From Sporisorium sorghi (Eukaryota > Basidiomycota > Ustilaginomycetes > Ustilaginales > Ustilaginaceae): a DNA stretch of 56,747 bases. Position 1 is the first letter of the stretch; the number at the start of each line of letters is the position of its first letter. Shown one piece after another: positions 1-56,747 of the stretch. Made by a program: the position numbers and the translations under genes. The notes beneath the pieces are model-generated. The model saw only the letters and a list, made by a program, of their open reading frames with translations. It did not search any database and had not been told where the DNA came from. Where the stretch lies: contig JALCCG010000137.1 in NCBI GenBank assembly GCA_023212695.1, forward strand, positions 1 through 56,747. Direction: 5' to 3'.

Positions 1-123
1 TTGTCTCCATATCTTACGACATGGTTGCATTCTCTTGAAGGTGTTTTAATTTGTCTCACGCTATGGGGTCAGTCCCAGTCCTATTGACCCGCTGGGAACG
101 CCTCTTTTAGCTTGCAGTCATCT

Positions 124-969
124 CTACTTTATTTTTCGATACAGCTTTTCCCTGTCATCCATCGCTTCATAACAGTGGGTGTAGGGATTAAACAGAATGG
201 ATTCCTTATCCCCAAGAACCAGAAAGCCCAGTTTAGCCAGACTCTCATAAAAAAGCTGATGTGCCCTGTGCTGCAGCTCTCTATTGAAATAGATGAGCAC
301 ATTGCGGCACAGAATGACATTGAACTCATTAAACGACTGGTCCGTCACCAAATTATGTCTGGCGAACACGATATTTTTCATCAATGAAGAATGAAAGATA
401 ACCGATTCATGCTGCGCTGTATAATAATCCGCAAAATCCCGCGTTCCGCCGGATCGGATGTAATTCTGCGTGTATGCCTTCATGTTACGCAAGGGAAAGA
501 TGCCTTTTTGCGCCGATTCCAGCGCATCGTCATCAATATCCGTTGCGTAGATACGCGCTTTGTCATACAGGCCTTCCTCTTGGAGAACAATCGCCATGGA
601 GAGCACCTCCTCGCCCGTAGAGCACCCCGCATGCCAGATTCGGATATGCGGGTATGTCCGCAGGTACGGTACCACCTTTTGTCGAAAGGTCAAATACATG
701 GAAGGATCCCGAAACATCTCCGTGACATTCACCATGAAGTAATTCACAAGCTGCTGCATACTGTCCGGTTGATAAAGCACTCTGGGAATGAGAGAGGCAA
801 TCGATTCCTCACCCATCCGCTGCATGCCATGTCGAATCCTGCGCCGGATGTAATCATACGCATAATTCCGAAAGTCATAACCGTACATCCGATAGATAGC
901 CTGCAGCAGCAGCTCTACCTCAATCTTCTCGCGTTCCGCATATTCATCGTTGACCAATGGATTCATCAT
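124..969 (-). CDS. CheR-type SAM-dependent protein methyltransferase
   Basis: A 281-residue protein with the layout of chemotaxis glutamate methyltransferases. An N-terminal helical part (residues 15-75, rich in YRRRIRHGM-type basic residues) is followed by a SAM-binding Rossmann domain. The SAM motif is HAGCSTGEEVLSMA near residue 115, then YATDIDDDAL near 142 and ILCRNVLIYF near 220. It follows the hybrid kinase by 33 nt on the same strand, so the two are probably co-transcribed and the enzyme may act in a kinase-linked methylation pathway rather than flagellar chemotaxis; no other che genes are visible. The ATG at 969 has only a weak AGGA site close by. A much stronger AGGAGG sits at 997-1002, six bases before an in-frame ATT at 990, so a non-ATG start is conceivable. 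Family assignment is firm; the partner is inferred. Confidence 0.88.
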   Translation of the reverse strand: MMNPLVNDEYAEREKIEVELLLQAIYRMYGYDFRNYAYDYIRRRIRHGMQRMGEESIASLIPRVLYQPDSMQQLVNYFMVNVTEMFRDPSMYLTFRQKVVPYLRTYPHIRIWHAGCSTGEEVLSMAIVLQEEGLYDKARIYATDIDDDALESAQKGIFPLRNMKAYTQNYIRSGGTRDFADYYTAQHESVIFHSSLMKNIVFARHNLVTDQSFNEFNVILCRNVLIYFNRELQHRAHQLFYESLAKLGFLVLGDKESILFNPYTHCYEAMDDREKLYRKIK

Positions 970-1002
970 CTCATCCTGGTTGAGAATAATCTTCTGCCTC
1001 CT

Positions 1003-4000
1003 CTATGTGTAAAGCCATACCTTCAGCAAGGACAGCAGCTTCTCGACATCAATCGGTTTGGTGATGTAATCGGAAGCACCCGCATCAATGCAGCGCTGAC
1101 GGTCTTCCTTCATGGCCTTCGCCGTCAGGGCGATAATCGGCAGCTTGTCGAATTGCGGGATCTCTCGAATCGCCTTCATCGTCTCATAACCGTCCATTTC
1201 CGGCATCATGATATCCATCAGCACCAGATCAAAATTGTGATCCTTCTGGAGCATCTCAAGCGCTTCCCGTCCGTTTTCTGTGAAGACCACGTTCAGTTTA
1301 TAGGATTCCAGCACACTGACCAGCGAGAAAATATTACGGATATCGTCCTCCACCAGCAGAATCCGTTTTCCTTCGAACGCATCTTCATTGTTATACAGCT
1401 TACGCAATAGATTGCGTCGATCTTCCGGTAAATTGGCCTCTACCCGGTGCAGGAACAACGCCGTCTCGTCAAACAGCCGTTCCTGCGATTTCACGTTCTT
1501 AATGATGATGCTCTCCGCATATTTCTTCAGTTCGATTTCTTCCTTCATATCCAGTTCTTTACCCGTATAAATAATAATCGGCAGCTGCTGAAGATGCTTG
1601 GTCTGCCGAATGCGGTCCAGCAGCTCGAAGCCCGTAATGTCAGCCAGACCCAAATCCAGTACCATGCAGTCAAAATGCTCCCGCCCCAGCTCGCGCAGTG
1701 CTTCCGCCCCCGTGGAAACGGCCGTTATGATGACATCATCATGGCCAATCAGCTCTACCATGCTGCTGCGCAGAATAACATCGTCTTCAACAATCAGCAG
1801 CCGCTTGAGATCACGATCGACAAAGGTTTCGATATGGGCCAAAGCTCCCTCAATCTGATTCTTGTTGGCCGGTTTCTTCAGGTAGGCCATTGCCCCCATG
1901 CTTAAGCCCTGCTGCGGCTCATCAACCACGGAAATGACATGCACCGGAATATGGCGCAAATCCGGCTGCTGCTTCAGCCGCTCGAGTATGGTCCAGCCAT
2001 CGATGACAGGCAGCTGAATATCAAGCATAATGGCATCCGGTTTATAGGCATGCGCAAGCGCCAAGCCCCGGTCCCCTTTCAGCGCAACAATCCCTTTAAA
2101 TTTATGTGCGCGAACGATATCCAGCAGTATTTTCGCAAAATGGATATCATCCTCAATGATTAATAAGATCCGGTCGCCAGGCTTAATATGTTCCCGGTCA
2201 TCCTCCATTTCGGAGACGGTCAACAGATCGGGATCGGATAATTCAATATTCGTTGCCAGAACCTCTTCCGAAGACGAAGAAGATGAGGGTACGCCCGGGA
2301 TAACGGCTTCATGGGCAGCGGCGGCTTCCTGAATACCTGATGCTTCTGGTAGAACCGGGGTTTCCGGCACATATAGCGTGAAGGTGCTGCCAGTGCCTTC
2401 CTGGCTTTTAAAATCAATGTATGCGCCAATCAATCCGGCCAGCTCGCGGCTGATTGTAAGCCCAAGTCCCGTGCCGCCGTATTTGCGGCTAGTGGATCCA
2501 TCCGCCTGCTGGAACGCCTGGAAGATGACATCTTTTTTATCCATCGATATGCCGATGCCCGTATCGGTCACGGAGAATGCAATCCATCCCCCTTGACTCA
2601 TTTCACTGAAAGGCTGTTGATGATTCGTACGGGTTACCTGTAATGTTACAGAGCCCTGGCTGGTAAATTTGAAAGCATTGGATAACAAGTTCTTCAGAAT
2701 CTGCTGCACGCGCTGTACATCGGTATGTAACGAATGAGGCAGACCCTGCTCCATCTCGATATGGAACTCAATGCCTTTTTTCGCCGCAAGCGGCTCGAAG
2801 CTGCGCTGCAGGGTTTCCTTAATCTCTTCGAGAATAACAGGCTCCAACTCAACCTTCATCTGTCCCGCCTCTACCTTCGACAGGTCGAGAATATCATCAA
2901 TCAGATGCAGCAGATCATTGCCCGAAGAGTGAATCGTTCGCGCGAAATCCACCTGCTTCTCATTCAGGTTCCCTTCCTTGTTCCCCATCAGAATTTCGGA
3001 CAAGATCAATAAACTGTTCAGCGGCGTCCTGAGCTCATGGGACATATTCGCCAAGAACTCCGATTTATATTTCGATGCAGACTGCAGGTCGGAAGCCTGT
3101 TTCTCCAGCATGAAGTTCTGCTTCTCAATCTCGTCTTTGATTTCTTCAATCTTGCGCATATGCGCTTCCACTTGCTCCGTACGGTTGCTCAGCTCCATAT
3201 TGTTCTTCTCCAGCTCTTCTTGCTGACGCTGCAGCCGTTCTTCGGATAGTTTCAAGGCCTCGTTGGACGCCTTCATCTCATCTTGCTGTGACAGCAGCTC
3301 ATCCGATTGTACCTTCAGCTCTTCCGTTTGCACCTGAAGTTCCTCGGACATCGCCTGAGACTCCTCCAGCAGACGCTTGACTTCCATCTGGGCAAGAACG
3401 TTATTCATCGCGATGCCCAGCGTACTCCGTGCCTGCTCTACCAGCTTCAATTGTATTGGAGTAAAGGCTTCTAGCGAAGCAAGTTCAATAACCCCTTCAA
3501 GCTCTCCTTCATATTCAACAGGAAAAATGAGAATGCTGCGCGGGGCAGATTGCCCGAGACCGGTCGTTATTTTCACGTGATCATCAGGAATCGCTTCCAT
3601 AACGATGGTTCTTTTCTCAACGCCGCATTGACCGACCATACCCTCACCCATATTGAATACCGAGGCGCCCATATCGGTGCCTGAAGCAGCGAATGAAGCC
3701 GTCTTATGAAGCTTGTCACCCTTCCGCAGGTAAAAAACACCATAGGAGGCGTTGACCAGATGTGCCATTTTGGTAATGAAGGCCTCGGCAAGCGGGTTAA
3801 TATGGCTGATGCCTTGATACGAGATAGCTACATCCCCGATACTGGTCTGGAGCCAGCTTTGTCTCTCGTGATTTTCGAGCAGCCGGTTGGTGGCTTCACC
3901 CAAATCCCTGACCTCATCCTTGGTTCGAACCACAATACGCTTGGAGCGTAAATTGCCTTCGGAAGACGCAATGTCCGAAATCGCATGGACCACTTCCCGG

Positions 4001-4653
4001 ATCGTGTTCACGATAGACTTCGAAATCACCACGCCAACTGTAATGGAGAGAACAATGACCAATGCCAGAACAATATAAAGCACGTTTTTGAAGTCCGCGT
4101 TTTTTTGATCGAGCTCATCTACGCGCTTCTGTGTCAGACTTTTCTCCGTGCTGCGGAAATCTGCCAGCTGTGACCGCATTTGATCAACGATTTTTTTACC
4201 CGGGTCCTCCATGAAGAATTGAAGGACTCCTTCGTTGTCATTCGCTTTTTTCATAGCAACAACGGACTCTCCGGCGGTATCAATCCATTCTTCGATGTTG
4301 GCCTTGATCTCCTCCAAACGATTCTGCTGATCGGGATTATCGGCTATTAACTCATGGAGATTGGAAAAATCCTTCTGCCAATTGGCCTGTCCGTCTGTAT
4401 AGGGTATTAAGTATCGGTCATCCCCGGTAAGGGCAAAACCTCTCTGTCCTGTCTCCATATCGAGCACATGTTTTTCAATCTGATTCGTCAAATTGTGAAC
4501 TTCAATATCATGCTCCACGATAAAATCGATCTCTTTCTCAAGAGATGAAATTCGATCGCTGAGAACAAAGATGGAAGCTCCCAGAAAAATAACGATGATC
4601 AAATAACCAAGCACAATCTTTGATCCTATGGTAAGCCTCATATTATGTAACAC
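1003..4653 (-). CDS. Membrane hybrid sensor histidine kinase (CHASE3-HAMP-GAF-HisKA-HATPase-3xREC)
   Basis: About 1216 residues. Order of parts: first membrane helix right after the N-terminus, an extracellular CHASE3-like four-helix region with the typical ETGQRGFALTG stretch, second membrane helix, HAMP, GAF, a long glutamine/glutamate-rich coiled coil, HisKA with SHELRTPLNS (phospho-acceptor His), HATPase_c with DTGIGI and GGTGLGL, then three receiver domains whose acceptor Asp lies in MLDIQLP, VLDLGLA and LMDIMMP. The three REC domains suggest a phosphorelay with several branches. The open frame extends to 4773 but has no ribosome site there; GTG at 4653 follows AAGGGAAG by eight bases, and ATG at 4641 is an alternative. 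CheR lies immediately downstream. The ligand is unknown. Domain calls are strong. Confidence 0.9.
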   Translation of the reverse strand: MLHNMRLTIGSKIVLGYLIIVIFLGASIFVLSDRISSLEKEIDFIVEHDIEVHNLTNQIEKHVLDMETGQRGFALTGDDRYLIPYTDGQANWQKDFSNLHELIADNPDQQNRLEEIKANIEEWIDTAGESVVAMKKANDNEGVLQFFMEDPGKKIVDQMRSQLADFRSTEKSLTQKRVDELDQKNADFKNVLYIVLALVIVLSITVGVVISKSIVNTIREVVHAISDIASSEGNLRSKRIVVRTKDEVRDLGEATNRLLENHERQSWLQTSIGDVAISYQGISHINPLAEAFITKMAHLVNASYGVFYLRKGDKLHKTASFAASGTDMGASVFNMGEGMVGQCGVEKRTIVMEAIPDDHVKITTGLGQSAPRSILIFPVEYEGELEGVIELASLEAFTPIQLKLVEQARSTLGIAMNNVLAQMEVKRLLEESQAMSEELQVQTEELKVQSDELLSQQDEMKASNEALKLSEERLQRQQEELEKNNMELSNRTEQVEAHMRKIEEIKDEIEKQNFMLEKQASDLQSASKYKSEFLANMSHELRTPLNSLLILSEILMGNKEGNLNEKQVDFARTIHSSGNDLLHLIDDILDLSKVEAGQMKVELEPVILEEIKETLQRSFEPLAAKKGIEFHIEMEQGLPHSLHTDVQRVQQILKNLLSNAFKFTSQGSVTLQVTRTNHQQPFSEMSQGGWIAFSVTDTGIGISMDKKDVIFQAFQQADGSTSRKYGGTGLGLTISRELAGLIGAYIDFKSQEGTGSTFTLYVPETPVLPEASGIQEAAAAHEAVIPGVPSSSSSSEEVLATNIELSDPDLLTVSEMEDDREHIKPGDRILLIIEDDIHFAKILLDIVRAHKFKGIVALKGDRGLALAHAYKPDAIMLDIQLPVIDGWTILERLKQQPDLRHIPVHVISVVDEPQQGLSMGAMAYLKKPANKNQIEGALAHIETFVDRDLKRLLIVEDDVILRSSMVELIGHDDVIITAVSTGAEALRELGREHFDCMVLDLGLADITGFELLDRIRQTKHLQQLPIIIYTGKELDMKEEIELKKYAESIIIKNVKSQERLFDETALFLHRVEANLPEDRRNLLRKLYNNEDAFEGKRILLVEDDIRNIFSLVSVLESYKLNVVFTENGREALEMLQKDHNFDLVLMDIMMPEMDGYETMKAIREIPQFDKLPIIALTAKAMKEDRQRCIDAGASDYITKPIDVEKLLSLLKVWLYT

Positions 4654-4868
4654 GTTTTTCACTTCCCTTTCCCCGGCATCCATCCTTTTTTGAGGAACCA
4701 AACCATAAAGAAGAATACGCCGAACCCTTTCATCGAAAAAAGGACTTGGCGTAATTACGGATACTTCTGGCACATGTCGTACTCGAAGCTTGATATGATA
4801 ATGTCTCTATCACTCACGTTAAGTTTACGATAGTTTCTATGATGATGTCTAGATTTACATAGGGTCTT

Positions 4869-5309
4869 TTATATATAACTATATTTGGCCATCGCATCTC
4901 CCCACGGAGCATAACCGGCTTCCTGGAACCCCATTTGGGTGTATATCGTTTTGGCCCGCTCATTCTCGGATTTATAACATAACATCACATGGTCTGTTCG
5001 GTCCGAAGCCTTTCGAATCTCATCAAGAACGAGCCAAATCGCAGGTTTGGCATAATGCCGCCCTTGAAACCTGCCGTCGATCATAAACCGATATATCCAG
5101 TAGTTATCATCGCAAGAATGAGGACCGTACATGACAAAACCAATCATCTCGTCATCATGATAGATCGCCCTGGTTTCGAATCCTTCCATAAATTGTGCCT
5201 CGGCTATCGAGTATAGATTAGGTGCAATCCATTTCTCTTGTTCCGGCTTGGGTTTGAGACGGATGCAATCCTCCCAATTATCTTTATCTATGACATGAAG
5301 TGTTATCAA
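4869..5309 (-). CDS. GNAT-family N-acetyltransferase (BltD/PaiA-like)
   Basis: A protein of about 146 residues with the GNAT fold: strand with IGFVMYG, then YWIYRFMIDGRFQGRHYA, which carries the acetyl-CoA-binding R/Q-x-x-G pattern, and a C-terminal ENERAKTIYTQMGF helix-strand. The phrase order resembles the diamine/spermidine acetyltransferases BltD and PaiA of Bacillus, so a small polyamine or amine substrate is plausible but not proven. The open frame begins at TTG 5315, but that codon sits directly against the GGGG of the ribosome site; the TTG at 5309 is eight bases from GAAGGGG and is preferred. It is transcribed away from the tetracycline resistance gene. Confidence 0.8.
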   Translation of the reverse strand: MITLHVIDKDNWEDCIRLKPKPEQEKWIAPNLYSIAEAQFMEGFETRAIYHDDEMIGFVMYGPHSCDDNYWIYRFMIDGRFQGRHYAKPAIWLVLDEIRKASDRTDHVMLCYKSENERAKTIYTQMGFQEAGYAPWGDAMAKYSYI

Positions 5310-5470
5310 GTGCAAGACCCCTTCAATATGGTTTATGCCTCTATCCTAATCCAATGCGAGCTATTTTTCACGGTATTAAATATGTAAATCCAAATAGAGC
5401 GCTTCAAAACAAGATAAATAATAATTATAAGCGTTTGTTCCATATTCCGAACATGCTGCGACGGATAAAC

Positions 5471-5484
5471 TAAAGTTAACTTTA
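5471..5484. promoter_or_regulatory. Perfect 14-bp palindrome upstream of the tet leader
   Basis: TAAAGTTAACTTTA is fully self-complementary and ends eight bases before the GGAGG of the leader ORF. It could be a repressor operator or the base of a small RNA hairpin in the leader of the tetracycline resistance gene. No protein is assigned to it. Confidence 0.4.
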
Positions 5485-5505
5485 TTTAAATGGAGGCGTT
5501 TATCT

Positions 5506-5616
5506 ATGCGGCAATTCAAAAACCATACCCAATCGAAAGGACTACAAAACATGAAACGAATGAGGGTTATACTATATGCAGAAAATATTGAATATTGGGG
5601 TTCTGGCCCATGTTGA
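5506..5616 (+). CDS. 36-codon leader ORF overlapping the start of the tet gene
   Basis: ATG at 5506 is preceded by GGAGG with a nine-base spacer, a stronger site than that of the resistance gene itself. The ORF runs 36 codons (starts MRQFKNHTQS) and stops with TGA at 5614-5616, 41 bases inside the resistance gene in another frame. Short leader peptides that govern tet(M)-type genes are known, but those end before the gene; here the ribosome would cross the downstream start codon. Translation would therefore be expected to couple with, or hinder, initiation at 5576. It is too short to judge by composition, and a chance ORF cannot be excluded. Confidence 0.45.
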   Translation: MRQFKNHTQSKGLQNMKRMRVILYAENIEYWGSGPC

Positions 5617-7522
5617 CGCCGGTAAAACCACACTAACAGAGCAAATTCTCTACCGATCCGGTATCATTGAGCAGGCTGGCTCGGTCGATCAGGGCAATAC
5701 AACCACCGATTCCCTCGAAATTGAGCGAAGACGGGGAATTACGATTAAATCCGCGGCGGTATCGTTCACGCTGGGTGATCTTAAAGTCAATCTCATCGAT
5801 ACGCCGGGGCATGCGGATTTCATCTCGGAGGTCGAGCATTCACTAAGTGTGCTGGATGGCGTCATTCTGGTCATTTCCGCGGTTGAGGGCGTACAGGCCC
5901 AGACGCGGGTGCTCATGCAAACACTGAAAGAACAAGGGATTCCCACCCTTCTATTCATGAACAAGATCGATCGAATGGGCGCGAACTACAACAGAGTTCG
6001 TACCATGCTGCGGAATCTGCTGGATGAACATATTTGTGAAATGAGCCGTGTTGATGATGAAGGCAGCACATCCGTTCAAGTGGACATGGCAGATCCCCAT
6101 AACTCAGGTTGGCTTGAGATCATGGCGCTGCTTAACGACGAACTGCTGCAAGATTACGCTCAGGATGTTCCTGTGTCCAGCGAACGGCTGAAGGAAGAAT
6201 TGCGCAAGCAAACCCGGCAAGGTAAAGCTTATCCCCTGTTTGCAGGCTCCGCCGCCAAAGGCATTGGCATGGAGCCGCTGCTAGCGGCACTGAACGACTT
6301 TTTCCCGGTTAACGACCCGTCTGAGTTGAATCATGAACCGCTATCCGGCTTGGTGTTCAAAGTGATTAAACAGCCGAACGGGGAACGGAATGTCTATTTT
6401 CGACTGTTCGCCGGGAAAGTCCAGGCCCGTGGTGAAATCTCGGTTACATCACAGGACGGACAAATTGCGGTGCTTAAAGTGAAGCAGCTGCATGCTCTGC
6501 AGCATGGAAAATCCGCTCCGGCTGGTCATATTGATGCAGGGGATATCGGCATCCTGATCGGTAGCGAACTAAGGGTCGGCGATGTTATCGGAGCCGTGTC
6601 TGACAAGATGAAGGTTGTTCACTTTCAGAAGCCCCCCATTCAAGTCCATGTCTCAACGAAACAACCCGAAGACGAACATAAACTGCACAATGCACTAAGC
6701 GATCTGACCGTTGAGGATCCATTTCTGCAGTACGTTCAGGATACGAACACAAAGGAAAACATCATCCATGTGTTCGGCAAAGTCCAGCAAGAGATTCTGG
6801 TAGAGACGCTTCAGCGGCAATACGGCATCGACGCTGTTTTTTCAGCTCCCCGGGTCATTTGCATCGAGAAACCCTGCGGTGTCGGAGAAGCTGTTGAATA
6901 TATAGGGGAGTGCCCATTCTATGCAACCGTTGGCTTGCGGGTTGAACCGGGAGAACCGGGATCCGGTCTGCAGTATCGCTTGGACGTTGAGCTAGGCTCC
7001 CTTCCTCTATCCTTCCAGAAAGCGATTAAAGATACCGTCATTGAGGTGCTTCAGGAAGGGCTTTACGCATGGTCCGTGACGGATATCATCGTGACGCTGA
7101 CGCATACCGGTTACGCAAGTCCCGTATCCACGGCCAAGGATTTTCGCAGCTTAACCCCGCTCGTCCTTATGGAAGCGCTGAACCAAGCCGGGACGGAGGT
7201 ATACGAGCCCATGAACGATATCCAATTCATCCTGCCGGAAAGCAGCTTAAGCAAAGTTTTATCCAGGTTAGCTGCACTTGAAGGAACCTACCAGGAACCT
7301 GAATTCCGTAACAACGTCGTTCATCTTCATGGTACGATTCCTGTGCGCACTTCCGACGAGCTGAAATCCGAAGTCCATTCCCTGACAAGCGGTGAAGGCA
7401 TGCTCTCCGTTAGACCAGGGGGCTACGTGAAGGTGCAGACCACCATCCCTGAGAATAAACGGCGACAAGTTAACCCGCTGAATCGCGGTGAATATATGCT
7501 TCACTTGAATAAGATCCTGTAA
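5576..7522 (+). CDS. Tetracycline resistance ribosomal protection protein (TetM/TetO family GTPase)
   Basis: A 648-residue translational GTPase close in length to Tet(M)-type proteins (about 640). G1 is AHVDAGKTT (residues 11-19), the switch I RGITIK is near 54-59, G3 DTPGH near 75-79 and G4 NKID near 129-132. It binds the ribosome, GTP-dependently, to dislodge tetracycline. What separates it from EF-G is the domain IV loop with SPVSTAKDFR (about residue 512), the counterpart of the SPVST loop that in Tet(M) reaches the decoding centre, and the lack of EF-G's longer C-terminus. GAGGG lies nine bases before the ATG. There is no mobile element nearby and its base composition matches the neighbours, so it looks like a resident chromosomal gene. 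The exact Tet class is not assignable by eye. Confidence 0.9.
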   Translation: MQKILNIGVLAHVDAGKTTLTEQILYRSGIIEQAGSVDQGNTTTDSLEIERRRGITIKSAAVSFTLGDLKVNLIDTPGHADFISEVEHSLSVLDGVILVISAVEGVQAQTRVLMQTLKEQGIPTLLFMNKIDRMGANYNRVRTMLRNLLDEHICEMSRVDDEGSTSVQVDMADPHNSGWLEIMALLNDELLQDYAQDVPVSSERLKEELRKQTRQGKAYPLFAGSAAKGIGMEPLLAALNDFFPVNDPSELNHEPLSGLVFKVIKQPNGERNVYFRLFAGKVQARGEISVTSQDGQIAVLKVKQLHALQHGKSAPAGHIDAGDIGILIGSELRVGDVIGAVSDKMKVVHFQKPPIQVHVSTKQPEDEHKLHNALSDLTVEDPFLQYVQDTNTKENIIHVFGKVQQEILVETLQRQYGIDAVFSAPRVICIEKPCGVGEAVEYIGECPFYATVGLRVEPGEPGSGLQYRLDVELGSLPLSFQKAIKDTVIEVLQEGLYAWSVTDIIVTLTHTGYASPVSTAKDFRSLTPLVLMEALNQAGTEVYEPMNDIQFILPESSLSKVLSRLAALEGTYQEPEFRNNVVHLHGTIPVRTSDELKSEVHSLTSGEGMLSVRPGGYVKVQTTIPENKRRQVNPLNRGEYMLHLNKIL

Positions 7523-7548
7523 TGACTTCTTCTTCCATATGATTGCAG

Positions 7549-7587
7549 CTAGCGGCTGAGCGAATTATCTCGGCCGCTAGTTTTTTT
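7549..7587 (+). terminator. Rho-independent terminator of the tet gene
   Basis: CTAGCGGC pairs perfectly with GCCGCTAG across a 16-base loop and is followed by seven T residues, 26 bases after the stop codon. Confidence 0.92.
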
Positions 7588-7648
7588 ATATCCGATCCCA
7601 TGTTGTCGCAATTTTTTGTAAGAGAAGCAGGCACTATACTTCACATAA

Positions 7649-7683
7649 GAAAAAAGCCCTCCGCACAAGCGAAGGACTTTCCT
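7649..7683 (-). terminator. Terminator of the GH95 operon
   Basis: On the minus strand AGTCCTTCGC and GCGGAGGGCT form a stem with G-U pairs around a TTGT loop, followed by TTTTTTC. It lies about 26 bases past the GH95 stop codon. Confidence 0.8.
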
Positions 7684-7708
7684 CTTCTTTCTGACTCCAT
7701 TGTACGCC

Positions 7709-10084
7709 TTACTCTGTACGCAGCGTATAACTCTGACCCGCACAAGCCTGCCACATGATGCAGCCATCCTCTGCATCCTCGCAGCTTAGCTGCGTGGCGT
7801 CTGCATCATTATAGAGGCTCAAACCTTCGTGTAACTTGTTCTGATCGATGCGAACGCGGATCATCCCGTCCAGAGATGGAGAGATAACAGCATGTCGCAG
7901 CCGTCCCTTCTGCCAGAGAAGCTTTACTTCATAGCCTCCGCGTGCCCGCAGCCCCCTGACCTCACCTTCACTCCACTCGGCAGGAAGCGCAGGAAGCAGG
8001 TGCAAGCAGCCCGCATGGCTTTGCAGCAGCATCTCGCTGATGCCTGCGGCACCGCCGAAGTTGCCGTCGATCTGGAACGGAGGATGATTGTCCAGCAGAT
8101 TGGGCAGCGTAGAATGTGCTAGCAGCGATTTTACATTCGCCAAGGCAAGATCCCCATCCTCAAGTCTTGCCCAGAAATTGATGATCCAGGCGCGGCTCCA
8201 GCCGGTATGTCCACCTCCGTTAGCCAGCCGCTGTTCCAGTGTCAACCGCGCGGCTTGCGCCCATTCCGGCGTATCCCGTAACGTAAAACGTTTCCCCGGA
8301 CACAGCGCAAACAGATGTGAAATATGCCGGTGTCCCGGCTCGGCTTCTTCATAATCGTGCATCCATTCCTGAATGCCGCCATCCCTCCCGACTGCCGGTA
8401 CCGGAAGGCGTTCTCTGATCTCATGCCACTGGCCTTGCTCCTCGTAGTCGATGCCCAGCACATCCGCTGCTTGGATACAGGCGCCAAATAATTCGTACAG
8501 AATCTGACTGTCCATGGACGGACCTATGCATAACACCCCGGAATGACCGTTCGGCAGCAAGTAGGTATTCTCCGGCGACACGGACGGGTTGGTCACCAGC
8601 AAGCCGTCCTCCGTCTCGGTCAAGAAATCGATAAAAAACGCTGCGGCTTCCTTCAACGTTGGATAGACTTTCGCCAAGAACGCAAGGTCGCCGCTGTACT
8701 CGTAGTGCTCCCATAGATGCAAGCTAAGCCAGGCAGCGCCCATCGGCCAATACGTGGCAGGAACATAATGATCCTGCGGTGCCGTATCACCCCATATATC
8801 CGTGTTATGATGGGCAACGAAACCGCCTGCTCCATACATTCGGGCTGCCGTGATTCGTCCCGGCTCCCGCATCCGTTCAATCAGATCAAATAACGGCTCG
8901 TGACACTCCGCCAGATTGCCGCTCTCCGCTCCCCAATAATTCATTTGCGTATTAATATTGATCGTATATTTGCTATCCCAAGGCGGAAGCATATGCTCAT
9001 TCCAGATTCCTTGCAAATTGGCGGGTAGAGACCCGGGACGGCTGGAAGAGATAAGCAGGTAGCGACCATATTGGTAATAGAGCGCGATTAAGCCATGGTC
9101 AGCCTCGCCGCTTCGGACCCGTTGCAGACGCTCATCGGTCGGCACGGTCTCCGCAAGATTCGAGGTTCCAAGCTGCAGCTGTACCCGCTCAGCCAAACTC
9201 AAGAAATCCGTGGTATGCCTGGAGAGCAGATCGCGGAGACCCGCCGCATGAACCAGGGTTTCCTGCACATAAACCAAGGGTTCCGTATGACGAAAGGTGG
9301 TCCCTGCCGACAGCAGCAGAGTCGCCCGATTCGCGTCCTCTACCACCAAGAACTCGCCGATTACCTTGCATGTACCCCCATGAATGATAGCACGAAGCCC
9401 CATTGCAAAATCCGAACCGCCTTCGCCCCCACAGCTGCCCAAGGCCGCCAGCGTGCAATCGTCCACACGTTCGATCCGGTCCAAGTACCGGTTAGACCCG
9501 CGCCTCAGTCTTGCCGTAAAGTTGATGCTGCCCGATCGATCGGCAGTCAATTCCGTAACCAGCACGCTATCCGGATAGCTCGCATAGTTAACCCTTTCAT
9601 ACCGTGTACCGTTTACATTGTAGGATACTGTAGCCGTACCCTCCATCAGGTTAAGCTCTCGCCTGTATGCCGTTACCTCGGAACGGTCAGAACCCCGATA
9701 ATGAAAATCCAGCAGCAAATCACCGAGCGGGACATAATGCCGCTGACTTTCCGGCACTCCGGACATCGCCTTGACGGCTAACGTTTGCGCCTCCTGCACC
9801 TTGCCCTCCCGCAGCAGCTGCTGGATTCTCGGCAGGTTTGGCCGTGCATCGGGATTGTTCCGGTCCCTTGGACCGCCGTACCACATACTGTCCTCATTCA
9901 GCGCAATCCGTTCATGATGTGTCTGTCCGAAGACCATGCCGCCGAGCTTACCATTGCCGATGGGCAGCGCTTCCTCCCATTCCGCAGCCGGACCGCGGTA
10001 CCAAAGCCTATTCTCGTGTGTGGATTCCTTCAGCATCCCCATTTTCAGCGAAGTTCCGATGGTATCGTCAAGCTTATGCATCAT
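7709..10084 (-). CDS. Glycoside hydrolase family 95, predicted alpha-L-fucosidase
   Basis: About 791 residues without a signal peptide, so a cytoplasmic enzyme acting on imported oligosaccharides. The N-terminal NRLWYRGPAAEWEEALPIGNGKLG stretch (in overlapping pieces), MVFG and LNEDSMWYGGP are GH95 hallmarks. The catalytic (alpha/alpha)6 barrel has TININTQMNYWGAESGNL with the paired Asn residues, QEWMHDYEE with the general-acid Glu, HRHISHLFALCPG, and DGNFGGAAGISEML with the Asp. GH95 inverting 1,2-alpha-L-fucosidases and some L-galactosidases share these. It is the last gene of a binding protein/regulator/kinase operon. The frame opens at ATG 10102, but GGAGGG lies within that extension ten bases before ATG 10084, which is preferred. 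Confidence 0.9.
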   Translation of the reverse strand: MMHKLDDTIGTSLKMGMLKESTHENRLWYRGPAAEWEEALPIGNGKLGGMVFGQTHHERIALNEDSMWYGGPRDRNNPDARPNLPRIQQLLREGKVQEAQTLAVKAMSGVPESQRHYVPLGDLLLDFHYRGSDRSEVTAYRRELNLMEGTATVSYNVNGTRYERVNYASYPDSVLVTELTADRSGSINFTARLRRGSNRYLDRIERVDDCTLAALGSCGGEGGSDFAMGLRAIIHGGTCKVIGEFLVVEDANRATLLLSAGTTFRHTEPLVYVQETLVHAAGLRDLLSRHTTDFLSLAERVQLQLGTSNLAETVPTDERLQRVRSGEADHGLIALYYQYGRYLLISSSRPGSLPANLQGIWNEHMLPPWDSKYTININTQMNYWGAESGNLAECHEPLFDLIERMREPGRITAARMYGAGGFVAHHNTDIWGDTAPQDHYVPATYWPMGAAWLSLHLWEHYEYSGDLAFLAKVYPTLKEAAAFFIDFLTETEDGLLVTNPSVSPENTYLLPNGHSGVLCIGPSMDSQILYELFGACIQAADVLGIDYEEQGQWHEIRERLPVPAVGRDGGIQEWMHDYEEAEPGHRHISHLFALCPGKRFTLRDTPEWAQAARLTLEQRLANGGGHTGWSRAWIINFWARLEDGDLALANVKSLLAHSTLPNLLDNHPPFQIDGNFGGAAGISEMLLQSHAGCLHLLPALPAEWSEGEVRGLRARGGYEVKLLWQKGRLRHAVISPSLDGMIRVRIDQNKLHEGLSLYNDADATQLSCEDAEDGCIMWQACAGQSYTLRTE

Positions 10085-10114
10085 ATCATTCACGCCCTCC
10101 ATGGTTTGATTGAG

Positions 10115-11899
10115 CTATGCCTCTTCTTCCAAATTCTCCTTCAGGATCGGATGACGGATCGTAATCCGGGTTCCTTTGCCTTCCTCTGTCTCGATTCGCA
10201 ATTTATACTCTGTCCCGAAATAAATCTTTATGCGCTCATTGACGTTGCGCAGCCCGACGCCGGAGCGGCCGTTCGAGACCGAATCCACAGGCTCCTCCTC
10301 CAGCCCCTGAATCACAGTCTGGGGGATTCCTTTTCCATTGTCCGTAATGTCAATAACCAGATCCAGCTCCTCGATCCGGCCGGAGAGAATGACTTTACCA
10401 TGCTCGAAATTTCCGCGAATGCTGTGTTGAATGGCATTCTCGACCAATGGCTGCAGCAGCAGGCGCATAAAGGTCATATCCAGCATATCCTCATCAAAAA
10501 AATACAGCACCCGCAGCGGCATGCCAATACGGGCTTGCTCAATCTGTACGTAGGCCTTCACCTGATCAATTTCGCGGCCAACCGTCGTAATGTCCTTACC
10601 CTGGTTGAGACTGAGACGCAATAAGTTACCGAGTGCAGACACCATCTCGCCTATATCGTTCCGTCCATGGTTCTCCGCTTTCCAGCGGATCGATTCCAGG
10701 GTGTTGTATAGGAAATGCGGGTTGATTTGATGGCTGAGCACCTGGAACTCAAGCTCTTTCTTGCTCCGTTCCGCACGAGTCGATTGTGTAATCAAATCCT
10801 CGATTGTGCGCACGATGCTGCCGAATCCACGGAACAGCCACCCGATCTCGTCCTTGCGCTGCTGATGCGGGATAAGCATGTCGAACTCACCCTCTTCGAG
10901 CTTTCGCATCAAGCGTACCAGATGAAACACAGGCTGGGTAAAGTTCCGTGTCAAATACATAACAACGGCAATGGATACCAGTAAATACACGATGATAATG
11001 ACGATTAGCAGCTGGTTTGTCGCCGTTACCGGCTCCATCAAAGCCTCCATCGGAGTCAGACTGACAATGGTCCAGGGGAGGCTGTCCATCCGGGAAAACG
11101 TAATCAGATGCTCTTTTTCGTAAATCGGCAGTTTCTCCACACCTTCGCTGTGCAAGTTGCGCTTGGCTAACAGCTGCGGTGAAGGCAATATCTCGCCAGT
11201 CCATTCATTGCCCGCCGAGTCAAACAGAATTTCTCCGACTTCATTAAGAATCAGAAATTTTTGCCCTTGCAGCCGTTTCGTGGGCGAGAAGAACCGGCTC
11301 AGATGGTTGTCAGCCAGATCCGTTACCACCACGCCGCGCGGTGTCCTGCTGTGCAAACTCGTGAAGGTCTTGATATACGACAATAACGGTCCCCGATTCG
11401 GTCCATCGCTTACTGACAATTGCCAATAGGGTACGGTGCTGTTTGCCGCATCCTGAAACCATTTTTCATTGCCAACTGCTGGCGACTCCTCCATAGCTCT
11501 CATGTAAGTAGGATAATCCGCTGGAAATAGCGGAAATACCCGGAGCCTGAGAGCGTCCATCTGTTTTTTCTGTTGATAAACGATACTCAACATATCAATG
11601 GATACCGTCTCTTCCTCTTCCATACTAAGCGGGGGCCTCTCTAGCAGATACTGCAATGTTTTATCACCGATCAAGCTATTGATATCTTCATTCAGCTGAG
11701 CTAAATAAGCTTCCACATTCGTCTTGGCCTGCTCCAAATAACTGATCGAGAACGTAATATTGGCCTGCTCTATCCCTTCCACCGATTTGGTATGCGAAAA
11801 GGCAGAGAAGAGTATGAAGGGGAGAATCGTTATCGAGAGAAAGATCAGAATCAAACGGTTTCGGAAGGAAGAGGCCAAACGCAGAAACGCTTTAATCAT
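10115..11899 (-). CDS. YesM-like sensor histidine kinase
   Basis: A 594-residue membrane kinase. Membrane helix 1 is at about residues 15-35, an extracellular double-Cache-like sensor follows to about 295, then membrane helix 2 (LLIVIIIVYLLVSIAVV), HAMP, the His_kinase domain with QINPHFLYNTLESIRW (phospho-acceptor His near residue 403) and an ATPase domain with ENAIQHS, DNGKGIP and GVGLRNVNERI. This is the LytS/YesM class that pairs with AraC-type response regulators. The start overlaps the end of the response regulator by eight bases, so the two are translationally coupled. The likely signal is a sugar or a sugar-loaded binding protein, because the first gene of the operon encodes an orphan lipoprotein binder. 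Confidence 0.93.
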   Translation of the reverse strand: MIKAFLRLASSFRNRLILIFLSITILPFILFSAFSHTKSVEGIEQANITFSISYLEQAKTNVEAYLAQLNEDINSLIGDKTLQYLLERPPLSMEEEETVSIDMLSIVYQQKKQMDALRLRVFPLFPADYPTYMRAMEESPAVGNEKWFQDAANSTVPYWQLSVSDGPNRGPLLSYIKTFTSLHSRTPRGVVVTDLADNHLSRFFSPTKRLQGQKFLILNEVGEILFDSAGNEWTGEILPSPQLLAKRNLHSEGVEKLPIYEKEHLITFSRMDSLPWTIVSLTPMEALMEPVTATNQLLIVIIIVYLLVSIAVVMYLTRNFTQPVFHLVRLMRKLEEGEFDMLIPHQQRKDEIGWLFRGFGSIVRTIEDLITQSTRAERSKKELEFQVLSHQINPHFLYNTLESIRWKAENHGRNDIGEMVSALGNLLRLSLNQGKDITTVGREIDQVKAYVQIEQARIGMPLRVLYFFDEDMLDMTFMRLLLQPLVENAIQHSIRGNFEHGKVILSGRIEELDLVIDITDNGKGIPQTVIQGLEEEPVDSVSNGRSGVGLRNVNERIKIYFGTEYKLRIETEEGKGTRITIRHPILKENLEEEA

Positions 11900-13529
11900 C
11901 CATGATTCCCCGCAACCTGCGGAATTCTTTGGGAGTCACCCCCACCTGCTTCTTAAACAGCTTCGAGAAATGCACCGGATCTTTATAACCGACTTCATAG
12001 GAAACCTGATAAATTTTGTACTTCATGTCCCCCAGCATTTCCTTGGCCCTCATGATGCGGACACTGGTTAAATCCTCCAGAAAAGTGCGGCCCTTCTCTT
12101 TTTTATACAGTTTGCTAAGCCAAATCGGTGTAACATGCACCATCGAAGCAACGTATTGAAGCGATAGATTTTCACTGTATCGGGTTCGGATCATTTTCTC
12201 CGCTTCCTGTACAATCTTGCTGGACGAGGTCGCCATTGCGCGAAAATTACCTGCCAAGGTCAGCAGGCTTTCCTCAACATGATGCTGCAGCGATTGAAGT
12301 GTGTCATACTGCTCCAAACGTTCCCACAGGCCGATGGGGTCGCGTTCCCATGAGCGGTCAGGCCAACCGGTTGCTGCAGCTGCGCGATAGATGCCCATCA
12401 GCCATTGGAATATCTGCTGGTGAATATCCTTCAAGCTAAGCAGCTCCCAAGATTGAACCATGTCTTCGAATCCTTTCATCGATTCGACGATATCGGCTTC
12501 CGATCCGTATCGTACGAGATCCAGCACGGCATCCGGCTCACGAATGGACATTTTCTCGCACTCCATATCCATCCCTTCGACAGACTCCGTGAACAGACGG
12601 TTGCCGCCATAGATCACTTTTTGCTCCAGTGATTCTCCGCATTCCAGATATAAAGCGTGCAGATGCTTAAATTCCTTAGGGACAGGGCTCAGGGCAATGC
12701 TGGCCTTCACCTTGATGAATTGATTGATGCGCTGCAAACAAATTTCGGCAACTGATTTGCAATTTTCCAATATTCCCTGATCCATGCAGCTGATCACGGC
12801 CACCCAGCGATCCGCAGAATCCCTGAACAGTGCCGCAGGCACACACAGCTCTTCCGCCAAAGTCTGGCTCACCACGTTGCCAATCCCAAAGAGCACCAGT
12901 TCTTTTTCATCCGTCACCACTTGCCGATTGGCTAATGCCTTCAGATCATCCCCCTCCACAATCATCAGGAACAGCGTCGATTCTTTCAGCCAATCCAAAT
13001 TCAGTGACTTCAGCCGGTGTGAAATCCGGCTTTCGCGATACGGATCATAATCGTTCTCGACCATTTCCTTCAGAAGCTCTTCTCTCAGCTTGGGAACGGC
13101 AAATTGAACCTGATATGTGATATTGGCTTTATTTTGTTGCTCCAATCTCTCCTGTTTGATCAGATCTGTGGACTTTCGAATGATCCGTTCCATCTCTTCC
13201 ATATTGATGGGCTTAAGGATATAATCAATGGCTCCCAGATGCATCGCCTGCTTCACAAGCGAAAAATCGTCGTATCCGCTGATCAGGACCGCTTTCCAGC
13301 CATGGGGCTCCATCTTCTGCAGTTCGCTGAGCATTTCAAGTCCCGACATTCGGTTCATCTTAATATCGGTAATGATCAGATCCGGTCTATACTCTTGCGC
13401 CAGCAGCAGCGCCTCATCACCATCGGAGGCCGATCGTACCGTTTCAAAACCATATTCATGCCAGGACACCCGCCTGCGCAGACCTTCACGAATTTCATAT
13501 TCGTCATCCACAATTAACACATTCATCAT
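11892..13529 (-). CDS. YesN-like response regulator (REC plus AraC-type HTH)
   Basis: 545 residues. The receiver domain (1-120) has acidic DDE at residues 8-10, the phosphorylated Asp at position 55 in LIITDIKM, and the conserved Lys in YILKPINMEEME. A poorly conserved middle part leads to a C-terminal AraC double HTH (about 440-540) with LSKLYKKEKGRTFLE and YEVGYKDPVHFSKLFKKQVG. AGGAGG lies nine bases before the ATG. It is the partner of the downstream kinase and probably activates sugar-use genes, its own operon among them. No target site could be fixed by eye. Confidence 0.93.
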   Translation of the reverse strand: MMNVLIVDDEYEIREGLRRRVSWHEYGFETVRSASDGDEALLLAQEYRPDLIITDIKMNRMSGLEMLSELQKMEPHGWKAVLISGYDDFSLVKQAMHLGAIDYILKPINMEEMERIIRKSTDLIKQERLEQQNKANITYQVQFAVPKLREELLKEMVENDYDPYRESRISHRLKSLNLDWLKESTLFLMIVEGDDLKALANRQVVTDEKELVLFGIGNVVSQTLAEELCVPAALFRDSADRWVAVISCMDQGILENCKSVAEICLQRINQFIKVKASIALSPVPKEFKHLHALYLECGESLEQKVIYGGNRLFTESVEGMDMECEKMSIREPDAVLDLVRYGSEADIVESMKGFEDMVQSWELLSLKDIHQQIFQWLMGIYRAAAATGWPDRSWERDPIGLWERLEQYDTLQSLQHHVEESLLTLAGNFRAMATSSSKIVQEAEKMIRTRYSENLSLQYVASMVHVTPIWLSKLYKKEKGRTFLEDLTSVRIMRAKEMLGDMKYKIYQVSYEVGYKDPVHFSKLFKKQVGVTPKEFRRLRGIMDD

Positions 13530-13548
13530 GAAGTAAGCCTCCTGGAAG

Positions 13549-15090
13549 TTAGTCTGGGCGATTTAATGTCAAATACAGGTTGACTTGCCGCTGCACCTCG
13601 CCAATGATTTGGTCGAGTCCGCTGTCCCGTTGTTGCAATTGATACTGCAATACCGATGTCTCCACGTCGGACACCAATCCGTATTCAATAGAACGCCCCA
13701 GTTCCTCGTATAACTGGACTCGCTTCTCGATCTGCTTACTGATTGCATAATCACTGAGCAGCAAGCCCTTAAGCGGAGAATCCAAATTTATCGACAGCTC
13801 AGCAAACCTTGCCTCTTCTTGCCAAAAATCGCCTGGATATGTCTCGGTGGAACGGATAAATCGCGGATTCCATAGTGCCCATTGACCACCCCAATCCATA
13901 TAGTTGCTGGTCGATAGATTCAAATTGTCGGGGTATACAACCTGCTCCCCGTCCATTTCATAGGTCTTGCCTTCAATTCCGTAGATCACCAGGTCATACA
14001 GCTTCCGATCCGTCTCCATCATATCGAGAAACCTCAGAACCAGCGGAGCATGCTCCGAATTGCGGTTAATAGCAACAACGTTTGATGTCGGAGAGCGGTT
14101 GATATGTCTTTTATCCGGGTATACAAGCGACATCTGCTGCCTGAAATTAGGGTCCACAAATCCGGGATCGGATGCATATGCCCATTCATGGGAAGTAATC
14201 GTAAACAACACTTTGCCGTTACGCCATTGATCGGATCTGTCAGCCCGATCGATCAGTGAATCCGGACTCAAAATTTTACCCTCATACCACTTTTTGCTCA
14301 TAAATGCGGCTTCCTCATAGAATGGCTGCTGCTCGATGGCCTGCACTTTATAATCCGGGTCGTTCAGATAAATGCCCAATCCGTGAAAGCCCAAATCCAG
14401 CCATTCTTCCCGCACGATATAGAACGGGAGCGCCGTGGTCCGGGTCACATTGCTGTCCGGGTAGGCTTCCTTCAATTCATGCAAAAGGGTATCCACATCT
14501 TCAACCGTCTGTACCGAACCGGGTTCTCGATAAATCCCTGCCTTTTCTGCAAGATCTACGCGCCATCCGGCATAGGGACGTTCATTCATCTTGATGGACC
14601 ATGGCAGCCCGACGATATCCCCATTCATCGTGGCAGAACGCAAATTGCCATCCATCTCATATTTTCTGAACAGGTTGGGCGCATACTCCGGTAATAACTT
14701 ATCGAGTGCCATATAAGAGCCCCTTGAGGCCATCTGTCGGAAAGACGAATCTGTATCAAAATTAAGATCCCAGCGATCACCGGCCGCAGCCATCACCAGC
14801 AGCTTCTCCGGGTATTCCGTCCAGGGAATGAATTGAATCGAAAATTTCACGTTCAAGCCTTTGCTCTTTACATACTCGCTTACAGCAGACCACACCTCGT
14901 TGGTTGCCGCTTTCCTCTCTCCGCCAAAATATAATTTCAGCGTCACCTCCGGTTCATCCGTAGAAATGGACGAGGTGAAGAACTCGTGAAGATCCGTGCC
15001 GCGGTTGCCCATACATCCCGACAATGCTCCAGCCAGCACAAGACACACAAGCCCGAGTGGTATCCACCTCTTGAATCGGAAAAAGGACAT
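13549..15090 (-). CDS. Extracellular sugar-binding lipoprotein without adjacent permeases
   Basis: 513 residues. A lipoprotein signal peptide ends in a lipobox LSGC (Cys at residue 26). The mature part reads as a family 1 solute-binding protein (VTLKLYFGGERKAATNE, WDLNFDTDSSFRQMA, LDKLLPEYAPNL) with a C-terminal helical part of the LipO/DUF3502 kind. It is the first gene of the operon with the YesM/YesN pair and GH95, 19 bases before the regulator, and no permease follows. It may hand sugar to a transporter encoded elsewhere or act as a co-receptor for the kinase. The second idea is inference from gene order. Confidence 0.85.
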   Translation of the reverse strand: MSFFRFKRWIPLGLVCLVLAGALSGCMGNRGTDLHEFFTSSISTDEPEVTLKLYFGGERKAATNEVWSAVSEYVKSKGLNVKFSIQFIPWTEYPEKLLVMAAAGDRWDLNFDTDSSFRQMASRGSYMALDKLLPEYAPNLFRKYEMDGNLRSATMNGDIVGLPWSIKMNERPYAGWRVDLAEKAGIYREPGSVQTVEDVDTLLHELKEAYPDSNVTRTTALPFYIVREEWLDLGFHGLGIYLNDPDYKVQAIEQQPFYEEAAFMSKKWYEGKILSPDSLIDRADRSDQWRNGKVLFTITSHEWAYASDPGFVDPNFRQQMSLVYPDKRHINRSPTSNVVAINRNSEHAPLVLRFLDMMETDRKLYDLVIYGIEGKTYEMDGEQVVYPDNLNLSTSNYMDWGGQWALWNPRFIRSTETYPGDFWQEEARFAELSINLDSPLKGLLLSDYAISKQIEKRVQLYEELGRSIEYGLVSDVETSVLQYQLQQRDSGLDQIIGEVQRQVNLYLTLNRPD

Positions 15091-15556
15091 CGTAGTCTAA
15101 TCCCTTCTATTATGGAATTATTGATATCACCTTCACTTCAGGACTTGCCGTCAGTAACCGCCCAATTTCATTATTCAAATATACCCCCTTCCTTGTGGCC
15201 CAACAATGAGAAGAAATGAAATAAAACAGGGATATCTTATCCTCTTTTGTACCATGAAGAACAGCCCTTGATCTTCGGAAGCTCTCCAGCCTGAAGATAA
15301 AATCAAATCGGACCAAGCCCGTGCCAACTGAAATGGCAAGCTTGGTCCGATCCTTCGGGGACGGTCTTGTTTCCCGTACACCTGTTGGTACATCAACTAC
15401 ATCAACTATGATTCCATGATACCATTGCTTCTAACTGCTGCCGATTCCATTGTACTTCACCTAGCGGCCATGAGCATCGCCTGATTCGGGGTGCTCCTCA
15501 GAGGCCTGTGCGGTTTCGTTGTTTCCTTGAATTGTGTGGTTTGGTAATCGTTCAGG
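15091..15556. other. Intergenic region with promoter of the binding-protein operon
   Basis: No convincing gene. It holds the 5' leader of the minus-strand binding-protein gene (GAAGGG about 11 bases before its ATG) and, at 15309-15350, a long hairpin that probably ends the oxidoreductase transcript. The rest (15360-15556) shows no ORF with a ribosome site. Confidence 0.6.
15309..15350 (-). terminator. Long hairpin downstream of the oxidoreductase gene
   Basis: GGACCAAGC with TGCCA pairs with TGGCA and GCTTGGTCC, giving a stem of about 14 pairs. On the minus strand it is followed by a T-rich but interrupted run, so termination strength is uncertain. It lies about 200 bases after the stop codon. 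Confidence 0.6.
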
Positions 15557-16717
15557 TTATGAGCCATAACTGCCTGTTGTATCGAATAATACCGATTCGG
15601 CTGCCTTTTGCTTGGATGACGATATCCGCTTTTTCAATTCATGCAAATACAAATCCTCATCGATGGGCAGCTCAACCGTTTCACCGGTCCAACTGGATAA
15701 ATGCATCGCATTTGACAGCATTAAGCTGTGGATGCCTTCCTCACCGTCCGCAATAAGCGGCGTACCGTGCAGGATCGCCTTCGCAAACGAAGCGATGATG
15801 CCCATATGCTGAAGGTTATCCCCTTCCGTCGGCACGACGGATACTTCAACGGACGGGGTACTGAAGCCTTCCTTCGATTCGAAGCAATATTCCCGTTCGT
15901 TCTGGCTGAGCTTATGCAGCGTCAGCTTCCCGTGCTCACAGACGAGTTTTCCCATCTCCATCGTAATCTCAAGGCGGTTCGTTCCTGGCAGGTCTGCGGT
16001 GGTTGTGACAAATACACCCGTCGAGCCGTTCGGGAATTCCAGATATGCGGTTACGTCATCTTCCACCTCGATATCATGCCACTTACCTTCATGGCAGAAA
16101 GCGCGGACCATCGCAGGCATGCCGCAAATCCATTGAAGCAGGTCGATGTTATGAGGGCATTGATTGATGAGCACTCCTCCACCTTCGCCTGCCCAAGTTG
16201 CGCGCCAGCTGCCGGAATCATAATAGGCCTGTGTTCGGTACCAGTCCGTAATGATCCAGTTCACCCGCTTGATGGCACCAAGCTCCCCTCCTTGCACCAG
16301 ATCTCGCATCGTTCGGTACATCGGATTTGTCCGCTGGTTGAACATCATACTGAATACAACGCCGCTTTCCCGCGCCTTCTCATTCATCTCCCTTACTTGC
16401 TTCGTATACACGCCTGCCGGTTTTTCGCATAAGACGTGTAGGCCCCTATTGAAAGCTTGGATGGCGATTCTCGGATGATCGAAGTGCGGCGTGGCAATAA
16501 TGACTGCGTCACAAAGACCGCTCTCTATCAATTCGTCCGATCTCGTAAAATAACCGAAGGTCTCCGGCAAGTACGCCTTGGACGCCGCAAGGCGCCGCTC
16601 ATCCATATCCGAAATGGCGGTCAGTTCCACCTCCGGTATGGTGCCATGGATCAGCTTTTTGGCATGATCCGAGCCCATATTGCCCATTCCGATAATGCCG
16701 ATACGCAATTTTGTCAT
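15557..16717 (-). CDS. Gfo/Idh/MocA-family NAD(P)-dependent oxidoreductase
   Basis: 386 residues. The N-terminal Rossmann fold has GIIGMGNMGSDHAKKL (dinucleotide loop) and AISDMDERRL; the catalytic-type Lys is in HVLCEKPAGVYTKQ. The C-terminal substrate domain has INQCPHNIDLLQWICG, with the conserved His-Asn-Ile-Asp. Family members oxidise or isomerise sugars and inositols at a hydroxyl group. It lies 18 bases after the sugar isomerase and the two are surely co-transcribed, next to an AraC regulator, which points to a short sugar or cyclitol pathway. The exact substrate cannot be named. Confidence 0.92.
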   Translation of the reverse strand: MTKLRIGIIGMGNMGSDHAKKLIHGTIPEVELTAISDMDERRLAASKAYLPETFGYFTRSDELIESGLCDAVIIATPHFDHPRIAIQAFNRGLHVLCEKPAGVYTKQVREMNEKARESGVVFSMMFNQRTNPMYRTMRDLVQGGELGAIKRVNWIITDWYRTQAYYDSGSWRATWAGEGGGVLINQCPHNIDLLQWICGMPAMVRAFCHEGKWHDIEVEDDVTAYLEFPNGSTGVFVTTTADLPGTNRLEITMEMGKLVCEHGKLTLHKLSQNEREYCFESKEGFSTPSVEVSVVPTEGDNLQHMGIIASFAKAILHGTPLIADGEEGIHSLMLSNAMHLSSWTGETVELPIDEDLYLHELKKRISSSKQKAAESVLFDTTGSYGS

Positions 16718-16735
16718 GATGGATCTCCTTTCCCC

Positions 16736-17482
16736 CTAGCGATAACCAAGGGAAGCCAAATTGTTGTAACTTGTCTGCAAGCAATCGAACGGACTCGTAT
16801 AACATACATCCTGCTCTACAAGCAAATATTTGGTGTTTGCCTGTTCGAGCGCTTTCAAAATAGCCGGAAAATTCATGTTGCCTTCCATGACCGGTGTCAT
16901 TTGTTTATCCGAGCCCATGTCCTTCAAATGCACACAATGGAGACGATCCTTTAGCTTATCGATCCATTCGCACACGTCAGCCCCGGCCGCATGCACCCAA
17001 TACGTATCCAGCGTAATGCCCATTTCCTCGGGCGAGAAATCCTCAATCAGGCGTTCGATCATACGCCTGCCACCCGTTTTTCCGAACTCAAAATGGTGGT
17101 TGTGGTACATAAATAGCTTTCCGGACTTGGCGATCCTTCCGGCCGCCTCCCGAAAGTCACTCGCGAAGTACTCGTACCAATCCAGCTCGCGGTATTTATC
17201 CGGCATAGCGCCGATACCGATGTAATCGCAACCCAGGATGTTATGCTCCTCAATCACTTGGTCGGTTTCGTTCAATATTCGTTCCGGACTCGTATGCGTC
17301 AGCACAATTTGGAGCGATAACTCATCACACATCGCTCTAAGCGTTTCCGGTTTGATTTTACCGATTGCAGAAACTTGGATCGATTTATAGCCCATCTCTG
17401 CAATTTTTTGCAATGTCCGTCTAATATCCTTTTCGGTTTGAAGAAAGGAACGAACGGTATACAACTGTGCACCTAAAATCAC
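16736..17482 (-). CDS. Sugar phosphate isomerase/epimerase (xylose-isomerase-like TIM barrel)
   Basis: 248 residues of the AP-endonuclease-2/IolE-type barrel. Key stretches are LGAQLYTVRSF at the first strand, KSIQVSAIG, LYVYH-type FMYHNHHFEFGK, ITLDTYWVHAAG with the metal-binding Asp, and CVHLKDMG with the His-Lys-Asp of the seventh strand. It starts at GTG 17482, nine bases after GGGGGAG. It is first in a two-gene operon with the Gfo/Idh/MocA enzyme, a pairing common in inositol and rare-sugar breakdown. The reaction is not predictable beyond the isomerase/epimerase class. Confidence 0.9.
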   Translation of the reverse strand: MILGAQLYTVRSFLQTEKDIRRTLQKIAEMGYKSIQVSAIGKIKPETLRAMCDELSLQIVLTHTSPERILNETDQVIEEHNILGCDYIGIGAMPDKYRELDWYEYFASDFREAAGRIAKSGKLFMYHNHHFEFGKTGGRRMIERLIEDFSPEEMGITLDTYWVHAAGADVCEWIDKLKDRLHCVHLKDMGSDKQMTPVMEGNMNFPAILKALEQANTKYLLVEQDVCYTSPFDCLQTSYNNLASLGYR

Positions 17483-17520
17483 GAGAAACAGCTCCCCCTC
17501 TACGTTTGGAATAAACCTTA

Positions 17521-17538
17521 CACTATTTAATTATAGTG
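17521..17538. promoter_or_regulatory. Inverted repeat over a probable -10 box in the divergent promoter region
   Basis: CACTAT and ATAGTG flank TTAATT. The minus strand of this site contains a perfect TATAAT (17530-17535) with no good -35 box 17 bases away, as expected for an activator-dependent promoter. It lies between the isomerase operon and the AraC regulator, so it may be the regulator's target. Confidence 0.4.
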
Positions 17539-17638
17539 CCCGCGAGCAGATTTCCCATTGTCAATCGGAGCATTAACATTGCAAATATAGCGCTGATCGA
17601 CTAGACTGACTTTACGATGATTGGAAGGGGGAGAACGG

Positions 17639-18469
17639 ATGAATACAATCAATATCCATACCGATTCGTTAATTCTTCATCATGCCGTAGACCGGAAGCG
17701 GACGGACCAGTATGCACTGCACTGTCACAATTTCTATGAAGTATTCTATTTCATCGCAGGTGATGTGAGTTATCTTGTAGAAGGCACACGGTATGTTCCC
17801 GAGCCGCACAGCCTGCTTCTCATCGCTCCCCATGTATTTCATGGTGTAAGAATCGAAAGTGATGCCCCTTATGAGAGAATTTCGCTCCACTTTGTACCTG
17901 GCTTTCTCCATCCTGAGAACCAGACGGTGTTATTGCATCCATTCCATGCCGGGAGCGGCTCCGCCGGCATCTATTACAAGGATAACGGAGAGCATGTTAT
18001 GTACCCCTTCTTCAAACAACTGATCGACGCCCGATTTGCCGGCGAGGCGATACGTGAACTGTCGCTTCGAGTGCGTCTTGAAGCGCTTCTGTCACAAATA
18101 GGGATGAGCAGCTACTCACTCAACGGCACTCCCGAAACTTCGCCCTTCACTAAATCCGTCTCCCGAATCATAACGTATCTGAACGATCATATTACCGAAT
18201 CGATTAAACTGGACGATCTATCTGCTGCCTTTTACATCAGCAAACACCATCTGAACAAAATGTTTCGTAAGGCAACAGGCACGACAGTGGGCAATTACGT
18301 GACTCACAAACGGGTCGTGATGGCGCAGAATTTGATGCTGCAGGGCCAGACCGCAAGCTCCGCAGCCGCAGCTGTAGGCTTTCACGATTACTCGTCTTTT
18401 TTCCGAGCTTATAAAAAGGTGCTGGGCCATCCGCCTTCGGTCAAGCATAATGCGATCCTGCTGAAGTGA
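17639..18469 (+). CDS. AraC-family transcriptional regulator with cupin sensor domain
   Basis: 276 residues. The N-terminal cupin (residues 15-140) has HCHNFYEVFYFIAG and LLLIAPHVFHGV. The C-terminal AraC HTH pair has LSAAFYISKHHLNKMFRKATG and AAAAVGFHDYSSFFRAYKKVLGHPP. The frame opens upstream at TTG 17621, but AAGGGGGAG lies inside that extension six to seven bases before ATG 17639, so the ATG is the start. It is divergent from the isomerase/oxidoreductase operon across 156 bases and is the obvious candidate to control it in response to a sugar. Confidence 0.92.
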   Translation: MNTINIHTDSLILHHAVDRKRTDQYALHCHNFYEVFYFIAGDVSYLVEGTRYVPEPHSLLLIAPHVFHGVRIESDAPYERISLHFVPGFLHPENQTVLLHPFHAGSGSAGIYYKDNGEHVMYPFFKQLIDARFAGEAIRELSLRVRLEALLSQIGMSSYSLNGTPETSPFTKSVSRIITYLNDHITESIKLDDLSAAFYISKHHLNKMFRKATGTTVGNYVTHKRVVMAQNLMLQGQTASSAAAAVGFHDYSSFFRAYKKVLGHPPSVKHNAILLK

Positions 18470-18573
18470 TGCATCGACGTGCTTTCTTAGAAGACAGACT
18501 GCATGTAGTGGGAGTTTTTCTTGCGAGTTAAAGATGCTATGCCTCGGATGTTTACACTTTCTTATCTCTTCAT

Positions 18574-18612
18574 AAAAAAGAGCGCAGAAACAAGGAGCCT
18601 TGCTGCACTCTT
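18574..18612 (-). terminator. Terminator of the nine-gene transport/DUF5696 operon
   Basis: On the minus strand AAGAGTGCAGCAAGG pairs with CCTTGTTTCTGCGCTCTT around a very short loop and is followed by TTTTTTATG. It lies about 110 bases past the last gene of the operon. Confidence 0.8.
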
Positions 18613-18672
18613 GCTTATATAATCCGGTTTAAATCTCCAGCATGAGTGATCCTACGGAAATCTACTCCAACC

Positions 18673-18708
18673 AGAACAACCGTTGATCTCATGACCAACG
18701 GTTGTTCT
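18673..18708 (-). terminator. Strong hairpin just after the last operon gene
   Basis: AGAACAACCGTTG and CAACGGTTGTTCT are perfectly complementary over 13 bases with a 10-base loop, 12 bases past the stop codon of the binding-protein gene. There is no T run, so it may protect the mRNA 3' end rather than terminate. Confidence 0.6.
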
Positions 18709-18720
18709 GCGGATTTCAGA

Positions 18721-20085
18721 CTACTTCAGAGTCTCACGCAGCTCGTTCGCTTTTTTGTTCCAAGCTTCGGTCTCCGGGATAATATCGTTAATATCGCGGT
18801 CTCCGAATACAATATCGTTAATGATGTTATTGTAGTTGTAATCGCTCCATCCCACTGCCGTCAGGCCAGATTGGATTCTGGCGTTCTGCTGGGCAATTTT
18901 GACCGCTTCAATGTTCTTGCCCTCCCAGATCGGAGCGTCATCGTAATAGGAGATAATGTCCGGATCCATGACGGATGCATTTGCTCCTTGGTCGATCTTC
19001 CATTTCTGGGCTTCGGGGGTGAACTGGAAGCTGAGCCACAGGAACGCTGCTTCCTTTTGCTTGGAGCCGGAGAGCATGGCGAGCGGTCCATAGATGGAAT
19101 AGCCTGGCTGGCTCACTTTCCCTTTAGGGAACGGAAGCACATCCCATTCAAACGGCGCTTTTTCCTTCAGGGTTGGGAGCACCCAGTCCCCGCCAATCGC
19201 AAAGCCGGTCTTGCCATTAATAAAATCTCTGCTTACATTGCCATCTGCTTCTGCAGCCGCATTGCTCTGCATGGAGCCGTCCTTGGTGACCAGCTCCTGG
19301 AACCATTTCACTTCGTTCATAATCTCCGGTGTACTCAGCAAACTCTGGGACATATCTTCATTCATGTATTGATGATTCGCAGCATAACCATCCGCAATGG
19401 CTTTGCTGGAGAGCAGCCGCATTTGAATTTCCGGTTGCGTGGTTATCCCGTACTCTCCCGCGTTCGAATCGGTAATCTGCTTGGCAATGCTGCGGAAATC
19501 ATCGTAAGTCCAATCATTTGGCGGCATATCAACACCATGCTTCGCAAGCAGATCTTTATTCACCAAGACCCACATAGGCACATCAACCATCGGTATGGCT
19601 AGCCTCTTGCCGTTGAACGTCATCGTGTCCAGGAAGCCGTCTGGAAATTTTGCATTCTGGAAGATTTCGCTGCCTTCGATGTAAGGTGTCAGATCCTCAA
19701 TCAGACCGCCCTGTTCAAACGCAACCAGATCGGTATCGATCTCCGTCACGTCAGCAGGGGTTCCGGCTGCCTCAAGCGAGGCGATAATCTCCATGATCGG
19801 TTGTGAATTCACCGGAATTTGCTCAATGGTAATCCAAGGATACTTCTGATGGAACAATTCATATAATTCATCGTACGTGCCGTCTTTCCAGGAAATGAAC
19901 TTGAGGGTTACAGGGTCCCGATTCTCGTCTGTTCCTGGCTCCGTTACAGCCGTATCTGAATTCCCTGCTGGCGGCGGATTATCCGTATTACCGCTGGTCC
20001 CCGAATTTCCGCTGCATCCCGCCAACATAAAGGTCAGTGACAGAATGGCTGTCAATACCGATGTCGCAAAACGTTTCTTTTTCAA
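18721..20085 (-). CDS. Extracellular solute-binding lipoprotein (family 1)
   Basis: 454 residues. The signal peptide starts KKKRFATSVLTAIL and ends in lipobox LAGC. The mature protein is a classic CUT1 sugar binder: VTLKFISWKDGTYDELYELF, the DVTEIDTDLVAFEQGGLIEDL hinge region, and GKTGFAIGGDWVLP. The frame extends to 20190 without a ribosome site; TTG 20085 follows GGGAGG by seven bases and starts the signal peptide exactly, so it is preferred. It is the last gene of the long operon, 153 bases after the second permease pair, a gap with no other gene. It most likely serves the neighbouring permeases at 20239-22109. Confidence 0.9.
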   Translation of the reverse strand: MKKKRFATSVLTAILSLTFMLAGCSGNSGTSGNTDNPPPAGNSDTAVTEPGTDENRDPVTLKFISWKDGTYDELYELFHQKYPWITIEQIPVNSQPIMEIIASLEAAGTPADVTEIDTDLVAFEQGGLIEDLTPYIEGSEIFQNAKFPDGFLDTMTFNGKRLAIPMVDVPMWVLVNKDLLAKHGVDMPPNDWTYDDFRSIAKQITDSNAGEYGITTQPEIQMRLLSSKAIADGYAANHQYMNEDMSQSLLSTPEIMNEVKWFQELVTKDGSMQSNAAAEADGNVSRDFINGKTGFAIGGDWVLPTLKEKAPFEWDVLPFPKGKVSQPGYSIYGPLAMLSGSKQKEAAFLWLSFQFTPEAQKWKIDQGANASVMDPDIISYYDDAPIWEGKNIEAVKIAQQNARIQSGLTAVGWSDYNYNNIINDIVFGDRDINDIIPETEAWNKKANELRETLK

Positions 20086-20238
20086 ACTACTTCCTCCCCA
20101 ATTTGACCATAATTTTTGATATGCCTCAAGCAATACAGACCACCCGGACAGCCGATGCCGGCCAGCATTCCCCCTTTCCAGTACGTACATCCATCTTCTG
20201 TATCCGGTGCGTATGCTTCCACCCGCTCATCCGGACAT

Positions 20239-21216
20239 CTACTCCACGATTCCTGTACGCTCAATTCCGGTAATGAACCAACGCTGCAGGAACATGAAGA
20301 TGAGCATCGGCGGAAATATAATCAGGAACGCGGCTGCCATCTTCGTCCCTTCCGTTACCGGATTCTGAACCGATTCCTTGTTGCCAAGCAGCGACGGATT
20401 TAGCACAGCTTCCAGATTGTCCAGACGAATCGATAGCGGCGTGAACCCCTTGGCCAAGAACATGGACGGCTCATAATACATGTTCCAATACCAGATAAAG
20501 GAGAAGAGAAAGACAACGAGACAGGCGGATTGAGCCAGCGGCAGCATAATGCGAAAATAAAGTCTGCCTGCAGACGCGCCGTCCAGCTTCGCTGCTTCTT
20601 CCAGGCTCGGCGGCTGCGATTTGAAGAATTGACGGAAGATGAGTATAAACAACGCTCCCTTCAACCCTTGCCCGAAGATCGCCGGAATCAGGAATACAAG
20701 CAGGGAATTCAGCAGCCCCAGCTTGCTGAAAATCACATACAACGGAATGATGATGACCTGAGGCGGTATGAGAAATGTCAACAATACCAGTGCCGTGACT
20801 AGTCCTTTGAAGGGAACCGCCAGCCTTGCGAGCGCATATCCGGTCATGGAACAGACCAGGACTTGAACAATGGAACAGGTAAAGGCGATTACAGCCGTAT
20901 TTCGCAGTGCCTCCGGGTATTGCAGCCCTTCATAAGCTTTGGTCAGGTTCTCCCAGGTCACAACGCGGGGAATCCACTTTACGGCAGGGTCGAGCAAGTC
21001 ACTGACCGTCTTCAGCATCGTTGTGATCATGTAGAGCAGCGGCTGCAAATACAAGTAGGCGACAATGGAGAGGAGTGCGTAAATGACAAGCTTAGCCATC
21101 CATCCGTCCGACAAATTTCTCCCCAGAAGCACAACCTTCAATCTCTGCGACTCTTTCCGCCACAGCAGTTGTTTTGCATATTTTTTGGTCCGATGAAGCC
21201 ATAATTCTTCTTTCAT
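20239..21216 (-). CDS. CUT1 sugar ABC transporter permease, MalG type (second pair)
   Basis: 325 residues with six predicted membrane helices and the cytoplasmic EAA loop EEAAKLDGASAGRLYFRIMLP. The N-terminus is about 50 residues longer and more basic than usual for MalG-type proteins (LHRTKKYAKQLLWRKESQRLK). Its start overlaps the stop of the upstream permease by four bases (ATGA), giving coupled translation. No ATPase gene lies next to this pair, so it presumably uses the MsmK/UgpC-like ATPase at the head of the operon. Confidence 0.92.
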   Translation of the reverse strand: MKEELWLHRTKKYAKQLLWRKESQRLKVVLLGRNLSDGWMAKLVIYALLSIVAYLYLQPLLYMITTMLKTVSDLLDPAVKWIPRVVTWENLTKAYEGLQYPEALRNTAVIAFTCSIVQVLVCSMTGYALARLAVPFKGLVTALVLLTFLIPPQVIIIPLYVIFSKLGLLNSLLVFLIPAIFGQGLKGALFILIFRQFFKSQPPSLEEAAKLDGASAGRLYFRIMLPLAQSACLVVFLFSFIWYWNMYYEPSMFLAKGFTPLSIRLDNLEAVLNPSLLGNKESVQNPVTEGTKMAAAFLIIFPPMLIFMFLQRWFITGIERTGIVE

Positions 21217-22109
21217 GATCTACTCCCCCTCTGTCTCATGCTGCGGCTGAACACGCCAAGTACGATGGCGAGCAGTACGAAGATGAATCCGAAATAGATC
21301 CATGCCAATGCACTGGCATAACCATAACCGGTATCTACCTTGAACATGTTGTCACGAATATGCTTCAGCACCGGATTAAGCGGGAAGGTAAAAAGGTCTA
21401 TGATGGTGTACAGAACATTTAAGCTAATGAACGGCACGCTGGCAGGCAGTGTAATTTTCCAGAAGCTGTCCCATGGCGATGCTCCATCAATCCGAACAGC
21501 TTCGTATATGGATGGGGATATCGTTTGGAAGCCTGCGATGAAGATCAAGATCTGAACCCCGGAATACCACAGAATCAGGACTACCCTTCCGAGCACCTCC
21601 ATAATGGTCTTAGCCATTTCACCTCCGACATACTGCCTGACCATCGGCTCCAGATTATATTGATCCAGAAAAGGGATATCGCCCGCTCCCTGCGTGAACA
21701 GCTCGGACAACACCTGACCCGTGGCGAAGATGACCGGCAGGAAGAACAAGGCACGATAGATGAATCTGCCGGGAAACTTCTGATTGAGCAGCAGCGAAAT
21801 AAGCAGGGCGAAGATGACGATGATGGGAACCATCAGCAGCATCTGCTGAAAATAGGTGATCATCTCGATCGGAAACACATTATCCTTCAGAAAAGCATCC
21901 CGGTAATTTTGCATGCCGATCCAGTCGTACTTAAATCCGCCGGGTACAACGGCCACCTTATGCAAGGACATGAACATGGACCAACCGATAGGTACGGCTA
22001 CGAACACACTGAATCCGATCATCCAGGGCAGCATGAACAGCAGGCCCATGCCATAGCGCTTGACGTGGTATTGAACCGCCTTTTTTCTGTGTTCCTGCAA
22101 CTGGCTCAT
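21213..22109 (-). CDS. CUT1 sugar ABC transporter permease, MalF type (second pair)
   Basis: 298 residues, six membrane helices, EAA loop YEAVRIDGASPWDSFWKITLP. The N-terminus (YGMGLLFMLPWMIGF) is typical of MalF-type inner membrane subunits. The start codon overlaps the stop of the DUF5696 gene by four bases, and its own stop overlaps the next permease by four, so the three products are made in step. The partner binding protein is most likely the lipoprotein at 18721-20085. Confidence 0.92.
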   Translation of the reverse strand: MSQLQEHRKKAVQYHVKRYGMGLLFMLPWMIGFSVFVAVPIGWSMFMSLHKVAVVPGGFKYDWIGMQNYRDAFLKDNVFPIEMITYFQQMLLMVPIIVIFALLISLLLNQKFPGRFIYRALFFLPVIFATGQVLSELFTQGAGDIPFLDQYNLEPMVRQYVGGEMAKTIMEVLGRVVLILWYSGVQILIFIAGFQTISPSIYEAVRIDGASPWDSFWKITLPASVPFISLNVLYTIIDLFTFPLNPVLKHIRDNMFKVDTGYGYASALAWIYFGFIFVLLAIVLGVFSRSMRQRGSRS

Positions 22110-24280
22110 CGGGCAGCCCCTTTCTCCACCTTGAAACTCTTGGCCGCATAATCCACCATGACGCGGGTCCCGTCCTCATACGTGGTCATATAACGTTGGT
22201 CACTTAAACGTTCGTGATGAACGATCCGAAGCGAATACAGCTCGCTTAAGCTATCGAATGATCCGTACTCCTCCACGATGCGGCTCTCCCACTTGTCGAA
22301 CCTGCTGCTGTACAGCCCCCCTACAGGCGTGTTCTTCAGTTTCCGGGAGTCATCGTGAGTGACAAAAAAGGCAGGCAGCGCTCCATATTCAATCGCCTTC
22401 AAAAATTCTGCATCCACATCATCCCGCAAATTGCCCTCACCGAATGTGTAGGGCACGAAGCCGTGCAGAACGATGGGATAGAACGGAACCGTCTCATCGA
22501 TCATGAAATCGTAGCTGGAGGAAGACGGGACTCCGTCAATGTAATCGGTGCTGCCTAACACATAAGCATTGCCCCGTTCCACGCTCGCCGTCCCCAACGC
22601 CTTGCGCGTGTAATCCAGCAAGCCGTTGTATATTGTCTTCGTATATTCTCTTGTACGGATGCCAGACAACTCGTAATCCTGCACAAGGATCTCCCCGAGC
22701 CCGCTATAATGGATTCCTTGCACACCGATATCTTTCAGCTTATCAATGGTATTGGCAGCGCTTACCGCGGTATGCATCGGCTTGGCTACATACCACCCCT
22801 CCTCGGTGTATGCCGTGCCATCAATACCGCGGATGGCATCGGTTTTGCCGGAGAACGAAGACGCACTGTCCACCCACAGGAAATCCTCGAAAAAAGCAAC
22901 ACCAACGCCTGATTCCTTCATGGCGTCAACGAAGGATTTCGCACCGGACTCGCCGCCGAGCGACTTCTCAATCGGAAACCGCTTCAGCATGTTGTAATCC
23001 CCCTCATTCTGCCAGCCGTAAAATATCGTCTGAAGTGAAGGGATACCCTGCTGCTGCAGTCGCCCTACGATTTCGGTCGCCTGATCAAACGTTGTGGCAG
23101 CAACGTATTGAACCCGGCCGAAGGCATTCTCATAATTACCGCCCATCAGTTTCAGATAGAGGGGTACATGCTCTACCGGCTGCAATGCTTCTCCTAAAAA
23201 GCCGGACTCTTGCAGATAATCTCGATAAGCATTTGCCATTCCGATATAGGTGGCATGCTCCCCATTCAGGAAGCGGTACTCCACCTCACGATCCAGGTCC
23301 AAAATTCGCTTCTGAATCGCCTTGCTCGGAGTAGCCAGTCTGCTCATTCGATATAAATATTCTTCACGGTAGATCTGACTGGAGAACACATTGTAGAAGG
23401 ATGAACGCTGCCCAGGCGCCAAGGCGACCACATTAGCGGATCCCTCGCCCTTACTCATGATCGCAACATAAGCATGCTCTCCGCGCTTCAACCCGAACAC
23501 CGGGTAAGCAATATCCTCTCTGTTCTGACCCAGCATACTGATATTCCCGGCATTGGTCAGTTCCTTGCCATATACCTGATGAATGTACCCTCTGGACAGA
23601 TTAGCGTGCGTTGTATCATAACGGATCAGGCCGCCCGGACCATCGGGCACAAATAAATAACCATCTTCACCGGTCTTGGCAGCACCGAAATGAGGCAAGA
23701 CATCCAGGGAAAACAGCACATGTTCTCCTTCCTCACGGATGCCTGCAGCCGGAACTTTGACCTTCAATCCGTCTTCCGTCAATTCGTATTGAATAGTAAA
23801 TCCAATCTGTTTGTCAGGAAACCAGTAATCAATCTGCAATCCATTCTCATGACGGATTAACGAGGTCTCCATGTTGGGTGATTTACTGTTCATATACTCC
23901 CTTACGGTCTGGTCCGCCCCTTGTGTGCGCACATGGGTCAGAATGAATGGCGATTGCAGATTATCGAGGAGCTGTCCCTTGACGGTCTCACCGGCTAGCT
24001 CCTCTTCCGTCGGGTTGCTATTCCAGCGGTAGCCGCTGCCCTTATCCTGTACAAAGATCTTGGTCGTGACCGGATCCACGTACAGTGCATAGTGATTATT
24101 TTCAACGGCGATTGCATATCCATCCTTCTTGGGTGACGGGGACCAGGGCTCGCCTTCATATAGAGAATCTTGATCCGGCAGGGTATCGTCAATTCCAGTG
24201 GCGGCAAAACGTTCAACCGTGCTCTGCTGCCATGGCTTGATCACGAGCATCAGCAGCACCAGGACAAGCACAACCACCAT
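22106..24280 (-). CDS. DUF5696-type membrane-anchored extracellular protein
   Basis: 724 residues or slightly more. One N-terminal membrane helix (VVVLVLVLLMLVI) is followed by a large extracytoplasmic region: a beta-rich part (YALYVDPVTTKIFVQDKGSGYRW in overlapping pieces) and a probable TIM-barrel core (LQTIFYGWQNEGDYNML, VAFFEDFLWVD, GIHYSGLGEILVQDYELS, FMIDETVPFYPIVLHGFVPY). It resembles the DUF5696 family found beside sugar transporters in Paenibacillus. The arrangement recalls retaining glycosidase barrels, so a surface carbohydrate-active role is inferred; no enzyme activity is known to me. The helix begins at residue 1 of the first ATG reading and lacks its basic anchor, while the frame upstream encodes KRKWSRAGWGLG with no usual start codon (see findings). 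Confidence 0.75.
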   Translation of the reverse strand: MVVVLVLVLLMLVIKPWQQSTVERFAATGIDDTLPDQDSLYEGEPWSPSPKKDGYAIAVENNHYALYVDPVTTKIFVQDKGSGYRWNSNPTEEELAGETVKGQLLDNLQSPFILTHVRTQGADQTVREYMNSKSPNMETSLIRHENGLQIDYWFPDKQIGFTIQYELTEDGLKVKVPAAGIREEGEHVLFSLDVLPHFGAAKTGEDGYLFVPDGPGGLIRYDTTHANLSRGYIHQVYGKELTNAGNISMLGQNREDIAYPVFGLKRGEHAYVAIMSKGEGSANVVALAPGQRSSFYNVFSSQIYREEYLYRMSRLATPSKAIQKRILDLDREVEYRFLNGEHATYIGMANAYRDYLQESGFLGEALQPVEHVPLYLKLMGGNYENAFGRVQYVAATTFDQATEIVGRLQQQGIPSLQTIFYGWQNEGDYNMLKRFPIEKSLGGESGAKSFVDAMKESGVGVAFFEDFLWVDSASSFSGKTDAIRGIDGTAYTEEGWYVAKPMHTAVSAANTIDKLKDIGVQGIHYSGLGEILVQDYELSGIRTREYTKTIYNGLLDYTRKALGTASVERGNAYVLGSTDYIDGVPSSSSYDFMIDETVPFYPIVLHGFVPYTFGEGNLRDDVDAEFLKAIEYGALPAFFVTHDDSRKLKNTPVGGLYSSRFDKWESRIVEEYGSFDSLSELYSLRIVHHERLSDQRYMTTYEDGTRVMVDYAAKSFKVEKGAAR

Positions 24281-24323
24281 ACCAAGGCCCCATCCTGCCC
24301 GGCTCCATTTACGTTTGAGTGTG

Positions 24324-26339
24324 TTATTGATAGATGTTCACCTCTTTGTAAAGCTCATAGAAAAAGTCATACAGATTAAAGGACAGACCGAAGATAATGA
24401 AGCCAAACATCCAAATGGTCAGAATTGCAAAGACGGAAATGGCCGAGTTCTTGATCGTCTCCACAAATTCGAAATTGTGGATCACCTGTGTCATCACAAA
24501 GAACATCGATAGCATCCACAGCATCATCACCATCTGGATTGCCTGAATAATGACCGCTTCATCCAGTGAGACCACATTGGACAGAATCAACAGAGGAATC
24601 GAGAAGAATACATAGGGTGAGAGTGCATACACACTTCCCTGGATGACTTCCCGGAACTTACCCTCGCCGTCCTTGACACTGCACACCAGGTAATTGGCCA
24701 TAATCCAGGTGATCCAAGGAAGTGCAAACAGTCCCATTTCCTTCAGTATGTTAACCCCCGCTAATTCCACGGGATGAAAGAGAAATCCGGTCCAATAGAT
24801 TCTGCACAGCTTGATCACGATGACGAGCAGCAGCAGCGCGATCGTAATCCAGGGCGCAATTCTGGCTTCCTTGATCCGGTAAAATCCTTCGTATGGATGA
24901 AACATCACATATTTGAAATTCCGCAGGTCCGCCAGTGGCTGCTTCCAGCTTGCAGGAAGCGGACGCTTTCGCAAGAACGCCCCAGCCGCACGGGCTCCGA
25001 AATGCAGCAGAAGAACAAGTCCGATCAGACCGGCCACCAAGACAATGAAGTGATTCTGCAGCCAGTCTAGACGAAGCTGCCAAAAGGCTTTTGAATAACC
25101 GTCTGTATCAAAAGCAGCCTTCATGAAGATCAATGCTTCATTATCGCGCCCTTCGTGCAGGAACACTTTGCCCAGGCCTTGAAATGTGCCGTTATACATA
25201 TCATTGCGGGCATATACCGCTTCCCAGTAGGGCTTGCTCTGCTCGTATTTTCCTTCCGCATACAATGCCAGAGCTTTCAGCACGTCCTGCCCAAAATCCG
25301 TTCGGACATACTTGTGAACGGTATTCGTGCCGCTGTCCGATATCCAAATCGCGTGTTTGCTGTCTACCCCGATACCCGTGGGATACCCCAATATGCCATA
25401 CTGCTGCGTATCCTTATTGACAAGTCCAAAGGCAAACATGGCCTCCCCGTTGCGGTCATACAGATTGATTCGCATAGAGTCCAGATCCATATTGTAGATA
25501 AATCCATCCGGGTCAATGGCCGTATCAACAATGCCGTGACCATTCTCCAGCGTCTTGTTCTTGAACCTGTCGACGCCGCCAGCATTCAGCTTGCGAATGG
25601 CTCCTTTACCCTCGCCGCCCGCAGTCGACGTATAGATAAAGCCGTCCTGGTCCAGCGAGACATTCGTAATCGGTTTAGGAAGGGCAGCCTTCTCCTTGGC
25701 TAATTGTTCTTTGTTCAGGACCAGTTTCTTCAACCAGTTGAGCATGGATTGATCCGCTTTATTGGCACCGAAGTAACCCATGAATTCACCTTGAGGATTC
25801 AACCGCACGAGTCCTTGATAGGAGGAATTCAATTGAATGTACATGACGCCGCGGCGATCGACCACCAACTTGACGGGCACAAAATGCTCGGAAACCATCA
25901 ATGCCGTATCCGGCTTCTTGAACTCGCGCTGAAACGTCCCGCTTCGATCAAATACGGCGATTCGTTGATTGCCTGAATCGGCGACGTATACTTCATGGTC
26001 CGAGGTCACGAATACGCCTTCCGGAGAGGATAATAACCCTGGCCCTTCCTCATCTCCGATTGTAAGGAGCAAAGAGCCATCCTGGCCCAGCACCGCAATC
26101 CGGTTCTGCTTCTTATCCGCTACATAGATCCGGTCATCTGAGGCCACATGCAGGTCTACCGGTTCGCCAAATTCGGCGGAATAAGCGCCTGCCGGGCTGT
26201 AAATCGGCTGAATCAGAAACCAGTCTGCCTGATTGCTGTCATAATAAGCCGTCCGGTACGGAAGACTTGCCGAAGCTGCCTGCGGCAGCACACCTAATAC
26301 AATCAAGCCTATGAGTGTCATGCATAACCATTTTTTCAT
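24324..26339 (-). CDS. NHL-repeat propeller fused to a YIP1-type membrane domain
   Basis: 671 residues. A signal peptide (KKWLCMTLIGLIVLGVLPQAASA) is followed by an NHL beta-propeller (about 40-340) with repeated motifs such as RIYVADKKQNRIAVLGQDG, EVYVADSGNQRIAVFD and AIWISDSGTNTVHKY. A short TPR-like helical part (about 350-420) precedes a membrane helix, and a YIP1-like domain with about five helices fills 460-671. The propeller would face outside. Similar proteins occur next to DUF5696 genes and sugar ABC transporters in Paenibacillus. Its job is unknown; a scaffold or sensor that links the surface binding proteins to the membrane is one possibility. GGAAG lies about ten bases before its ATG, and it lies 28 bases after the upstream permease gene. 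Confidence 0.8.
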   Translation of the reverse strand: MKKWLCMTLIGLIVLGVLPQAASASLPYRTAYYDSNQADWFLIQPIYSPAGAYSAEFGEPVDLHVASDDRIYVADKKQNRIAVLGQDGSLLLTIGDEEGPGLLSSPEGVFVTSDHEVYVADSGNQRIAVFDRSGTFQREFKKPDTALMVSEHFVPVKLVVDRRGVMYIQLNSSYQGLVRLNPQGEFMGYFGANKADQSMLNWLKKLVLNKEQLAKEKAALPKPITNVSLDQDGFIYTSTAGGEGKGAIRKLNAGGVDRFKNKTLENGHGIVDTAIDPDGFIYNMDLDSMRINLYDRNGEAMFAFGLVNKDTQQYGILGYPTGIGVDSKHAIWISDSGTNTVHKYVRTDFGQDVLKALALYAEGKYEQSKPYWEAVYARNDMYNGTFQGLGKVFLHEGRDNEALIFMKAAFDTDGYSKAFWQLRLDWLQNHFIVLVAGLIGLVLLLHFGARAAGAFLRKRPLPASWKQPLADLRNFKYVMFHPYEGFYRIKEARIAPWITIALLLLVIVIKLCRIYWTGFLFHPVELAGVNILKEMGLFALPWITWIMANYLVCSVKDGEGKFREVIQGSVYALSPYVFFSIPLLILSNVVSLDEAVIIQAIQMVMMLWMLSMFFVMTQVIHNFEFVETIKNSAISVFAILTIWMFGFIIFGLSFNLYDFFYELYKEVNIYQ

Positions 26340-26367
26340 CGCGCTTCGACTTCCTTTGCTGATGACT

Positions 26368-27234
26368 TTACTTGATACCGGAATGAACCATCGTCTCCAG
26401 CACCTTGCGCTGGAATAACAGGAAGATGATCAGATTGGGGATAAAAATGAGCAGTCCGGCTGCTGCTGCCATATTCTGTCCTGCCACGTTGTTCTGCAAT
26501 CCGCTCAGCAGGCTGTTCACATAAAACGGCAACGTGCGCATGGCTTCCTTCTGCATGAACAAGGTTGAAGTCTCGACATCGCCCCATACACCCTGAAAGG
26601 TAAGGATGGAGATCGTGGCAATGGCCGGAACCGATAACGGCAGGATGATTCGCCGGAATATACCGAAATGGCTGGCACCATCCATCTTGGCAGCCTCCAT
26701 CAGATCATTGGGAATCTGGGATATGAATCCGACCAGCATGAACACGGCCACCGGCGAGGCAAGTGATGGCAGAATATGACCAAAATACGTATTATTCAGC
26801 CCCAGACCACTGATCACGAGATAACGTGGAATCGAGACCGTCTCAGGTGCAAACATCAGCGAGAGGGTAATCATCCCCATGATGAGCTGCTTGAAGTGGA
26901 AATTGTACTTCGCCAGGACATAACCTGCCATCGTACTAACCATGATGACACTGATCAGAGTCAGCGACACAACCACCAGGCTGTTAAACAGGTAGCGCGT
27001 AAACGGAACCATGGCATTGGAAGCATGCAGAAACAGCGTCTCAAAATTATGCAGCGTCGGCTGCTGTACAAAAAATTGCGGCGGGAACAGAAATAATTCA
27101 TTTTGCGGCTTAAAGGCATGGTTGAAAATAAATACGATCGGCAGAGACATAAACACCGCCAAGCAGGTAAACAGCGAGATCAGAATCACATCGAAGGTAG
27201 ATACGGTACGGAGCTTGCGCAATTTGGCTATCAT
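26368..27234 (-). CDS. CUT1 sugar ABC transporter permease, MalG type (first pair)
   Basis: 288 residues, six membrane helices, EAA loop MEAAKMDGASHFGIFRRIILP. The N-terminus FDVILISLFTCLAVFMSLPIVFIFNHAFKP (given in part) is the usual first helix and periplasmic turn of MalG-type proteins. It lies two bases after its MalF-type partner. With that partner and the ATPase it should form the channel served by the large anchored binding protein. Confidence 0.92.
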   Translation of the reverse strand: MIAKLRKLRTVSTFDVILISLFTCLAVFMSLPIVFIFNHAFKPQNELFLFPPQFFVQQPTLHNFETLFLHASNAMVPFTRYLFNSLVVVSLTLISVIMVSTMAGYVLAKYNFHFKQLIMGMITLSLMFAPETVSIPRYLVISGLGLNNTYFGHILPSLASPVAVFMLVGFISQIPNDLMEAAKMDGASHFGIFRRIILPLSVPAIATISILTFQGVWGDVETSTLFMQKEAMRTLPFYVNSLLSGLQNNVAGQNMAAAAGLLIFIPNLIIFLLFQRKVLETMVHSGIK

Positions 27235-27236
27235 GA

Positions 27237-28208
27237 TTACAGCTCCTCCTTCGAATTGAACAGCCGATATGCAAACCGCATCACAAAATAACTGAACAAC
27301 AGCAGCATGACCGACACCGCCGAGGCATACCCCAGCTCAAACCGGATGAATGCATAATCATCGACATGATTAATGATGAGGTGGCCCGCATACTGCGGCG
27401 TTACCGCCATACCTGTAAGCTGGGTCGAAATGCTGCCTGCCTTGAGTGTTCCCACGATTGTCATTACCGCGCTGAACAGCATCTGCGGCTTCATCGAAGG
27501 GAGGGTGATATAGAATACTTCCTGCAGCCGATTGGAAATGCCGTCGATGCGGCCGGCTTCGTACAGCTCGCGATTAACCGTCTGCAATCCGGCAAGCATG
27601 GCCAGGAAGCCCACACTGAAACTCATCCACAGGGAGACCAGGATCATGATGGGAAGCAAGAACTTGGGATCCTGCAGCCACGTGATCTGCGAGTCGATCC
27701 ACCCCATTTTGAGTAAAAAGTTGTTCAGATAACCAACCCTATCGCCACTGAATGCAGCGATCCAAACGACAGTCAACGCTACCCCGCCGGCCATGGAGGG
27801 TGCATAGAACACAAGTGTGTAATAATCCCGAACGCGCAGCGGCAGCTGATGAATGAGCCAGGCGAAGAAGAATGATAGAATGTATCCACCCGGTCCCACA
27901 ATCAGTGCAAAGAGAAACGTATTGGGCAGTGCTTTTGTCAAAAAAACGATGTCCTGCGTAAATAATGCGATAAAATTGTCAAACCCGATAAATTTCAGAC
28001 TGCCGAACCCGTCGTATGACGTGAAACTGAGTGTGGCCGCCATGACTACGGGAATGACGATAAATACGAGAAAGCAGATCAGAAACGGTGCCAGAAAGAG
28101 ATAACAGAAAGCATCTTTTCTAAGCTCTCTCAGAAAACGCGTCCACCTCGTCACCACAGGTGAGGGCGGCTTGGGCGGGTTTATGACGGGAACAACTTCT
28201 GTTTTCAC
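27237..28208 (-). CDS. CUT1 sugar ABC transporter permease, MalF type (first pair)
   Basis: 323 residues with six membrane helices and EAA loop YEAGRIDGISNRLQEVFYITLP. The N-terminus is proline-rich (PVINPPKPPSPVV) before the first helix. The frame opens at 28226, but GGGAGGA lies inside that extension and GTG 28208 overlaps the TGA of the upstream gene (GTGA), so 28208 is the likely coupled start. Part of the first permease pair of the operon. Confidence 0.92.
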   Translation of the reverse strand: MKTEVVPVINPPKPPSPVVTRWTRFLRELRKDAFCYLFLAPFLICFLVFIVIPVVMAATLSFTSYDGFGSLKFIGFDNFIALFTQDIVFLTKALPNTFLFALIVGPGGYILSFFFAWLIHQLPLRVRDYYTLVFYAPSMAGGVALTVVWIAAFSGDRVGYLNNFLLKMGWIDSQITWLQDPKFLLPIMILVSLWMSFSVGFLAMLAGLQTVNRELYEAGRIDGISNRLQEVFYITLPSMKPQMLFSAVMTIVGTLKAGSISTQLTGMAVTPQYAGHLIINHVDDYAFIRFELGYASAVSVMLLLFSYFVMRFAYRLFNSKEEL

Positions 28209-31159
28209 GATTCTGCGTCCTCCCATGCGTACGGCTCTGTAATCTGCGGAATGTCTAGACTCCTGCCCATAATGCCGAAGTTCCGCTGCCTGCGATCCAT
28301 CTCCCGCTGCAGGGAAAGATGCGCTTCTTCCAATGACTCATCGGCGGGTATGCCGTCAAATACGGTTCGGTTCCACGCGAATTCCATCTCCCGGCTCAAG
28401 AAATAGTAACCCGGAACGTTTGGCATGTTCACAGCCCAAGTTGCCTGTTCCCGAATGGCTTTCAAATCGGCGGAAGGCCAGCTTAGCGATTTCATCGCGT
28501 TTACGTTGGCGGTATTCCAGCGATATTGGATCCCATAGAAAGATTCCATGTCCGAAGCGTACCTCGACTGAACCTCCTCGGAGGTCCACCACTTCAGGAA
28601 TTCCCAGGCTTTGTCCTTCTGTTCGCTCTTATCCATGATCATCGCTGCGGATAAGCCTTGCGGAGACCAGCGAACGACTTCTCCGTTGCCCTGCTTGATC
28701 CCAGGCAGAGGGGCAACCTTCCAATGGCCAGTAATTTCAGGTGCAGCCACCTGCAATTGAACGTACGTATTAAAGTCCGATATACCGATCGGTATATCTC
28801 CATCCCGGAAATGCTGGAAGAAGGCCGGAATGTCGATCGGCAGGTTGTATTTAGTAAACATCTCGGTCCATAACTTGAATGCTTGCTGCCCCTCTTCACT
28901 GAGCAGATTGGATTTCAGCCCATCCTGCGTGTAAGGATCGGCTCCATGCTCCAAAAACAGTGTTGAAAAATCTCCCTTCGGCACGTTCATGGTCATCCCG
29001 TTCTCCTGCAGCGTAGGCAGGATATCAAACACATCGTCCCATGTGTCCGGCACCTTCAAATCCAGGCTTTCAAGAATGTCCGAGCGATAGAATAACAATT
29101 GAAAGTTCTGTACTTCCGGCAGTCCATAAGTGCCGCCATCATACATCAAGGCTCTCGTTACCCCCGGTATGAACTGGCCCATCACTTCATCAAAGCCCGG
29201 ATAATGTGATAAATCCTCCACGGCATCCCGCATCGCATAATCCGCCGGTATCGATTCTCCTACGCCAAGCGCAACATCCGGCACCTCGCCTGCTGCATTG
29301 CCTAGTATGAGCATGTTCGGATTGGGCATCAGATTGATATTGACTTCAATCCCTGTTTTTGGTGTGAAGTCCTGGCTGACCAGTTCGCGCAATAAATCGA
29401 CATAGTCCCGCCCCCGTCCGACCCAGATCGTCAACGCTCCTTCCTCTTCCTGACCTCCAAGGTCGTAATCCATATAGAAGGAACGAGAGAAATCCGCCAA
29501 GGAGTACGGTATCCGCGAAAGCGCAGTCGGCTCCTTCAGTCCTGTCTCCGCATCCGGGGTCCGAACCACGATATAATCCAGGAGCAGCGGCTGCTGGGTT
29601 AATGTAGACATCCAGGTTCCGATATTGGCTTGAATCGTAGAGAACTCATTCACCTTGCTCGGAATTTCATTCACATCGGCCAGCATATCCTCAAGAATGG
29701 TAACCGAAGCCTTGATGGCCTGGGATAGATCCGAATCCCTTCCATTCACAGAATTGGTGTAATCCCGGATCATGTTCAATCGTTCCGTAATCGCTTGAAG
29801 CTTCGTCTCCACATTCGGATCGTATTTCTTCATCTCCCAAGTTCGGGTGGAATCCACGTTGGAATCCGATGCATTCTTGCTGTAGTTCCCCGTAATCAGC
29901 CTCATCTCCCGGTCAAAGGCCGCGATCTGAGCCAATGTATCCTTGAGAGCAATCAATATCGGCTGCATTGAAGAAGAGTCCACCGTCATTCGGATCGTGT
30001 GTTTTCCCTGCTCCATATAGAATCGATAGGCTTCGCCTGTATCATCGGAAAGTGTTGCGATTTCAAATTCCTTGTGATAGTCAATGCCGTAACTCAGCAG
30101 CTCCTTAAAAGGAACCTTGCCGTCAATGGAAATCGTACGGTATGCCTTAAAGCCTGGGCGGTAATTCTGGAAGTTCTTCAGATCGATTTCGTAAAAGCCG
30201 TCTGTTGGAACTTCAATCTCCCACTCCACCCATTCCCCCGGCAGCTTCCAACGGTTTCCGCCAAGTACGTTATAGGTGATCCTTCCCTTCGGATCTGGGG
30301 ATATGTAAGGTTCAGCCCAGTGATCGGTCTGTATCGACAGATGTGATTTGCGCTGAAATTGCTCGGCTTCCACCATGCCATACCAATCAGAGGTAGCGGC
30401 TGATGCAGGATGGGCTGCTTGATATTCCTCATACGACAACAGCCTCTCCTGACTCCGAAAGGACAGCTGCCGCAATGCAACGCCTCCCCGCTCTCCCGTC
30501 AGTCTCAACGTGTGCTCCCCTTGCTCCAGGCGATACAACAGCGGCCTTGAGGAAGCCGAATAGTCCGTTACCGCTTTGCTTGTCCACTCGCTTAGTTCCG
30601 ACTGCTGCGGGCGCACTTGCATGCCAAGCTCATTGCGGTCGTATGGATATTTGGCATCCTTCCACATCCGTTCCAGCTCAATCCGCTCCGATTCTTCGAA
30701 GGGATAGCTGCCATCCAGCATGACTCCGCGTATTACGGACCCATTGCTGCCGGGCAGAGGTTTATAATCAAGATGCAATTCATATTGACCTGCCTGCTCC
30801 ACATGAAATTTCCATTCCACGTATCCTTCTTCGTTATGCCAGTTCAGAGACGAACTTCCATCTTCCCTCGACTCACTAAGTTTGGCTTCCGGTGCTGCCT
30901 CATATTTCAGCAGATTCATCTGTACCTCGCGGCCGTTCTGTGCGGAATGCTCTGCTTCGCTAATTCCTTGCATCAGGATGGCATACGGAATTTTATCGCC
31001 TGATGGCTGAAATTGGAGCAGTTGTTCGGCTGTAACGCTGCCCGAATATACGACAGGTTCCTCCGACCTCATCCAATGGATGGCAGAAGCAAGCAAAGCA
31101 GCGACAATTAGGAACTGAAGCGGGACACGCAGATAGCGGGGGAAACGACGTTTCTTCAT
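28205..31159 (-). CDS. Large membrane-anchored solute-binding protein with carbohydrate-binding-like N-terminal domains
   Basis: 984 residues, more than twice the usual size of a sugar-binding protein. Instead of a lipobox it has an N-terminal helix (LRVPLQFLIVAALLASAIHW). Two beta-sandwich modules follow, at about 60-240 and 260-410, each ending in the 'LEQGEHTLRLTGE' / 'MEQGKHTIRMTVD' type strand seen in CBM6/35-like domains. A helical stretch (about 415-545) leads to a family 1 binding domain (about 580-940: ALTIWVGRGRDYVDLLREL, DVALGVGESIPADYAM, YGLPEVQNFQLLFYRSD, WSPQGLSAAMIMD). It overlaps the ATPase gene and the next permease by four bases each. It may first hold a polymer or glycan, then bind the released sugar. 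The fold calls for the two modules are by eye. Confidence 0.82.
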   Translation of the reverse strand: MKKRRFPRYLRVPLQFLIVAALLASAIHWMRSEEPVVYSGSVTAEQLLQFQPSGDKIPYAILMQGISEAEHSAQNGREVQMNLLKYEAAPEAKLSESREDGSSSLNWHNEEGYVEWKFHVEQAGQYELHLDYKPLPGSNGSVIRGVMLDGSYPFEESERIELERMWKDAKYPYDRNELGMQVRPQQSELSEWTSKAVTDYSASSRPLLYRLEQGEHTLRLTGERGGVALRQLSFRSQERLLSYEEYQAAHPASAATSDWYGMVEAEQFQRKSHLSIQTDHWAEPYISPDPKGRITYNVLGGNRWKLPGEWVEWEIEVPTDGFYEIDLKNFQNYRPGFKAYRTISIDGKVPFKELLSYGIDYHKEFEIATLSDDTGEAYRFYMEQGKHTIRMTVDSSSMQPILIALKDTLAQIAAFDREMRLITGNYSKNASDSNVDSTRTWEMKKYDPNVETKLQAITERLNMIRDYTNSVNGRDSDLSQAIKASVTILEDMLADVNEIPSKVNEFSTIQANIGTWMSTLTQQPLLLDYIVVRTPDAETGLKEPTALSRIPYSLADFSRSFYMDYDLGGQEEEGALTIWVGRGRDYVDLLRELVSQDFTPKTGIEVNINLMPNPNMLILGNAAGEVPDVALGVGESIPADYAMRDAVEDLSHYPGFDEVMGQFIPGVTRALMYDGGTYGLPEVQNFQLLFYRSDILESLDLKVPDTWDDVFDILPTLQENGMTMNVPKGDFSTLFLEHGADPYTQDGLKSNLLSEEGQQAFKLWTEMFTKYNLPIDIPAFFQHFRDGDIPIGISDFNTYVQLQVAAPEITGHWKVAPLPGIKQGNGEVVRWSPQGLSAAMIMDKSEQKDKAWEFLKWWTSEEVQSRYASDMESFYGIQYRWNTANVNAMKSLSWPSADLKAIREQATWAVNMPNVPGYYFLSREMEFAWNRTVFDGIPADESLEEAHLSLQREMDRRQRNFGIMGRSLDIPQITEPYAWEDAES

Positions 31160-32277
31160 ACACCGTCTCTCCCGATCACAAGCTCCGTTTGTTCATCGAA
31201 AAAGTGAACCTTGTTCATCTGGAATCCCACCGATACGATCTCATCCGTTTCGTACCGTGACGTCGGTTCTGTCCTGGCGATCAGCCTGATGTGTCCAAGT
31301 TGGGTGTAGACATAAGAATCCGCCCCGGTCTCTTCGGTCATCTGCACAAGGCCGGGGATCATGGAAGGATCCTCATCGATACGCCCACGGTGAAGCGTGA
31401 CATGCTCTGGCCGCACCCCAAGTATGACGTTCCTTGTTCCAACGGTTGTTCGCTCAAACCGGGCTGCACAGTAATCCGGCAGCAGCAGTCGCATTCGTTT
31501 ATTGGAGAAATAATAACTCCCTTCACTTGCTTCGATTGTGCCCTTCAAGAAGTTCATCTGCGGGGATCCAATGAAACCTGCTACGAATACGTTAGCCGGC
31601 TCATCGTACAGCTTCCGGGGAGCGGCAACCTGCTGAATAACGCCGTCCTTCATGACAACAATCCGCGATCCCATGGTCATCGCTTCCACCTGATCATGCG
31701 TGACATATACCGTGGTCCGCCTCAGATCCTGCTGAAGCTTGATCAGCTCCGCCCGTGTCTGCGCTCTTAGCTTGGCGTCCAGATTGGACAGCGGCTCATC
31801 CATCAGAAACACTTGCGGCTCTCTGGCAATGGCTCTGCCGAGCGCTACCCGCTGCTTCTGGCCTCCGGAGAGCTGACTTGGCTTACGCTCAAGCAGATGC
31901 GAAATCTCCAATATCGCAGCCACCCGCTTCACCCGGGAATCGATCTCGTGCTTCGCGGTCTTTCGCAATTTGAGCCCGAGCGCAATATTCTCCAGCACGG
32001 ACAGATTGGGATACAACGCATAATTCTGAAAGACCATCGCAATATCCCGATCTTTGGGCGAGACATAATTCATGAATTTCCCATCCAGGTACAACTCACC
32101 GCTGCTGATTTCCTCAAGACCGGCCAACATGCGCAGCGTTGTTGATTTACCGCATCCGGATGGTCCGACCAGAACAAGGAACTCCCCTTCATCTATGGTT
32201 AGATGAAAGTCGTTGACTGCGGGGCGGGATTCGCCTTTGTACCGTTTAAAGACATGATCAAATGTAATGCTTCCCAC
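31156..32277 (-). CDS. Sugar ABC transporter ATP-binding protein (MsmK/UgpC type)
   Basis: 373 residues. Walker A is GPSGCGKST, Q-loop VFQNYALYP, signature LSGGQKQR, Walker B VFLMDEP followed by LSNLDAKLR, and the switch His is in YVTHDQ. The C-terminal third is the OB-fold regulatory part with ILGVRPEHV. It starts at GTG 32277, six bases from GAGGTGA, as first gene of the nine-gene operon. Because both permease pairs lack another ATPase, this subunit probably drives both, and perhaps other CUT1 systems in the cell, as MsmK does in streptococci and bacilli. Confidence 0.95.
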   Translation of the reverse strand: MGSITFDHVFKRYKGESRPAVNDFHLTIDEGEFLVLVGPSGCGKSTTLRMLAGLEEISSGELYLDGKFMNYVSPKDRDIAMVFQNYALYPNLSVLENIALGLKLRKTAKHEIDSRVKRVAAILEISHLLERKPSQLSGGQKQRVALGRAIAREPQVFLMDEPLSNLDAKLRAQTRAELIKLQQDLRRTTVYVTHDQVEAMTMGSRIVVMKDGVIQQVAAPRKLYDEPANVFVAGFIGSPQMNFLKGTIEASEGSYYFSNKRMRLLLPDYCAARFERTTVGTRNVILGVRPEHVTLHRGRIDEDPSMIPGLVQMTEETGADSYVYTQLGHIRLIARTEPTSRYETDEIVSVGFQMNKVHFFDEQTELVIGRDGV

Positions 32278-32323
32278 CTATTCTCACCTCTTAGCTATAC
32301 TCAACTGTCGTCCATATCCACAA

Positions 32324-32337
32324 TGATAGCGCATTCA
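32324..32337. promoter_or_regulatory. cre-like catabolite control site upstream of the ABC operon
   Basis: TGATAGCGCATTCA matches 12 of 14 positions of the Bacillus CcpA consensus TGNAANCGNTTNCA on either strand. On the minus strand it directly precedes a weak -35 (TTGTGG) and an 18-base-spaced TATAGC, placing it at the promoter of the ATPase gene. Carbon catabolite control of the operon is therefore plausible. Confidence 0.5.
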
Positions 32338-32407
32338 TACCCAGGCCAAAATGAGGGGGAATTAATCTTTGTAGTTCATTATTAATCTCTATTCCGGATG
32401 ATCTGCA

Positions 32408-32458
32408 CAACAAAAGCCCGTGAACGAAACTGGGTAACAGCGTTTTCGTTCACGGGCT
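32408..32458 (-). terminator. Terminator of the GH43 gene
   Basis: AGCCCGTGAACGAAA pairs with TTTCGTTCACGGGCT across a 14-base loop. On the minus strand it is followed by TTTGTTG. It lies 32 bases after the GH43 stop codon and separates GH43 from the ABC operon. Confidence 0.88.
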
Positions 32459-32489
32459 CAGGTAGACCGTTTCTAATAGAAGCCTAAGA

Positions 32490-33824
32490 TTAGCCTTCTA
32501 AATATTTGATTTGCAATTCTTCGATGGCGACTTCTCCTTGCCCGCCGCTCAAGGTTACGATATTCTGATTGCCTGGCTTCAAAGTCACGGTAATCCCCGT
32601 GTAACCTCTTCTGTCGTGGATTCCACCCGTATTCAGTGCATTAATGAAAGAATAGTCCTTTCCATTGACCGATAATCTGAATTTAGCCAAGCGTTCGGCC
32701 GTACCATAGATAACGCCGATCTCTGCTCTTCCACCTGCTGCCCCGCCGTTCACCACGTCAAAAGTGCAAGCGGCTGTTTCTGAATCCATTCTAGTCACAA
32801 CCGTTGTACCGTCCTCCAACTGCCTGAACCTGGCACCGCCACCGACCTTGCCAGTTGTTGCCCTGTAGATCTCGGTTCGATAGCTGATCGGCTGCGCCCC
32901 CTGAACAGGCTTGACTCCTTCCAGGGTCTGCTGCACCGTCTGAATCGTGCCATCCTCATTGAAATGGAGTTCGTCAATACATACGCTTCTCAGATTGCCT
33001 TCCCCGGATATTGCCTGATTGTGATAGAACAGATACCATTTCCCCTTGAATTCGGCTACCGAGCCATGGCTCGTGGAACAGCCCGTAGGTTCCAGGAAGA
33101 TTCCCCGATACGTCCATGGACCAAAAGGGCTCTCGCTGGTTGCATAACGCATCCGGTTATTTCCGTCCAGGTTGTCCGAATAGGTCAGGTAATACAGTCC
33201 TTCACGTTTAAACACCCACGTTGCCTCGTGAAAATCCTCCAATCCGGTCATTTCCTGCACCTCGCCTTCAATCGATACCATATCCTCGCCAAGTTCTACG
33301 GCCGCGCATACGCCGCCGCCACCGTAATACATGTACGCCCGATTATCATCATCGATGAATACCGCCGGATCAATCATGGCGAAACCGCCCAGTCCCTCGA
33401 TATATCCTTGATCCTTGAATCCGCTGGCTGGTTTATCGCTGGTCGCTACCCCAATCTTCCACGTATCGTTCCAGTCCGATCCGCTCGGGTGAGGATAATA
33501 GAAATAATAGGTCCCGTTTCGGCAGGCACAGTCCGGCGCCCACATAAATCCACCCTCGGGTCTGCCCCAACTTACTTCATCCGAACTCAGAATTTCACCC
33601 TCATCCTGCCAATGCACCATGTCCGCCGATGAGAATACGTGATAACGGTCCATAAGATCACAGCCCTGGGGCGGGTCCACATCATGTGAGGCATAGATAT
33701 AGATTTTGCCGTCATCCCACACATGAGCTGAAGGATCGGCCGTATATATGCTGGTAATGACCGGATTCATCGATGTCGCTTTAGGGTGCGCTGTTCCGAG
33801 ATGATGGATGTTCAGTTTATTCAT
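32490..33824 (-). CDS. Glycoside hydrolase family 43-like enzyme with C-terminal carbohydrate-binding module
   Basis: 444 residues without signal peptide, so probably intracellular. The five-bladed propeller has the catalytic-base Asp in YTADPSAHVWDDGKIYIYAS, the pKa-tuning Asp in MIDPAVFIDDDNRAYMYYGG (in part) and the acid Glu in DFHEATWVFKREGLYYLTYS. STSHGSVAEFKGKWYLFYH is the fifth-blade His region. A CBM6-like sandwich fills residues 320-444. GH43 enzymes cleave arabinose, xylose or galactose linkages; the subfamily cannot be set by eye. It is flanked by the GH99-like gene 90 bases upstream. Confidence 0.87.
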   Translation of the reverse strand: MNKLNIHHLGTAHPKATSMNPVITSIYTADPSAHVWDDGKIYIYASHDVDPPQGCDLMDRYHVFSSADMVHWQDEGEILSSDEVSWGRPEGGFMWAPDCACRNGTYYFYYPHPSGSDWNDTWKIGVATSDKPASGFKDQGYIEGLGGFAMIDPAVFIDDDNRAYMYYGGGGVCAAVELGEDMVSIEGEVQEMTGLEDFHEATWVFKREGLYYLTYSDNLDGNNRMRYATSESPFGPWTYRGIFLEPTGCSTSHGSVAEFKGKWYLFYHNQAISGEGNLRSVCIDELHFNEDGTIQTVQQTLEGVKPVQGAQPISYRTEIYRATTGKVGGGARFRQLEDGTTVVTRMDSETAACTFDVVNGGAAGGRAEIGVIYGTAERLAKFRLSVNGKDYSFINALNTGGIHDRRGYTGITVTLKPGNQNIVTLSGGQGEVAIEELQIKYLEG

Positions 33825-33855
33825 AGGTGATCCCCCTCATGGTTATATTCGAGAA

Positions 33856-33906
33856 GCCAAGCCTTCATGAAATCTTCTGGCTGTTCGTGAATCGTGAAGG
33901 CTTGGC
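33856..33906 (-). terminator. Hairpin after the GH99-like gene
   Basis: GCCAAGCCTTCA and TGAAGGCTTGGC are perfect 12-base inverted repeats eight bases past the stop codon. The following minus-strand sequence is only mildly T-rich, so partial termination or read-through into GH43 is likely. Confidence 0.6.
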
Positions 33907-33913
33907 ATAAGTG

Positions 33914-35596
33914 TTACTGATGGCTGGTCGGATGGTTTGCTGTCAATGGAATTTGTCCCTTGAGCATCCGGTTGATATCTCCGGATAAACGCAGGTAAAA
34001 ATCCGATGAGACCGCAACGCTGTCTGCGTCCAGTGTCAGGAAATAATGATTCGCCGGAATCATGGAGCTGTTTTCGGCTGCTTTTGCAATCGCGGTGCCT
34101 TCATCATATTCGTCAAACATCGCAATGTATCCCGTCTGGATACCGAGGCTCTTGATGTTGTATGCCTGCCTCCACATAAAGTCACCGTGAAGTCTGGGAA
34201 CTTCATTCTTTGGCCCTCCGTGCAAATTGGACCACGCAAATCCAGGAAACATGACAGGCTGATAGGCCAGTCCGTTCTGCTGCGTAAACGTTAAGTCCGG
34301 CTGTAACACGTTATTCTTGAAATCATCCGCCCCTTGCAGCGAACCGAAGCGTGCTATGGACCAGGGAGAAATCATATCCAGCGATTTATAGGCGTTCATG
34401 AAATCCGGCTTGGAATCGTTTATTCCGGTTCTCCAATAGGTCGGAACGCCACCGATCACATAAACGCCTTGATTCTTGAACCACTGAATCAGCTCGATGG
34501 ATTCGGCCGCCGTGCCGGGACGATCCGTAAAGCCGATCCCCCAGATGCAAACGACGATTTTGCCATTTTGCTTGGCATATGCGGACGAAGCCGTAAGATT
34601 CATCGTGTTGACCACATTGGTGGTCCAATCGTGTTTCACGGCGTTCACCCACTGGCTTGGATTCATGCCGGTAATGTCGTACATCACATAAAATTTACGA
34701 TTGTACGACTCAGCGGCATTTTTCACCTTCATGGCCACGCTGTCCCGGTTGGTCTTCCAGCCATTCGGCGTATCGTTATCCTCAGCACCGAACCGCTGCA
34801 ATGCGGCTCCATCGATATTATAGGTCTGCATCCATTCGAAATGCTTGCTCACCGTTTCCTGATCGTAGGATGAGAACAGTTTGGCAGGTGTTCCGTTGGC
34901 CAGATTTGCAAGATTGGTCTGATACAGCTTGGAATACTCGCGTATATCAGGGTACATCTCAAAGTTGACATTTCCACTTGTGGATGGGGCGCCGCTGTTT
35001 TTGGACCAATGAACCCAGCCGCCGTTCGGCGATCCGTCTCCTGCTGCATTGAACCATCCCTGGTAGCCTGCAAATAACTTCCCGATCACATCACCACCTC
35101 CGGAAGTAGCGGGATTGAATTTGAACCACAGCAAATTAAATAAATTGCCTGCCCCGCCGGTGAATGTTAGATATACGGTATGAACGCCGGTCACAGACTG
35201 AACCGGGGCTGATTTCGTTTGCCACGACTGCCAGCCCCCTGTTCCCGGAACGGCAACAGTGCCGATCAGCGTTCCGTTCTGACTGCCAAGGCGAACCTCG
35301 ATATTGCCTCCGTTGTTGTTGCTGGCCACTCTCACATCAATCGAAGCAGCGCCGCTGCCGAAATCCACATCCGTAAAAGCAATGGAATCACCGTTATCGA
35401 TGAAGGCTGCATTCTGCCCGCCTTCGCTGGAGTTCTCCAATTGAATGCCGGATTGACTGCTGTAACTTGAGGCTTGAATCGGATGAAACGCAGATGCGGC
35501 TGAAACCATGGCTGGGGATAATGGCAGAATGACCGATAATACCATGAGTGCGCAGATGGCTCGGACAACATTCTTTTTTAATGTTGAAATGTACAT
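33914..35596 (-). CDS. Secreted GH99/GH71-like glycoside hydrolase with N-terminal CBM6-like module
   Basis: 560 residues. A Sec signal peptide (KKNVVRAICALMVLSVILPL ending AMVSA) precedes a CBM6-like module (about 40-165: IQLENSSEGGQNAAFIDNGD and STRPA-type WQTKSAPVQSVTGVHTVYLT, given in part) and a TIM-barrel region with GKLFAGYQGWFNAAGDG, MQTYNIDGAALQRFG, FYVMYDITGM, VCIWGIGFTDRP, FPGFAWSNLHGG and IAMFDEYDEGTA. This order matches the GH99/GH71-like family, which includes endo-alpha-mannosidases. ATG 35596 is preceded by AAGGAGG; the 35614 start lies upstream of that site. It probably cuts polymers outside the cell, fitting the alpha-mannosidase encoded 5 kb away. Substrate inferred. Confidence 0.8.
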   Translation of the reverse strand: MYISTLKKNVVRAICALMVLSVILPLSPAMVSAASAFHPIQASSYSSQSGIQLENSSEGGQNAAFIDNGDSIAFTDVDFGSGAASIDVRVASNNNGGNIEVRLGSQNGTLIGTVAVPGTGGWQSWQTKSAPVQSVTGVHTVYLTFTGGAGNLFNLLWFKFNPATSGGGDVIGKLFAGYQGWFNAAGDGSPNGGWVHWSKNSGAPSTSGNVNFEMYPDIREYSKLYQTNLANLANGTPAKLFSSYDQETVSKHFEWMQTYNIDGAALQRFGAEDNDTPNGWKTNRDSVAMKVKNAAESYNRKFYVMYDITGMNPSQWVNAVKHDWTTNVVNTMNLTASSAYAKQNGKIVVCIWGIGFTDRPGTAAESIELIQWFKNQGVYVIGGVPTYWRTGINDSKPDFMNAYKSLDMISPWSIARFGSLQGADDFKNNVLQPDLTFTQQNGLAYQPVMFPGFAWSNLHGGPKNEVPRLHGDFMWRQAYNIKSLGIQTGYIAMFDEYDEGTAIAKAAENSSMIPANHYFLTLDADSVAVSSDFYLRLSGDINRMLKGQIPLTANHPTSHQ

Positions 35597-35884
35597 AATA
35601 CCCTCCTTCATCATCAGCCGCTGTCATTGGCGGCCTTGCTTGTTCCCTTCAAGATGAGGACAGTCATGTTGTCAATTCTTCATTAACAGCTTGATCCATT
35701 AGCGAAATATTCTATGACTTTGATTTTATTAATCCTCCCTTCCTGTCATGTTGGTTCCTCATCCCCAGCATACTCTTCGTAACCGGAAATCTACCATAAG
35801 CCGATATTAAACTATTCAGGCCATTCCAATAGAATTGGAGTCCCCGGAAGCTGGCGAAGGTATGCCATTCCCTTTGCCTTGTCC

Positions 35885-36088
35885 TCAAGGCAGCCGATTA
35901 TACAACCGGTACAGAAGCACGGCAGCCTCTGCCCGGGTCATCGCTTGATCCGGATAAAATCGATTGTTCGCGCCTTGCATCATTTGCGCGCTGACCAAAA
36001 CATCCACCGCTTCGCGAGCATATCCCTTGATCGAACCAGCATCCTTGAATTCGGCAGCAAAGGAGAAGCAGCACCCGGAAGGTCTGCT
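35885..36088 (-). pseudogene. Remnant of an S-layer-homology (SLH) domain protein
   Basis: The minus strand has an open stretch of 67 codons bounded by TGA stops that encodes almost one complete SLH repeat: FKDAGSIKGYAREAVDVLV, then NNRFYPDQAMTRAEAAVLLY and a RLYNRLP terminus. SLH repeats anchor large surface enzymes to the cell wall in Paenibacillus and normally occur in threes at a C-terminus. Here the upstream part is missing and there is no start codon with a ribosome site, so this is the 3' end of a deleted gene. The lost protein may have been a surface enzyme of this sugar cluster. Confidence 0.75.
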
Positions 36089-36168
36089 TCAATGAAGGAA
36101 TGTACGACAGGAATTATGCACTCGAACCTGTTTGACCGACGAATTGCGACAATTCACCCTGATTGCAT

Positions 36169-37035
36169 CTATAGCTGTGAGCCCACCTCCCTCCACGAGT
36201 GCACAGGATTCCAGTTCAGCCGCTCTCTTGCACGTTGATTGGATACAAAAGCATGAAGTTCCCCTACGGATTCAATCGATAACGGCACTTGCGGGTAATA
36301 CTGCTTAACCAGCTCCTCCAGACTGGCATCGCTCAGGATGTCGCTGGCCGTGACATTCAGACGGCAGGACTCCAGCGTTTCATTCTTGCCTGTTTCGAGA
36401 GCCAGCCGGCATGCGGTGGCTGCATCGCGAGCATCAATGTAACTCCATAAAATACGATGATGTCTGGCTGTATTGGAAAATGCGGCAATTTCGCGCCCGT
36501 ATTCTTCCGGTGTCAGAATCAACGAGAAACGCATCGCGAACACCTGCATGTTCACCCGGCGGGCAAACATGTCGCCTACCAGCTCGCTTGTCTGTTTCGA
36601 CAGACCATAACTTTCCTGCGGCAGCAAGGGATGGTCTTCATCGACCGGAAGATAATGAGGCGCAAACGGATGCTTCGCCCAGCAGAACCCGTACGCCGAT
36701 TCGCTGGAGCCGAACACAACACGCTGAATTCCCAGCTTCGATGCCGCCTCCATGAGGTTATAGGAGGACATGACATTGTTCGCAAATATCCGCTCAGGCG
36801 AGTAACTGACGGGATTCGGGATGGCCGCCAGATGAATCACCGCATCCGCCTCAGCAAGTAATCCGTACACCTCTCCGAGCTGATTCAGATCTCCCTGCAC
36901 ATAGCGGGCATACCGATTGCGCCCACTGGAAGGACGGGTATCGGTTCCTATGACGGTGTAACCCGTCCGGTTTAATTCCTCGACCACATAATGCCCGAGT
37001 TTACCCTCTGAGCCTGTGACGATGATTTTGTTCAT
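36169..37035 (-). CDS. NAD-dependent epimerase/dehydratase (extended SDR)
   Basis: 288 residues. The cofactor loop is TGSEGKLGHYVVEEL; DAVIHLAAIPNP and VVFGSSESAYG are the usual second and active-site strands, and the catalytic pair is YGLSK. WSYIDARDAATACRLAL is the typical C-terminal motif. It acts on a free or nucleotide-linked sugar, or as a sugar dehydrogenase in the style of uronate dehydrogenases. It is last in the operon with the enolase-superfamily enzyme (24 bases away) and GH38. Confidence 0.88.
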   Translation of the reverse strand: MNKIIVTGSEGKLGHYVVEELNRTGYTVIGTDTRPSSGRNRYARYVQGDLNQLGEVYGLLAEADAVIHLAAIPNPVSYSPERIFANNVMSSYNLMEAASKLGIQRVVFGSSESAYGFCWAKHPFAPHYLPVDEDHPLLPQESYGLSKQTSELVGDMFARRVNMQVFAMRFSLILTPEEYGREIAAFSNTARHHRILWSYIDARDAATACRLALETGKNETLESCRLNVTASDILSDASLEELVKQYYPQVPLSIESVGELHAFVSNQRARERLNWNPVHSWREVGSQL

Positions 37036-37059
37036 GATGATGCCTCCTTGTCGTTAGCC

Positions 37060-38274
37060 TTACGGCCGAAGCAGCGTTCCGTCCGGCTTTCGGTCCAGCT
37101 TGTATGGATTGTGATAGGACGTCAGGGAACCGGGATCGCGCAGCAGCGCCTGCGCTTTGATCTCGTCGATATCGATGCCGAGTCCCGGCTTGTCGCTCAG
37201 CTTCAGATATCCGCCATCGAGTACTGCATGCCCGGGAAAAGCTTCTTGTTCCTCTGTGCGGAAATGATTGATCTCCTGTATGCCGAAACTCATGATCGCC
37301 ATATCCAGATGCGCGGCAGCCGCCTGGTTCACGGGGTCATTCTCGCCGCCCTCCTGCCATGCTGTTCGTACGCCGAACGCTTCGCAGACGGCAGCGATTT
37401 TGCGGCAGGGTGTGATGCCCCCCGCCTTGGAGACCCGCATGCGGACAAAGTCGATCAAACGCTCCTTCACTAGCGGCAGCCATTCCTGCGGATGTACAAA
37501 CAGCTCGCCCACGGCTTGCGGCGTTGTGCTCGTCTGCTTCACGCTGCGGTACCAGTCGGTATGCTCCGACTGGAGCAGATCCTCCAGGAAGAACAACCGG
37601 TACGGGTCGAGCTGCCTGGACAGCGCAACCGCACCCGAAGGTGTCAAATGCTCGTGCACGTCATGCGTGAAAGACAGATTCATGCCGAATCGAACGCACA
37701 GCTTCTCAAACATAGCCGGGATAGCCGTGATATAGCTAGCTTCATCAAACCGGTTGGCAGGCGGAAATATTGTTGACGGCTGCCTCTCGGAAACAAAGCC
37801 GCCCCCGCCGTATCCGCCAAGCTGGCAGCGGATGACGCTATACCCTTGCTCCTGGTAAACCGTCACCTCTTCTTCCAGCTGCTCATAGGTGGAACCGTTG
37901 GCATGCGCATAACAAGGCACGGCAGACCGGACGGCGCCGCCGAGCAGTTGATACACCGGCAGCCCCGCCTCCTTGCCTTTGATATCCCATAATGCCATAT
38001 CTATACCGCTCATCGCGGTATGAAGCGTGGATCCGTTGCGCCAATACCCGCTGGTATACATGGTCTGCCAGATGTCCTCAATCTGACCGGCATCCCGGCC
38101 GATCACGAGCGGCGCCAGCAATTCTTCGATCAAACTGACAATCGCGCCAGGCTGATACACATCGCTGGCAGAGCCAATGCCGTACAGTCCGTCCTGGTCG
38201 GTAAATACTTTGACGATGACCCAGCTTCCGTCATGCCGAGTGCGAAGGCATTGGATTGCTGATATTTTAGCCAT
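37060..38274 (-). CDS. Enolase-superfamily enzyme of the mannonate dehydratase/RspA subgroup
   Basis: 404 residues. The N-terminal capping domain is followed by a barrel with the subgroup's metal ligands: Asp in LSFTHDVHEHLTP (which also supplies the His), Glu in FFLEDLLQ and Glu in VGELF. IRCQLGGYGG carries the conserved Arg. The C-terminal loop that in active D-mannonate dehydratases I recall as W-H-G-P reads TAWQEGGENDPVN here, so a catalytic His is replaced by Gln. It may therefore dehydrate another sugar acid or be weakly active. It lies 39 bases after GH38. Confidence 0.87.
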   Translation of the reverse strand: MAKISAIQCLRTRHDGSWVIVKVFTDQDGLYGIGSASDVYQPGAIVSLIEELLAPLVIGRDAGQIEDIWQTMYTSGYWRNGSTLHTAMSGIDMALWDIKGKEAGLPVYQLLGGAVRSAVPCYAHANGSTYEQLEEEVTVYQEQGYSVIRCQLGGYGGGGFVSERQPSTIFPPANRFDEASYITAIPAMFEKLCVRFGMNLSFTHDVHEHLTPSGAVALSRQLDPYRLFFLEDLLQSEHTDWYRSVKQTSTTPQAVGELFVHPQEWLPLVKERLIDFVRMRVSKAGGITPCRKIAAVCEAFGVRTAWQEGGENDPVNQAAAAHLDMAIMSFGIQEINHFRTEEQEAFPGHAVLDGGYLKLSDKPGLGIDIDEIKAQALLRDPGSLTSYHNPYKLDRKPDGTLLRP

Positions 38275-38313
38275 TCCCTTTCCCTCCTTCTATATAAAAG
38301 AGCCCCTTGTGGA

Positions 38314-41076
38314 TTATTGAACGAATGCTTGAATGCCAATGGTCTGGATTTTGGCCGGACCCACCTTCAACACATAACTTTCATCCTTATCCGGATTCAA
38401 GGCTGCCCCCAGCTCTTCAATAATCGTGCTTTCATAGACCTGCTCAACCTTAAAGGAAGGCAAAATCTTCATGGATGCAGCTTCTGAAGATACATTGAAA
38501 GCCCGAAGCAGCAGATCATTCCTCTCTTCGCCCTGTTTCAGCGCGCTAAAGGCAAGACCTTCGCCCTCCCATTGCAAGAACTCGTGAGAAGCAGGGAGTA
38601 CTCCTCCATGCACACCTGTCTGCTGCACCGTCCATGGAACCGGGAATTGATAAGCCTTCACATAAGCGTGGGACCGGATAACGTCCATATCATGCGAAAT
38701 CAGTTCCATTTGCAGGATATGCTGCCCCAGGCACTGGGCTTCGGGAGTTGCGAATACGCCCCAATCCCCCAGTTCCCGTACCCCGCGCAGTAATGTAACC
38801 GCGATTGTATTCTGATCGGGAAGCACTTCATACTCGTTCAGACCTTTATTCGCAATCGTTAATCCCTCTTGGCCATTGCTAATGCTCACAAACGCATTCT
38901 GATGCTGGGCATTGCTCGGATTACTCCATTCCGACTCGGGCTGGATCGGGCGCTTCGCCAGTTCATAGATGGAGTCAACCGTAACCTGGTCTGCCTCAAG
39001 CCCGGTCTTGAACAGCATACGGATACGATGATCCTGAACCGTATTATCAATAAAAGTCTGGATGCCGATCGATCGGCTGTTCTTTTCAAGAGTTAGCTCT
39101 GTAACGATCCGAACCTCCGTCATTTCGCCAATGCGCCGAGATTTACGGAACCGAAAAGGCACCATCGACCGAATCTCTTCATCTAATAGATCGTCCGCGC
39201 GGGACGGGAGCATCCATCTGTGCTCGATCCGGCATACGGATCTTAGAGATGTATGGTGTACCAGCTGAATGTCGGCAGGAAGCCCCCGAGTGGTCAATGG
39301 GGCCTCGTCATCCGGCTGTCTGTACATGTATTCATTTCCGATGTCGCCCGTATCCTCATAGATGCCCAGACCATCATAGGAGCGGCCGTTTATTTTGTCC
39401 GACAACGTAAACGATCCGTCTGCCGCAATCTCGATACGGAGGAACTGGTTCTCCATCACCCGATTGCCGGTAATAAGCTCGGAGATGGCAGCGTCGCCTG
39501 TAACTTTCTCATCCAAAACTTCCTTGCGGACAAGAGCAAACGTGTGGTAACCGATTCCCGGAACATCATGAACGTAAAACTCGACTTCGACTTGATACGC
39601 CCAGTAAGGCTGACGGAACCGATCATCCGGGAGATCATAACCAAAGGCCGGTCCTAGCGGAGTTATCATGGCTTCCACCGGATTGCCGTCACTATCCGTC
39701 ACAGCCCAGTCATCCGGATCAAACGACCCGAATTGCTGCTTGAATTCCTGATACTTCACATGCGGCGGCTGGTGGTCAAAATATCGACGCTCCACATCCA
39801 CTTTCGTTCTAACGACTCCGGATCGGCTGTGCCCCGACGTATTGAATACTACGAATGGTCGGGCGGCTTCCGGATCGAAACCGGAGGTGTTTACCAACTC
39901 GGCTATCCAAGCGGCACTCTGCAGTGCCAGCGATTCCGCCACCTGCTGCGATTTGGCAAACCGCGTCATCATCTCCCGGTGTACCTCGTCGACACTGCAT
40001 CCACAGATGCTGTCATGCGGGTGATTCTGCAGCAGGGTCTTCCAGGCGTATAACAGCTCATGCCGTGGATACGCCGCACCGGTGAGCGAGGCCATAACGC
40101 TAAGCGGCTCTGCCACTTTTTCAAGCAGCGTTTGCGTTTTTACGTTTTGCTGCTTGATGTATACCCGCGCCGACGCGGTGTTGACCAGCGTGATCCAGCC
40201 ATCGGTCCACTGGCTTCGCAGCTCGCCGCGGATGATATCCAGCGAATCCGCTCCCTCCTTATGCAGGGCTTCAATATACTCGGGAAAGCTGGAGTGGCGG
40301 AACGTGACGCCAGGCATGATCTCACCGGCCGTCCTTAGCGCCTGTGTCAAATCCTTCTGCAGCGGCTGATGGTCGCAGCCATTCATGAACAGCAGCTCCG
40401 GGCTTGAAGCGAATTCTTCAGCTTGTGCAAGCTTCTGCTTCCAGTAGGCTTTTGCCTCATCAGGCTCCACCGGAATCTCCATCCCGTTGTTGTACCAATT
40501 GGCGAACAGGATCGCCAGCACCCTGGAACCATCGGGAGATTCCCAATACATCTCCGAGTATTTGGAGGTATGCTCGTTGCCGGACTGGATTTCGTTATTG
40601 AAGCCCACGGGCTTCACGCCGCGTCCGTACATGGCTACTTCTATGCCCGCCTGTCGGATCAGCTGCGGCGCCTGCCCCATATTGCCGAAGGAATCCGGGA
40701 AATACCCGATTTTCGGATAATCCCCCATTTTTCTGGAAGCATGGATGCCGATCAACAGATTGCGAGCATTGGCTTCGCTGCTGACCAGAAATTCATCCTG
40801 CAGGATGTACCAGGGTCCGACTATCAGCTTGCCCTGCTCTACCAGGGAGCGAATCCGATCCGCCCGATGCGGCATGATCTCCAAATAATCCTCCAGCACG
40901 ATATACTGTCCATCCAGATGAAAGCTGGTGAATTCCGGGTCCTTCTCAAATGTCTCGATTAAATCCTCCATCAGCTGTACCAGCTTCAAGCGGTGTTTCT
41001 CGTATGGTAAATACCACTCTCTATCCCAGTGCGAATGCGCAATGATATGCGCTGTTTGTGTAGTCATCGATTTCAT
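38314..41076 (-). CDS. Glycoside hydrolase family 38 alpha-mannosidase (MngB-like)
   Basis: 920 residues, no signal peptide, hence cytoplasmic. The N-terminal (beta/alpha)7 domain has the zinc site AHSHWDREWYLPYE (His14, His16, Asp18), GPWYILQDEFLVSSEA, and the nucleophile Asp in YFPDSFGNMGQAP. The second zinc-site region is NHPHDSICGCSVDEVHREM. The C-terminal beta domains are of normal length for MngB/bacterial GH38. It should remove alpha-linked mannose (or 2-O-glyceryl-mannose) from imported oligosaccharides. It follows the permeases of the operon by 63 bases. Confidence 0.93.
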   Translation of the reverse strand: MKSMTTQTAHIIAHSHWDREWYLPYEKHRLKLVQLMEDLIETFEKDPEFTSFHLDGQYIVLEDYLEIMPHRADRIRSLVEQGKLIVGPWYILQDEFLVSSEANARNLLIGIHASRKMGDYPKIGYFPDSFGNMGQAPQLIRQAGIEVAMYGRGVKPVGFNNEIQSGNEHTSKYSEMYWESPDGSRVLAILFANWYNNGMEIPVEPDEAKAYWKQKLAQAEEFASSPELLFMNGCDHQPLQKDLTQALRTAGEIMPGVTFRHSSFPEYIEALHKEGADSLDIIRGELRSQWTDGWITLVNTASARVYIKQQNVKTQTLLEKVAEPLSVMASLTGAAYPRHELLYAWKTLLQNHPHDSICGCSVDEVHREMMTRFAKSQQVAESLALQSAAWIAELVNTSGFDPEAARPFVVFNTSGHSRSGVVRTKVDVERRYFDHQPPHVKYQEFKQQFGSFDPDDWAVTDSDGNPVEAMITPLGPAFGYDLPDDRFRQPYWAYQVEVEFYVHDVPGIGYHTFALVRKEVLDEKVTGDAAISELITGNRVMENQFLRIEIAADGSFTLSDKINGRSYDGLGIYEDTGDIGNEYMYRQPDDEAPLTTRGLPADIQLVHHTSLRSVCRIEHRWMLPSRADDLLDEEIRSMVPFRFRKSRRIGEMTEVRIVTELTLEKNSRSIGIQTFIDNTVQDHRIRMLFKTGLEADQVTVDSIYELAKRPIQPESEWSNPSNAQHQNAFVSISNGQEGLTIANKGLNEYEVLPDQNTIAVTLLRGVRELGDWGVFATPEAQCLGQHILQMELISHDMDVIRSHAYVKAYQFPVPWTVQQTGVHGGVLPASHEFLQWEGEGLAFSALKQGEERNDLLLRAFNVSSEAASMKILPSFKVEQVYESTIIEELGAALNPDKDESYVLKVGPAKIQTIGIQAFVQ

Positions 41077-41139
41077 CCCAATCTTGTGTGGTTTAGTTCA
41101 TGTTTGTTAATTTTGCTCATCATGCTGGCATAAGCGGTA

Positions 41140-41958
41140 TTACATTTTGACTGAACCGACCGTCATTCCCTTGACATACATCTTCTGCATGAACGGGAAC
41201 GCGATGAGAATCGGAATAACCGTAATTAAAGCACCTGCCATGAGTTCATTCCATTTCTTGAATGAGGATGAATCCAGGTACATCAGTCCCATAGGCAAGG
41301 TGAACATATCGCGGCTGTCCACGATGATCATCGGCCACAGGATATTGTTCCAGCTGCCAATAAAATTCAGAATGGCGATCGTCCCGATGGCTGGAAGCGC
41401 AAGCGGCAGATAGATTCTATAGTAAATCTTGAAATTGTCGCAGCCGTCCAGCACGGCGCTCTCGTAAAGCTCATGCGAGATCGTCCGGAAATAACTGGTG
41501 AACAGGAAGATGGCAAAGGGCGCGGCGCCGTTAATCATCGGCAGGATCATCCCGATATACGTATTTTGCAGTCCCAGATTTGTCATGTTGATATACAGCG
41601 GTATAAGGGTTGTCACGCCTGGAACGAGCAGCAGCGCAATGAACGTATAATAGATGAATTTTTTGCCGCGATAGATGAACTTCGCGAACGAAAAGGCCAT
41701 CATGGTATAGAGGAGAATGACGCCTACGATGACTACTGCGCTCACGATCACGCTGTTTACAAAAAATTGATAAAAGTTCAGTTTGTTCCATACGTCCCCG
41801 AATGTGGACCAAGCCGGTGCGGCTTGCGGAAATGGACTTTGCGGATTGGCGAGTGCATCCTGTGATGTTTTCAGCGAGGTGCCGATCATCCAGACAAAAG
41901 GATACAAGCAGGTCAATCCGTACAGGATCAGAACGATGTGTTTCATAAGTTTGACCAT
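41140..41958 (-). CDS. CUT1 sugar ABC transporter permease, MalG type (mannoside operon)
   Basis: 272 residues, six membrane helices, EAA loop YESAVLDGCDNFKIYYRIYLP. The C-terminal KGMTVGSVK motif is typical of MalG-type proteins. The frame extends to 42039 into the upstream gene, but AAGGAGG lies just before ATG 41958 and the added residues are soluble and atypical, so 41958 is chosen. It lies 11 bases after its partner permease and before GH38, which suggests import of an alpha-mannoside. Confidence 0.92.
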   Translation of the reverse strand: MVKLMKHIVLILYGLTCLYPFVWMIGTSLKTSQDALANPQSPFPQAAPAWSTFGDVWNKLNFYQFFVNSVIVSAVVIVGVILLYTMMAFSFAKFIYRGKKFIYYTFIALLLVPGVTTLIPLYINMTNLGLQNTYIGMILPMINGAAPFAIFLFTSYFRTISHELYESAVLDGCDNFKIYYRIYLPLALPAIGTIAILNFIGSWNNILWPMIIVDSRDMFTLPMGLMYLDSSSFKKWNELMAGALITVIPILIAFPFMQKMYVKGMTVGSVKM

Positions 41959-41969
41959 ATGCTCCTCCT

Positions 41970-42863
41970 TTAGATGTCCGCCTGGAATGAACGGATGCTG
42001 AAAATGGCGATAACGCCGGTAATCAGAAAAGACACCCATCCAATCGCACTGGCAAGGCCGTAATCATTGTTCAAGAAGGCTGTTCGGTACACCAGGGTAC
42101 CGATAACCTCCGAGCTTCCCGCCGGTCCGCCGCCCGTCATGATGAACACATTCTCGAAGGCCTGAAAGGCCCCGTTCACCATCTGGATGACGGCTATAAG
42201 CGTAATCGGCTTCAGCAGCGGCCATGTGATTTTCATAATCATGGTTGATTTCTTGGCACCATCCACACTCGCCGCTTCGTACAGCGTCGGATCAATGGAA
42301 GTCAGACCTGCATAATACAGGATCAGCGTTCCCGGCAATCCCCCCCAGATGGATGTCAAAATAATGCCAAGCAGGGAAGTGGATGAACTGCCCAGCATCC
42401 CGCCGGGTACTGCCAGGAAATCCAGCCCCAGCCATATGAAGAGGGAGTTAAACGCACCGCTTGGCTCAAACAGTCCCTTCCAGACGTAGAAAATGGCTAC
42501 ACCGGATGCAATCATCGGCAGGAAGTAGACCGTCCGGTACCAGGACGCTGCCTTCGTGTTCTGCAGGACAAACGCCAGCACAAGCGCAATCGGAACGACG
42601 ACCACAACCTGAGACACGGCGATCACCAGATTGTGGAGCACCGCATTATAGAAATTCCGGGTTACGATCGGATCATCGCCAAGCAGGAATTGACGGAAAT
42701 TCGCCAAACCTTCAAACCGCGCCGTTGAAAAATCAATTCCTGACCAGTTATAAAAACTGAGCATGATCGAGAATCCGACCGAGTAAACACCGATGGCAAG
42801 AAACAGAAGTACGCCCGGCAGTAAAAAAAGATAAGGCACCCACTTATTTCGACTCTTTATCAT
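41970..42863 (-). CDS. CUT1 sugar ABC transporter permease, MalF type (mannoside operon)
   Basis: 297 residues, six membrane helices, starts KSRNKWVPYLFLLPGVLLFL. EAA loop YEAASVDGAKKSTMIMKITWP. FIMTGGGPAGSSEVIGTLVY is the standard late periplasmic motif. It follows the binding-protein gene by 83 bases that hold an RNA hairpin. No ATPase gene is present in this operon, so the MsmK/UgpC-like ATPase at 31156-32277 is a candidate energiser. Confidence 0.93.
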   Translation of the reverse strand: MIKSRNKWVPYLFLLPGVLLFLAIGVYSVGFSIMLSFYNWSGIDFSTARFEGLANFRQFLLGDDPIVTRNFYNAVLHNLVIAVSQVVVVVPIALVLAFVLQNTKAASWYRTVYFLPMIASGVAIFYVWKGLFEPSGAFNSLFIWLGLDFLAVPGGMLGSSSTSLLGIILTSIWGGLPGTLILYYAGLTSIDPTLYEAASVDGAKKSTMIMKITWPLLKPITLIAVIQMVNGAFQAFENVFIMTGGGPAGSSEVIGTLVYRTAFLNNDYGLASAIGWVSFLITGVIAIFSIRSFQADI

Positions 42864-42896
42864 GATCCATCACCTTTGGCTTCTCAATTTAGCAAC

Positions 42897-42929
42897 CGGT
42901 GGACCCCTTACCTTGCGGGTCCAGCCGGT
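42897..42929 (-). promoter_or_regulatory. Intergenic hairpin between binding-protein and permease genes
   Basis: CCGGTGGACCC and GGGTCCAGCCGG form a stem with one bulge; no T run follows. Hairpins here commonly shield the upstream mRNA or attenuate transcription so that the binding protein is made in excess over the permeases. Confidence 0.55.
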
Positions 42930-42946
42930 CACATCCGTTATGCGGC

Positions 42947-44326
42947 TTAGTTGCCGCTGGCTTTCAGACTTTCCATCGTGTCATCGAATTTTTTCGCCAC
43001 TTCTTCAGCCGTCATCTTCTTTTCGATCATGGATTGCATCGACTGGGCGTACACTTCCCACTCTTTATGCTTGCCGCGATACGTATTGATTGCAGGTGAG
43101 GCTTGACTGTATGGACCCGGCTCGGTTGCAAATGCATCTGATATGGACTTGAGATTCGGGTCCAGATCCTGGGCACGATCCCCCAGATTCAGTGCCGGTA
43201 CCGTATATGCCGCATTAGCAAAGGCCACGGCAGCATCCGGATCGGCGGTCAGAAATTTAATAAAATCAAGCGCTTCATCCTTATTCTTGGAATCCTTGTT
43301 AACGGAGAGCATCGTTAGCGTAAACGGATCTGTCGTCCAGCTGGAAATCTTCGATCCCTCAAGCGGCGGCACCGGGAAGGTGATGATATCCTCAGGGCTC
43401 ATTCCCATGGCCAGCAGCGTGGACATTGTGAAGGAACCTCCCAGATCAAACGCGGCCTTGCCTGCGGCAAACGCCTGATCGGCGCCGTCGATATCCGTTG
43501 ACAGGATGCCCGGCATTAACAGATCTTTATTGGCCAATGTCTCCATCGCTTTCACGACCGGCAGATTCGCCGGATCGCTTAATTTGGATTTTCTTTCAAG
43601 CAGTTCGATATAACCCTGCGGTTCATTCAGCATGATGGAAAGAGCCGACCCGGCCCAGTTCTCCCACAGATCGGGAAGTTTTGCACCGAATACGAGTCCA
43701 GGTGTGCCCGTCTTCTCCTTGATCGTCTCCATCATGGTGACGAATTCCTCCCAAGTCTTAGGCGCTTCTGCCGTCAGACCCGCCTCTTCGATCAGCTTTT
43801 TGTTCCCATAGAAAGTGAAGAATCCGCCGATATCGAGTGGCAGACCGTAGAACTGTCCAACCTTCAGCGATTTTTGAATCGTGGTGGCATTCTTGTCTTC
43901 CTGCCAGGAATCAACCTGGCTCTGCGTGACGATGATAGGGTCCATAGCCGCACTGTAATAAGTGCTCAGAATATCGTCGCCCACCTCTCCTGACAGCTCC
44001 AGCACGGAGTTCTCAATGGAATCCCCCGCCGTTGCCCACCAGTTCACGATATCCGGCAGATTCTTGGAGTTGGCAGCAGCCTGAAATTTCTGGCGGTACG
44101 TATCGTCCGGCGTAAACGTCTCCAGTTTTACTTTGACGCCTGTTTTCTCTTCGTACAATTTGGCAGCCGCCTCAATTCCCGGCGTATAAGCCACCTTCCA
44201 AGTCCACATCGTCAGCTCCTTGGTGGTACCTGAATCTGTCCCGCCTGATTGGCCACCTCCGCAAGCGCTTACAAACAGTGAAAAAACAGTCAACAGCGTC
44301 ATGATCATTCCTGCTCTTGTTTTCAT
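42947..44326 (-). CDS. Extracellular sugar-binding lipoprotein (mannoside operon)
   Basis: 459 residues. The signal peptide (KTRAGMIMTLLTVFSLFV) ends in lipobox VSAC (Cys at residue 22), followed by a Gly/Ser linker. The mature family 1 binding protein has LTMWTWKVAYTPGIEAAAKL, LPDIVNWWATAGDSIEN, FYGLPLDIGGFFTFYGNKKL (in part) and KISSWTTDPFTLTMLSVN. First gene of an operon with two permeases, GH38, the enolase-superfamily enzyme and the epimerase, so it probably binds a mannose-containing oligosaccharide. A GntR/AraR-type regulator is divergent from it. Confidence 0.93.
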   Translation of the reverse strand: MKTRAGMIMTLLTVFSLFVSACGGGQSGGTDSGTTKELTMWTWKVAYTPGIEAAAKLYEEKTGVKVKLETFTPDDTYRQKFQAAANSKNLPDIVNWWATAGDSIENSVLELSGEVGDDILSTYYSAAMDPIIVTQSQVDSWQEDKNATTIQKSLKVGQFYGLPLDIGGFFTFYGNKKLIEEAGLTAEAPKTWEEFVTMMETIKEKTGTPGLVFGAKLPDLWENWAGSALSIMLNEPQGYIELLERKSKLSDPANLPVVKAMETLANKDLLMPGILSTDIDGADQAFAAGKAAFDLGGSFTMSTLLAMGMSPEDIITFPVPPLEGSKISSWTTDPFTLTMLSVNKDSKNKDEALDFIKFLTADPDAAVAFANAAYTVPALNLGDRAQDLDPNLKSISDAFATEPGPYSQASPAINTYRGKHKEWEVYAQSMQSMIEKKMTAEEVAKKFDDTMESLKASGN

Positions 44327-44479
44327 CCTGCAACCACCCTTATCTTCAATTTTGAATGTTTTACAGTTTAGAACTCATCATGGCAAGCATTTTGCTGATA
44401 CCCCTGGGCACCTCCTTTATGCTTAGTAAGGAATATTCACGTTCGATCTTCCCTGCTTTCAAGATCAGACAAGATGTAT

Positions 44480-44493
44480 TGGAAACGCTTCAT
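44480..44493. promoter_or_regulatory. cre-like site in the mannoside operon leader
   Basis: TGGAAACGCTTCAT matches 12 of 14 positions of the CcpA consensus. It lies about 20 bases downstream of the proposed -10 box of the operon, a common position for CcpA roadblock repression. Confidence 0.4.
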
Positions 44494-44510
44494 CCAATAA
44501 CTTTAATAAC

Positions 44511-44539
44511 AATATAAACAACATAATTTTTGATGTAAA
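44511..44539 (-). promoter_or_regulatory. Predicted sigma-A promoter of the mannoside operon
   Basis: On the minus strand TTTACA (44539-44534) and TATATT (44516-44511) are 17 bases apart. Transcription would start near 44504, giving a leader of about 180 bases before the binding-protein gene. Confidence 0.55.
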
Positions 44540-44670
44540 TGTTTATTTTTTGATACAACCTAAATTACCAGTCTTCTCTTAACCCCCTTTATAAGTAGGT
44601 TTTTTTCGATAAATAAGCATAAAAAACTGAGGGAATTACTCCTCGCCTTCTCAGCAGCTTGATATATTTA

Positions 44671-44701
44671 TTTACACTTGTATAAGTTGTATTGTTATAA
44701 T
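44671..44701 (+). promoter_or_regulatory. Predicted promoter and operator of the GntR/AraR-type regulator
   Basis: TTTACA (44671-44676) and TATAAT (44696-44701) are separated by 19 bases; TTACAC with 18 is an alternative. The spacer holds ACTTGTATAAGT with ACTT/AAGT half-sites and a nearby second TTGTAT, recalling the TTGTAC-type half-sites bound by AraR relatives. Autoregulation is plausible. Confidence 0.45.
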
Positions 44702-44741
44702 ATATTTAAAACGGATCTATTCGCGATTGGAGATAAACGCC

Positions 44742-45866
44742 ATGGTAAAAAAATTTATGCCTATGTACAAGAAAATCGAAACGTATATCATTGAACAAAT
44801 TCGGAATGAAAGTTGGAAGCCGCGCAGCCGCATTCCCTCCGAGAATGAACTGGCAGAACAATTTGGTGTAAGCCGTATTACTGTAAAAAATGCGCTGACG
44901 GCTCTGGTGGATAAAGGAGTGGTTTACCGACTGCAAGGCAAAGGCACCTTTGTGTCTGATCACAAGCCGGAGGAAATATTGAGCATGACCTCTGACGATA
45001 AAGGGGTTCTTAAGGCCCCGACCGTTGGTTTCCTTCTCCCCCGACTCGACAATCGGTTTACCGCAAACCTGTTGAGCGGGATCGAAGATACCCTGTCCGA
45101 GAACGGGTACCAGCTGTTATTCGCCAAGACCAACGATTCGCAGGACAATGAGATTCTCAAGATTCATGAAATGAAACAAGCCGGTGTTAAAGGTCTCATT
45201 ATTTATCCCGTGGAGGGCGAGCATTACAACAATGAAATCCTGTCGCTTACGCTGAATCGCTTCCCGCTTGTCCTGCTTGACCGCAAGCTAAAGGGTGTGG
45301 ATACCAACTCGATCAGCTCGGATAATTATGGGGCTGCTATTCAAGCCGTCCAACATCTGCATGAGCTCGGTCACAAACAGATTGGCTTTATATCGACACT
45401 TGCGGAAGGAACCTCCAGTATTGAGGATCGATTGCATGGATATGAAAAGGCGCTGGAAGACCACCAGATTCTTATTGATCGCAGCATGCAGATGACAAGA
45501 CTGACGATGACGGCAAGCGATGAGGAGGTTATCGTGATGATTCAGCAGTTCTTACAGGCGAATCCGCAGATGACGGCTCTCTTATCCTCCAACTTCAGCC
45601 CGCATGTCATTCAAGCCGCATTGCAGCTTGGCATCTCCGTGCCGGAGGAACTGTCGGTGGTATTCTTCGATGATGTGGAATTCCCGGATTTCTGCATTAT
45701 TCCTCCTACAGCCGTTGTTCAGCAGGAGCTCGAGCTTGGTCGTGAGGCTGCCAGGCTGATTATGGAGCAAATTGAGGATCAGAAGAGTGAATATCATCAA
45801 ATCAAGCTGCCTACGGTACTGGTTCCCCGTCGATCAACAGGGAAAGTAAGAGAAACCGAAGGGTAA
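44742..45866 (+). CDS. GntR/LacI chimeric regulator (AraR type)
   Basis: 374 residues. The N-terminal GntR winged helix (1-75) has SRIPSENELAEQFGVSRITV and RLQGKGTFV. The C-terminal part is a LacI-like periplasmic-binding fold: TVGFLLPRLDNRFTANLLSG, GLIIYPVEG, DRKLKGVDTNSISSDNYGAA (in part), HELGHKQIGFIS and LSVVFFDDVEFPDF. This combination defines AraR-type sugar-responsive repressors. GGAG precedes ATG 44742 by nine bases; the frame from TTG 44727 has no site. It is divergent from the mannoside operon and is its probable repressor, released by the imported sugar. Confidence 0.92.
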   Translation: MVKKFMPMYKKIETYIIEQIRNESWKPRSRIPSENELAEQFGVSRITVKNALTALVDKGVVYRLQGKGTFVSDHKPEEILSMTSDDKGVLKAPTVGFLLPRLDNRFTANLLSGIEDTLSENGYQLLFAKTNDSQDNEILKIHEMKQAGVKGLIIYPVEGEHYNNEILSLTLNRFPLVLLDRKLKGVDTNSISSDNYGAAIQAVQHLHELGHKQIGFISTLAEGTSSIEDRLHGYEKALEDHQILIDRSMQMTRLTMTASDEEVIVMIQQFLQANPQMTALLSSNFSPHVIQAALQLGISVPEELSVVFFDDVEFPDFCIIPPTAVVQQELELGREAARLIMEQIEDQKSEYHQIKLPTVLVPRRSTGKVRETEG

Positions 45867-46041
45867 CACCTGGGAGTGGAGGGCAACTCCATCTGCGATT
45901 TATAATGCCATTCATGACATTAGCGATCATTTTATGGGTCTGTTGCGGCGAACAACCCAATCATTATTCATATAATCTGAATATTATACTATGAAGAAGT
46001 AAGATGATTCTTAATCATGATATATCAGGAGGCTAGACGCT

Positions 46042-46122
46042 ATGCCTGCAATAATAGGGGTTCTTTCCGTTATACTGATGTTGCGCGTCGTTAAACGCAG
46101 ATCCCGGAGGAATAATCGCTAA
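46042..46122 (+). CDS. Small basic membrane protein (26 residues)
   Basis: ATG 46042 follows AGGAGG by nine bases. The product has a short hydrophobic stretch (IIGVLSVILML) and a strongly basic tail (VVKRRSRRNNR). A Rho-independent terminator lies 27 bases after the TAA. A good ribosome site, a coherent helix-plus-basic-tail design and an own terminator support a real small gene, though no homologue is recognised. A hydrophobic helix with a cationic tail is compatible with many roles, and no function is assigned. Confidence 0.55.
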   Translation: MPAIIGVLSVILMLRVVKRRSRRNNR

Positions 46123-46148
46123 GCCACCTTTCCCTCCCATACCCATAA

Positions 46149-46184
46149 GAAAACCGCCAGTTCTTCTACTGGCGGTTTATTGTT
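46149..46184 (+). terminator. Terminator after the 26-residue gene
   Basis: AAACCGCCAGT and ACTGGCGGTTT form a perfect 11-pair stem with a six-base loop, followed by ATTGTTTATG. Confidence 0.85.
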
Positions 46185-46269
46185 TATGTTTATGTGTATG
46201 TGTATGAAGAACCCCATGGACCGGTACTTATCCTGTACAAATGCAGCCACCTTTCTTGTTCAGATTCAT

Positions 46270-46485
46270 TTATAAGCACGATTTCGCCATATTTGTCATC
46301 CACACTGAATTATGTCTGAATCTATTGATATTCTGGTCCGTAAATACCTCCTCACAATAATTATAGGCGGCACATGAAATAGAAGCATGCCTATGCCTAT
46401 GCTCGTTCTCTTTTCGCGGAGGTTGTGGGTCTAAGCTGGTTTCAAGTGTAAGTAAGATCAATAGTCCGATAATCCACCAGTTCAT
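46270..46485 (-). CDS. Small membrane-anchored protein with His/Arg-rich segment
   Basis: 71 residues from ATG 46485, which follows GGAGG by ten bases. One N-terminal membrane helix (NWWIIGLLILLTLETSLD) precedes a polar part with RKENEHRHRHAS and two Cys residues (SCAAYNYCEE). The histidine/cysteine content and the CDF metal exporter about 360 bases away make metal binding conceivable, but this is speculation. The frame extends upstream to 46527 without a ribosome site. No family is recognised. Confidence 0.5.
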   Translation of the reverse strand: MNWWIIGLLILLTLETSLDPQPPRKENEHRHRHASISCAAYNYCEEVFTDQNINRFRHNSVWMTNMAKSCL

Positions 46486-46849
46486 GTTAAGGTAACCTCC
46501 ATTCTCTCTTTTTCGCACGAATACCAACCTTTCATCCCTGCAGCTTATGCTGGGTTATTTCTGCGTTCTAGTGGACCTTGATCCTCATCCATAATGGTTC
46601 ATCCCCCTATCATATCCGTTCAATAACGATAACCTCCAGCAACCCAAGTTGTTTGTTAAGCTGTTATACTTAATTAACGCTTCATGCCCCGTCGTAGTCT
46701 CGCTCTATCTTTCTTAGTCTGGTGCAACTCTTTTTGCCCCTTGTCACTTATTAAGAGAGAGGAAAAAACGTTGCTCTAGACCCACCCATAATCGGCTTGG
46801 TAATATAGTCAGGTACTATTCAGGGGCGTGCGGAAGGAGTCGGCTAGAT
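46486..46849. other. Intergenic region between the small membrane protein and the CDF exporter
   Basis: No sizeable gene. On the minus strand an ATG near 46593 has GGGGGA nine bases upstream and opens a 15-codon ORF (MDEDQGPLERRNNPA) that stops about 55 bases before the 71-residue gene's ribosome site; a small CCC..GGG hairpin overlaps its end. It could be a leader peptide or chance. On the plus strand the region must hold the CDF promoter, but no clear -35/-10 pair is seen. Confidence 0.35.
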
Positions 46850-47719
46850 GTGGAGCAACAACGTTTCAATGATTTAAAATTAGGTGAAAAAGGTGCCATT
46901 ATCAGTATCATTGCTTATATATGTTTATCTGCAATCAAACTGTTCATAGGCTATACCGCGAACTCCGAGGCCCTGCGGGCGGACGGATTAAATAACGCCA
47001 CGGACATCGTGGCCTCCATTGCAGTCTTGATCGGACTCCGATTGTCACAAAAACCGGCTGACCGGGATCACCCCTATGGACACTGGAAAGCGGAGACGGT
47101 GGCGTCCTTAATCGCTTCCTTTATTATGATGGCCGTAGGTATCCAAGTATTGTACGGGGCCATATCTTCCGTATTTGAAGGAAATCATGAGTCCCCTGAT
47201 CTCATATCCGCGTGGACCGGTATCTTCTGTGCCATGGTGATGTTTATGGTTTATCGCTATAACAAACGACTCGCAACGAAAATAAACAGTCAAGCCGTTA
47301 TGGCAGCCGCCAAGGATAACCTCTCGGATGCCTGGGTCAGTATCGGTACGGTTGTCGGTATTGTTGGCGCTCAATTTCATGTGCCATGGCTTGATCCGCT
47401 AACTGCCGTCCTGGTCGGCTTTCTGATATGCAAAACCGCATGGGATATCTTCCGCGATGCCTCTCACCATTTAACCGATGGATTCGATGAGAACATCATT
47501 AAGAGTTACAAAGAAACGGTGAAGCAGGTTTATGGAGTAAAGGGAGTCAAAGACATTCGTGCAAGAAATTATGGCAGCAACACAGTTGTCGATATCGTTA
47601 TTCTCGTAAAATCAAATCTGGATATCCGGGTTGCCCACGATATCTCGGATCAAGTGGAGCATGAGTTAAAAGAAACGCACGGCGTTTATGATGTTCATGT
47701 TCATATCGAACCGAATTAA
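46850..47719 (+). CDS. Cation diffusion facilitator exporter, probably manganese (MneP/MneS/MntE-like)
   Basis: 289 residues with six membrane helices. Helix 2 has RADGLNNATDIVAS and helix 5 KDNLSDAWVSIG: together N-x3-D and D-x3-D, the Asn-Asp-Asp-Asp metal site described for Mn-exporting CDF proteins such as MntE, rather than the His-Asp site of Zn exporters. DRDHPYGHWKAE follows helix 2. The C-terminal cytoplasmic domain ends in the usual VYDVHVHIEPN. GTG 46850 is ten bases after GGAAGGAG; an out-of-frame ATG two bases upstream opens only nine codons. Expelling excess Mn2+ is the likely role. Confidence 0.88.
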   Translation: MEQQRFNDLKLGEKGAIISIIAYICLSAIKLFIGYTANSEALRADGLNNATDIVASIAVLIGLRLSQKPADRDHPYGHWKAETVASLIASFIMMAVGIQVLYGAISSVFEGNHESPDLISAWTGIFCAMVMFMVYRYNKRLATKINSQAVMAAAKDNLSDAWVSIGTVVGIVGAQFHVPWLDPLTAVLVGFLICKTAWDIFRDASHHLTDGFDENIIKSYKETVKQVYGVKGVKDIRARNYGSNTVVDIVILVKSNLDIRVAHDISDQVEHELKETHGVYDVHVHIEPN

Positions 47720-47732
47720 GCTTCCAACAGAC

Positions 47733-47779
47733 GACAAAACAAGGTCCGGCCGTTCTACACTGGCCGGACCTTGTTTTGT
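47733..47779. terminator. Bidirectional terminator between convergent genes
   Basis: ACAAAACAAGGTCCGGCC pairs perfectly over 18 bases with GGCCGGACCTTGTTTTGT; A-rich and T-rich flanks allow termination of both the CDF gene and the convergent nucleotidyltransferase-like gene. Confidence 0.92.
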
Positions 47780-48904
47780 CTATTTTGCGTCTTCGAGCGA
47801 TTTTTCAAGATCAAGCTTAAATTGCTCCAGCGTCTCATAACGATTGATGGTAACTCCCTCCTCGATGAGAAGTTTCTCCAGACCCGATTCCAGGCATAGA
47901 ACCGCTTCGTGAAGCGGAGCGAAATTGCCGGGATCCAGCACTGACACCAGATCCGGCAGCCCTTTGCTGAGATAAACCTGTTGATAGTTCAGACTTGAAT
48001 CTAATGAGGTCGGCCAATACCCATGTTCAGCGTAATAAATAAAACGGGCGATCTCATCTTGGGCACCAATCGACCAGAAGTAGGCGATTGGATAATTCCC
48101 AGTTTCACAAGCGGTCTTGAGTTTATCCAAAATCCCCTTCAACTCTTCAAAAAATCCCTTCATTCGGTCCGGATAAGAGGGCTGCCCCGTTAGCGCAGCT
48201 TTCTCCTCGATCAATAACGAAAGCATACTCTCGACGAGATGTTCGCATGCATCGCGAATGCTCTCTGCCGAATCTGCACACATGATGAAATCCATCTGTT
48301 CTTCCAAACGGGCGGGTTTTAGCGCAAAATTCATGATCTGGCTTTGGTTCTTGCCCCAGCCGCTCTTGAGATAGGTTCTATTGAGAAGTGCCAGACTCGA
48401 AAGCACCTGGATTAATACATCATGAGCTTCATTGCGGTAGTATGTGATGTTTCCCTCGCATGGCGCCTTCCCGAGCTTATACAAATGAAGATACACGGCA
48501 CGTAACTGTTCTTCGGCTTTATCAATAAACGACTGCTGGCTCGGAGGCATATCGATAATCGTTTGCTGCAGCTTCTTAAAGCGTGACAGATCCTCATCGC
48601 TCCGCGAATACAGCAGAATCGAGTCCGCGATGATGGAGGTGTTCGTTTCCTGATAGGTTGCCATGCGTTCGGCACGTTCCCAGCTGATCGGCCAGAAATC
48701 GAAGCTGATATCTTGCATAACAAACTGTATACTTGCTTGATAACCTTTTGGCGTGGCCGGTATGAAGAAAAAATCCAGATCCGATCGCTTGGTAGCCGTG
48801 CCCTGTGCGTATGATCCGTAATAGGCAACAATTGCGATATCCTGTGGATAATTATTTTTGATATGATCCACCAACGTTTCAGCGACGTCCATTATATGTA
48901 ACAC
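47780..48904 (-). CDS. Nucleotidyltransferase-domain protein (aminoglycoside nucleotidyltransferase-like)
   Basis: 374 residues. The N-terminal minimal nucleotidyltransferase core is IVAYYGSYAQGTATKRSDLD followed by FFF, the GS-x-A-x-G-x4-SDxD signature, with a third acidic strand in ISFDFWPISWERAER. The rest is helical and resembles no domain that I can name. GTG 48904 is eight bases after AAAGGGGG and starts just before the conserved part; the frame runs on to 49039 without a site. It may adenylylate a small molecule, but the fold is also used by non-resistance proteins. The C-terminus ends EKSLEDAK next to a shared terminator; a similar C-terminal stub lies at 49946. Confidence 0.8.
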   Translation of the reverse strand: MLHIMDVAETLVDHIKNNYPQDIAIVAYYGSYAQGTATKRSDLDFFFIPATPKGYQASIQFVMQDISFDFWPISWERAERMATYQETNTSIIADSILLYSRSDEDLSRFKKLQQTIIDMPPSQQSFIDKAEEQLRAVYLHLYKLGKAPCEGNITYYRNEAHDVLIQVLSSLALLNRTYLKSGWGKNQSQIMNFALKPARLEEQMDFIMCADSAESIRDACEHLVESMLSLLIEEKAALTGQPSYPDRMKGFFEELKGILDKLKTACETGNYPIAYFWSIGAQDEIARFIYYAEHGYWPTSLDSSLNYQQVYLSKGLPDLVSVLDPGNFAPLHEAVLCLESGLEKLLIEEGVTINRYETLEQFKLDLEKSLEDAK

Positions 48905-49041
48905 CAGGATTCCCCCTTTCAAATTCGAATGGTTTGCTCTATGATAACAGAACGAATTCGAACATCTTAAGGGAAACTTCAAGTATAGTTTAATTTTACA
49001 CTTCGTAATAAAAAGCCAATGAGCAAAATAAGCAGACATGT

Positions 49042-49090
49042 AAAAAAGAGTGATGCGTATTAGTCGAGCCTAATGTGCATCACTCTTTTA
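49042..49090 (-). terminator. Terminator of the hexapeptide acetyltransferase gene
   Basis: AAAAGAGTGATG and CATCACTCTTTT form a long stem with an internal TAG/CTA pairing; the minus strand continues into TTTTTT. Confidence 0.85.
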
Positions 49091-49145
49091 TGAACGCCTT
49101 AGCAAGGAGGATAAACCTCCTCCAACAGCGTGATCCTAGCGTACT

Positions 49146-49757
49146 TTAGTAGTCCTCCACGTCGAATTTCCTATCTTTATAATAATACGGTCGGTCCTCT
49201 TCCGTAATCGTTCTTAAGACTCTGCACGGATTCCCGACAGCGATCACGTTGTCCGGCAGGTCTTTGGTAACCACGCTGCCTGATCCGATGACTACGTTAT
49301 GACCGATGGTTACACCCGGATTAACGACCACGTTAGCACCTATCCAGACGCTGTCGCCTATGGTAATGGGGATCCCATACTCATATCCTGAGTTTCTTGA
49401 ATCCGGATGAATCGGATGTCCAGCCGTGATGATGGATACATTGGGGCCAAACATGACGTTATCCCCAATCGTCACCTTGCCTACATCCAGGATCGTACAA
49501 TTGAAGTTGGACATAAAGTTATTCCCAACCTCAATATTTTTGCCATAGTCACAATGAAAAGGCGGTAAAATATTAAGATTTGATCCGGCTTTTCCCAGAA
49601 TGCTTCTCATAATCTCATCTATTCTCTCCTTCTCCTCGGGAGGACATAGATTATATTCGCGGATCTTCTTCTTGTTCGCTAATTGTTCTTCAGCAAGTCC
49701 ATCCATCCATGCTTTATACGGAAGACCAGCCAGCATTCTCTCTTTATGGTTCATCAT
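49146..49757 (-). CDS. Maltose/galactoside O-acetyltransferase-like enzyme (hexapeptide repeat)
   Basis: 203 residues. The N-terminal maltose-acetyltransferase helix pair (KERMLAGLPYKAW, ANKKKIREYNL) precedes a left-handed beta-helix with hexapeptides GDNVMFGPNVSIITAGHPIH (catalytic His), IPITIGDSVWIGANVVVNPG and TIGHNVVIGSGSVVTKDLPD. VIAVGNPCRVLR is the end motif of Maa/LacA/NodL proteins, which acetylate sugars or thiogalactosides with acetyl-CoA. The frame opens at 49859, but AAGGAG with a usable start appears only near ATG 49757 (or 49754). Physiologically such enzymes detoxify non-metabolised sugars. A terminator follows. Confidence 0.92.
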   Translation of the reverse strand: MMNHKERMLAGLPYKAWMDGLAEEQLANKKKIREYNLCPPEEKERIDEIMRSILGKAGSNLNILPPFHCDYGKNIEVGNNFMSNFNCTILDVGKVTIGDNVMFGPNVSIITAGHPIHPDSRNSGYEYGIPITIGDSVWIGANVVVNPGVTIGHNVVIGSGSVVTKDLPDNVIAVGNPCRVLRTITEEDRPYYYKDRKFDVEDY

Positions 49758-49905
49758 TTCTTCTATAATCTCCTTTATGTAAATGATGTTGGTCCATGCT
49801 ATTGTACCAAATAAGCCGCTTGCGCTTAAATCCGCTGGATAAAGCGGTCTCCTCAACACGGTTATCCAGTATCAGCTTTCTTTGGTGGTGTCATGACCAA
49901 TGAAG

Positions 49906-49938
49906 AAGGTCCGGCCATATTTCTATTGGCCGGACCTT
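49906..49938 (-). terminator. Terminator-like hairpin, near-copy of the one at 47733
   Basis: AAGGTCCGGCC pairs with GGCCGGACCTT. The core GGTCCGGCC/GGCCGGACC is identical to that of the terminator at 47733-47779, with a different loop. Confidence 0.7.
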
Positions 49939-49945
49939 TCATCGT

Positions 49946-49984
49946 CTATTCTGTATTTTCGATCGACTTTAGCGCCGTGTCGAA
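49946..49984 (-). pseudogene. C-terminal stub of a second nucleotidyltransferase-like gene
   Basis: On the minus strand the last codons before TAG 49946-49948 read KSIENTE, against KSLEDAK at the end of the gene at 47780; 18 of 24 bases agree, and both are followed by the same hairpin core. Upstream the frame runs straight into repeat A of the cassette array, so only the tail of a former paralogue remains. The short match makes this tentative, but the shared terminator strengthens it. Confidence 0.5.
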
Positions 49985-50084
49985 GACTTAGCCTCGCAGG
50001 GTTATCTGCTGCTCATGCTTCTCCGAATAAGCTTCTGTAGATCAAGAGGCCTATATGTATCGATACGTTAATACTATGTTATCT
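49962..50084 (-). repeat. attC-like element A (left arm missing)
   Basis: Holds the conserved core GACTTAGCCTCGCAGGGTT, the ATCTGC/GTAGAT stem, a degenerate GATCAAGAGGCC segment and a right box GTTATCT at 50078-50084. The left box is missing: the element is joined to the stub of the nucleotidyltransferase-like gene. Confidence 0.65.
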
Positions 50085-50135
50085 ATAGCTTTACACTTCT
50101 CATGCCATTTCGACATTCACGATGTCTCATCAACT

Positions 50136-50312
50136 TTAAGGCCGAAAGCCTGAGTGGTTTGCCGGCAGTGAGTCTGTGCAGATGTCTCTGTTGTCTTTAA
50201 TTACAGGCAATACATAATCGAGAATTTCAGAAAATCTGTCAAATAAGTTTTCGTTAAATGTTACACCCCAGCATTCTTCCCCAGCTTTTTGAAATGAGGT
50301 CATTTTCATCAT
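50136..50312 (-). pseudogene. 58-codon ORF fragment in the first cassette
   Basis: An open stretch from ATG 50312 to TAA 50136 encodes MTSFQKAGEECWGV, LFDRFSEILDYVLPVIKD and a tail HSGFRP that already lies in repeat-like DNA (a left-arm remnant near 50117-50165). No ribosome site precedes the ATG and the region upstream is closed by TGA, so this is probably the rest of a decayed cassette gene. The family is not recognised. Confidence 0.4.
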
Positions 50313-50375
50313 TTTGTAAAGGAGGCTCGAGGATATTCAATTAGCTTTACTCCGACTTTCCTCATACCAGATGGT

Positions 50376-50409
50376 GAAATTGGCCCGCAGTGCGAATATC
50401 GTGTTATCC
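50376..50409 (-). repeat. Right-arm fragment of an attC-like element
   Basis: GCCCGCAGTGCGAATATC followed by box GTTATCC (50403-50409) is the right arm of the repeat without its inner hairpins. It lies 13 bases past the stop of the 162-residue cassette gene. Confidence 0.6.
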
Positions 50410-50422
50410 AAAATCCTCGTCT

Positions 50423-50911
50423 TCATTGAGACACCCTAAATATGTCTTTCATTATTGTTTGTCTAACTTTTTCACTTGATTGCTCTAACATTTGTACCAA
50501 CTGACTTGCATAATAAGATACGTGAGAAGAATCTATTTTAGATTCTTCATCAAAAAAATTTTCAGGGTATTCGGATCGGCTGATATCTTCTTCTCGAACT
50601 GCACCAAAATATTCAAATACATATTGAAATCCGGCATTCTCAATTAGTTCATCAACTACTTGTTCTATTCTTTCACGGCTTATATTATCTACAATGACTA
50701 CTGGAGAAGATCCGCACCAATATGCCCCGTTTAAACAATGTCCATTTTGCAAATAATCTTTTCTAATTGATTCAATACATTTGATGGTATAGAAATTTGA
50801 AATCCATTTTGTTGAATCAGGGAATGTGACGACTACATCCACCTGAGCATCTTCTACATCATCTGCCCATCCTTCTGCACCTATATGAATATGCCTTCTT
50901 TTTTCAAACAT
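50423..50911 (-). CDS. Cassette-borne hypothetical protein (162 residues)
   Basis: ATG 50911 follows AAGGAG by nine bases; the frame upstream to 51076 runs through repeat B and is not credible. The protein starts FEKRRHIHIGAEGW and contains VDVVVTFPDSTKWISNF, GAYWCGSSPVVIVDNISR and a long acidic-helical C-terminus (EEDISRSEYPENFFDEESK). No signal peptide or membrane helix. The alternating strand/helix pattern suggests a small soluble alpha/beta protein, perhaps immunity- or housekeeping-like; no family is recognised. It is markedly more AT-rich than the core genes, like the other cassette genes. Confidence 0.7.
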   Translation of the reverse strand: MFEKRRHIHIGAEGWADDVEDAQVDVVVTFPDSTKWISNFYTIKCIESIRKDYLQNGHCLNGAYWCGSSPVVIVDNISRERIEQVVDELIENAGFQYVFEYFGAVREEDISRSEYPENFFDEESKIDSSHVSYYASQLVQMLEQSSEKVRQTIMKDIFRVSQ

Positions 50912-50968
50912 AATTTCCACTCCTTGTCTTTTAACCCTCATACATATCAATCTTTTTTTGAAGGTATC

Positions 50969-51129
50969 ACATAACGTTCTTACATTCAATTCGAGAGGCT
51001 TAAAAGAGCGATCAGTGACTGGGTGCGCAGCACATAGCCTCGCAGGATTGTCTGACGATTCACTTCTTCGAATCACCTCTTGCAGACCAAGGAGCCGTTA
51101 GGGGACGCTGCGTGAATACTATGTTAGGC
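50969..51129 (-). repeat. attC-like element B (complete)
   Basis: Left box ACATAAC (50969-50975) followed by GTTCTTACATTCA; inner stem GAGAGGCT/AGCCTC; conserved TAGCCTCGCAGG; second stem GTCTG/CAGAC; ACCAAGG; right arm GCTGCGTGAATAC and right box GTTAGGC (51123-51129). Length 161 bases. Confidence 0.75.
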
Positions 51130-51164
51130 GGAGTTCAATTGGAATATCACAAAATTTGTTCGAT

Positions 51165-51278
51165 CTCGGCCGGCCGCGATGCGGTTGGGTGAATGGATGT
51201 GTCCCGGCGATCACTTCTCCGATTTTTCTTCCGGGACCGAGGCAGTTTGACTGCCTATGAGTGAACACATTGTTATAC
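51165..51278 (-). repeat. attC-like element C (left arm missing)
   Basis: Starts inside the first hairpin at CGGCCGCGATGCGGTT (compare CGGACCGCGACGCGGTT in element E), then stem GTCCCGG/CCGGGAC, ACCGAGG, hairpin GGCAGTTTGACTGCC, arm GAGTGAACAC and box GTTATAC (51272-51278). Only 35 bases and no gene separate it from element B, so a cassette seems to have been lost here. Confidence 0.7.
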
Positions 51279-51299
51279 GAAGATAACTACTTCCTTGTA

Positions 51300-51968
51300 T
51301 TACTCGCAATTCCATTGTTCTATAATTGTTTCGATTTCCAGCAAATCTCTTACTAGTCCATCATGTTCAAATTGATCTGTATAATAAGTATCCTCCTTCC
51401 AGATCCCCTTCATACCAGCATTCTTACTCGCAGTGACATCATTAATTGGATGATCACCTACATATACACATTCCTCAGGTAATACTTTCATCAAATCAGC
51501 TGCTCTAAGAAATATGGCTGGGTCAGGTTTTCTAAGGCCCTCTACCTCAGAGATCAATATCACCTCAAAGTACTTCTGTATTCCTAGAGCGTGGATATTA
51601 CTAGATTGAAAGTCACTGAATCCATTAGTGATCATCCCAAGCTTGTAATCTTGTTCTTTGAGCTTTTCAAGTATTTCAAAGGTATTTGGAAATGGTATAG
51701 CATACTTACAAAATCCATTTTTATAATCAGCTAATAACTCATTCCAATCAAGTTGCAGATCAAATTCCTTTATTAATTCCTGGTAGACCCTATCCTTCGA
51801 AACATATCCCCGATTATCCAGTTCAATAAAGCGATTAATATAGCTCTCCTTATCTATATTCTTAGCCTTCTTTATGATCCGTTCATATTGATCGACAATG
51901 AATTCATATAGTGAACTGTTACGGTTTAATATAGTACCATCAAGATCAAAGATAATTGATCGAATCAT
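51300..51968 (-). CDS. HAD-superfamily phosphatase (cassette gene)
   Basis: 222 residues. Motif I is IIFDLDGTILNR (nucleophile Asp8, acid Asp10), motif II LGMITNGFSD, motif III Lys in GLRKPDPAIFLRA, and motif IV VYVGDHPINDV. A helical cap (about 20-85) makes it a subfamily I HAD of the YjjG/PhnX-like type, which removes phosphate from nucleotides or small phosphates. It is AT-rich and sits between elements C and D, with only 22 bases between its stop and the box of C. No promoter of its own is evident. Confidence 0.92.
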   Translation of the reverse strand: MIRSIIFDLDGTILNRNSSLYEFIVDQYERIIKKAKNIDKESYINRFIELDNRGYVSKDRVYQELIKEFDLQLDWNELLADYKNGFCKYAIPFPNTFEILEKLKEQDYKLGMITNGFSDFQSSNIHALGIQKYFEVILISEVEGLRKPDPAIFLRAADLMKVLPEECVYVGDHPINDVTASKNAGMKGIWKEDTYYTDQFEHDGLVRDLLEIETIIEQWNCE

Positions 51969-52005
51969 ATGTTTTTCCGCCTTTCAATGCGTTTCAGTGA
52001 TGTTC

Positions 52006-52200
52006 GCCTAACGTTCCTGTATTCATGACGTCCCACCGACTCAAAGCGACGAATGTCGCCGGGTTCGATGTGCGCTTAGTCGGTGCGGATGTGCCCGGTG
52101 ATTGCGCTTCCCTGCAACTGAAATGCCTCACGGAATCCACTTCTAACTTGATGCCGGACCGAGGCAGCTTTTCTGCCGAAGCGTGAATATACTGTTATAC
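52006..52200 (-). repeat. attC-like element D (complete)
   Basis: Left box GCCTAAC (52006-52012) and GTTCCTGTATTCATGACG; stem CCGACT/AGTCGG; long second arm ending GCCGGACCGAGG; hairpin GGCAGCTTTTCTGCC; arm GAAGCGTGAATATAC; right box GTTATAC (52194-52200). Length 195 bases. Confidence 0.75.
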
Positions 52201-52405
52201 GATGTCCTTGTCTTTTAGAACTGCCACCAAATCTGCTCTTCACCTTTATTTCTTTGCCCTTTATATCAAAATTAATTTGATAGCTTTTTCTAAACAGGTT
52301 TAAATCTGTAATTCCTCTTTCTATTTCATCAAAGAAATCAAAGACTAATTCTTTTGCTTGTTCATTAGTTAATCTATCTTCTACCATAATTCTAATATTG
52401 ATCAT
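52076..52405 (-). pseudogene. Second half of a frameshifted cassette lipoprotein gene, running into element D
   Basis: The frame from ATG 52405 has 109 codons. The first 65 or so look like real protein (NIRIMVEDRLTNEQAKELVF, FDIKGKEIKVKSRFGG); the rest is translation of repeat D (TVYSRFGRKAASVRH onward) and has no biological look. No ribosome site precedes 52405. It begins five bases after the stop of the small lipoprotein ORF, in the next frame, and the residues upstream of its ATG in this frame (SSDG) continue the lipoprotein smoothly. A single indel probably split one gene. Confidence 0.5.
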
Positions 52406-52409
52406 ACCA

Positions 52410-52535
52410 TCACTTGAACTCGAACTCCGCTTTAACTAATGAATCTACTAATTGATTAAAATCGATTTCATTATTATTGTTACAGCCAACTGTAATAAGA
52501 GAAAATAAAATTATTGATACTATTAAATATCTCAT
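52410..52535 (-). CDS. Small lipoprotein ORF (41 residues), probable N-terminal part of a broken gene
   Basis: ATG 52535 is five bases after AAGGAG. It encodes a lipoprotein signal peptide (RYLIVSIILFSLITVGC, lipobox with Cys at residue 18) and a short mature part NNNNEIDFNQLVDSL ending in KAEFEFK. TGA at 52410-52412 is followed by the frame at 52076-52405. Either a genuine mini-lipoprotein or, more likely, the first part of a roughly 105-residue lipoprotein disrupted by a frameshift. Cassette gene between elements D and E. Confidence 0.55.
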   Translation of the reverse strand: MRYLIVSIILFSLITVGCNNNNEIDFNQLVDSLVKAEFEFK

Positions 52536-52562
52536 TTAATCTCCTTCTCTTAATGATTTTAC

Positions 52563-52732
52563 AACCCGAACCCGAGAACCTTAAGGCCCGAAGGGCCGGA
52601 CCGCGACGCGGTTAGGCTCGCAGGGTTTCCGCCAACGCTTCCCTGTACCTCTGAATTCTATCCGCAGTGAAATCCCTTCGCTCTTGGCGCACCAAGGGGC
52701 AAACGCCCCGCTGCGGGAATATGGTGTTATGT
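52563..52732 (-). repeat. attC-like element E (left arm degenerate)
   Basis: AACCCGAG/CTCGCAGGGTT stem with inner hairpins GGCCCGAAGGGCC and ACCGCGACGCGGT; second stem CGCCAA/TTGGCG; ACCAAGG; hairpin GGGGCAAACGCCCC; arm GCTGCGGGAATA; right box GTTATGT (52726-52732). The left box is not recognisable. Confidence 0.75.
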
Positions 52733-52766
52733 AATGTCTGCCTCATCTTCGAAAAACTTTCAAAAA

Positions 52767-53198
52767 TTATAAGTACTTCTTAAAGGCTTTACTCGAATCA
52801 CCGTCATAACATAACTTTGTATAGAACTCGTGTGCTTGCTTCCTCGAAGCTCCGCTGGTTAAAAAGACCTTAACGCAATCCCTTGAAATACACAGATCTT
52901 CAATATGCTTCATAATGAGCGATCCATAACCTTGACCTTGTCTGTTTCCAGATACAACTACACGTTCTACAACCCCAAAAGGTTGTGACTCTATCAACGC
53001 ATCTAAACATAGATGCAGATGTGCAGTTGCAACGATCTCTTGATCTACTTCGCAAATGAACAAGAAACTATTAGGATTTTGTTTAACTTCTTCTATTCTA
53101 TCTTCCAACACTTTTATTTTTGTGTTGTTTGGAAGCAATTCTTTATATAGTCGTTCAATCGCTCCGGCGTCCTTTGTTTCAGCTTCACGAATTATCAT
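52767..53198 (-). CDS. GNAT-family N-acetyltransferase (cassette gene)
   Basis: 143 residues. IREAETKDAGAIERLYKELL start, VERVVVSGNRQGQGYGSLIM with the Q/R-x-x-G-x-G acetyl-CoA loop, VFLTSGASRKQAHEFYTKL and GYDGDSS-like end. GAGGAG lies about six bases before ATG 53198. AT-rich, 34 bases from the box of element E. Its layout is like that of the GNAT gene at 55090 (same length, same RKQAHEFY/REQAHRFY helix), so two related acetyltransferases travel in the array. Such enzymes are frequent cargo of integron cassettes. The substrate is unknown. Confidence 0.9.
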   Translation of the reverse strand: MIIREAETKDAGAIERLYKELLPNNTKIKVLEDRIEEVKQNPNSFLFICEVDQEIVATAHLHLCLDALIESQPFGVVERVVVSGNRQGQGYGSLIMKHIEDLCISRDCVKVFLTSGASRKQAHEFYTKLCYDGDSSKAFKKYL

Positions 53199-53229
53199 TC
53201 ACATTCTCCTCTGTATTTAGGCTTATTTC

Positions 53230-53389
53230 ACATAACGTTTGTGTATTCACGAACCCGAGGGGATTAAAGGAGCAACGCGACCGGGTCCGACGGACTTAGC
53301 CTCGCAGGGTTGTGAGCTGATTCTACTTCCCTGACTACCTCATCTTGCGAACCAAGGGCGTAGTCCGCAGTGTAGATACTGTGTTAGGC
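53230..53389 (-). repeat. attC-like element F (complete)
   Basis: Left box ACATAAC (53230-53236) and GTTTGTGTATTCACGAACCC; stem CCCGAGG/CCTCGCAGGG with the core GACTTAGCCTCGCAGGGTT; ACCAAGGGCG; arm GCAGTGTAGATAC; right box GTTAGGC (53383-53389). Length 160 bases. Boxes fit the integron pattern NNNTAAC and GTTANNN on the minus strand. Confidence 0.78.
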
Positions 53390-53638
53390 GATGTATCTGC
53401 CTTCTTCGATTACACTTTTCTAATAATGAGCCCTTCTTCAAACTCCTCTATCTATGAAAACGTACAATAGTGAAATTACTACCAATGCCTTCACTAAATA
53501 TCTGATTTTGCAAAGATTGACCCTAATTCTCCATTTCTTTTTATATGTAGCCCAAAAAAGGGAAATGGATTATTTAGAACTTTCTATACTTTTGAAGGGG
53601 TCTTCTATGTAAAGGATGTAAATATGAAGTCAATATCA
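53390..53638. other. AT-rich spacer between element F and the aminopeptidase gene
   Basis: About 250 bases without an ORF, ribosome site or hairpin that I can support. It begins with GATGTATCTGCCTTCTTCG, resembling the sequence just inside the cassettes at elements E, G and H (GATGT..GCC.TCTTCG), so the cassette ends share a short conserved stretch beyond the box. Confidence 0.4.
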
Positions 53639-54754
53639 TCACTTTAAGTTTTCAGGGTTTAATCCTTTTAAAATATCAGGAATAAACATTCCATCTTTGC
53701 GGATTAATATATCATCAAACCATATCTCTCCACCGCCATATTCTGGCCTTTGGATATTAACAATATCCCAGTGAAGCTCGGACCAATTTTCATTTCCAGG
53801 TGAACTAACTGGAACACATCCAGGTGTAAAGTGAAAGCTTCCCCATATTTTTTCATCAAATAAAGTATCTTTCATAACATTCTCAATATATGGATTAAGA
53901 CCAATTCCAAATTCACCAAAATACCTCGATCCTTGATCCGTATTCAGTAATTTATTAATTCTTTCTGAATCATTTCCGGTAGCATGTATAATTTTGCCGT
54001 CCTTAATTTCAAAACGAATGTTCTCGTAAGTGAAGCCCTCTTTTAAAGAAGGTGTATTATACGAGATAACTCCGTTGACTGAATCCTTAACTGGCATTGT
54101 ATACACTTCTCCATCTGGAATGTTCATAATTCCTACGTCTTTAATAGAAGGCATGCCTTTAATCGAAAATGTTAACTCCGTTCCTATTCCTAAAATTCTT
54201 ACTTTATCTGTTCGATCCATTAATTCAACTAGATTATCCATAGCTACATCCATTTTTGAATAGTCCAGATTACATACATTAAAATATAAATTCTCAAAAT
54301 CCTCTGTTGACATGTTCGCCTGCTGTGCCATGGCATGATTGGGATAACGAAGAATACACCATTTTGTATGAGTGTAACGTCTGCCCTTGATCTGTTGTGA
54401 GTAATATTTTCTAAACAAGCCCATTTTCTCAGGAGAAACACCACTTAGTTCACTCAAATTCTCCCCAGCTCTAATAAGTATATAGGCTTGCATATCGTTT
54501 ACTCGATTTAGGTCGTAAGATGCCATTGCTATTAATTGTTCTTCAGTACAATCAATCAAAATCTCTCTTAATAACTCATGATTATTTATTAATAGAAATG
54601 GGACTCCACCTACGAGATAAGACTGCCTTACCAATTCTTTGGCCAAGGGAATTTCCAATCCATCCACCTCAATTAGTATTTTTTCCCCTCGTTGCAGCTT
54701 CACCGAATATTGAATAAGATTTTTAGCGAGTTGTTCAATTCTTGGATCTTTCAT
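53639..54754 (-). CDS. M29-family aminopeptidase (AmpS/PepS/AmpT type; cassette gene)
   Basis: 371 residues, normal length for the family. Key stretches: Glu in GIGTELTFSIKG, IPDGEVYTMPVKDSVNG with the metal-binding Glu, EFGIGLNPYI with the second Glu, HFTPGCVPVSSPGNENWSELH with the His ligand, and a final metal-site Asp in WFDDILIRKDG. These form the two-metal site of thermophilic aminopeptidases that trim N-terminal residues from peptides. AAGGAG lies eight bases before ATG 54754. AT-rich relative to the core genes. It is the largest gene of the array and lies between elements F and G. Confidence 0.92.
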   Translation of the reverse strand: MKDPRIEQLAKNLIQYSVKLQRGEKILIEVDGLEIPLAKELVRQSYLVGGVPFLLINNHELLREILIDCTEEQLIAMASYDLNRVNDMQAYILIRAGENLSELSGVSPEKMGLFRKYYSQQIKGRRYTHTKWCILRYPNHAMAQQANMSTEDFENLYFNVCNLDYSKMDVAMDNLVELMDRTDKVRILGIGTELTFSIKGMPSIKDVGIMNIPDGEVYTMPVKDSVNGVISYNTPSLKEGFTYENIRFEIKDGKIIHATGNDSERINKLLNTDQGSRYFGEFGIGLNPYIENVMKDTLFDEKIWGSFHFTPGCVPVSSPGNENWSELHWDIVNIQRPEYGGGEIWFDDILIRKDGMFIPDILKGLNPENLK

Positions 54755-54847
54755 TGTTAGTCTCCTTCAGTACTTCATTATATTTGTTGTTCATATTATT
54801 GCTGATAGTATTTGGATACATGTAGATGTTTATCATACAATAATTTC

Positions 54848-55038
54848 GTCTAACGTTATGGCATTTACGAACCCTCACTGGCTTAAGCAGCCAGTCGATC
54901 GAGCGCAACGATCGGTCTGCCGGGTCGAAGACTTAGCCAGTGCAGGGTTGTCCCCTGAGTATGCTCCCCTGCTTCCACCTCGGGGGGGGGGGACCGAGGG
55001 ACGCGGCAGCAGACCGATGCATGAATATGGTGTTATCT
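54848..55038 (-). repeat. attC-like element G (complete, with an 11-G run)
   Basis: Left box GTCTAAC (54848-54854), arm ATGGCATTTACGAACCC; stem CTCACTGGCT/AGCCAGTG with inner CGATCG pair and the core GACTTAGCCAGTGCAGGGTT; second stem GTCCCC/GGGGAC made from an 11-G run (54982-54992); arm GATGCATGAATATG; right box GTTATCT (55032-55038). Length 191 bases. Confidence 0.75.
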
Positions 55039-55089
55039 GATGTTCTTGCCATCTTCGAAATTGCTGAGAGCACTTTAGTATTTAACAAA

Positions 55090-55524
55090 TCAGATTCGTT
55101 TAATAAATCCACGCTTAGTGCCCTCATATCCAATTGATTCATAAAATCTATGGGCTTGTTCACGATTTTTACTAGAAGCTAAGATTATATAAGAGCATAG
55201 GTTTTCCATAGCAAAATCCTCGAGTGCATTCATGAGTTTCTTACCAATTCCACTTCCCTGGTACACAGATGAAACAACTACATTTTCTACAAGCAAGTAT
55301 GGCTGACACTCTCCTACAATATCTGGACAAACAATGCCCATGGCTGTTCCAACTACCTTTTCCTCTAAACATGCTACTGCAACATAGTAGTTTGGTTGCT
55401 TATGTAATAGGTCTAACTGATATTGGATCTTTTCAATGTTAGATCTCGTTCCAATAAACTCAACGAACAATTCAGACAACTCAAATGCGTCATCTTTTTT
55501 TGCCATTCTGACTTTTATGTCCAC
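55090..55524 (-). CDS. GNAT-family N-acetyltransferase (cassette gene)
   Basis: 144 residues. VENVVVSSVYQGSGIGKKLM carries the acetyl-CoA loop (Q-x-S-G-I-G), followed by YIILASSKNREQAHRFYESI and GYEGTKRGF. GTG 55524 is eight bases after GGAG. Same organisation as the GNAT at 52767 and probably a distant paralogue with different specificity. It lies 51 bases from the box of element G and 40 from that of element H. AT-rich. Confidence 0.9.
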   Translation of the reverse strand: MDIKVRMAKKDDAFELSELFVEFIGTRSNIEKIQYQLDLLHKQPNYYVAVACLEEKVVGTAMGIVCPDIVGECQPYLLVENVVVSSVYQGSGIGKKLMNALEDFAMENLCSYIILASSKNREQAHRFYESIGYEGTKRGFIKRI

Positions 55525-55563
55525 GCCTTCAGCTCCTATGGTTTGTAATCTTGCAAGAATTTC

Positions 55564-55709
55564 CGATAACGTTCTTTGTATTTACGAAGCGACCCAGCCT
55601 TAGATAGCTCCTATCTTAGGCCGGGTCGTATGTCGTCTGAGTTTCTTCCATGAATATACATCTGACGACCAAGAGGCGAAAGCCCCGCAGCGTGAATGCG
55701 ATGTTATTT
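55564..55709 (-). repeat. attC-like element H (complete)
   Basis: Left box CGATAAC (55564-55570), GTTCTTTGTATTTACGAAGC; hairpin CGACCCAGCCT..AGGCCGGGTCG with inner TAGATAG/TATCTTA; stem GTCGTC/GACGAC; ACCAAGAGGCGAAAGCC; arm GCAGCGTGAATGCG; right box GTTATTT (55703-55709). The TAA inside the right box is also the stop codon of the next gene. Confidence 0.78.
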
Positions 55710-56250
55710 GATGTTCATGCCTTCATCGAATTCCTCAGAAATGCGTATGTGATTCTTTATTATCCTCAACATTTCTCTTCTTATGATTCCACTGAAAAAC
55801 CCAATTACAAACCAGTATATTTTAAACTTAATTCTCGCTCCCTTTGATGTTGATACAACTCTTGTTGTTGTACTTACATTCAATTTCTGATTTATTCTGT
55901 CAAAATCTATTCGAAAGTTCCATCCGATTTTCACAAAATCTGCTTCATTAAAGTTGATGAATTCCAAACGTGATACTCTCTTCAGATTACCGGTAGGTTT
56001 CCATGGTTGGGCAATCAGACCAATGACGAGTTCATCTCTGCCTTCCTGCAGCAAATTGAATCCAACATCAATAAATTTCTTAATAGTAATCGTATTCGAA
56101 ACCTCTGATAAGAAAAAGAGTCTTTATTATCACTGATTTACTAAAATCAATCGAATATAAGATTGATATACTCGGAGAACTGGAGCAATTTAATGCAGCG
56201 GTATTCTCCTTGGTAACATCCCACAACGGCAAATAATGATCTAAAAGCAT
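55704..56250 (-). pseudogene. Frameshifted SRPBCC-like hypothetical gene (cassette gene)
   Basis: Two frames make one recognisable protein. The first begins at ATG 56250, eight bases after GGGGAG, with LLDHYLPLWDVTKENT and VIIKTLFLIRG, then stops at a TAA near 56080. The second picks up around 56095 with TITIKKFIDVGFNLLQEGRD and continues GLIAQPWKPTGNLKRVS, FVKIGWNFRIDFD and FFSGIIRREMLRIIK to the TAA in element H. This order recalls a family of SRPBCC-type small proteins of about 180 residues. The total, 547 bases, is one base out of frame, so one base is extra or two are missing. Function unknown. Confidence 0.65.
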
Positions 56251-56287
56251 CTTGTTATCTCCCCAAATTTAGTCATACATGAATTTC

Positions 56288-56420
56288 CGATAACCTTCTT
56301 GTATTCACGAAACGCCCCAGCTTTAGATAGCTCTTATCTTAGGCTGGCAATTGTTGACTGAGCTTCTTCCACGATTATACATCTGTCAACCAAGGGGTGA
56401 TAGTCCTGTAGCAAGATCAG
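56288..56420 (-). repeat. attC-like element I (right arm degenerate)
   Basis: Left box CGATAAC (56288-56294), CTTCTTGTATTCACGAAACG; hairpin CCAGCTTTAGATAG..TTATCTTAGGCTGG; stem GTTGAC/GTCAAC; ACCAAGGGGTGATAGTCC. The right arm and box have decayed (GTAGCAAGATCAG). The GTTGAC/GTCAAC stem replaces GTCGTC/GACGAC of element H, with pairing kept. Confidence 0.68.
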
Positions 56421-56524
56421 CTTCTAGATTTCCTTCAACTAAACAATATCATACAAATTTAAAAATAATGGACTCTTTATAATTCATATCCTATAATCCT
56501 TTTTCAAGTATCCTACACGCTTTG

Positions 56525-56747
56525 TTATTCGAAACAATTAGATAACTTTAAATATTCATGTTTCAAAATACTCATCAATATACGATCGACATATTGACCA
56601 TTTTTATAGACTTCGTCTCTTAGTATGCCATCCTTCTTGAAACCAGCCTTTTCATAACTCCGAATAGCACCAGGATTATCAGCGTCTACAGTCAAATACA
56701 CTTTATGAAGGTTTAAACGCTCGAACGCAAAATCCAGAACAACACTT
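56525..56747 (-). CDS. GNAT-family N-acetyltransferase, partial (5' end outside the window)
   Basis: The open frame enters from the right edge and stops at TAA 56525-56527, giving 73 C-terminal residues. LDFAFERLNLHKVYLTVDAD, NPGAIRSYEKAGFKKDG and LRDEVYKNGQYVDRILMSIL are the standard end of RimJ/RimL-type acetyltransferases (N-P-x-A-I-x-x-Y-E-K-x-G-F motif). AT-rich like the other cassette genes and on the same strand, so it is probably the next cassette of the array. Confidence 0.88.
   Translation of the reverse strand, partial: SVVLDFAFERLNLHKVYLTVDADNPGAIRSYEKAGFKKDGILRDEVYKNGQYVDRILMSILKHEYLKLSNCFE

Follow-up and report, generated by a model that had tools for sequence, protein, structure and literature searches.

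A probable integron-type cassette platform headed by a tyrosine recombinase lacking the I2 segment in Paenibacillaceae

Described cassette systems and the Paenibacillaceae platform

Vibrio superintegrons carry tens of cassettes in one orientation, many of them with genes of unknown function, and their cassettes turn over between strains. The platform of Paenibacillaceae described here is alike in its tens of same-orientation cassettes, unknown genes and turnover, but belongs to a different phylum and differs in both recombinase and site architecture. A closer counterpart is the 'reverse' integron of Treponema, for which PMC3607928 describes a co-directional intI transcribed toward attI and the cassettes. 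The recombinase of the Paenibacillaceae platform is transcribed in the same direction, and in a spirochaete genome (G525) the array is also found downstream of its IntI. Both systems have R''-L''...L'-R' sites, a GTTA box and a match of the R box within the own cassette; however, the recombinase of Paenibacillaceae has no IntI-specific segment, its sites lack the canonical bulge and show three hairpins, and its cassettes possess a second complementary arm at positions 11–17 that is absent from one canonical array.

The IntI-specific segment, or I2 domain, is given as defining for IntI in PMC9668308 and as necessary in PMC7790495, according to which integron integrases gained single-strand recombination via the I2 helix, where the extrahelical bases of attC are docked. 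XerA, XerC and XerD, with their dif/pdif modules, have the fold, the catalytic residues and the absence of I2 in common with the recombinase of Paenibacillaceae, whereas the latter differs in its additional N-terminal domain and in having an attI and a dedicated array of cassettes of its own. For Firmicutes, IntegronFinder 2.0 yielded one complete integron, in Limnochorda pilosa, plus a few CALINs (attC clusters lacking an integrase) (PMC9024848). The open-licence literature searched yielded no publication on cassette arrays of this type in Paenibacillus. Taken alone, the DNA analysed here (a 56.7-kb contig, hereafter the window), as well as parts of other genomes, looks like a CALIN, but the contig ends there, and a platform of the same type is found on the sister contig C197 and in relatives. 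The window very probably contains the distal end of a cassette platform of integron type on the chromosome of a Paenibacillus close to P. glucanolyticus. No integrase is seen because the contig stops at 56747, and the recombinase of this array most likely lies beyond that point. The platform is not a canonical integron.

Sites and cargo of the window

The covariance model R1 was built from five sites of the window and seven of C197. It is in effect a sequence profile and not a structure model, since RNAalifold predicted no more than 5 pairs from the mixed-length alignment A1; site structure was assessed one site at a time and not from the A1 consensus, and the pair counts exclude an alignment of 25 short sites in which the hairpins are misaligned. 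The search revealed 11 matches at E ≤ 0.1 (ten at E ≤ 0.005), spanning 49937–56431 and all on the minus strand, while the rest of the window had no R1 match at E ≤ 0.1. Five of the 11 belong to R1 by construction and six do not. The best R1 matches in other genomes reach an E-value of 5 × 10−41, which excludes chance for the sites. The array of structured repeats reported by the initial annotation is therefore real, and the layout that it described, with NNNTAAC near the stop of the gene, inner TATTCACG/CGTGAATA arms and GTTANNN at the far end, was seen. No Rfam family matched the window at gathering scores, and a known Rfam family was rejected as the identity of the repeats.

All genes and sites of the array lie on the minus strand, and five site copies have lost one end. 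At the contig end, an open frame of 73 aa (56525–56747) is the 3' part of a GNAT-like gene, assigned to this family by eye. The site nearest the unseen recombinase (56284–56431; 70.4 bits; ends set by eye) retains its R' box and has a degraded R'' end. A gene for a 116-aa protein with no Pfam match (55704–56054) is followed by a complete site (55560–55714; 119 bits, in the R1 build), and a GNAT acetyltransferase gene of 144 aa (55090–55524; PF00583) by another (54844–55043; 125 bits, in the build). The cassettes of these two genes are 97.6% and 99.6% identical to cassettes 28 and 29, respectively, of the array of P. glucanolyticus NBRC 15330, and they adjoin in both arrays. Further along are an M29 aminopeptidase gene (53639–54754; PF02073) with a complete site (53226–53394; 156 bits, in the build), and a second GNAT acetyltransferase gene (52767–53198; PF00583), whose cassette shares 96% identity with cassette 30 of genome G233, with a site that has lost its R' end (52544–52737; 51 bits; ends by eye). 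The next gene encodes 109 aa with no Pfam match (52076–52405) and has its stop inside a complete site (52002–52205; 116 bits, in the build). An HAD-like hydrolase gene (51300–51968; PF13419) precedes a site without its R' end (51145–51283; 24.8 bits; ends by eye) and a complete one (50965–51134; 131 bits, in the build). The last gene, of unknown function, lies at 50423–50941 (172 aa from the first ATG); the longer frame 50423–51076 had no Pfam match. Beyond it lie a degraded site that keeps its R''/L'' end (50249–50414; 16.2 bits, E = 0.005), the weakest match, which is at best a fragment (50096–50215; 11.5 bits, E = 0.098), and the last, distal site with a degraded R' (49937–50089; 51 bits; ends by eye). 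In total, the Pfam search revealed two complete GNATs, one HAD hydrolase and one M29 aminopeptidase, while three proteins had no match; of the three GNAT enzymes named in the initial annotation, the third is the fragment at the contig end.

Array head, recombinase and cassette exchange

In C197 and related genomes the full platform is present: a tyrosine recombinase is followed by an attI-like site and by cassettes in a single orientation, with 4 to 47 sites per array in the stretches examined. Among five Paenibacillus records examined that contain the recombinase, sites are found directly downstream in all four whose contig continues. A site lies within 1.5 kb of the recombinase at 22 of 30 loci (two of which come from genomes among the five records), always downstream and on the same strand. 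In none of 45 oriented sequences, which represent 40 distinct loci and are mostly 1.5-kb flanks, does a site lie upstream of the recombinase or on the other strand, and site orientation was uniform within all of the 12 arrays compared (253/253 sites). The attI junction, for which the best-matching of all GTTA positions in the interval was accepted, was found 82–260 bp after the recombinase match, with 10 to 14 of 14 positions matching, in 29 of 31 independent arrays; the other two gave no clear result. The platforms of C197 and P. glucanolyticus are 98.3% identical over 6.1 kb and part exactly at attI|GTTA: agreement is 0.95 and 0.85 over the two 60-bp steps that lead up to GTTA, and 0.38 and 0.30 in those after it. 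This comparison places the break of insertion at the platform precisely at attI|GTTA, and recombination at this point we infer. At one locus (L010), 11 promoter-like matches were counted against 7.7 expected, and the four SOS-box-like matches (3.0 expected) were at chance level.

The recombinase heading the arrays is a tyrosine recombinase, with R226, K251, H316, R319, H342 and Y351 invariant in 30 aligned proteins; these are the catalytic R-K-H-R-H and Y residues of tyrosine recombinases. It aligns to TIGR02249 in two stretches that skip profile positions 173–232 and scores 203 bits against a cut-off of 265, but passes NCBIfam NF040815 (XerA/integron integrase; 224 bits, cut-off 220). In the same alignment, the I2 segment is missing in 26 of 26 close recombinases and present in all four IntIs; five relatives from other phyla also lack it, having 32 residues where IntIs have 63. 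A canonical IntI was consequently rejected by the domain test as the identity of the recombinase. The initial annotation had suggested looking for a recombinase at an array end; one does head such arrays, but it is not of the IntI type. Recombinase relatives on PLSDB plasmids were only distant, all under 60% identity. At loci L018 and L020–L022 (Spirochaetia, Bacteroidota, Balneolota) a direct-repeat search revealed no array of the Paenibacillus kind, and the corresponding genomes G006–G009 contained no R1 site.

Comparison of cassettes between arrays yielded 28 pairs at least 88% identical. The two pairs formed by the window and P. glucanolyticus were set aside as evidence of exchange because they are contiguous; none of the remaining 26 pairs are neighbours in both arrays. 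Cassettes 88–99% identical thus occur at different places in different species, and their homology stops at GTTA: at the 5' boundary of the 26 pairs, identity is 0.87 over the 20 bases just inside and 0.31–0.38 at 21–60 bases outside. The break cannot be placed within GTTA, as GTTA is common to all sites. Since they are nearly identical between species, the cassettes have been exchanged recently. The initial annotation had set purely vertical decay, with no recombinase co-occurring, against a cassette reading; whole-cassette exchange between genomes with breaks at the GTTA box was found, along with a recombinase, and the cassette reading is supported on both counts.

The ends of a cassette also belong together. 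The 5' end matches the flank of its own site at a mean of 10.71 of 16 complementary positions (190 cassettes, 12 arrays), compared with 6.14 (sd 0.14) after shuffling within arrays (z = 33), and for 173 of 190 cassettes no other 5' end in the array matches better than the own one (ties counted). A control array of a canonical IntI (8 cassettes) displayed the R box match only. The second arm is complete only in the excised circle, a predicted form, whose junction folds on average 7.0 kcal/mol more stably by computation (more stable in 154 of 162). The longest frame is on the strand of the site in 143 of 162 intervals, on the opposite one in 15, and four have no frame of 60 aa. By these sequence comparisons, cassettes are units from GTTA to GTTA.

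Structure and same-site counts refer to the 191 of 253 sites that have both boxes, 62 being left out. An outer stem of at least 5 pairs around a foldable centre occurs in 156 of 191 sites, in the R''-L''...L'-R' layout, and the three-hairpin form in 124 of 191, compared with 441 of 3820 interior shuffles. The bottom strand folds more stably in 136 of 191 sites (computed folding only). At the canonical place, an additional L'' base was seen in 9 of 9 canonical control sites versus 6 of 191 here; uninterrupted L stems of at least 8 bp are present in 105, and the best L alignment has a gap in 63, 39 of these being an additional L' base at the stem's inner edge. The predicted fold of the sites is thus a stem bearing three hairpins, without the canonical extrahelical base.

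Possible mechanism, rival readings and significance

The platform would consist of an Xer/IntI-like tyrosine recombinase without I2, attI and cassettes, usually one gene with one folded attC-like site. The recombinase would excise cassettes as circles via exchange at the GTTA boxes and insert them at attI, acting on the site as a single strand folded into a stem with three hairpins. The second arm, completed in the circle only, would give the circle an advantage as a substrate over the integrated site, so that capture would be favoured. The folded-strand step may not apply, as both the I2 segment and the canonical extrahelical base are missing. With probability somewhat above even, the platform represents a second integron class across Paenibacillaceae, stemming from a pre-I2 stage or from separately recruited Xer-like recombinases, with an I2-less integrase and three-hairpin sites, in which the circle-only second arm replaces the extrahelical bases as cue and drives capture over loss.

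It is possible, though doubtful, that cassettes move instead by double-strand, Xer/dif-like recombination at short duplex cores, with a site fold that is only architectural or regulatory. The I2-less recombinases and the long uninterrupted L stems with rare bulges agree with this, as do PMC7790495 and PMC4792948, in which single-strand recombination is tied to I2 and a dif-like hairpin without extrahelical bases mimics duplex DNA. Duplex exchange, however, leaves no evident role for complementary cassette ends that meet only in the circle; the three-hairpin fold is retained much more often than in the shuffled control, and the arrays examined hold no site in the other orientation. Descent from a canonical IntI that lost I2, which would make the system an offshoot of ordinary integrons, is rather unlikely. 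IntI4 is the closest solved structure to the recombinase by both sequence and predicted fold, and the N-terminal domain (by eye) and gene order are common to Treponema-type integrons; against this, the segment is equally missing from the five relatives in other phyla, and the recombinases of Paenibacillaceae (100/99) and the sampled IntIs (100/100) form separate clades in a tree whose IntIs come mostly from spirochaetes and whose deep branches are weak (91/84, 82/44).

That a canonical IntI acts on the sites in trans, the neighbouring Xer-like recombinase being incidental, is very improbable: the R and L box layout does resemble canonical attC, but the mixed assembly (G000) has no match above the TIGR02249 cut-off, the bulge of the control sites is rare here, and the recombinase sits at attI and is accompanied by sites in nearly every genome that has it. 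The initial annotation named as its alternative a non-mobile structured repeat family (REP- or MITE-like) spread between genes, with the gene arrangement secondary. Sites are indeed numerous, with at least 62 in one genome, some on contigs other than that of the recombinase, and many are degraded. Yet the single orientation per array, the frames on the strand of the site, the own-end complementarity spanning the gene and the between-species homology that covers the gene and ends at the interval boundary contradict this alternative, which is extremely improbable; a repeat with copies independent of genes in either orientation was rejected.

The R1 search detected sites in 318 of 394 genomes of Paenibacillaceae, far from the scarcity initially assumed for Paenibacillus-type bacteria. 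Counted as raw genomes, with relatedness ignored, sites occur in 137 of 138 genomes with the recombinase (E ≤ 1 × 10−50) and in 181 of 256 without it. Given these sites without a recombinase, and a recombinase present only as pieces with stops in P. glucanolyticus NBRC 15330 (G005) and EZ-K15 (G003), many of the arrays may have become inactive or may depend on a recombinase acting in trans.

Surveys in which the IntI domain is a requirement (PMC9668308) would not call the recombinase of Paenibacillaceae an IntI, and the 318 genomes with sites belong to a phylum in which the standard survey (PMC9024848) found hardly any integrons. A widespread cassette system that has neither I2 nor the canonical base makes it possible to test how integrons arose: either folded-site recombination can do without both of them, or cassettes can move another way. 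With the system comes a large reservoir of cassette genes within a common family of bacteria, swappable genes that are apparently captured by an enzyme without the part until now deemed necessary.

The window array and a recombinase-headed counterpart

A site model built on 12 sites (five from the window and seven from contig C197 of the same assembly) revealed 11 matches in the window (E ≤ 0.1), all of them on the minus strand and spanning 49937–56431. They are interleaved with small minus-strand genes for a HAD protein, two GNATs, an M29 aminopeptidase and unknown proteins, and a GNAT-like gene fragment was recognized by eye at the window edge. In a mixed 23-Mb assembly, the window makes up the entire contig C47; because the sequence stops at 56747, the array is cut off at its recombinase-proximal end.

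When the assembly was screened for integron integrases, contig C197 proved to encode a tyrosine recombinase of 373 aa that scores under the family cut-off and is followed on the same strand by seven sites of like type with small genes in between. Across 6.1 kb, the C197 sequence shares 98.3% identity with the region around the recombinase in Paenibacillus glucanolyticus NBRC 15330 (loci L017 and L090). The final 1.77 kb of the window matches the beginning of the same strain's array contig, its recombinase-distal end, at 98.4% identity, and the other flank (46692–47717) shows 85% identity to sequence directly past the last array sites of Paenibacillus sp. EZ-K15 (locus L083). Judged from these flank matches to array ends, the window most likely represents the distal end of a recombinase-headed cassette platform of this kind, and we infer a common source genome for C47 and C197.

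The distal-end flank of the window (47780–49859) also carries genes for a hexapeptide acetyltransferase and for a nucleotidyltransferase whose KNTase-like matches are weak. On C197, chromosome-type genes lie between parts of the array (12226–15146). A site-like pattern search (16 matches vs 4 for the reversed-pattern control) located additional sequences with 1–3 mismatches at positions 842 and 2219 of C197 and 121901 and 127554 of contig C417.

The recombinase and the distribution of the system

The best NCBIfam score of the C197 recombinase was to NF040815 (XerA/integron integrase; 224 bits, cut-off 220); its TIGR02249 match, split into two stretches, skips profile positions 173–232 and reaches 203 bits (cut-off 265). 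In a 30-protein alignment the catalytic residues are invariant, and I2, the IntI-specific additional segment, is missing in 26 close relatives and present in four canonical integrases (IntIs). The corresponding inter-landmark length is 32 residues in the C197 protein and five relatives from other phyla, and 63 in seven IntIs. IntI4 is the nearest solved structure in sequence as well as in the predicted fold (mean pLDDT 84.7, pTM 0.54). By eye, a short N-terminal domain is common to these recombinases and Treponema-type IntIs; it corresponds to residues 1–60 of protein P0001 in alignment A2, is alpha/beta in the predicted model, and is seemingly also found in related Bacteroidota and Spirochaetia recombinases. 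In a 49-row tree with narrow IntI sampling and several long-branch rows, the Paenibacillaceae proteins form one clade (100/99) and the sampled IntIs another (100/100), the mutual order of clades being weak.

Relatives of the recombinase came from five Paenibacillus records and from five others belonging to Spirochaetia, Bacteroidota and Gracilimonas. Arrays are present at all four Paenibacillus loci having downstream sequence, and the site model found none at the five other loci or in their four searched genomes. At the Gracilimonas locus (L022), a 72-bp repeat (4485–4556 and 15918–15989, 90% identical) bounds the region with the recombinase relative, possibly another kind of mobile unit.

Across 394 Paenibacillaceae genomes, with just seven candidates scored per genome, sites were detected in 318 (E ≤ 1e-6) and the recombinase in 138 (E ≤ 1e-50). 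Sites occurred in 137 of the 138 recombinase genomes and in 181 of the 256 others (Fisher p 5e-15, relatedness uncorrected). For the 181 of 394 genomes with sites but without recombinase at this threshold, diverged recombinases, service in trans and relic arrays are the options. In a class sample, 36 of 299 genomes carried sites; 13 of these lay outside the family search, and seven of the 13 had a recombinase match at E ≤ 1e-40. The largest counts were 47 sites in one stretch and at least 62 in one genome. Several recombinase copies look interrupted. At the heads of the large arrays of NBRC 15330 (contig C32, 30267–31382) and EZ-K15 (contig C12, 157133–158247) the gene appears only in pieces with stops, and thus large arrays may outlast loss of the enzyme.

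Cassette ends, site fold and entry point

A cassette of a canonical integron has an R'' box that matches the cassette's own 5' end, as both meet in the free circle. From 12 arrays, 253 sites were collected, uniformly oriented within each array; 191 had both boxes, and 190 cassettes were testable. Over the 16 positions after GTTA, cassette starts agreed with the complement of the flank of their own site at 10.71 on average. The value was 6.10 when both ends of a single site were compared (n = 191), 5.83 for other same-array pairs (n = 5151), and 6.14 (sd 0.14, maximum 6.62) when starts were shuffled within arrays 5000 times. The own start was the best match of its array in 173/190 cassettes, ties counted. 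The six window cassettes are weaker (12, 10, 10, 9, 8 and 6 of 16).

The match forms two blocks (positions 4–6 and 11–17) with a near-fixed mismatch between them at position 10 (GAAA vs GATG). In the sole canonical control, an IntI array of spirochaete G525 (nine sites, eight cassettes), the first block matches (0.96) and positions 11–17 are at background (0.21); thus, judged against a single control array, the second complementary arm is peculiar to the Paenibacillaceae-type system. In DNA folding, the predicted circle junction exceeded the integrated site in stability by 7.0 kcal/mol on average and was the more stable form in 154/162 cassettes; a random cassette start gives no such gain.

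At L069 (506–1184), three 105-bp sites are spaced regularly at 287 bp, which makes the cassettes too short for a usual gene. Tandem repeats of 39 bp, about seven in number, make up most of one C197 cassette (L010, 7229–7512). This C197 cassette, with similar sequence in two P. radicibacter cassettes (L014), is possibly a regulatory or RNA cassette.

On the bottom strand, 156/191 sites have an outer stem of at least five pairs, with three hairpins inside in 122 of these. With an outer-stem window two bases wider, the three-hairpin form was found in 124/191 real sites vs 441/3820 with interiors shuffled and ends kept. The mean folding z was −3.5, the bottom strand being more stable in 136/191. 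L stems of at least 8 bp are uninterrupted in 105/191 sites, and the canonical extra L'' base is in place in 6/191, vs 9/9 control sites. The best alignment contains a gap in 63/191 sites, which weighs against a wholly bulge-free reading; in 39 the gap is an additional L' base at the stem's inner edge, which may correspond to the extrahelical base of canonical sites. Both I2 and the canonical docking base are missing in this system, and their joint absence fits the contact between them described for integrons in PMC7790495.

The entry point, attI, lies next to the recombinase. If the first cassette is taken to start where the sequence best matches the flank of the first site, that start lies 82–260 bp past the recombinase match in 30 of the 31 independent arrays; the junction match is at least 10/14 in 29 and 8/14 in locus L064, and no junction was found in L071. 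Ten more of the 45 sequences examined had no site within the available stretch. Upstream of the junction stands a conserved block, whose consensus over 30 arrays reads TTcacGAAgTtCg.AAA.a, about 15–20 bases, TtTTt..GAAGTTCGTaAAtAAGAc, then GTTA. In successive 60-base steps, identity between C197 and P. glucanolyticus is 0.95 and 0.85 ahead of GTTA but falls to 0.38 and 0.30 beyond it: the two share a platform, differ in their first cassettes and part where the junction was predicted. A search at the C197 locus established no promoter or SOS signal.

Exchange between genomes and mode of integration

Arrays of different genomes gave 83 directed cassette matches; 28 distinct pairs reach at least 88% identity with at least 90% of the body covered. 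In two of these, window cassettes 1 and 2 pair with P. glucanolyticus cassettes 28 and 29; they are adjacent in both arrays and may reflect plain inheritance. Among the 26 pairs left, no two are adjacent in both arrays; as examples, EZ-K15 cassettes 4, 6 and 21 equal cassettes 6, 40 and 44 of genome G233 (98.0, 99.4 and 97.6% identity), and cassette 30 of G233 is the counterpart of window cassette 4. Computed ungapped and with the two contiguous pairs left out, identity at the 5' boundary was 0.87 over the first 20 bases inside and 0.31–0.38 at 21–60 bases outside (25 pairs); past the 3' boundary it was 0.36 at +10 to +19 and 0.29–0.30 at +20 to +59 (23 pairs). Because site ends are similar among all sites, the steps right at the boundary are partly shared background.

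The sequence comparisons show the cassette unit and its boundaries, the polarity of the arrays, the entry point and the exchange of cassettes among species. The platform most likely works as an integron, with the C197-type recombinase as the probable acting enzyme and the folded strand of the site as its probable substrate. The main rival explanation is a Xer-like enzyme exchanging double-stranded cores. Since GTTA is shared by the sites, a crossover is not placeable within it. On the integron reading, a cassette circle would be excised by exchange between two GTTA boxes and inserted at attI, the array growing head-to-tail, away from the recombinase. The extended arm would be complete in the circle and divided once the cassette is inserted, which suggests how capture could be favoured.
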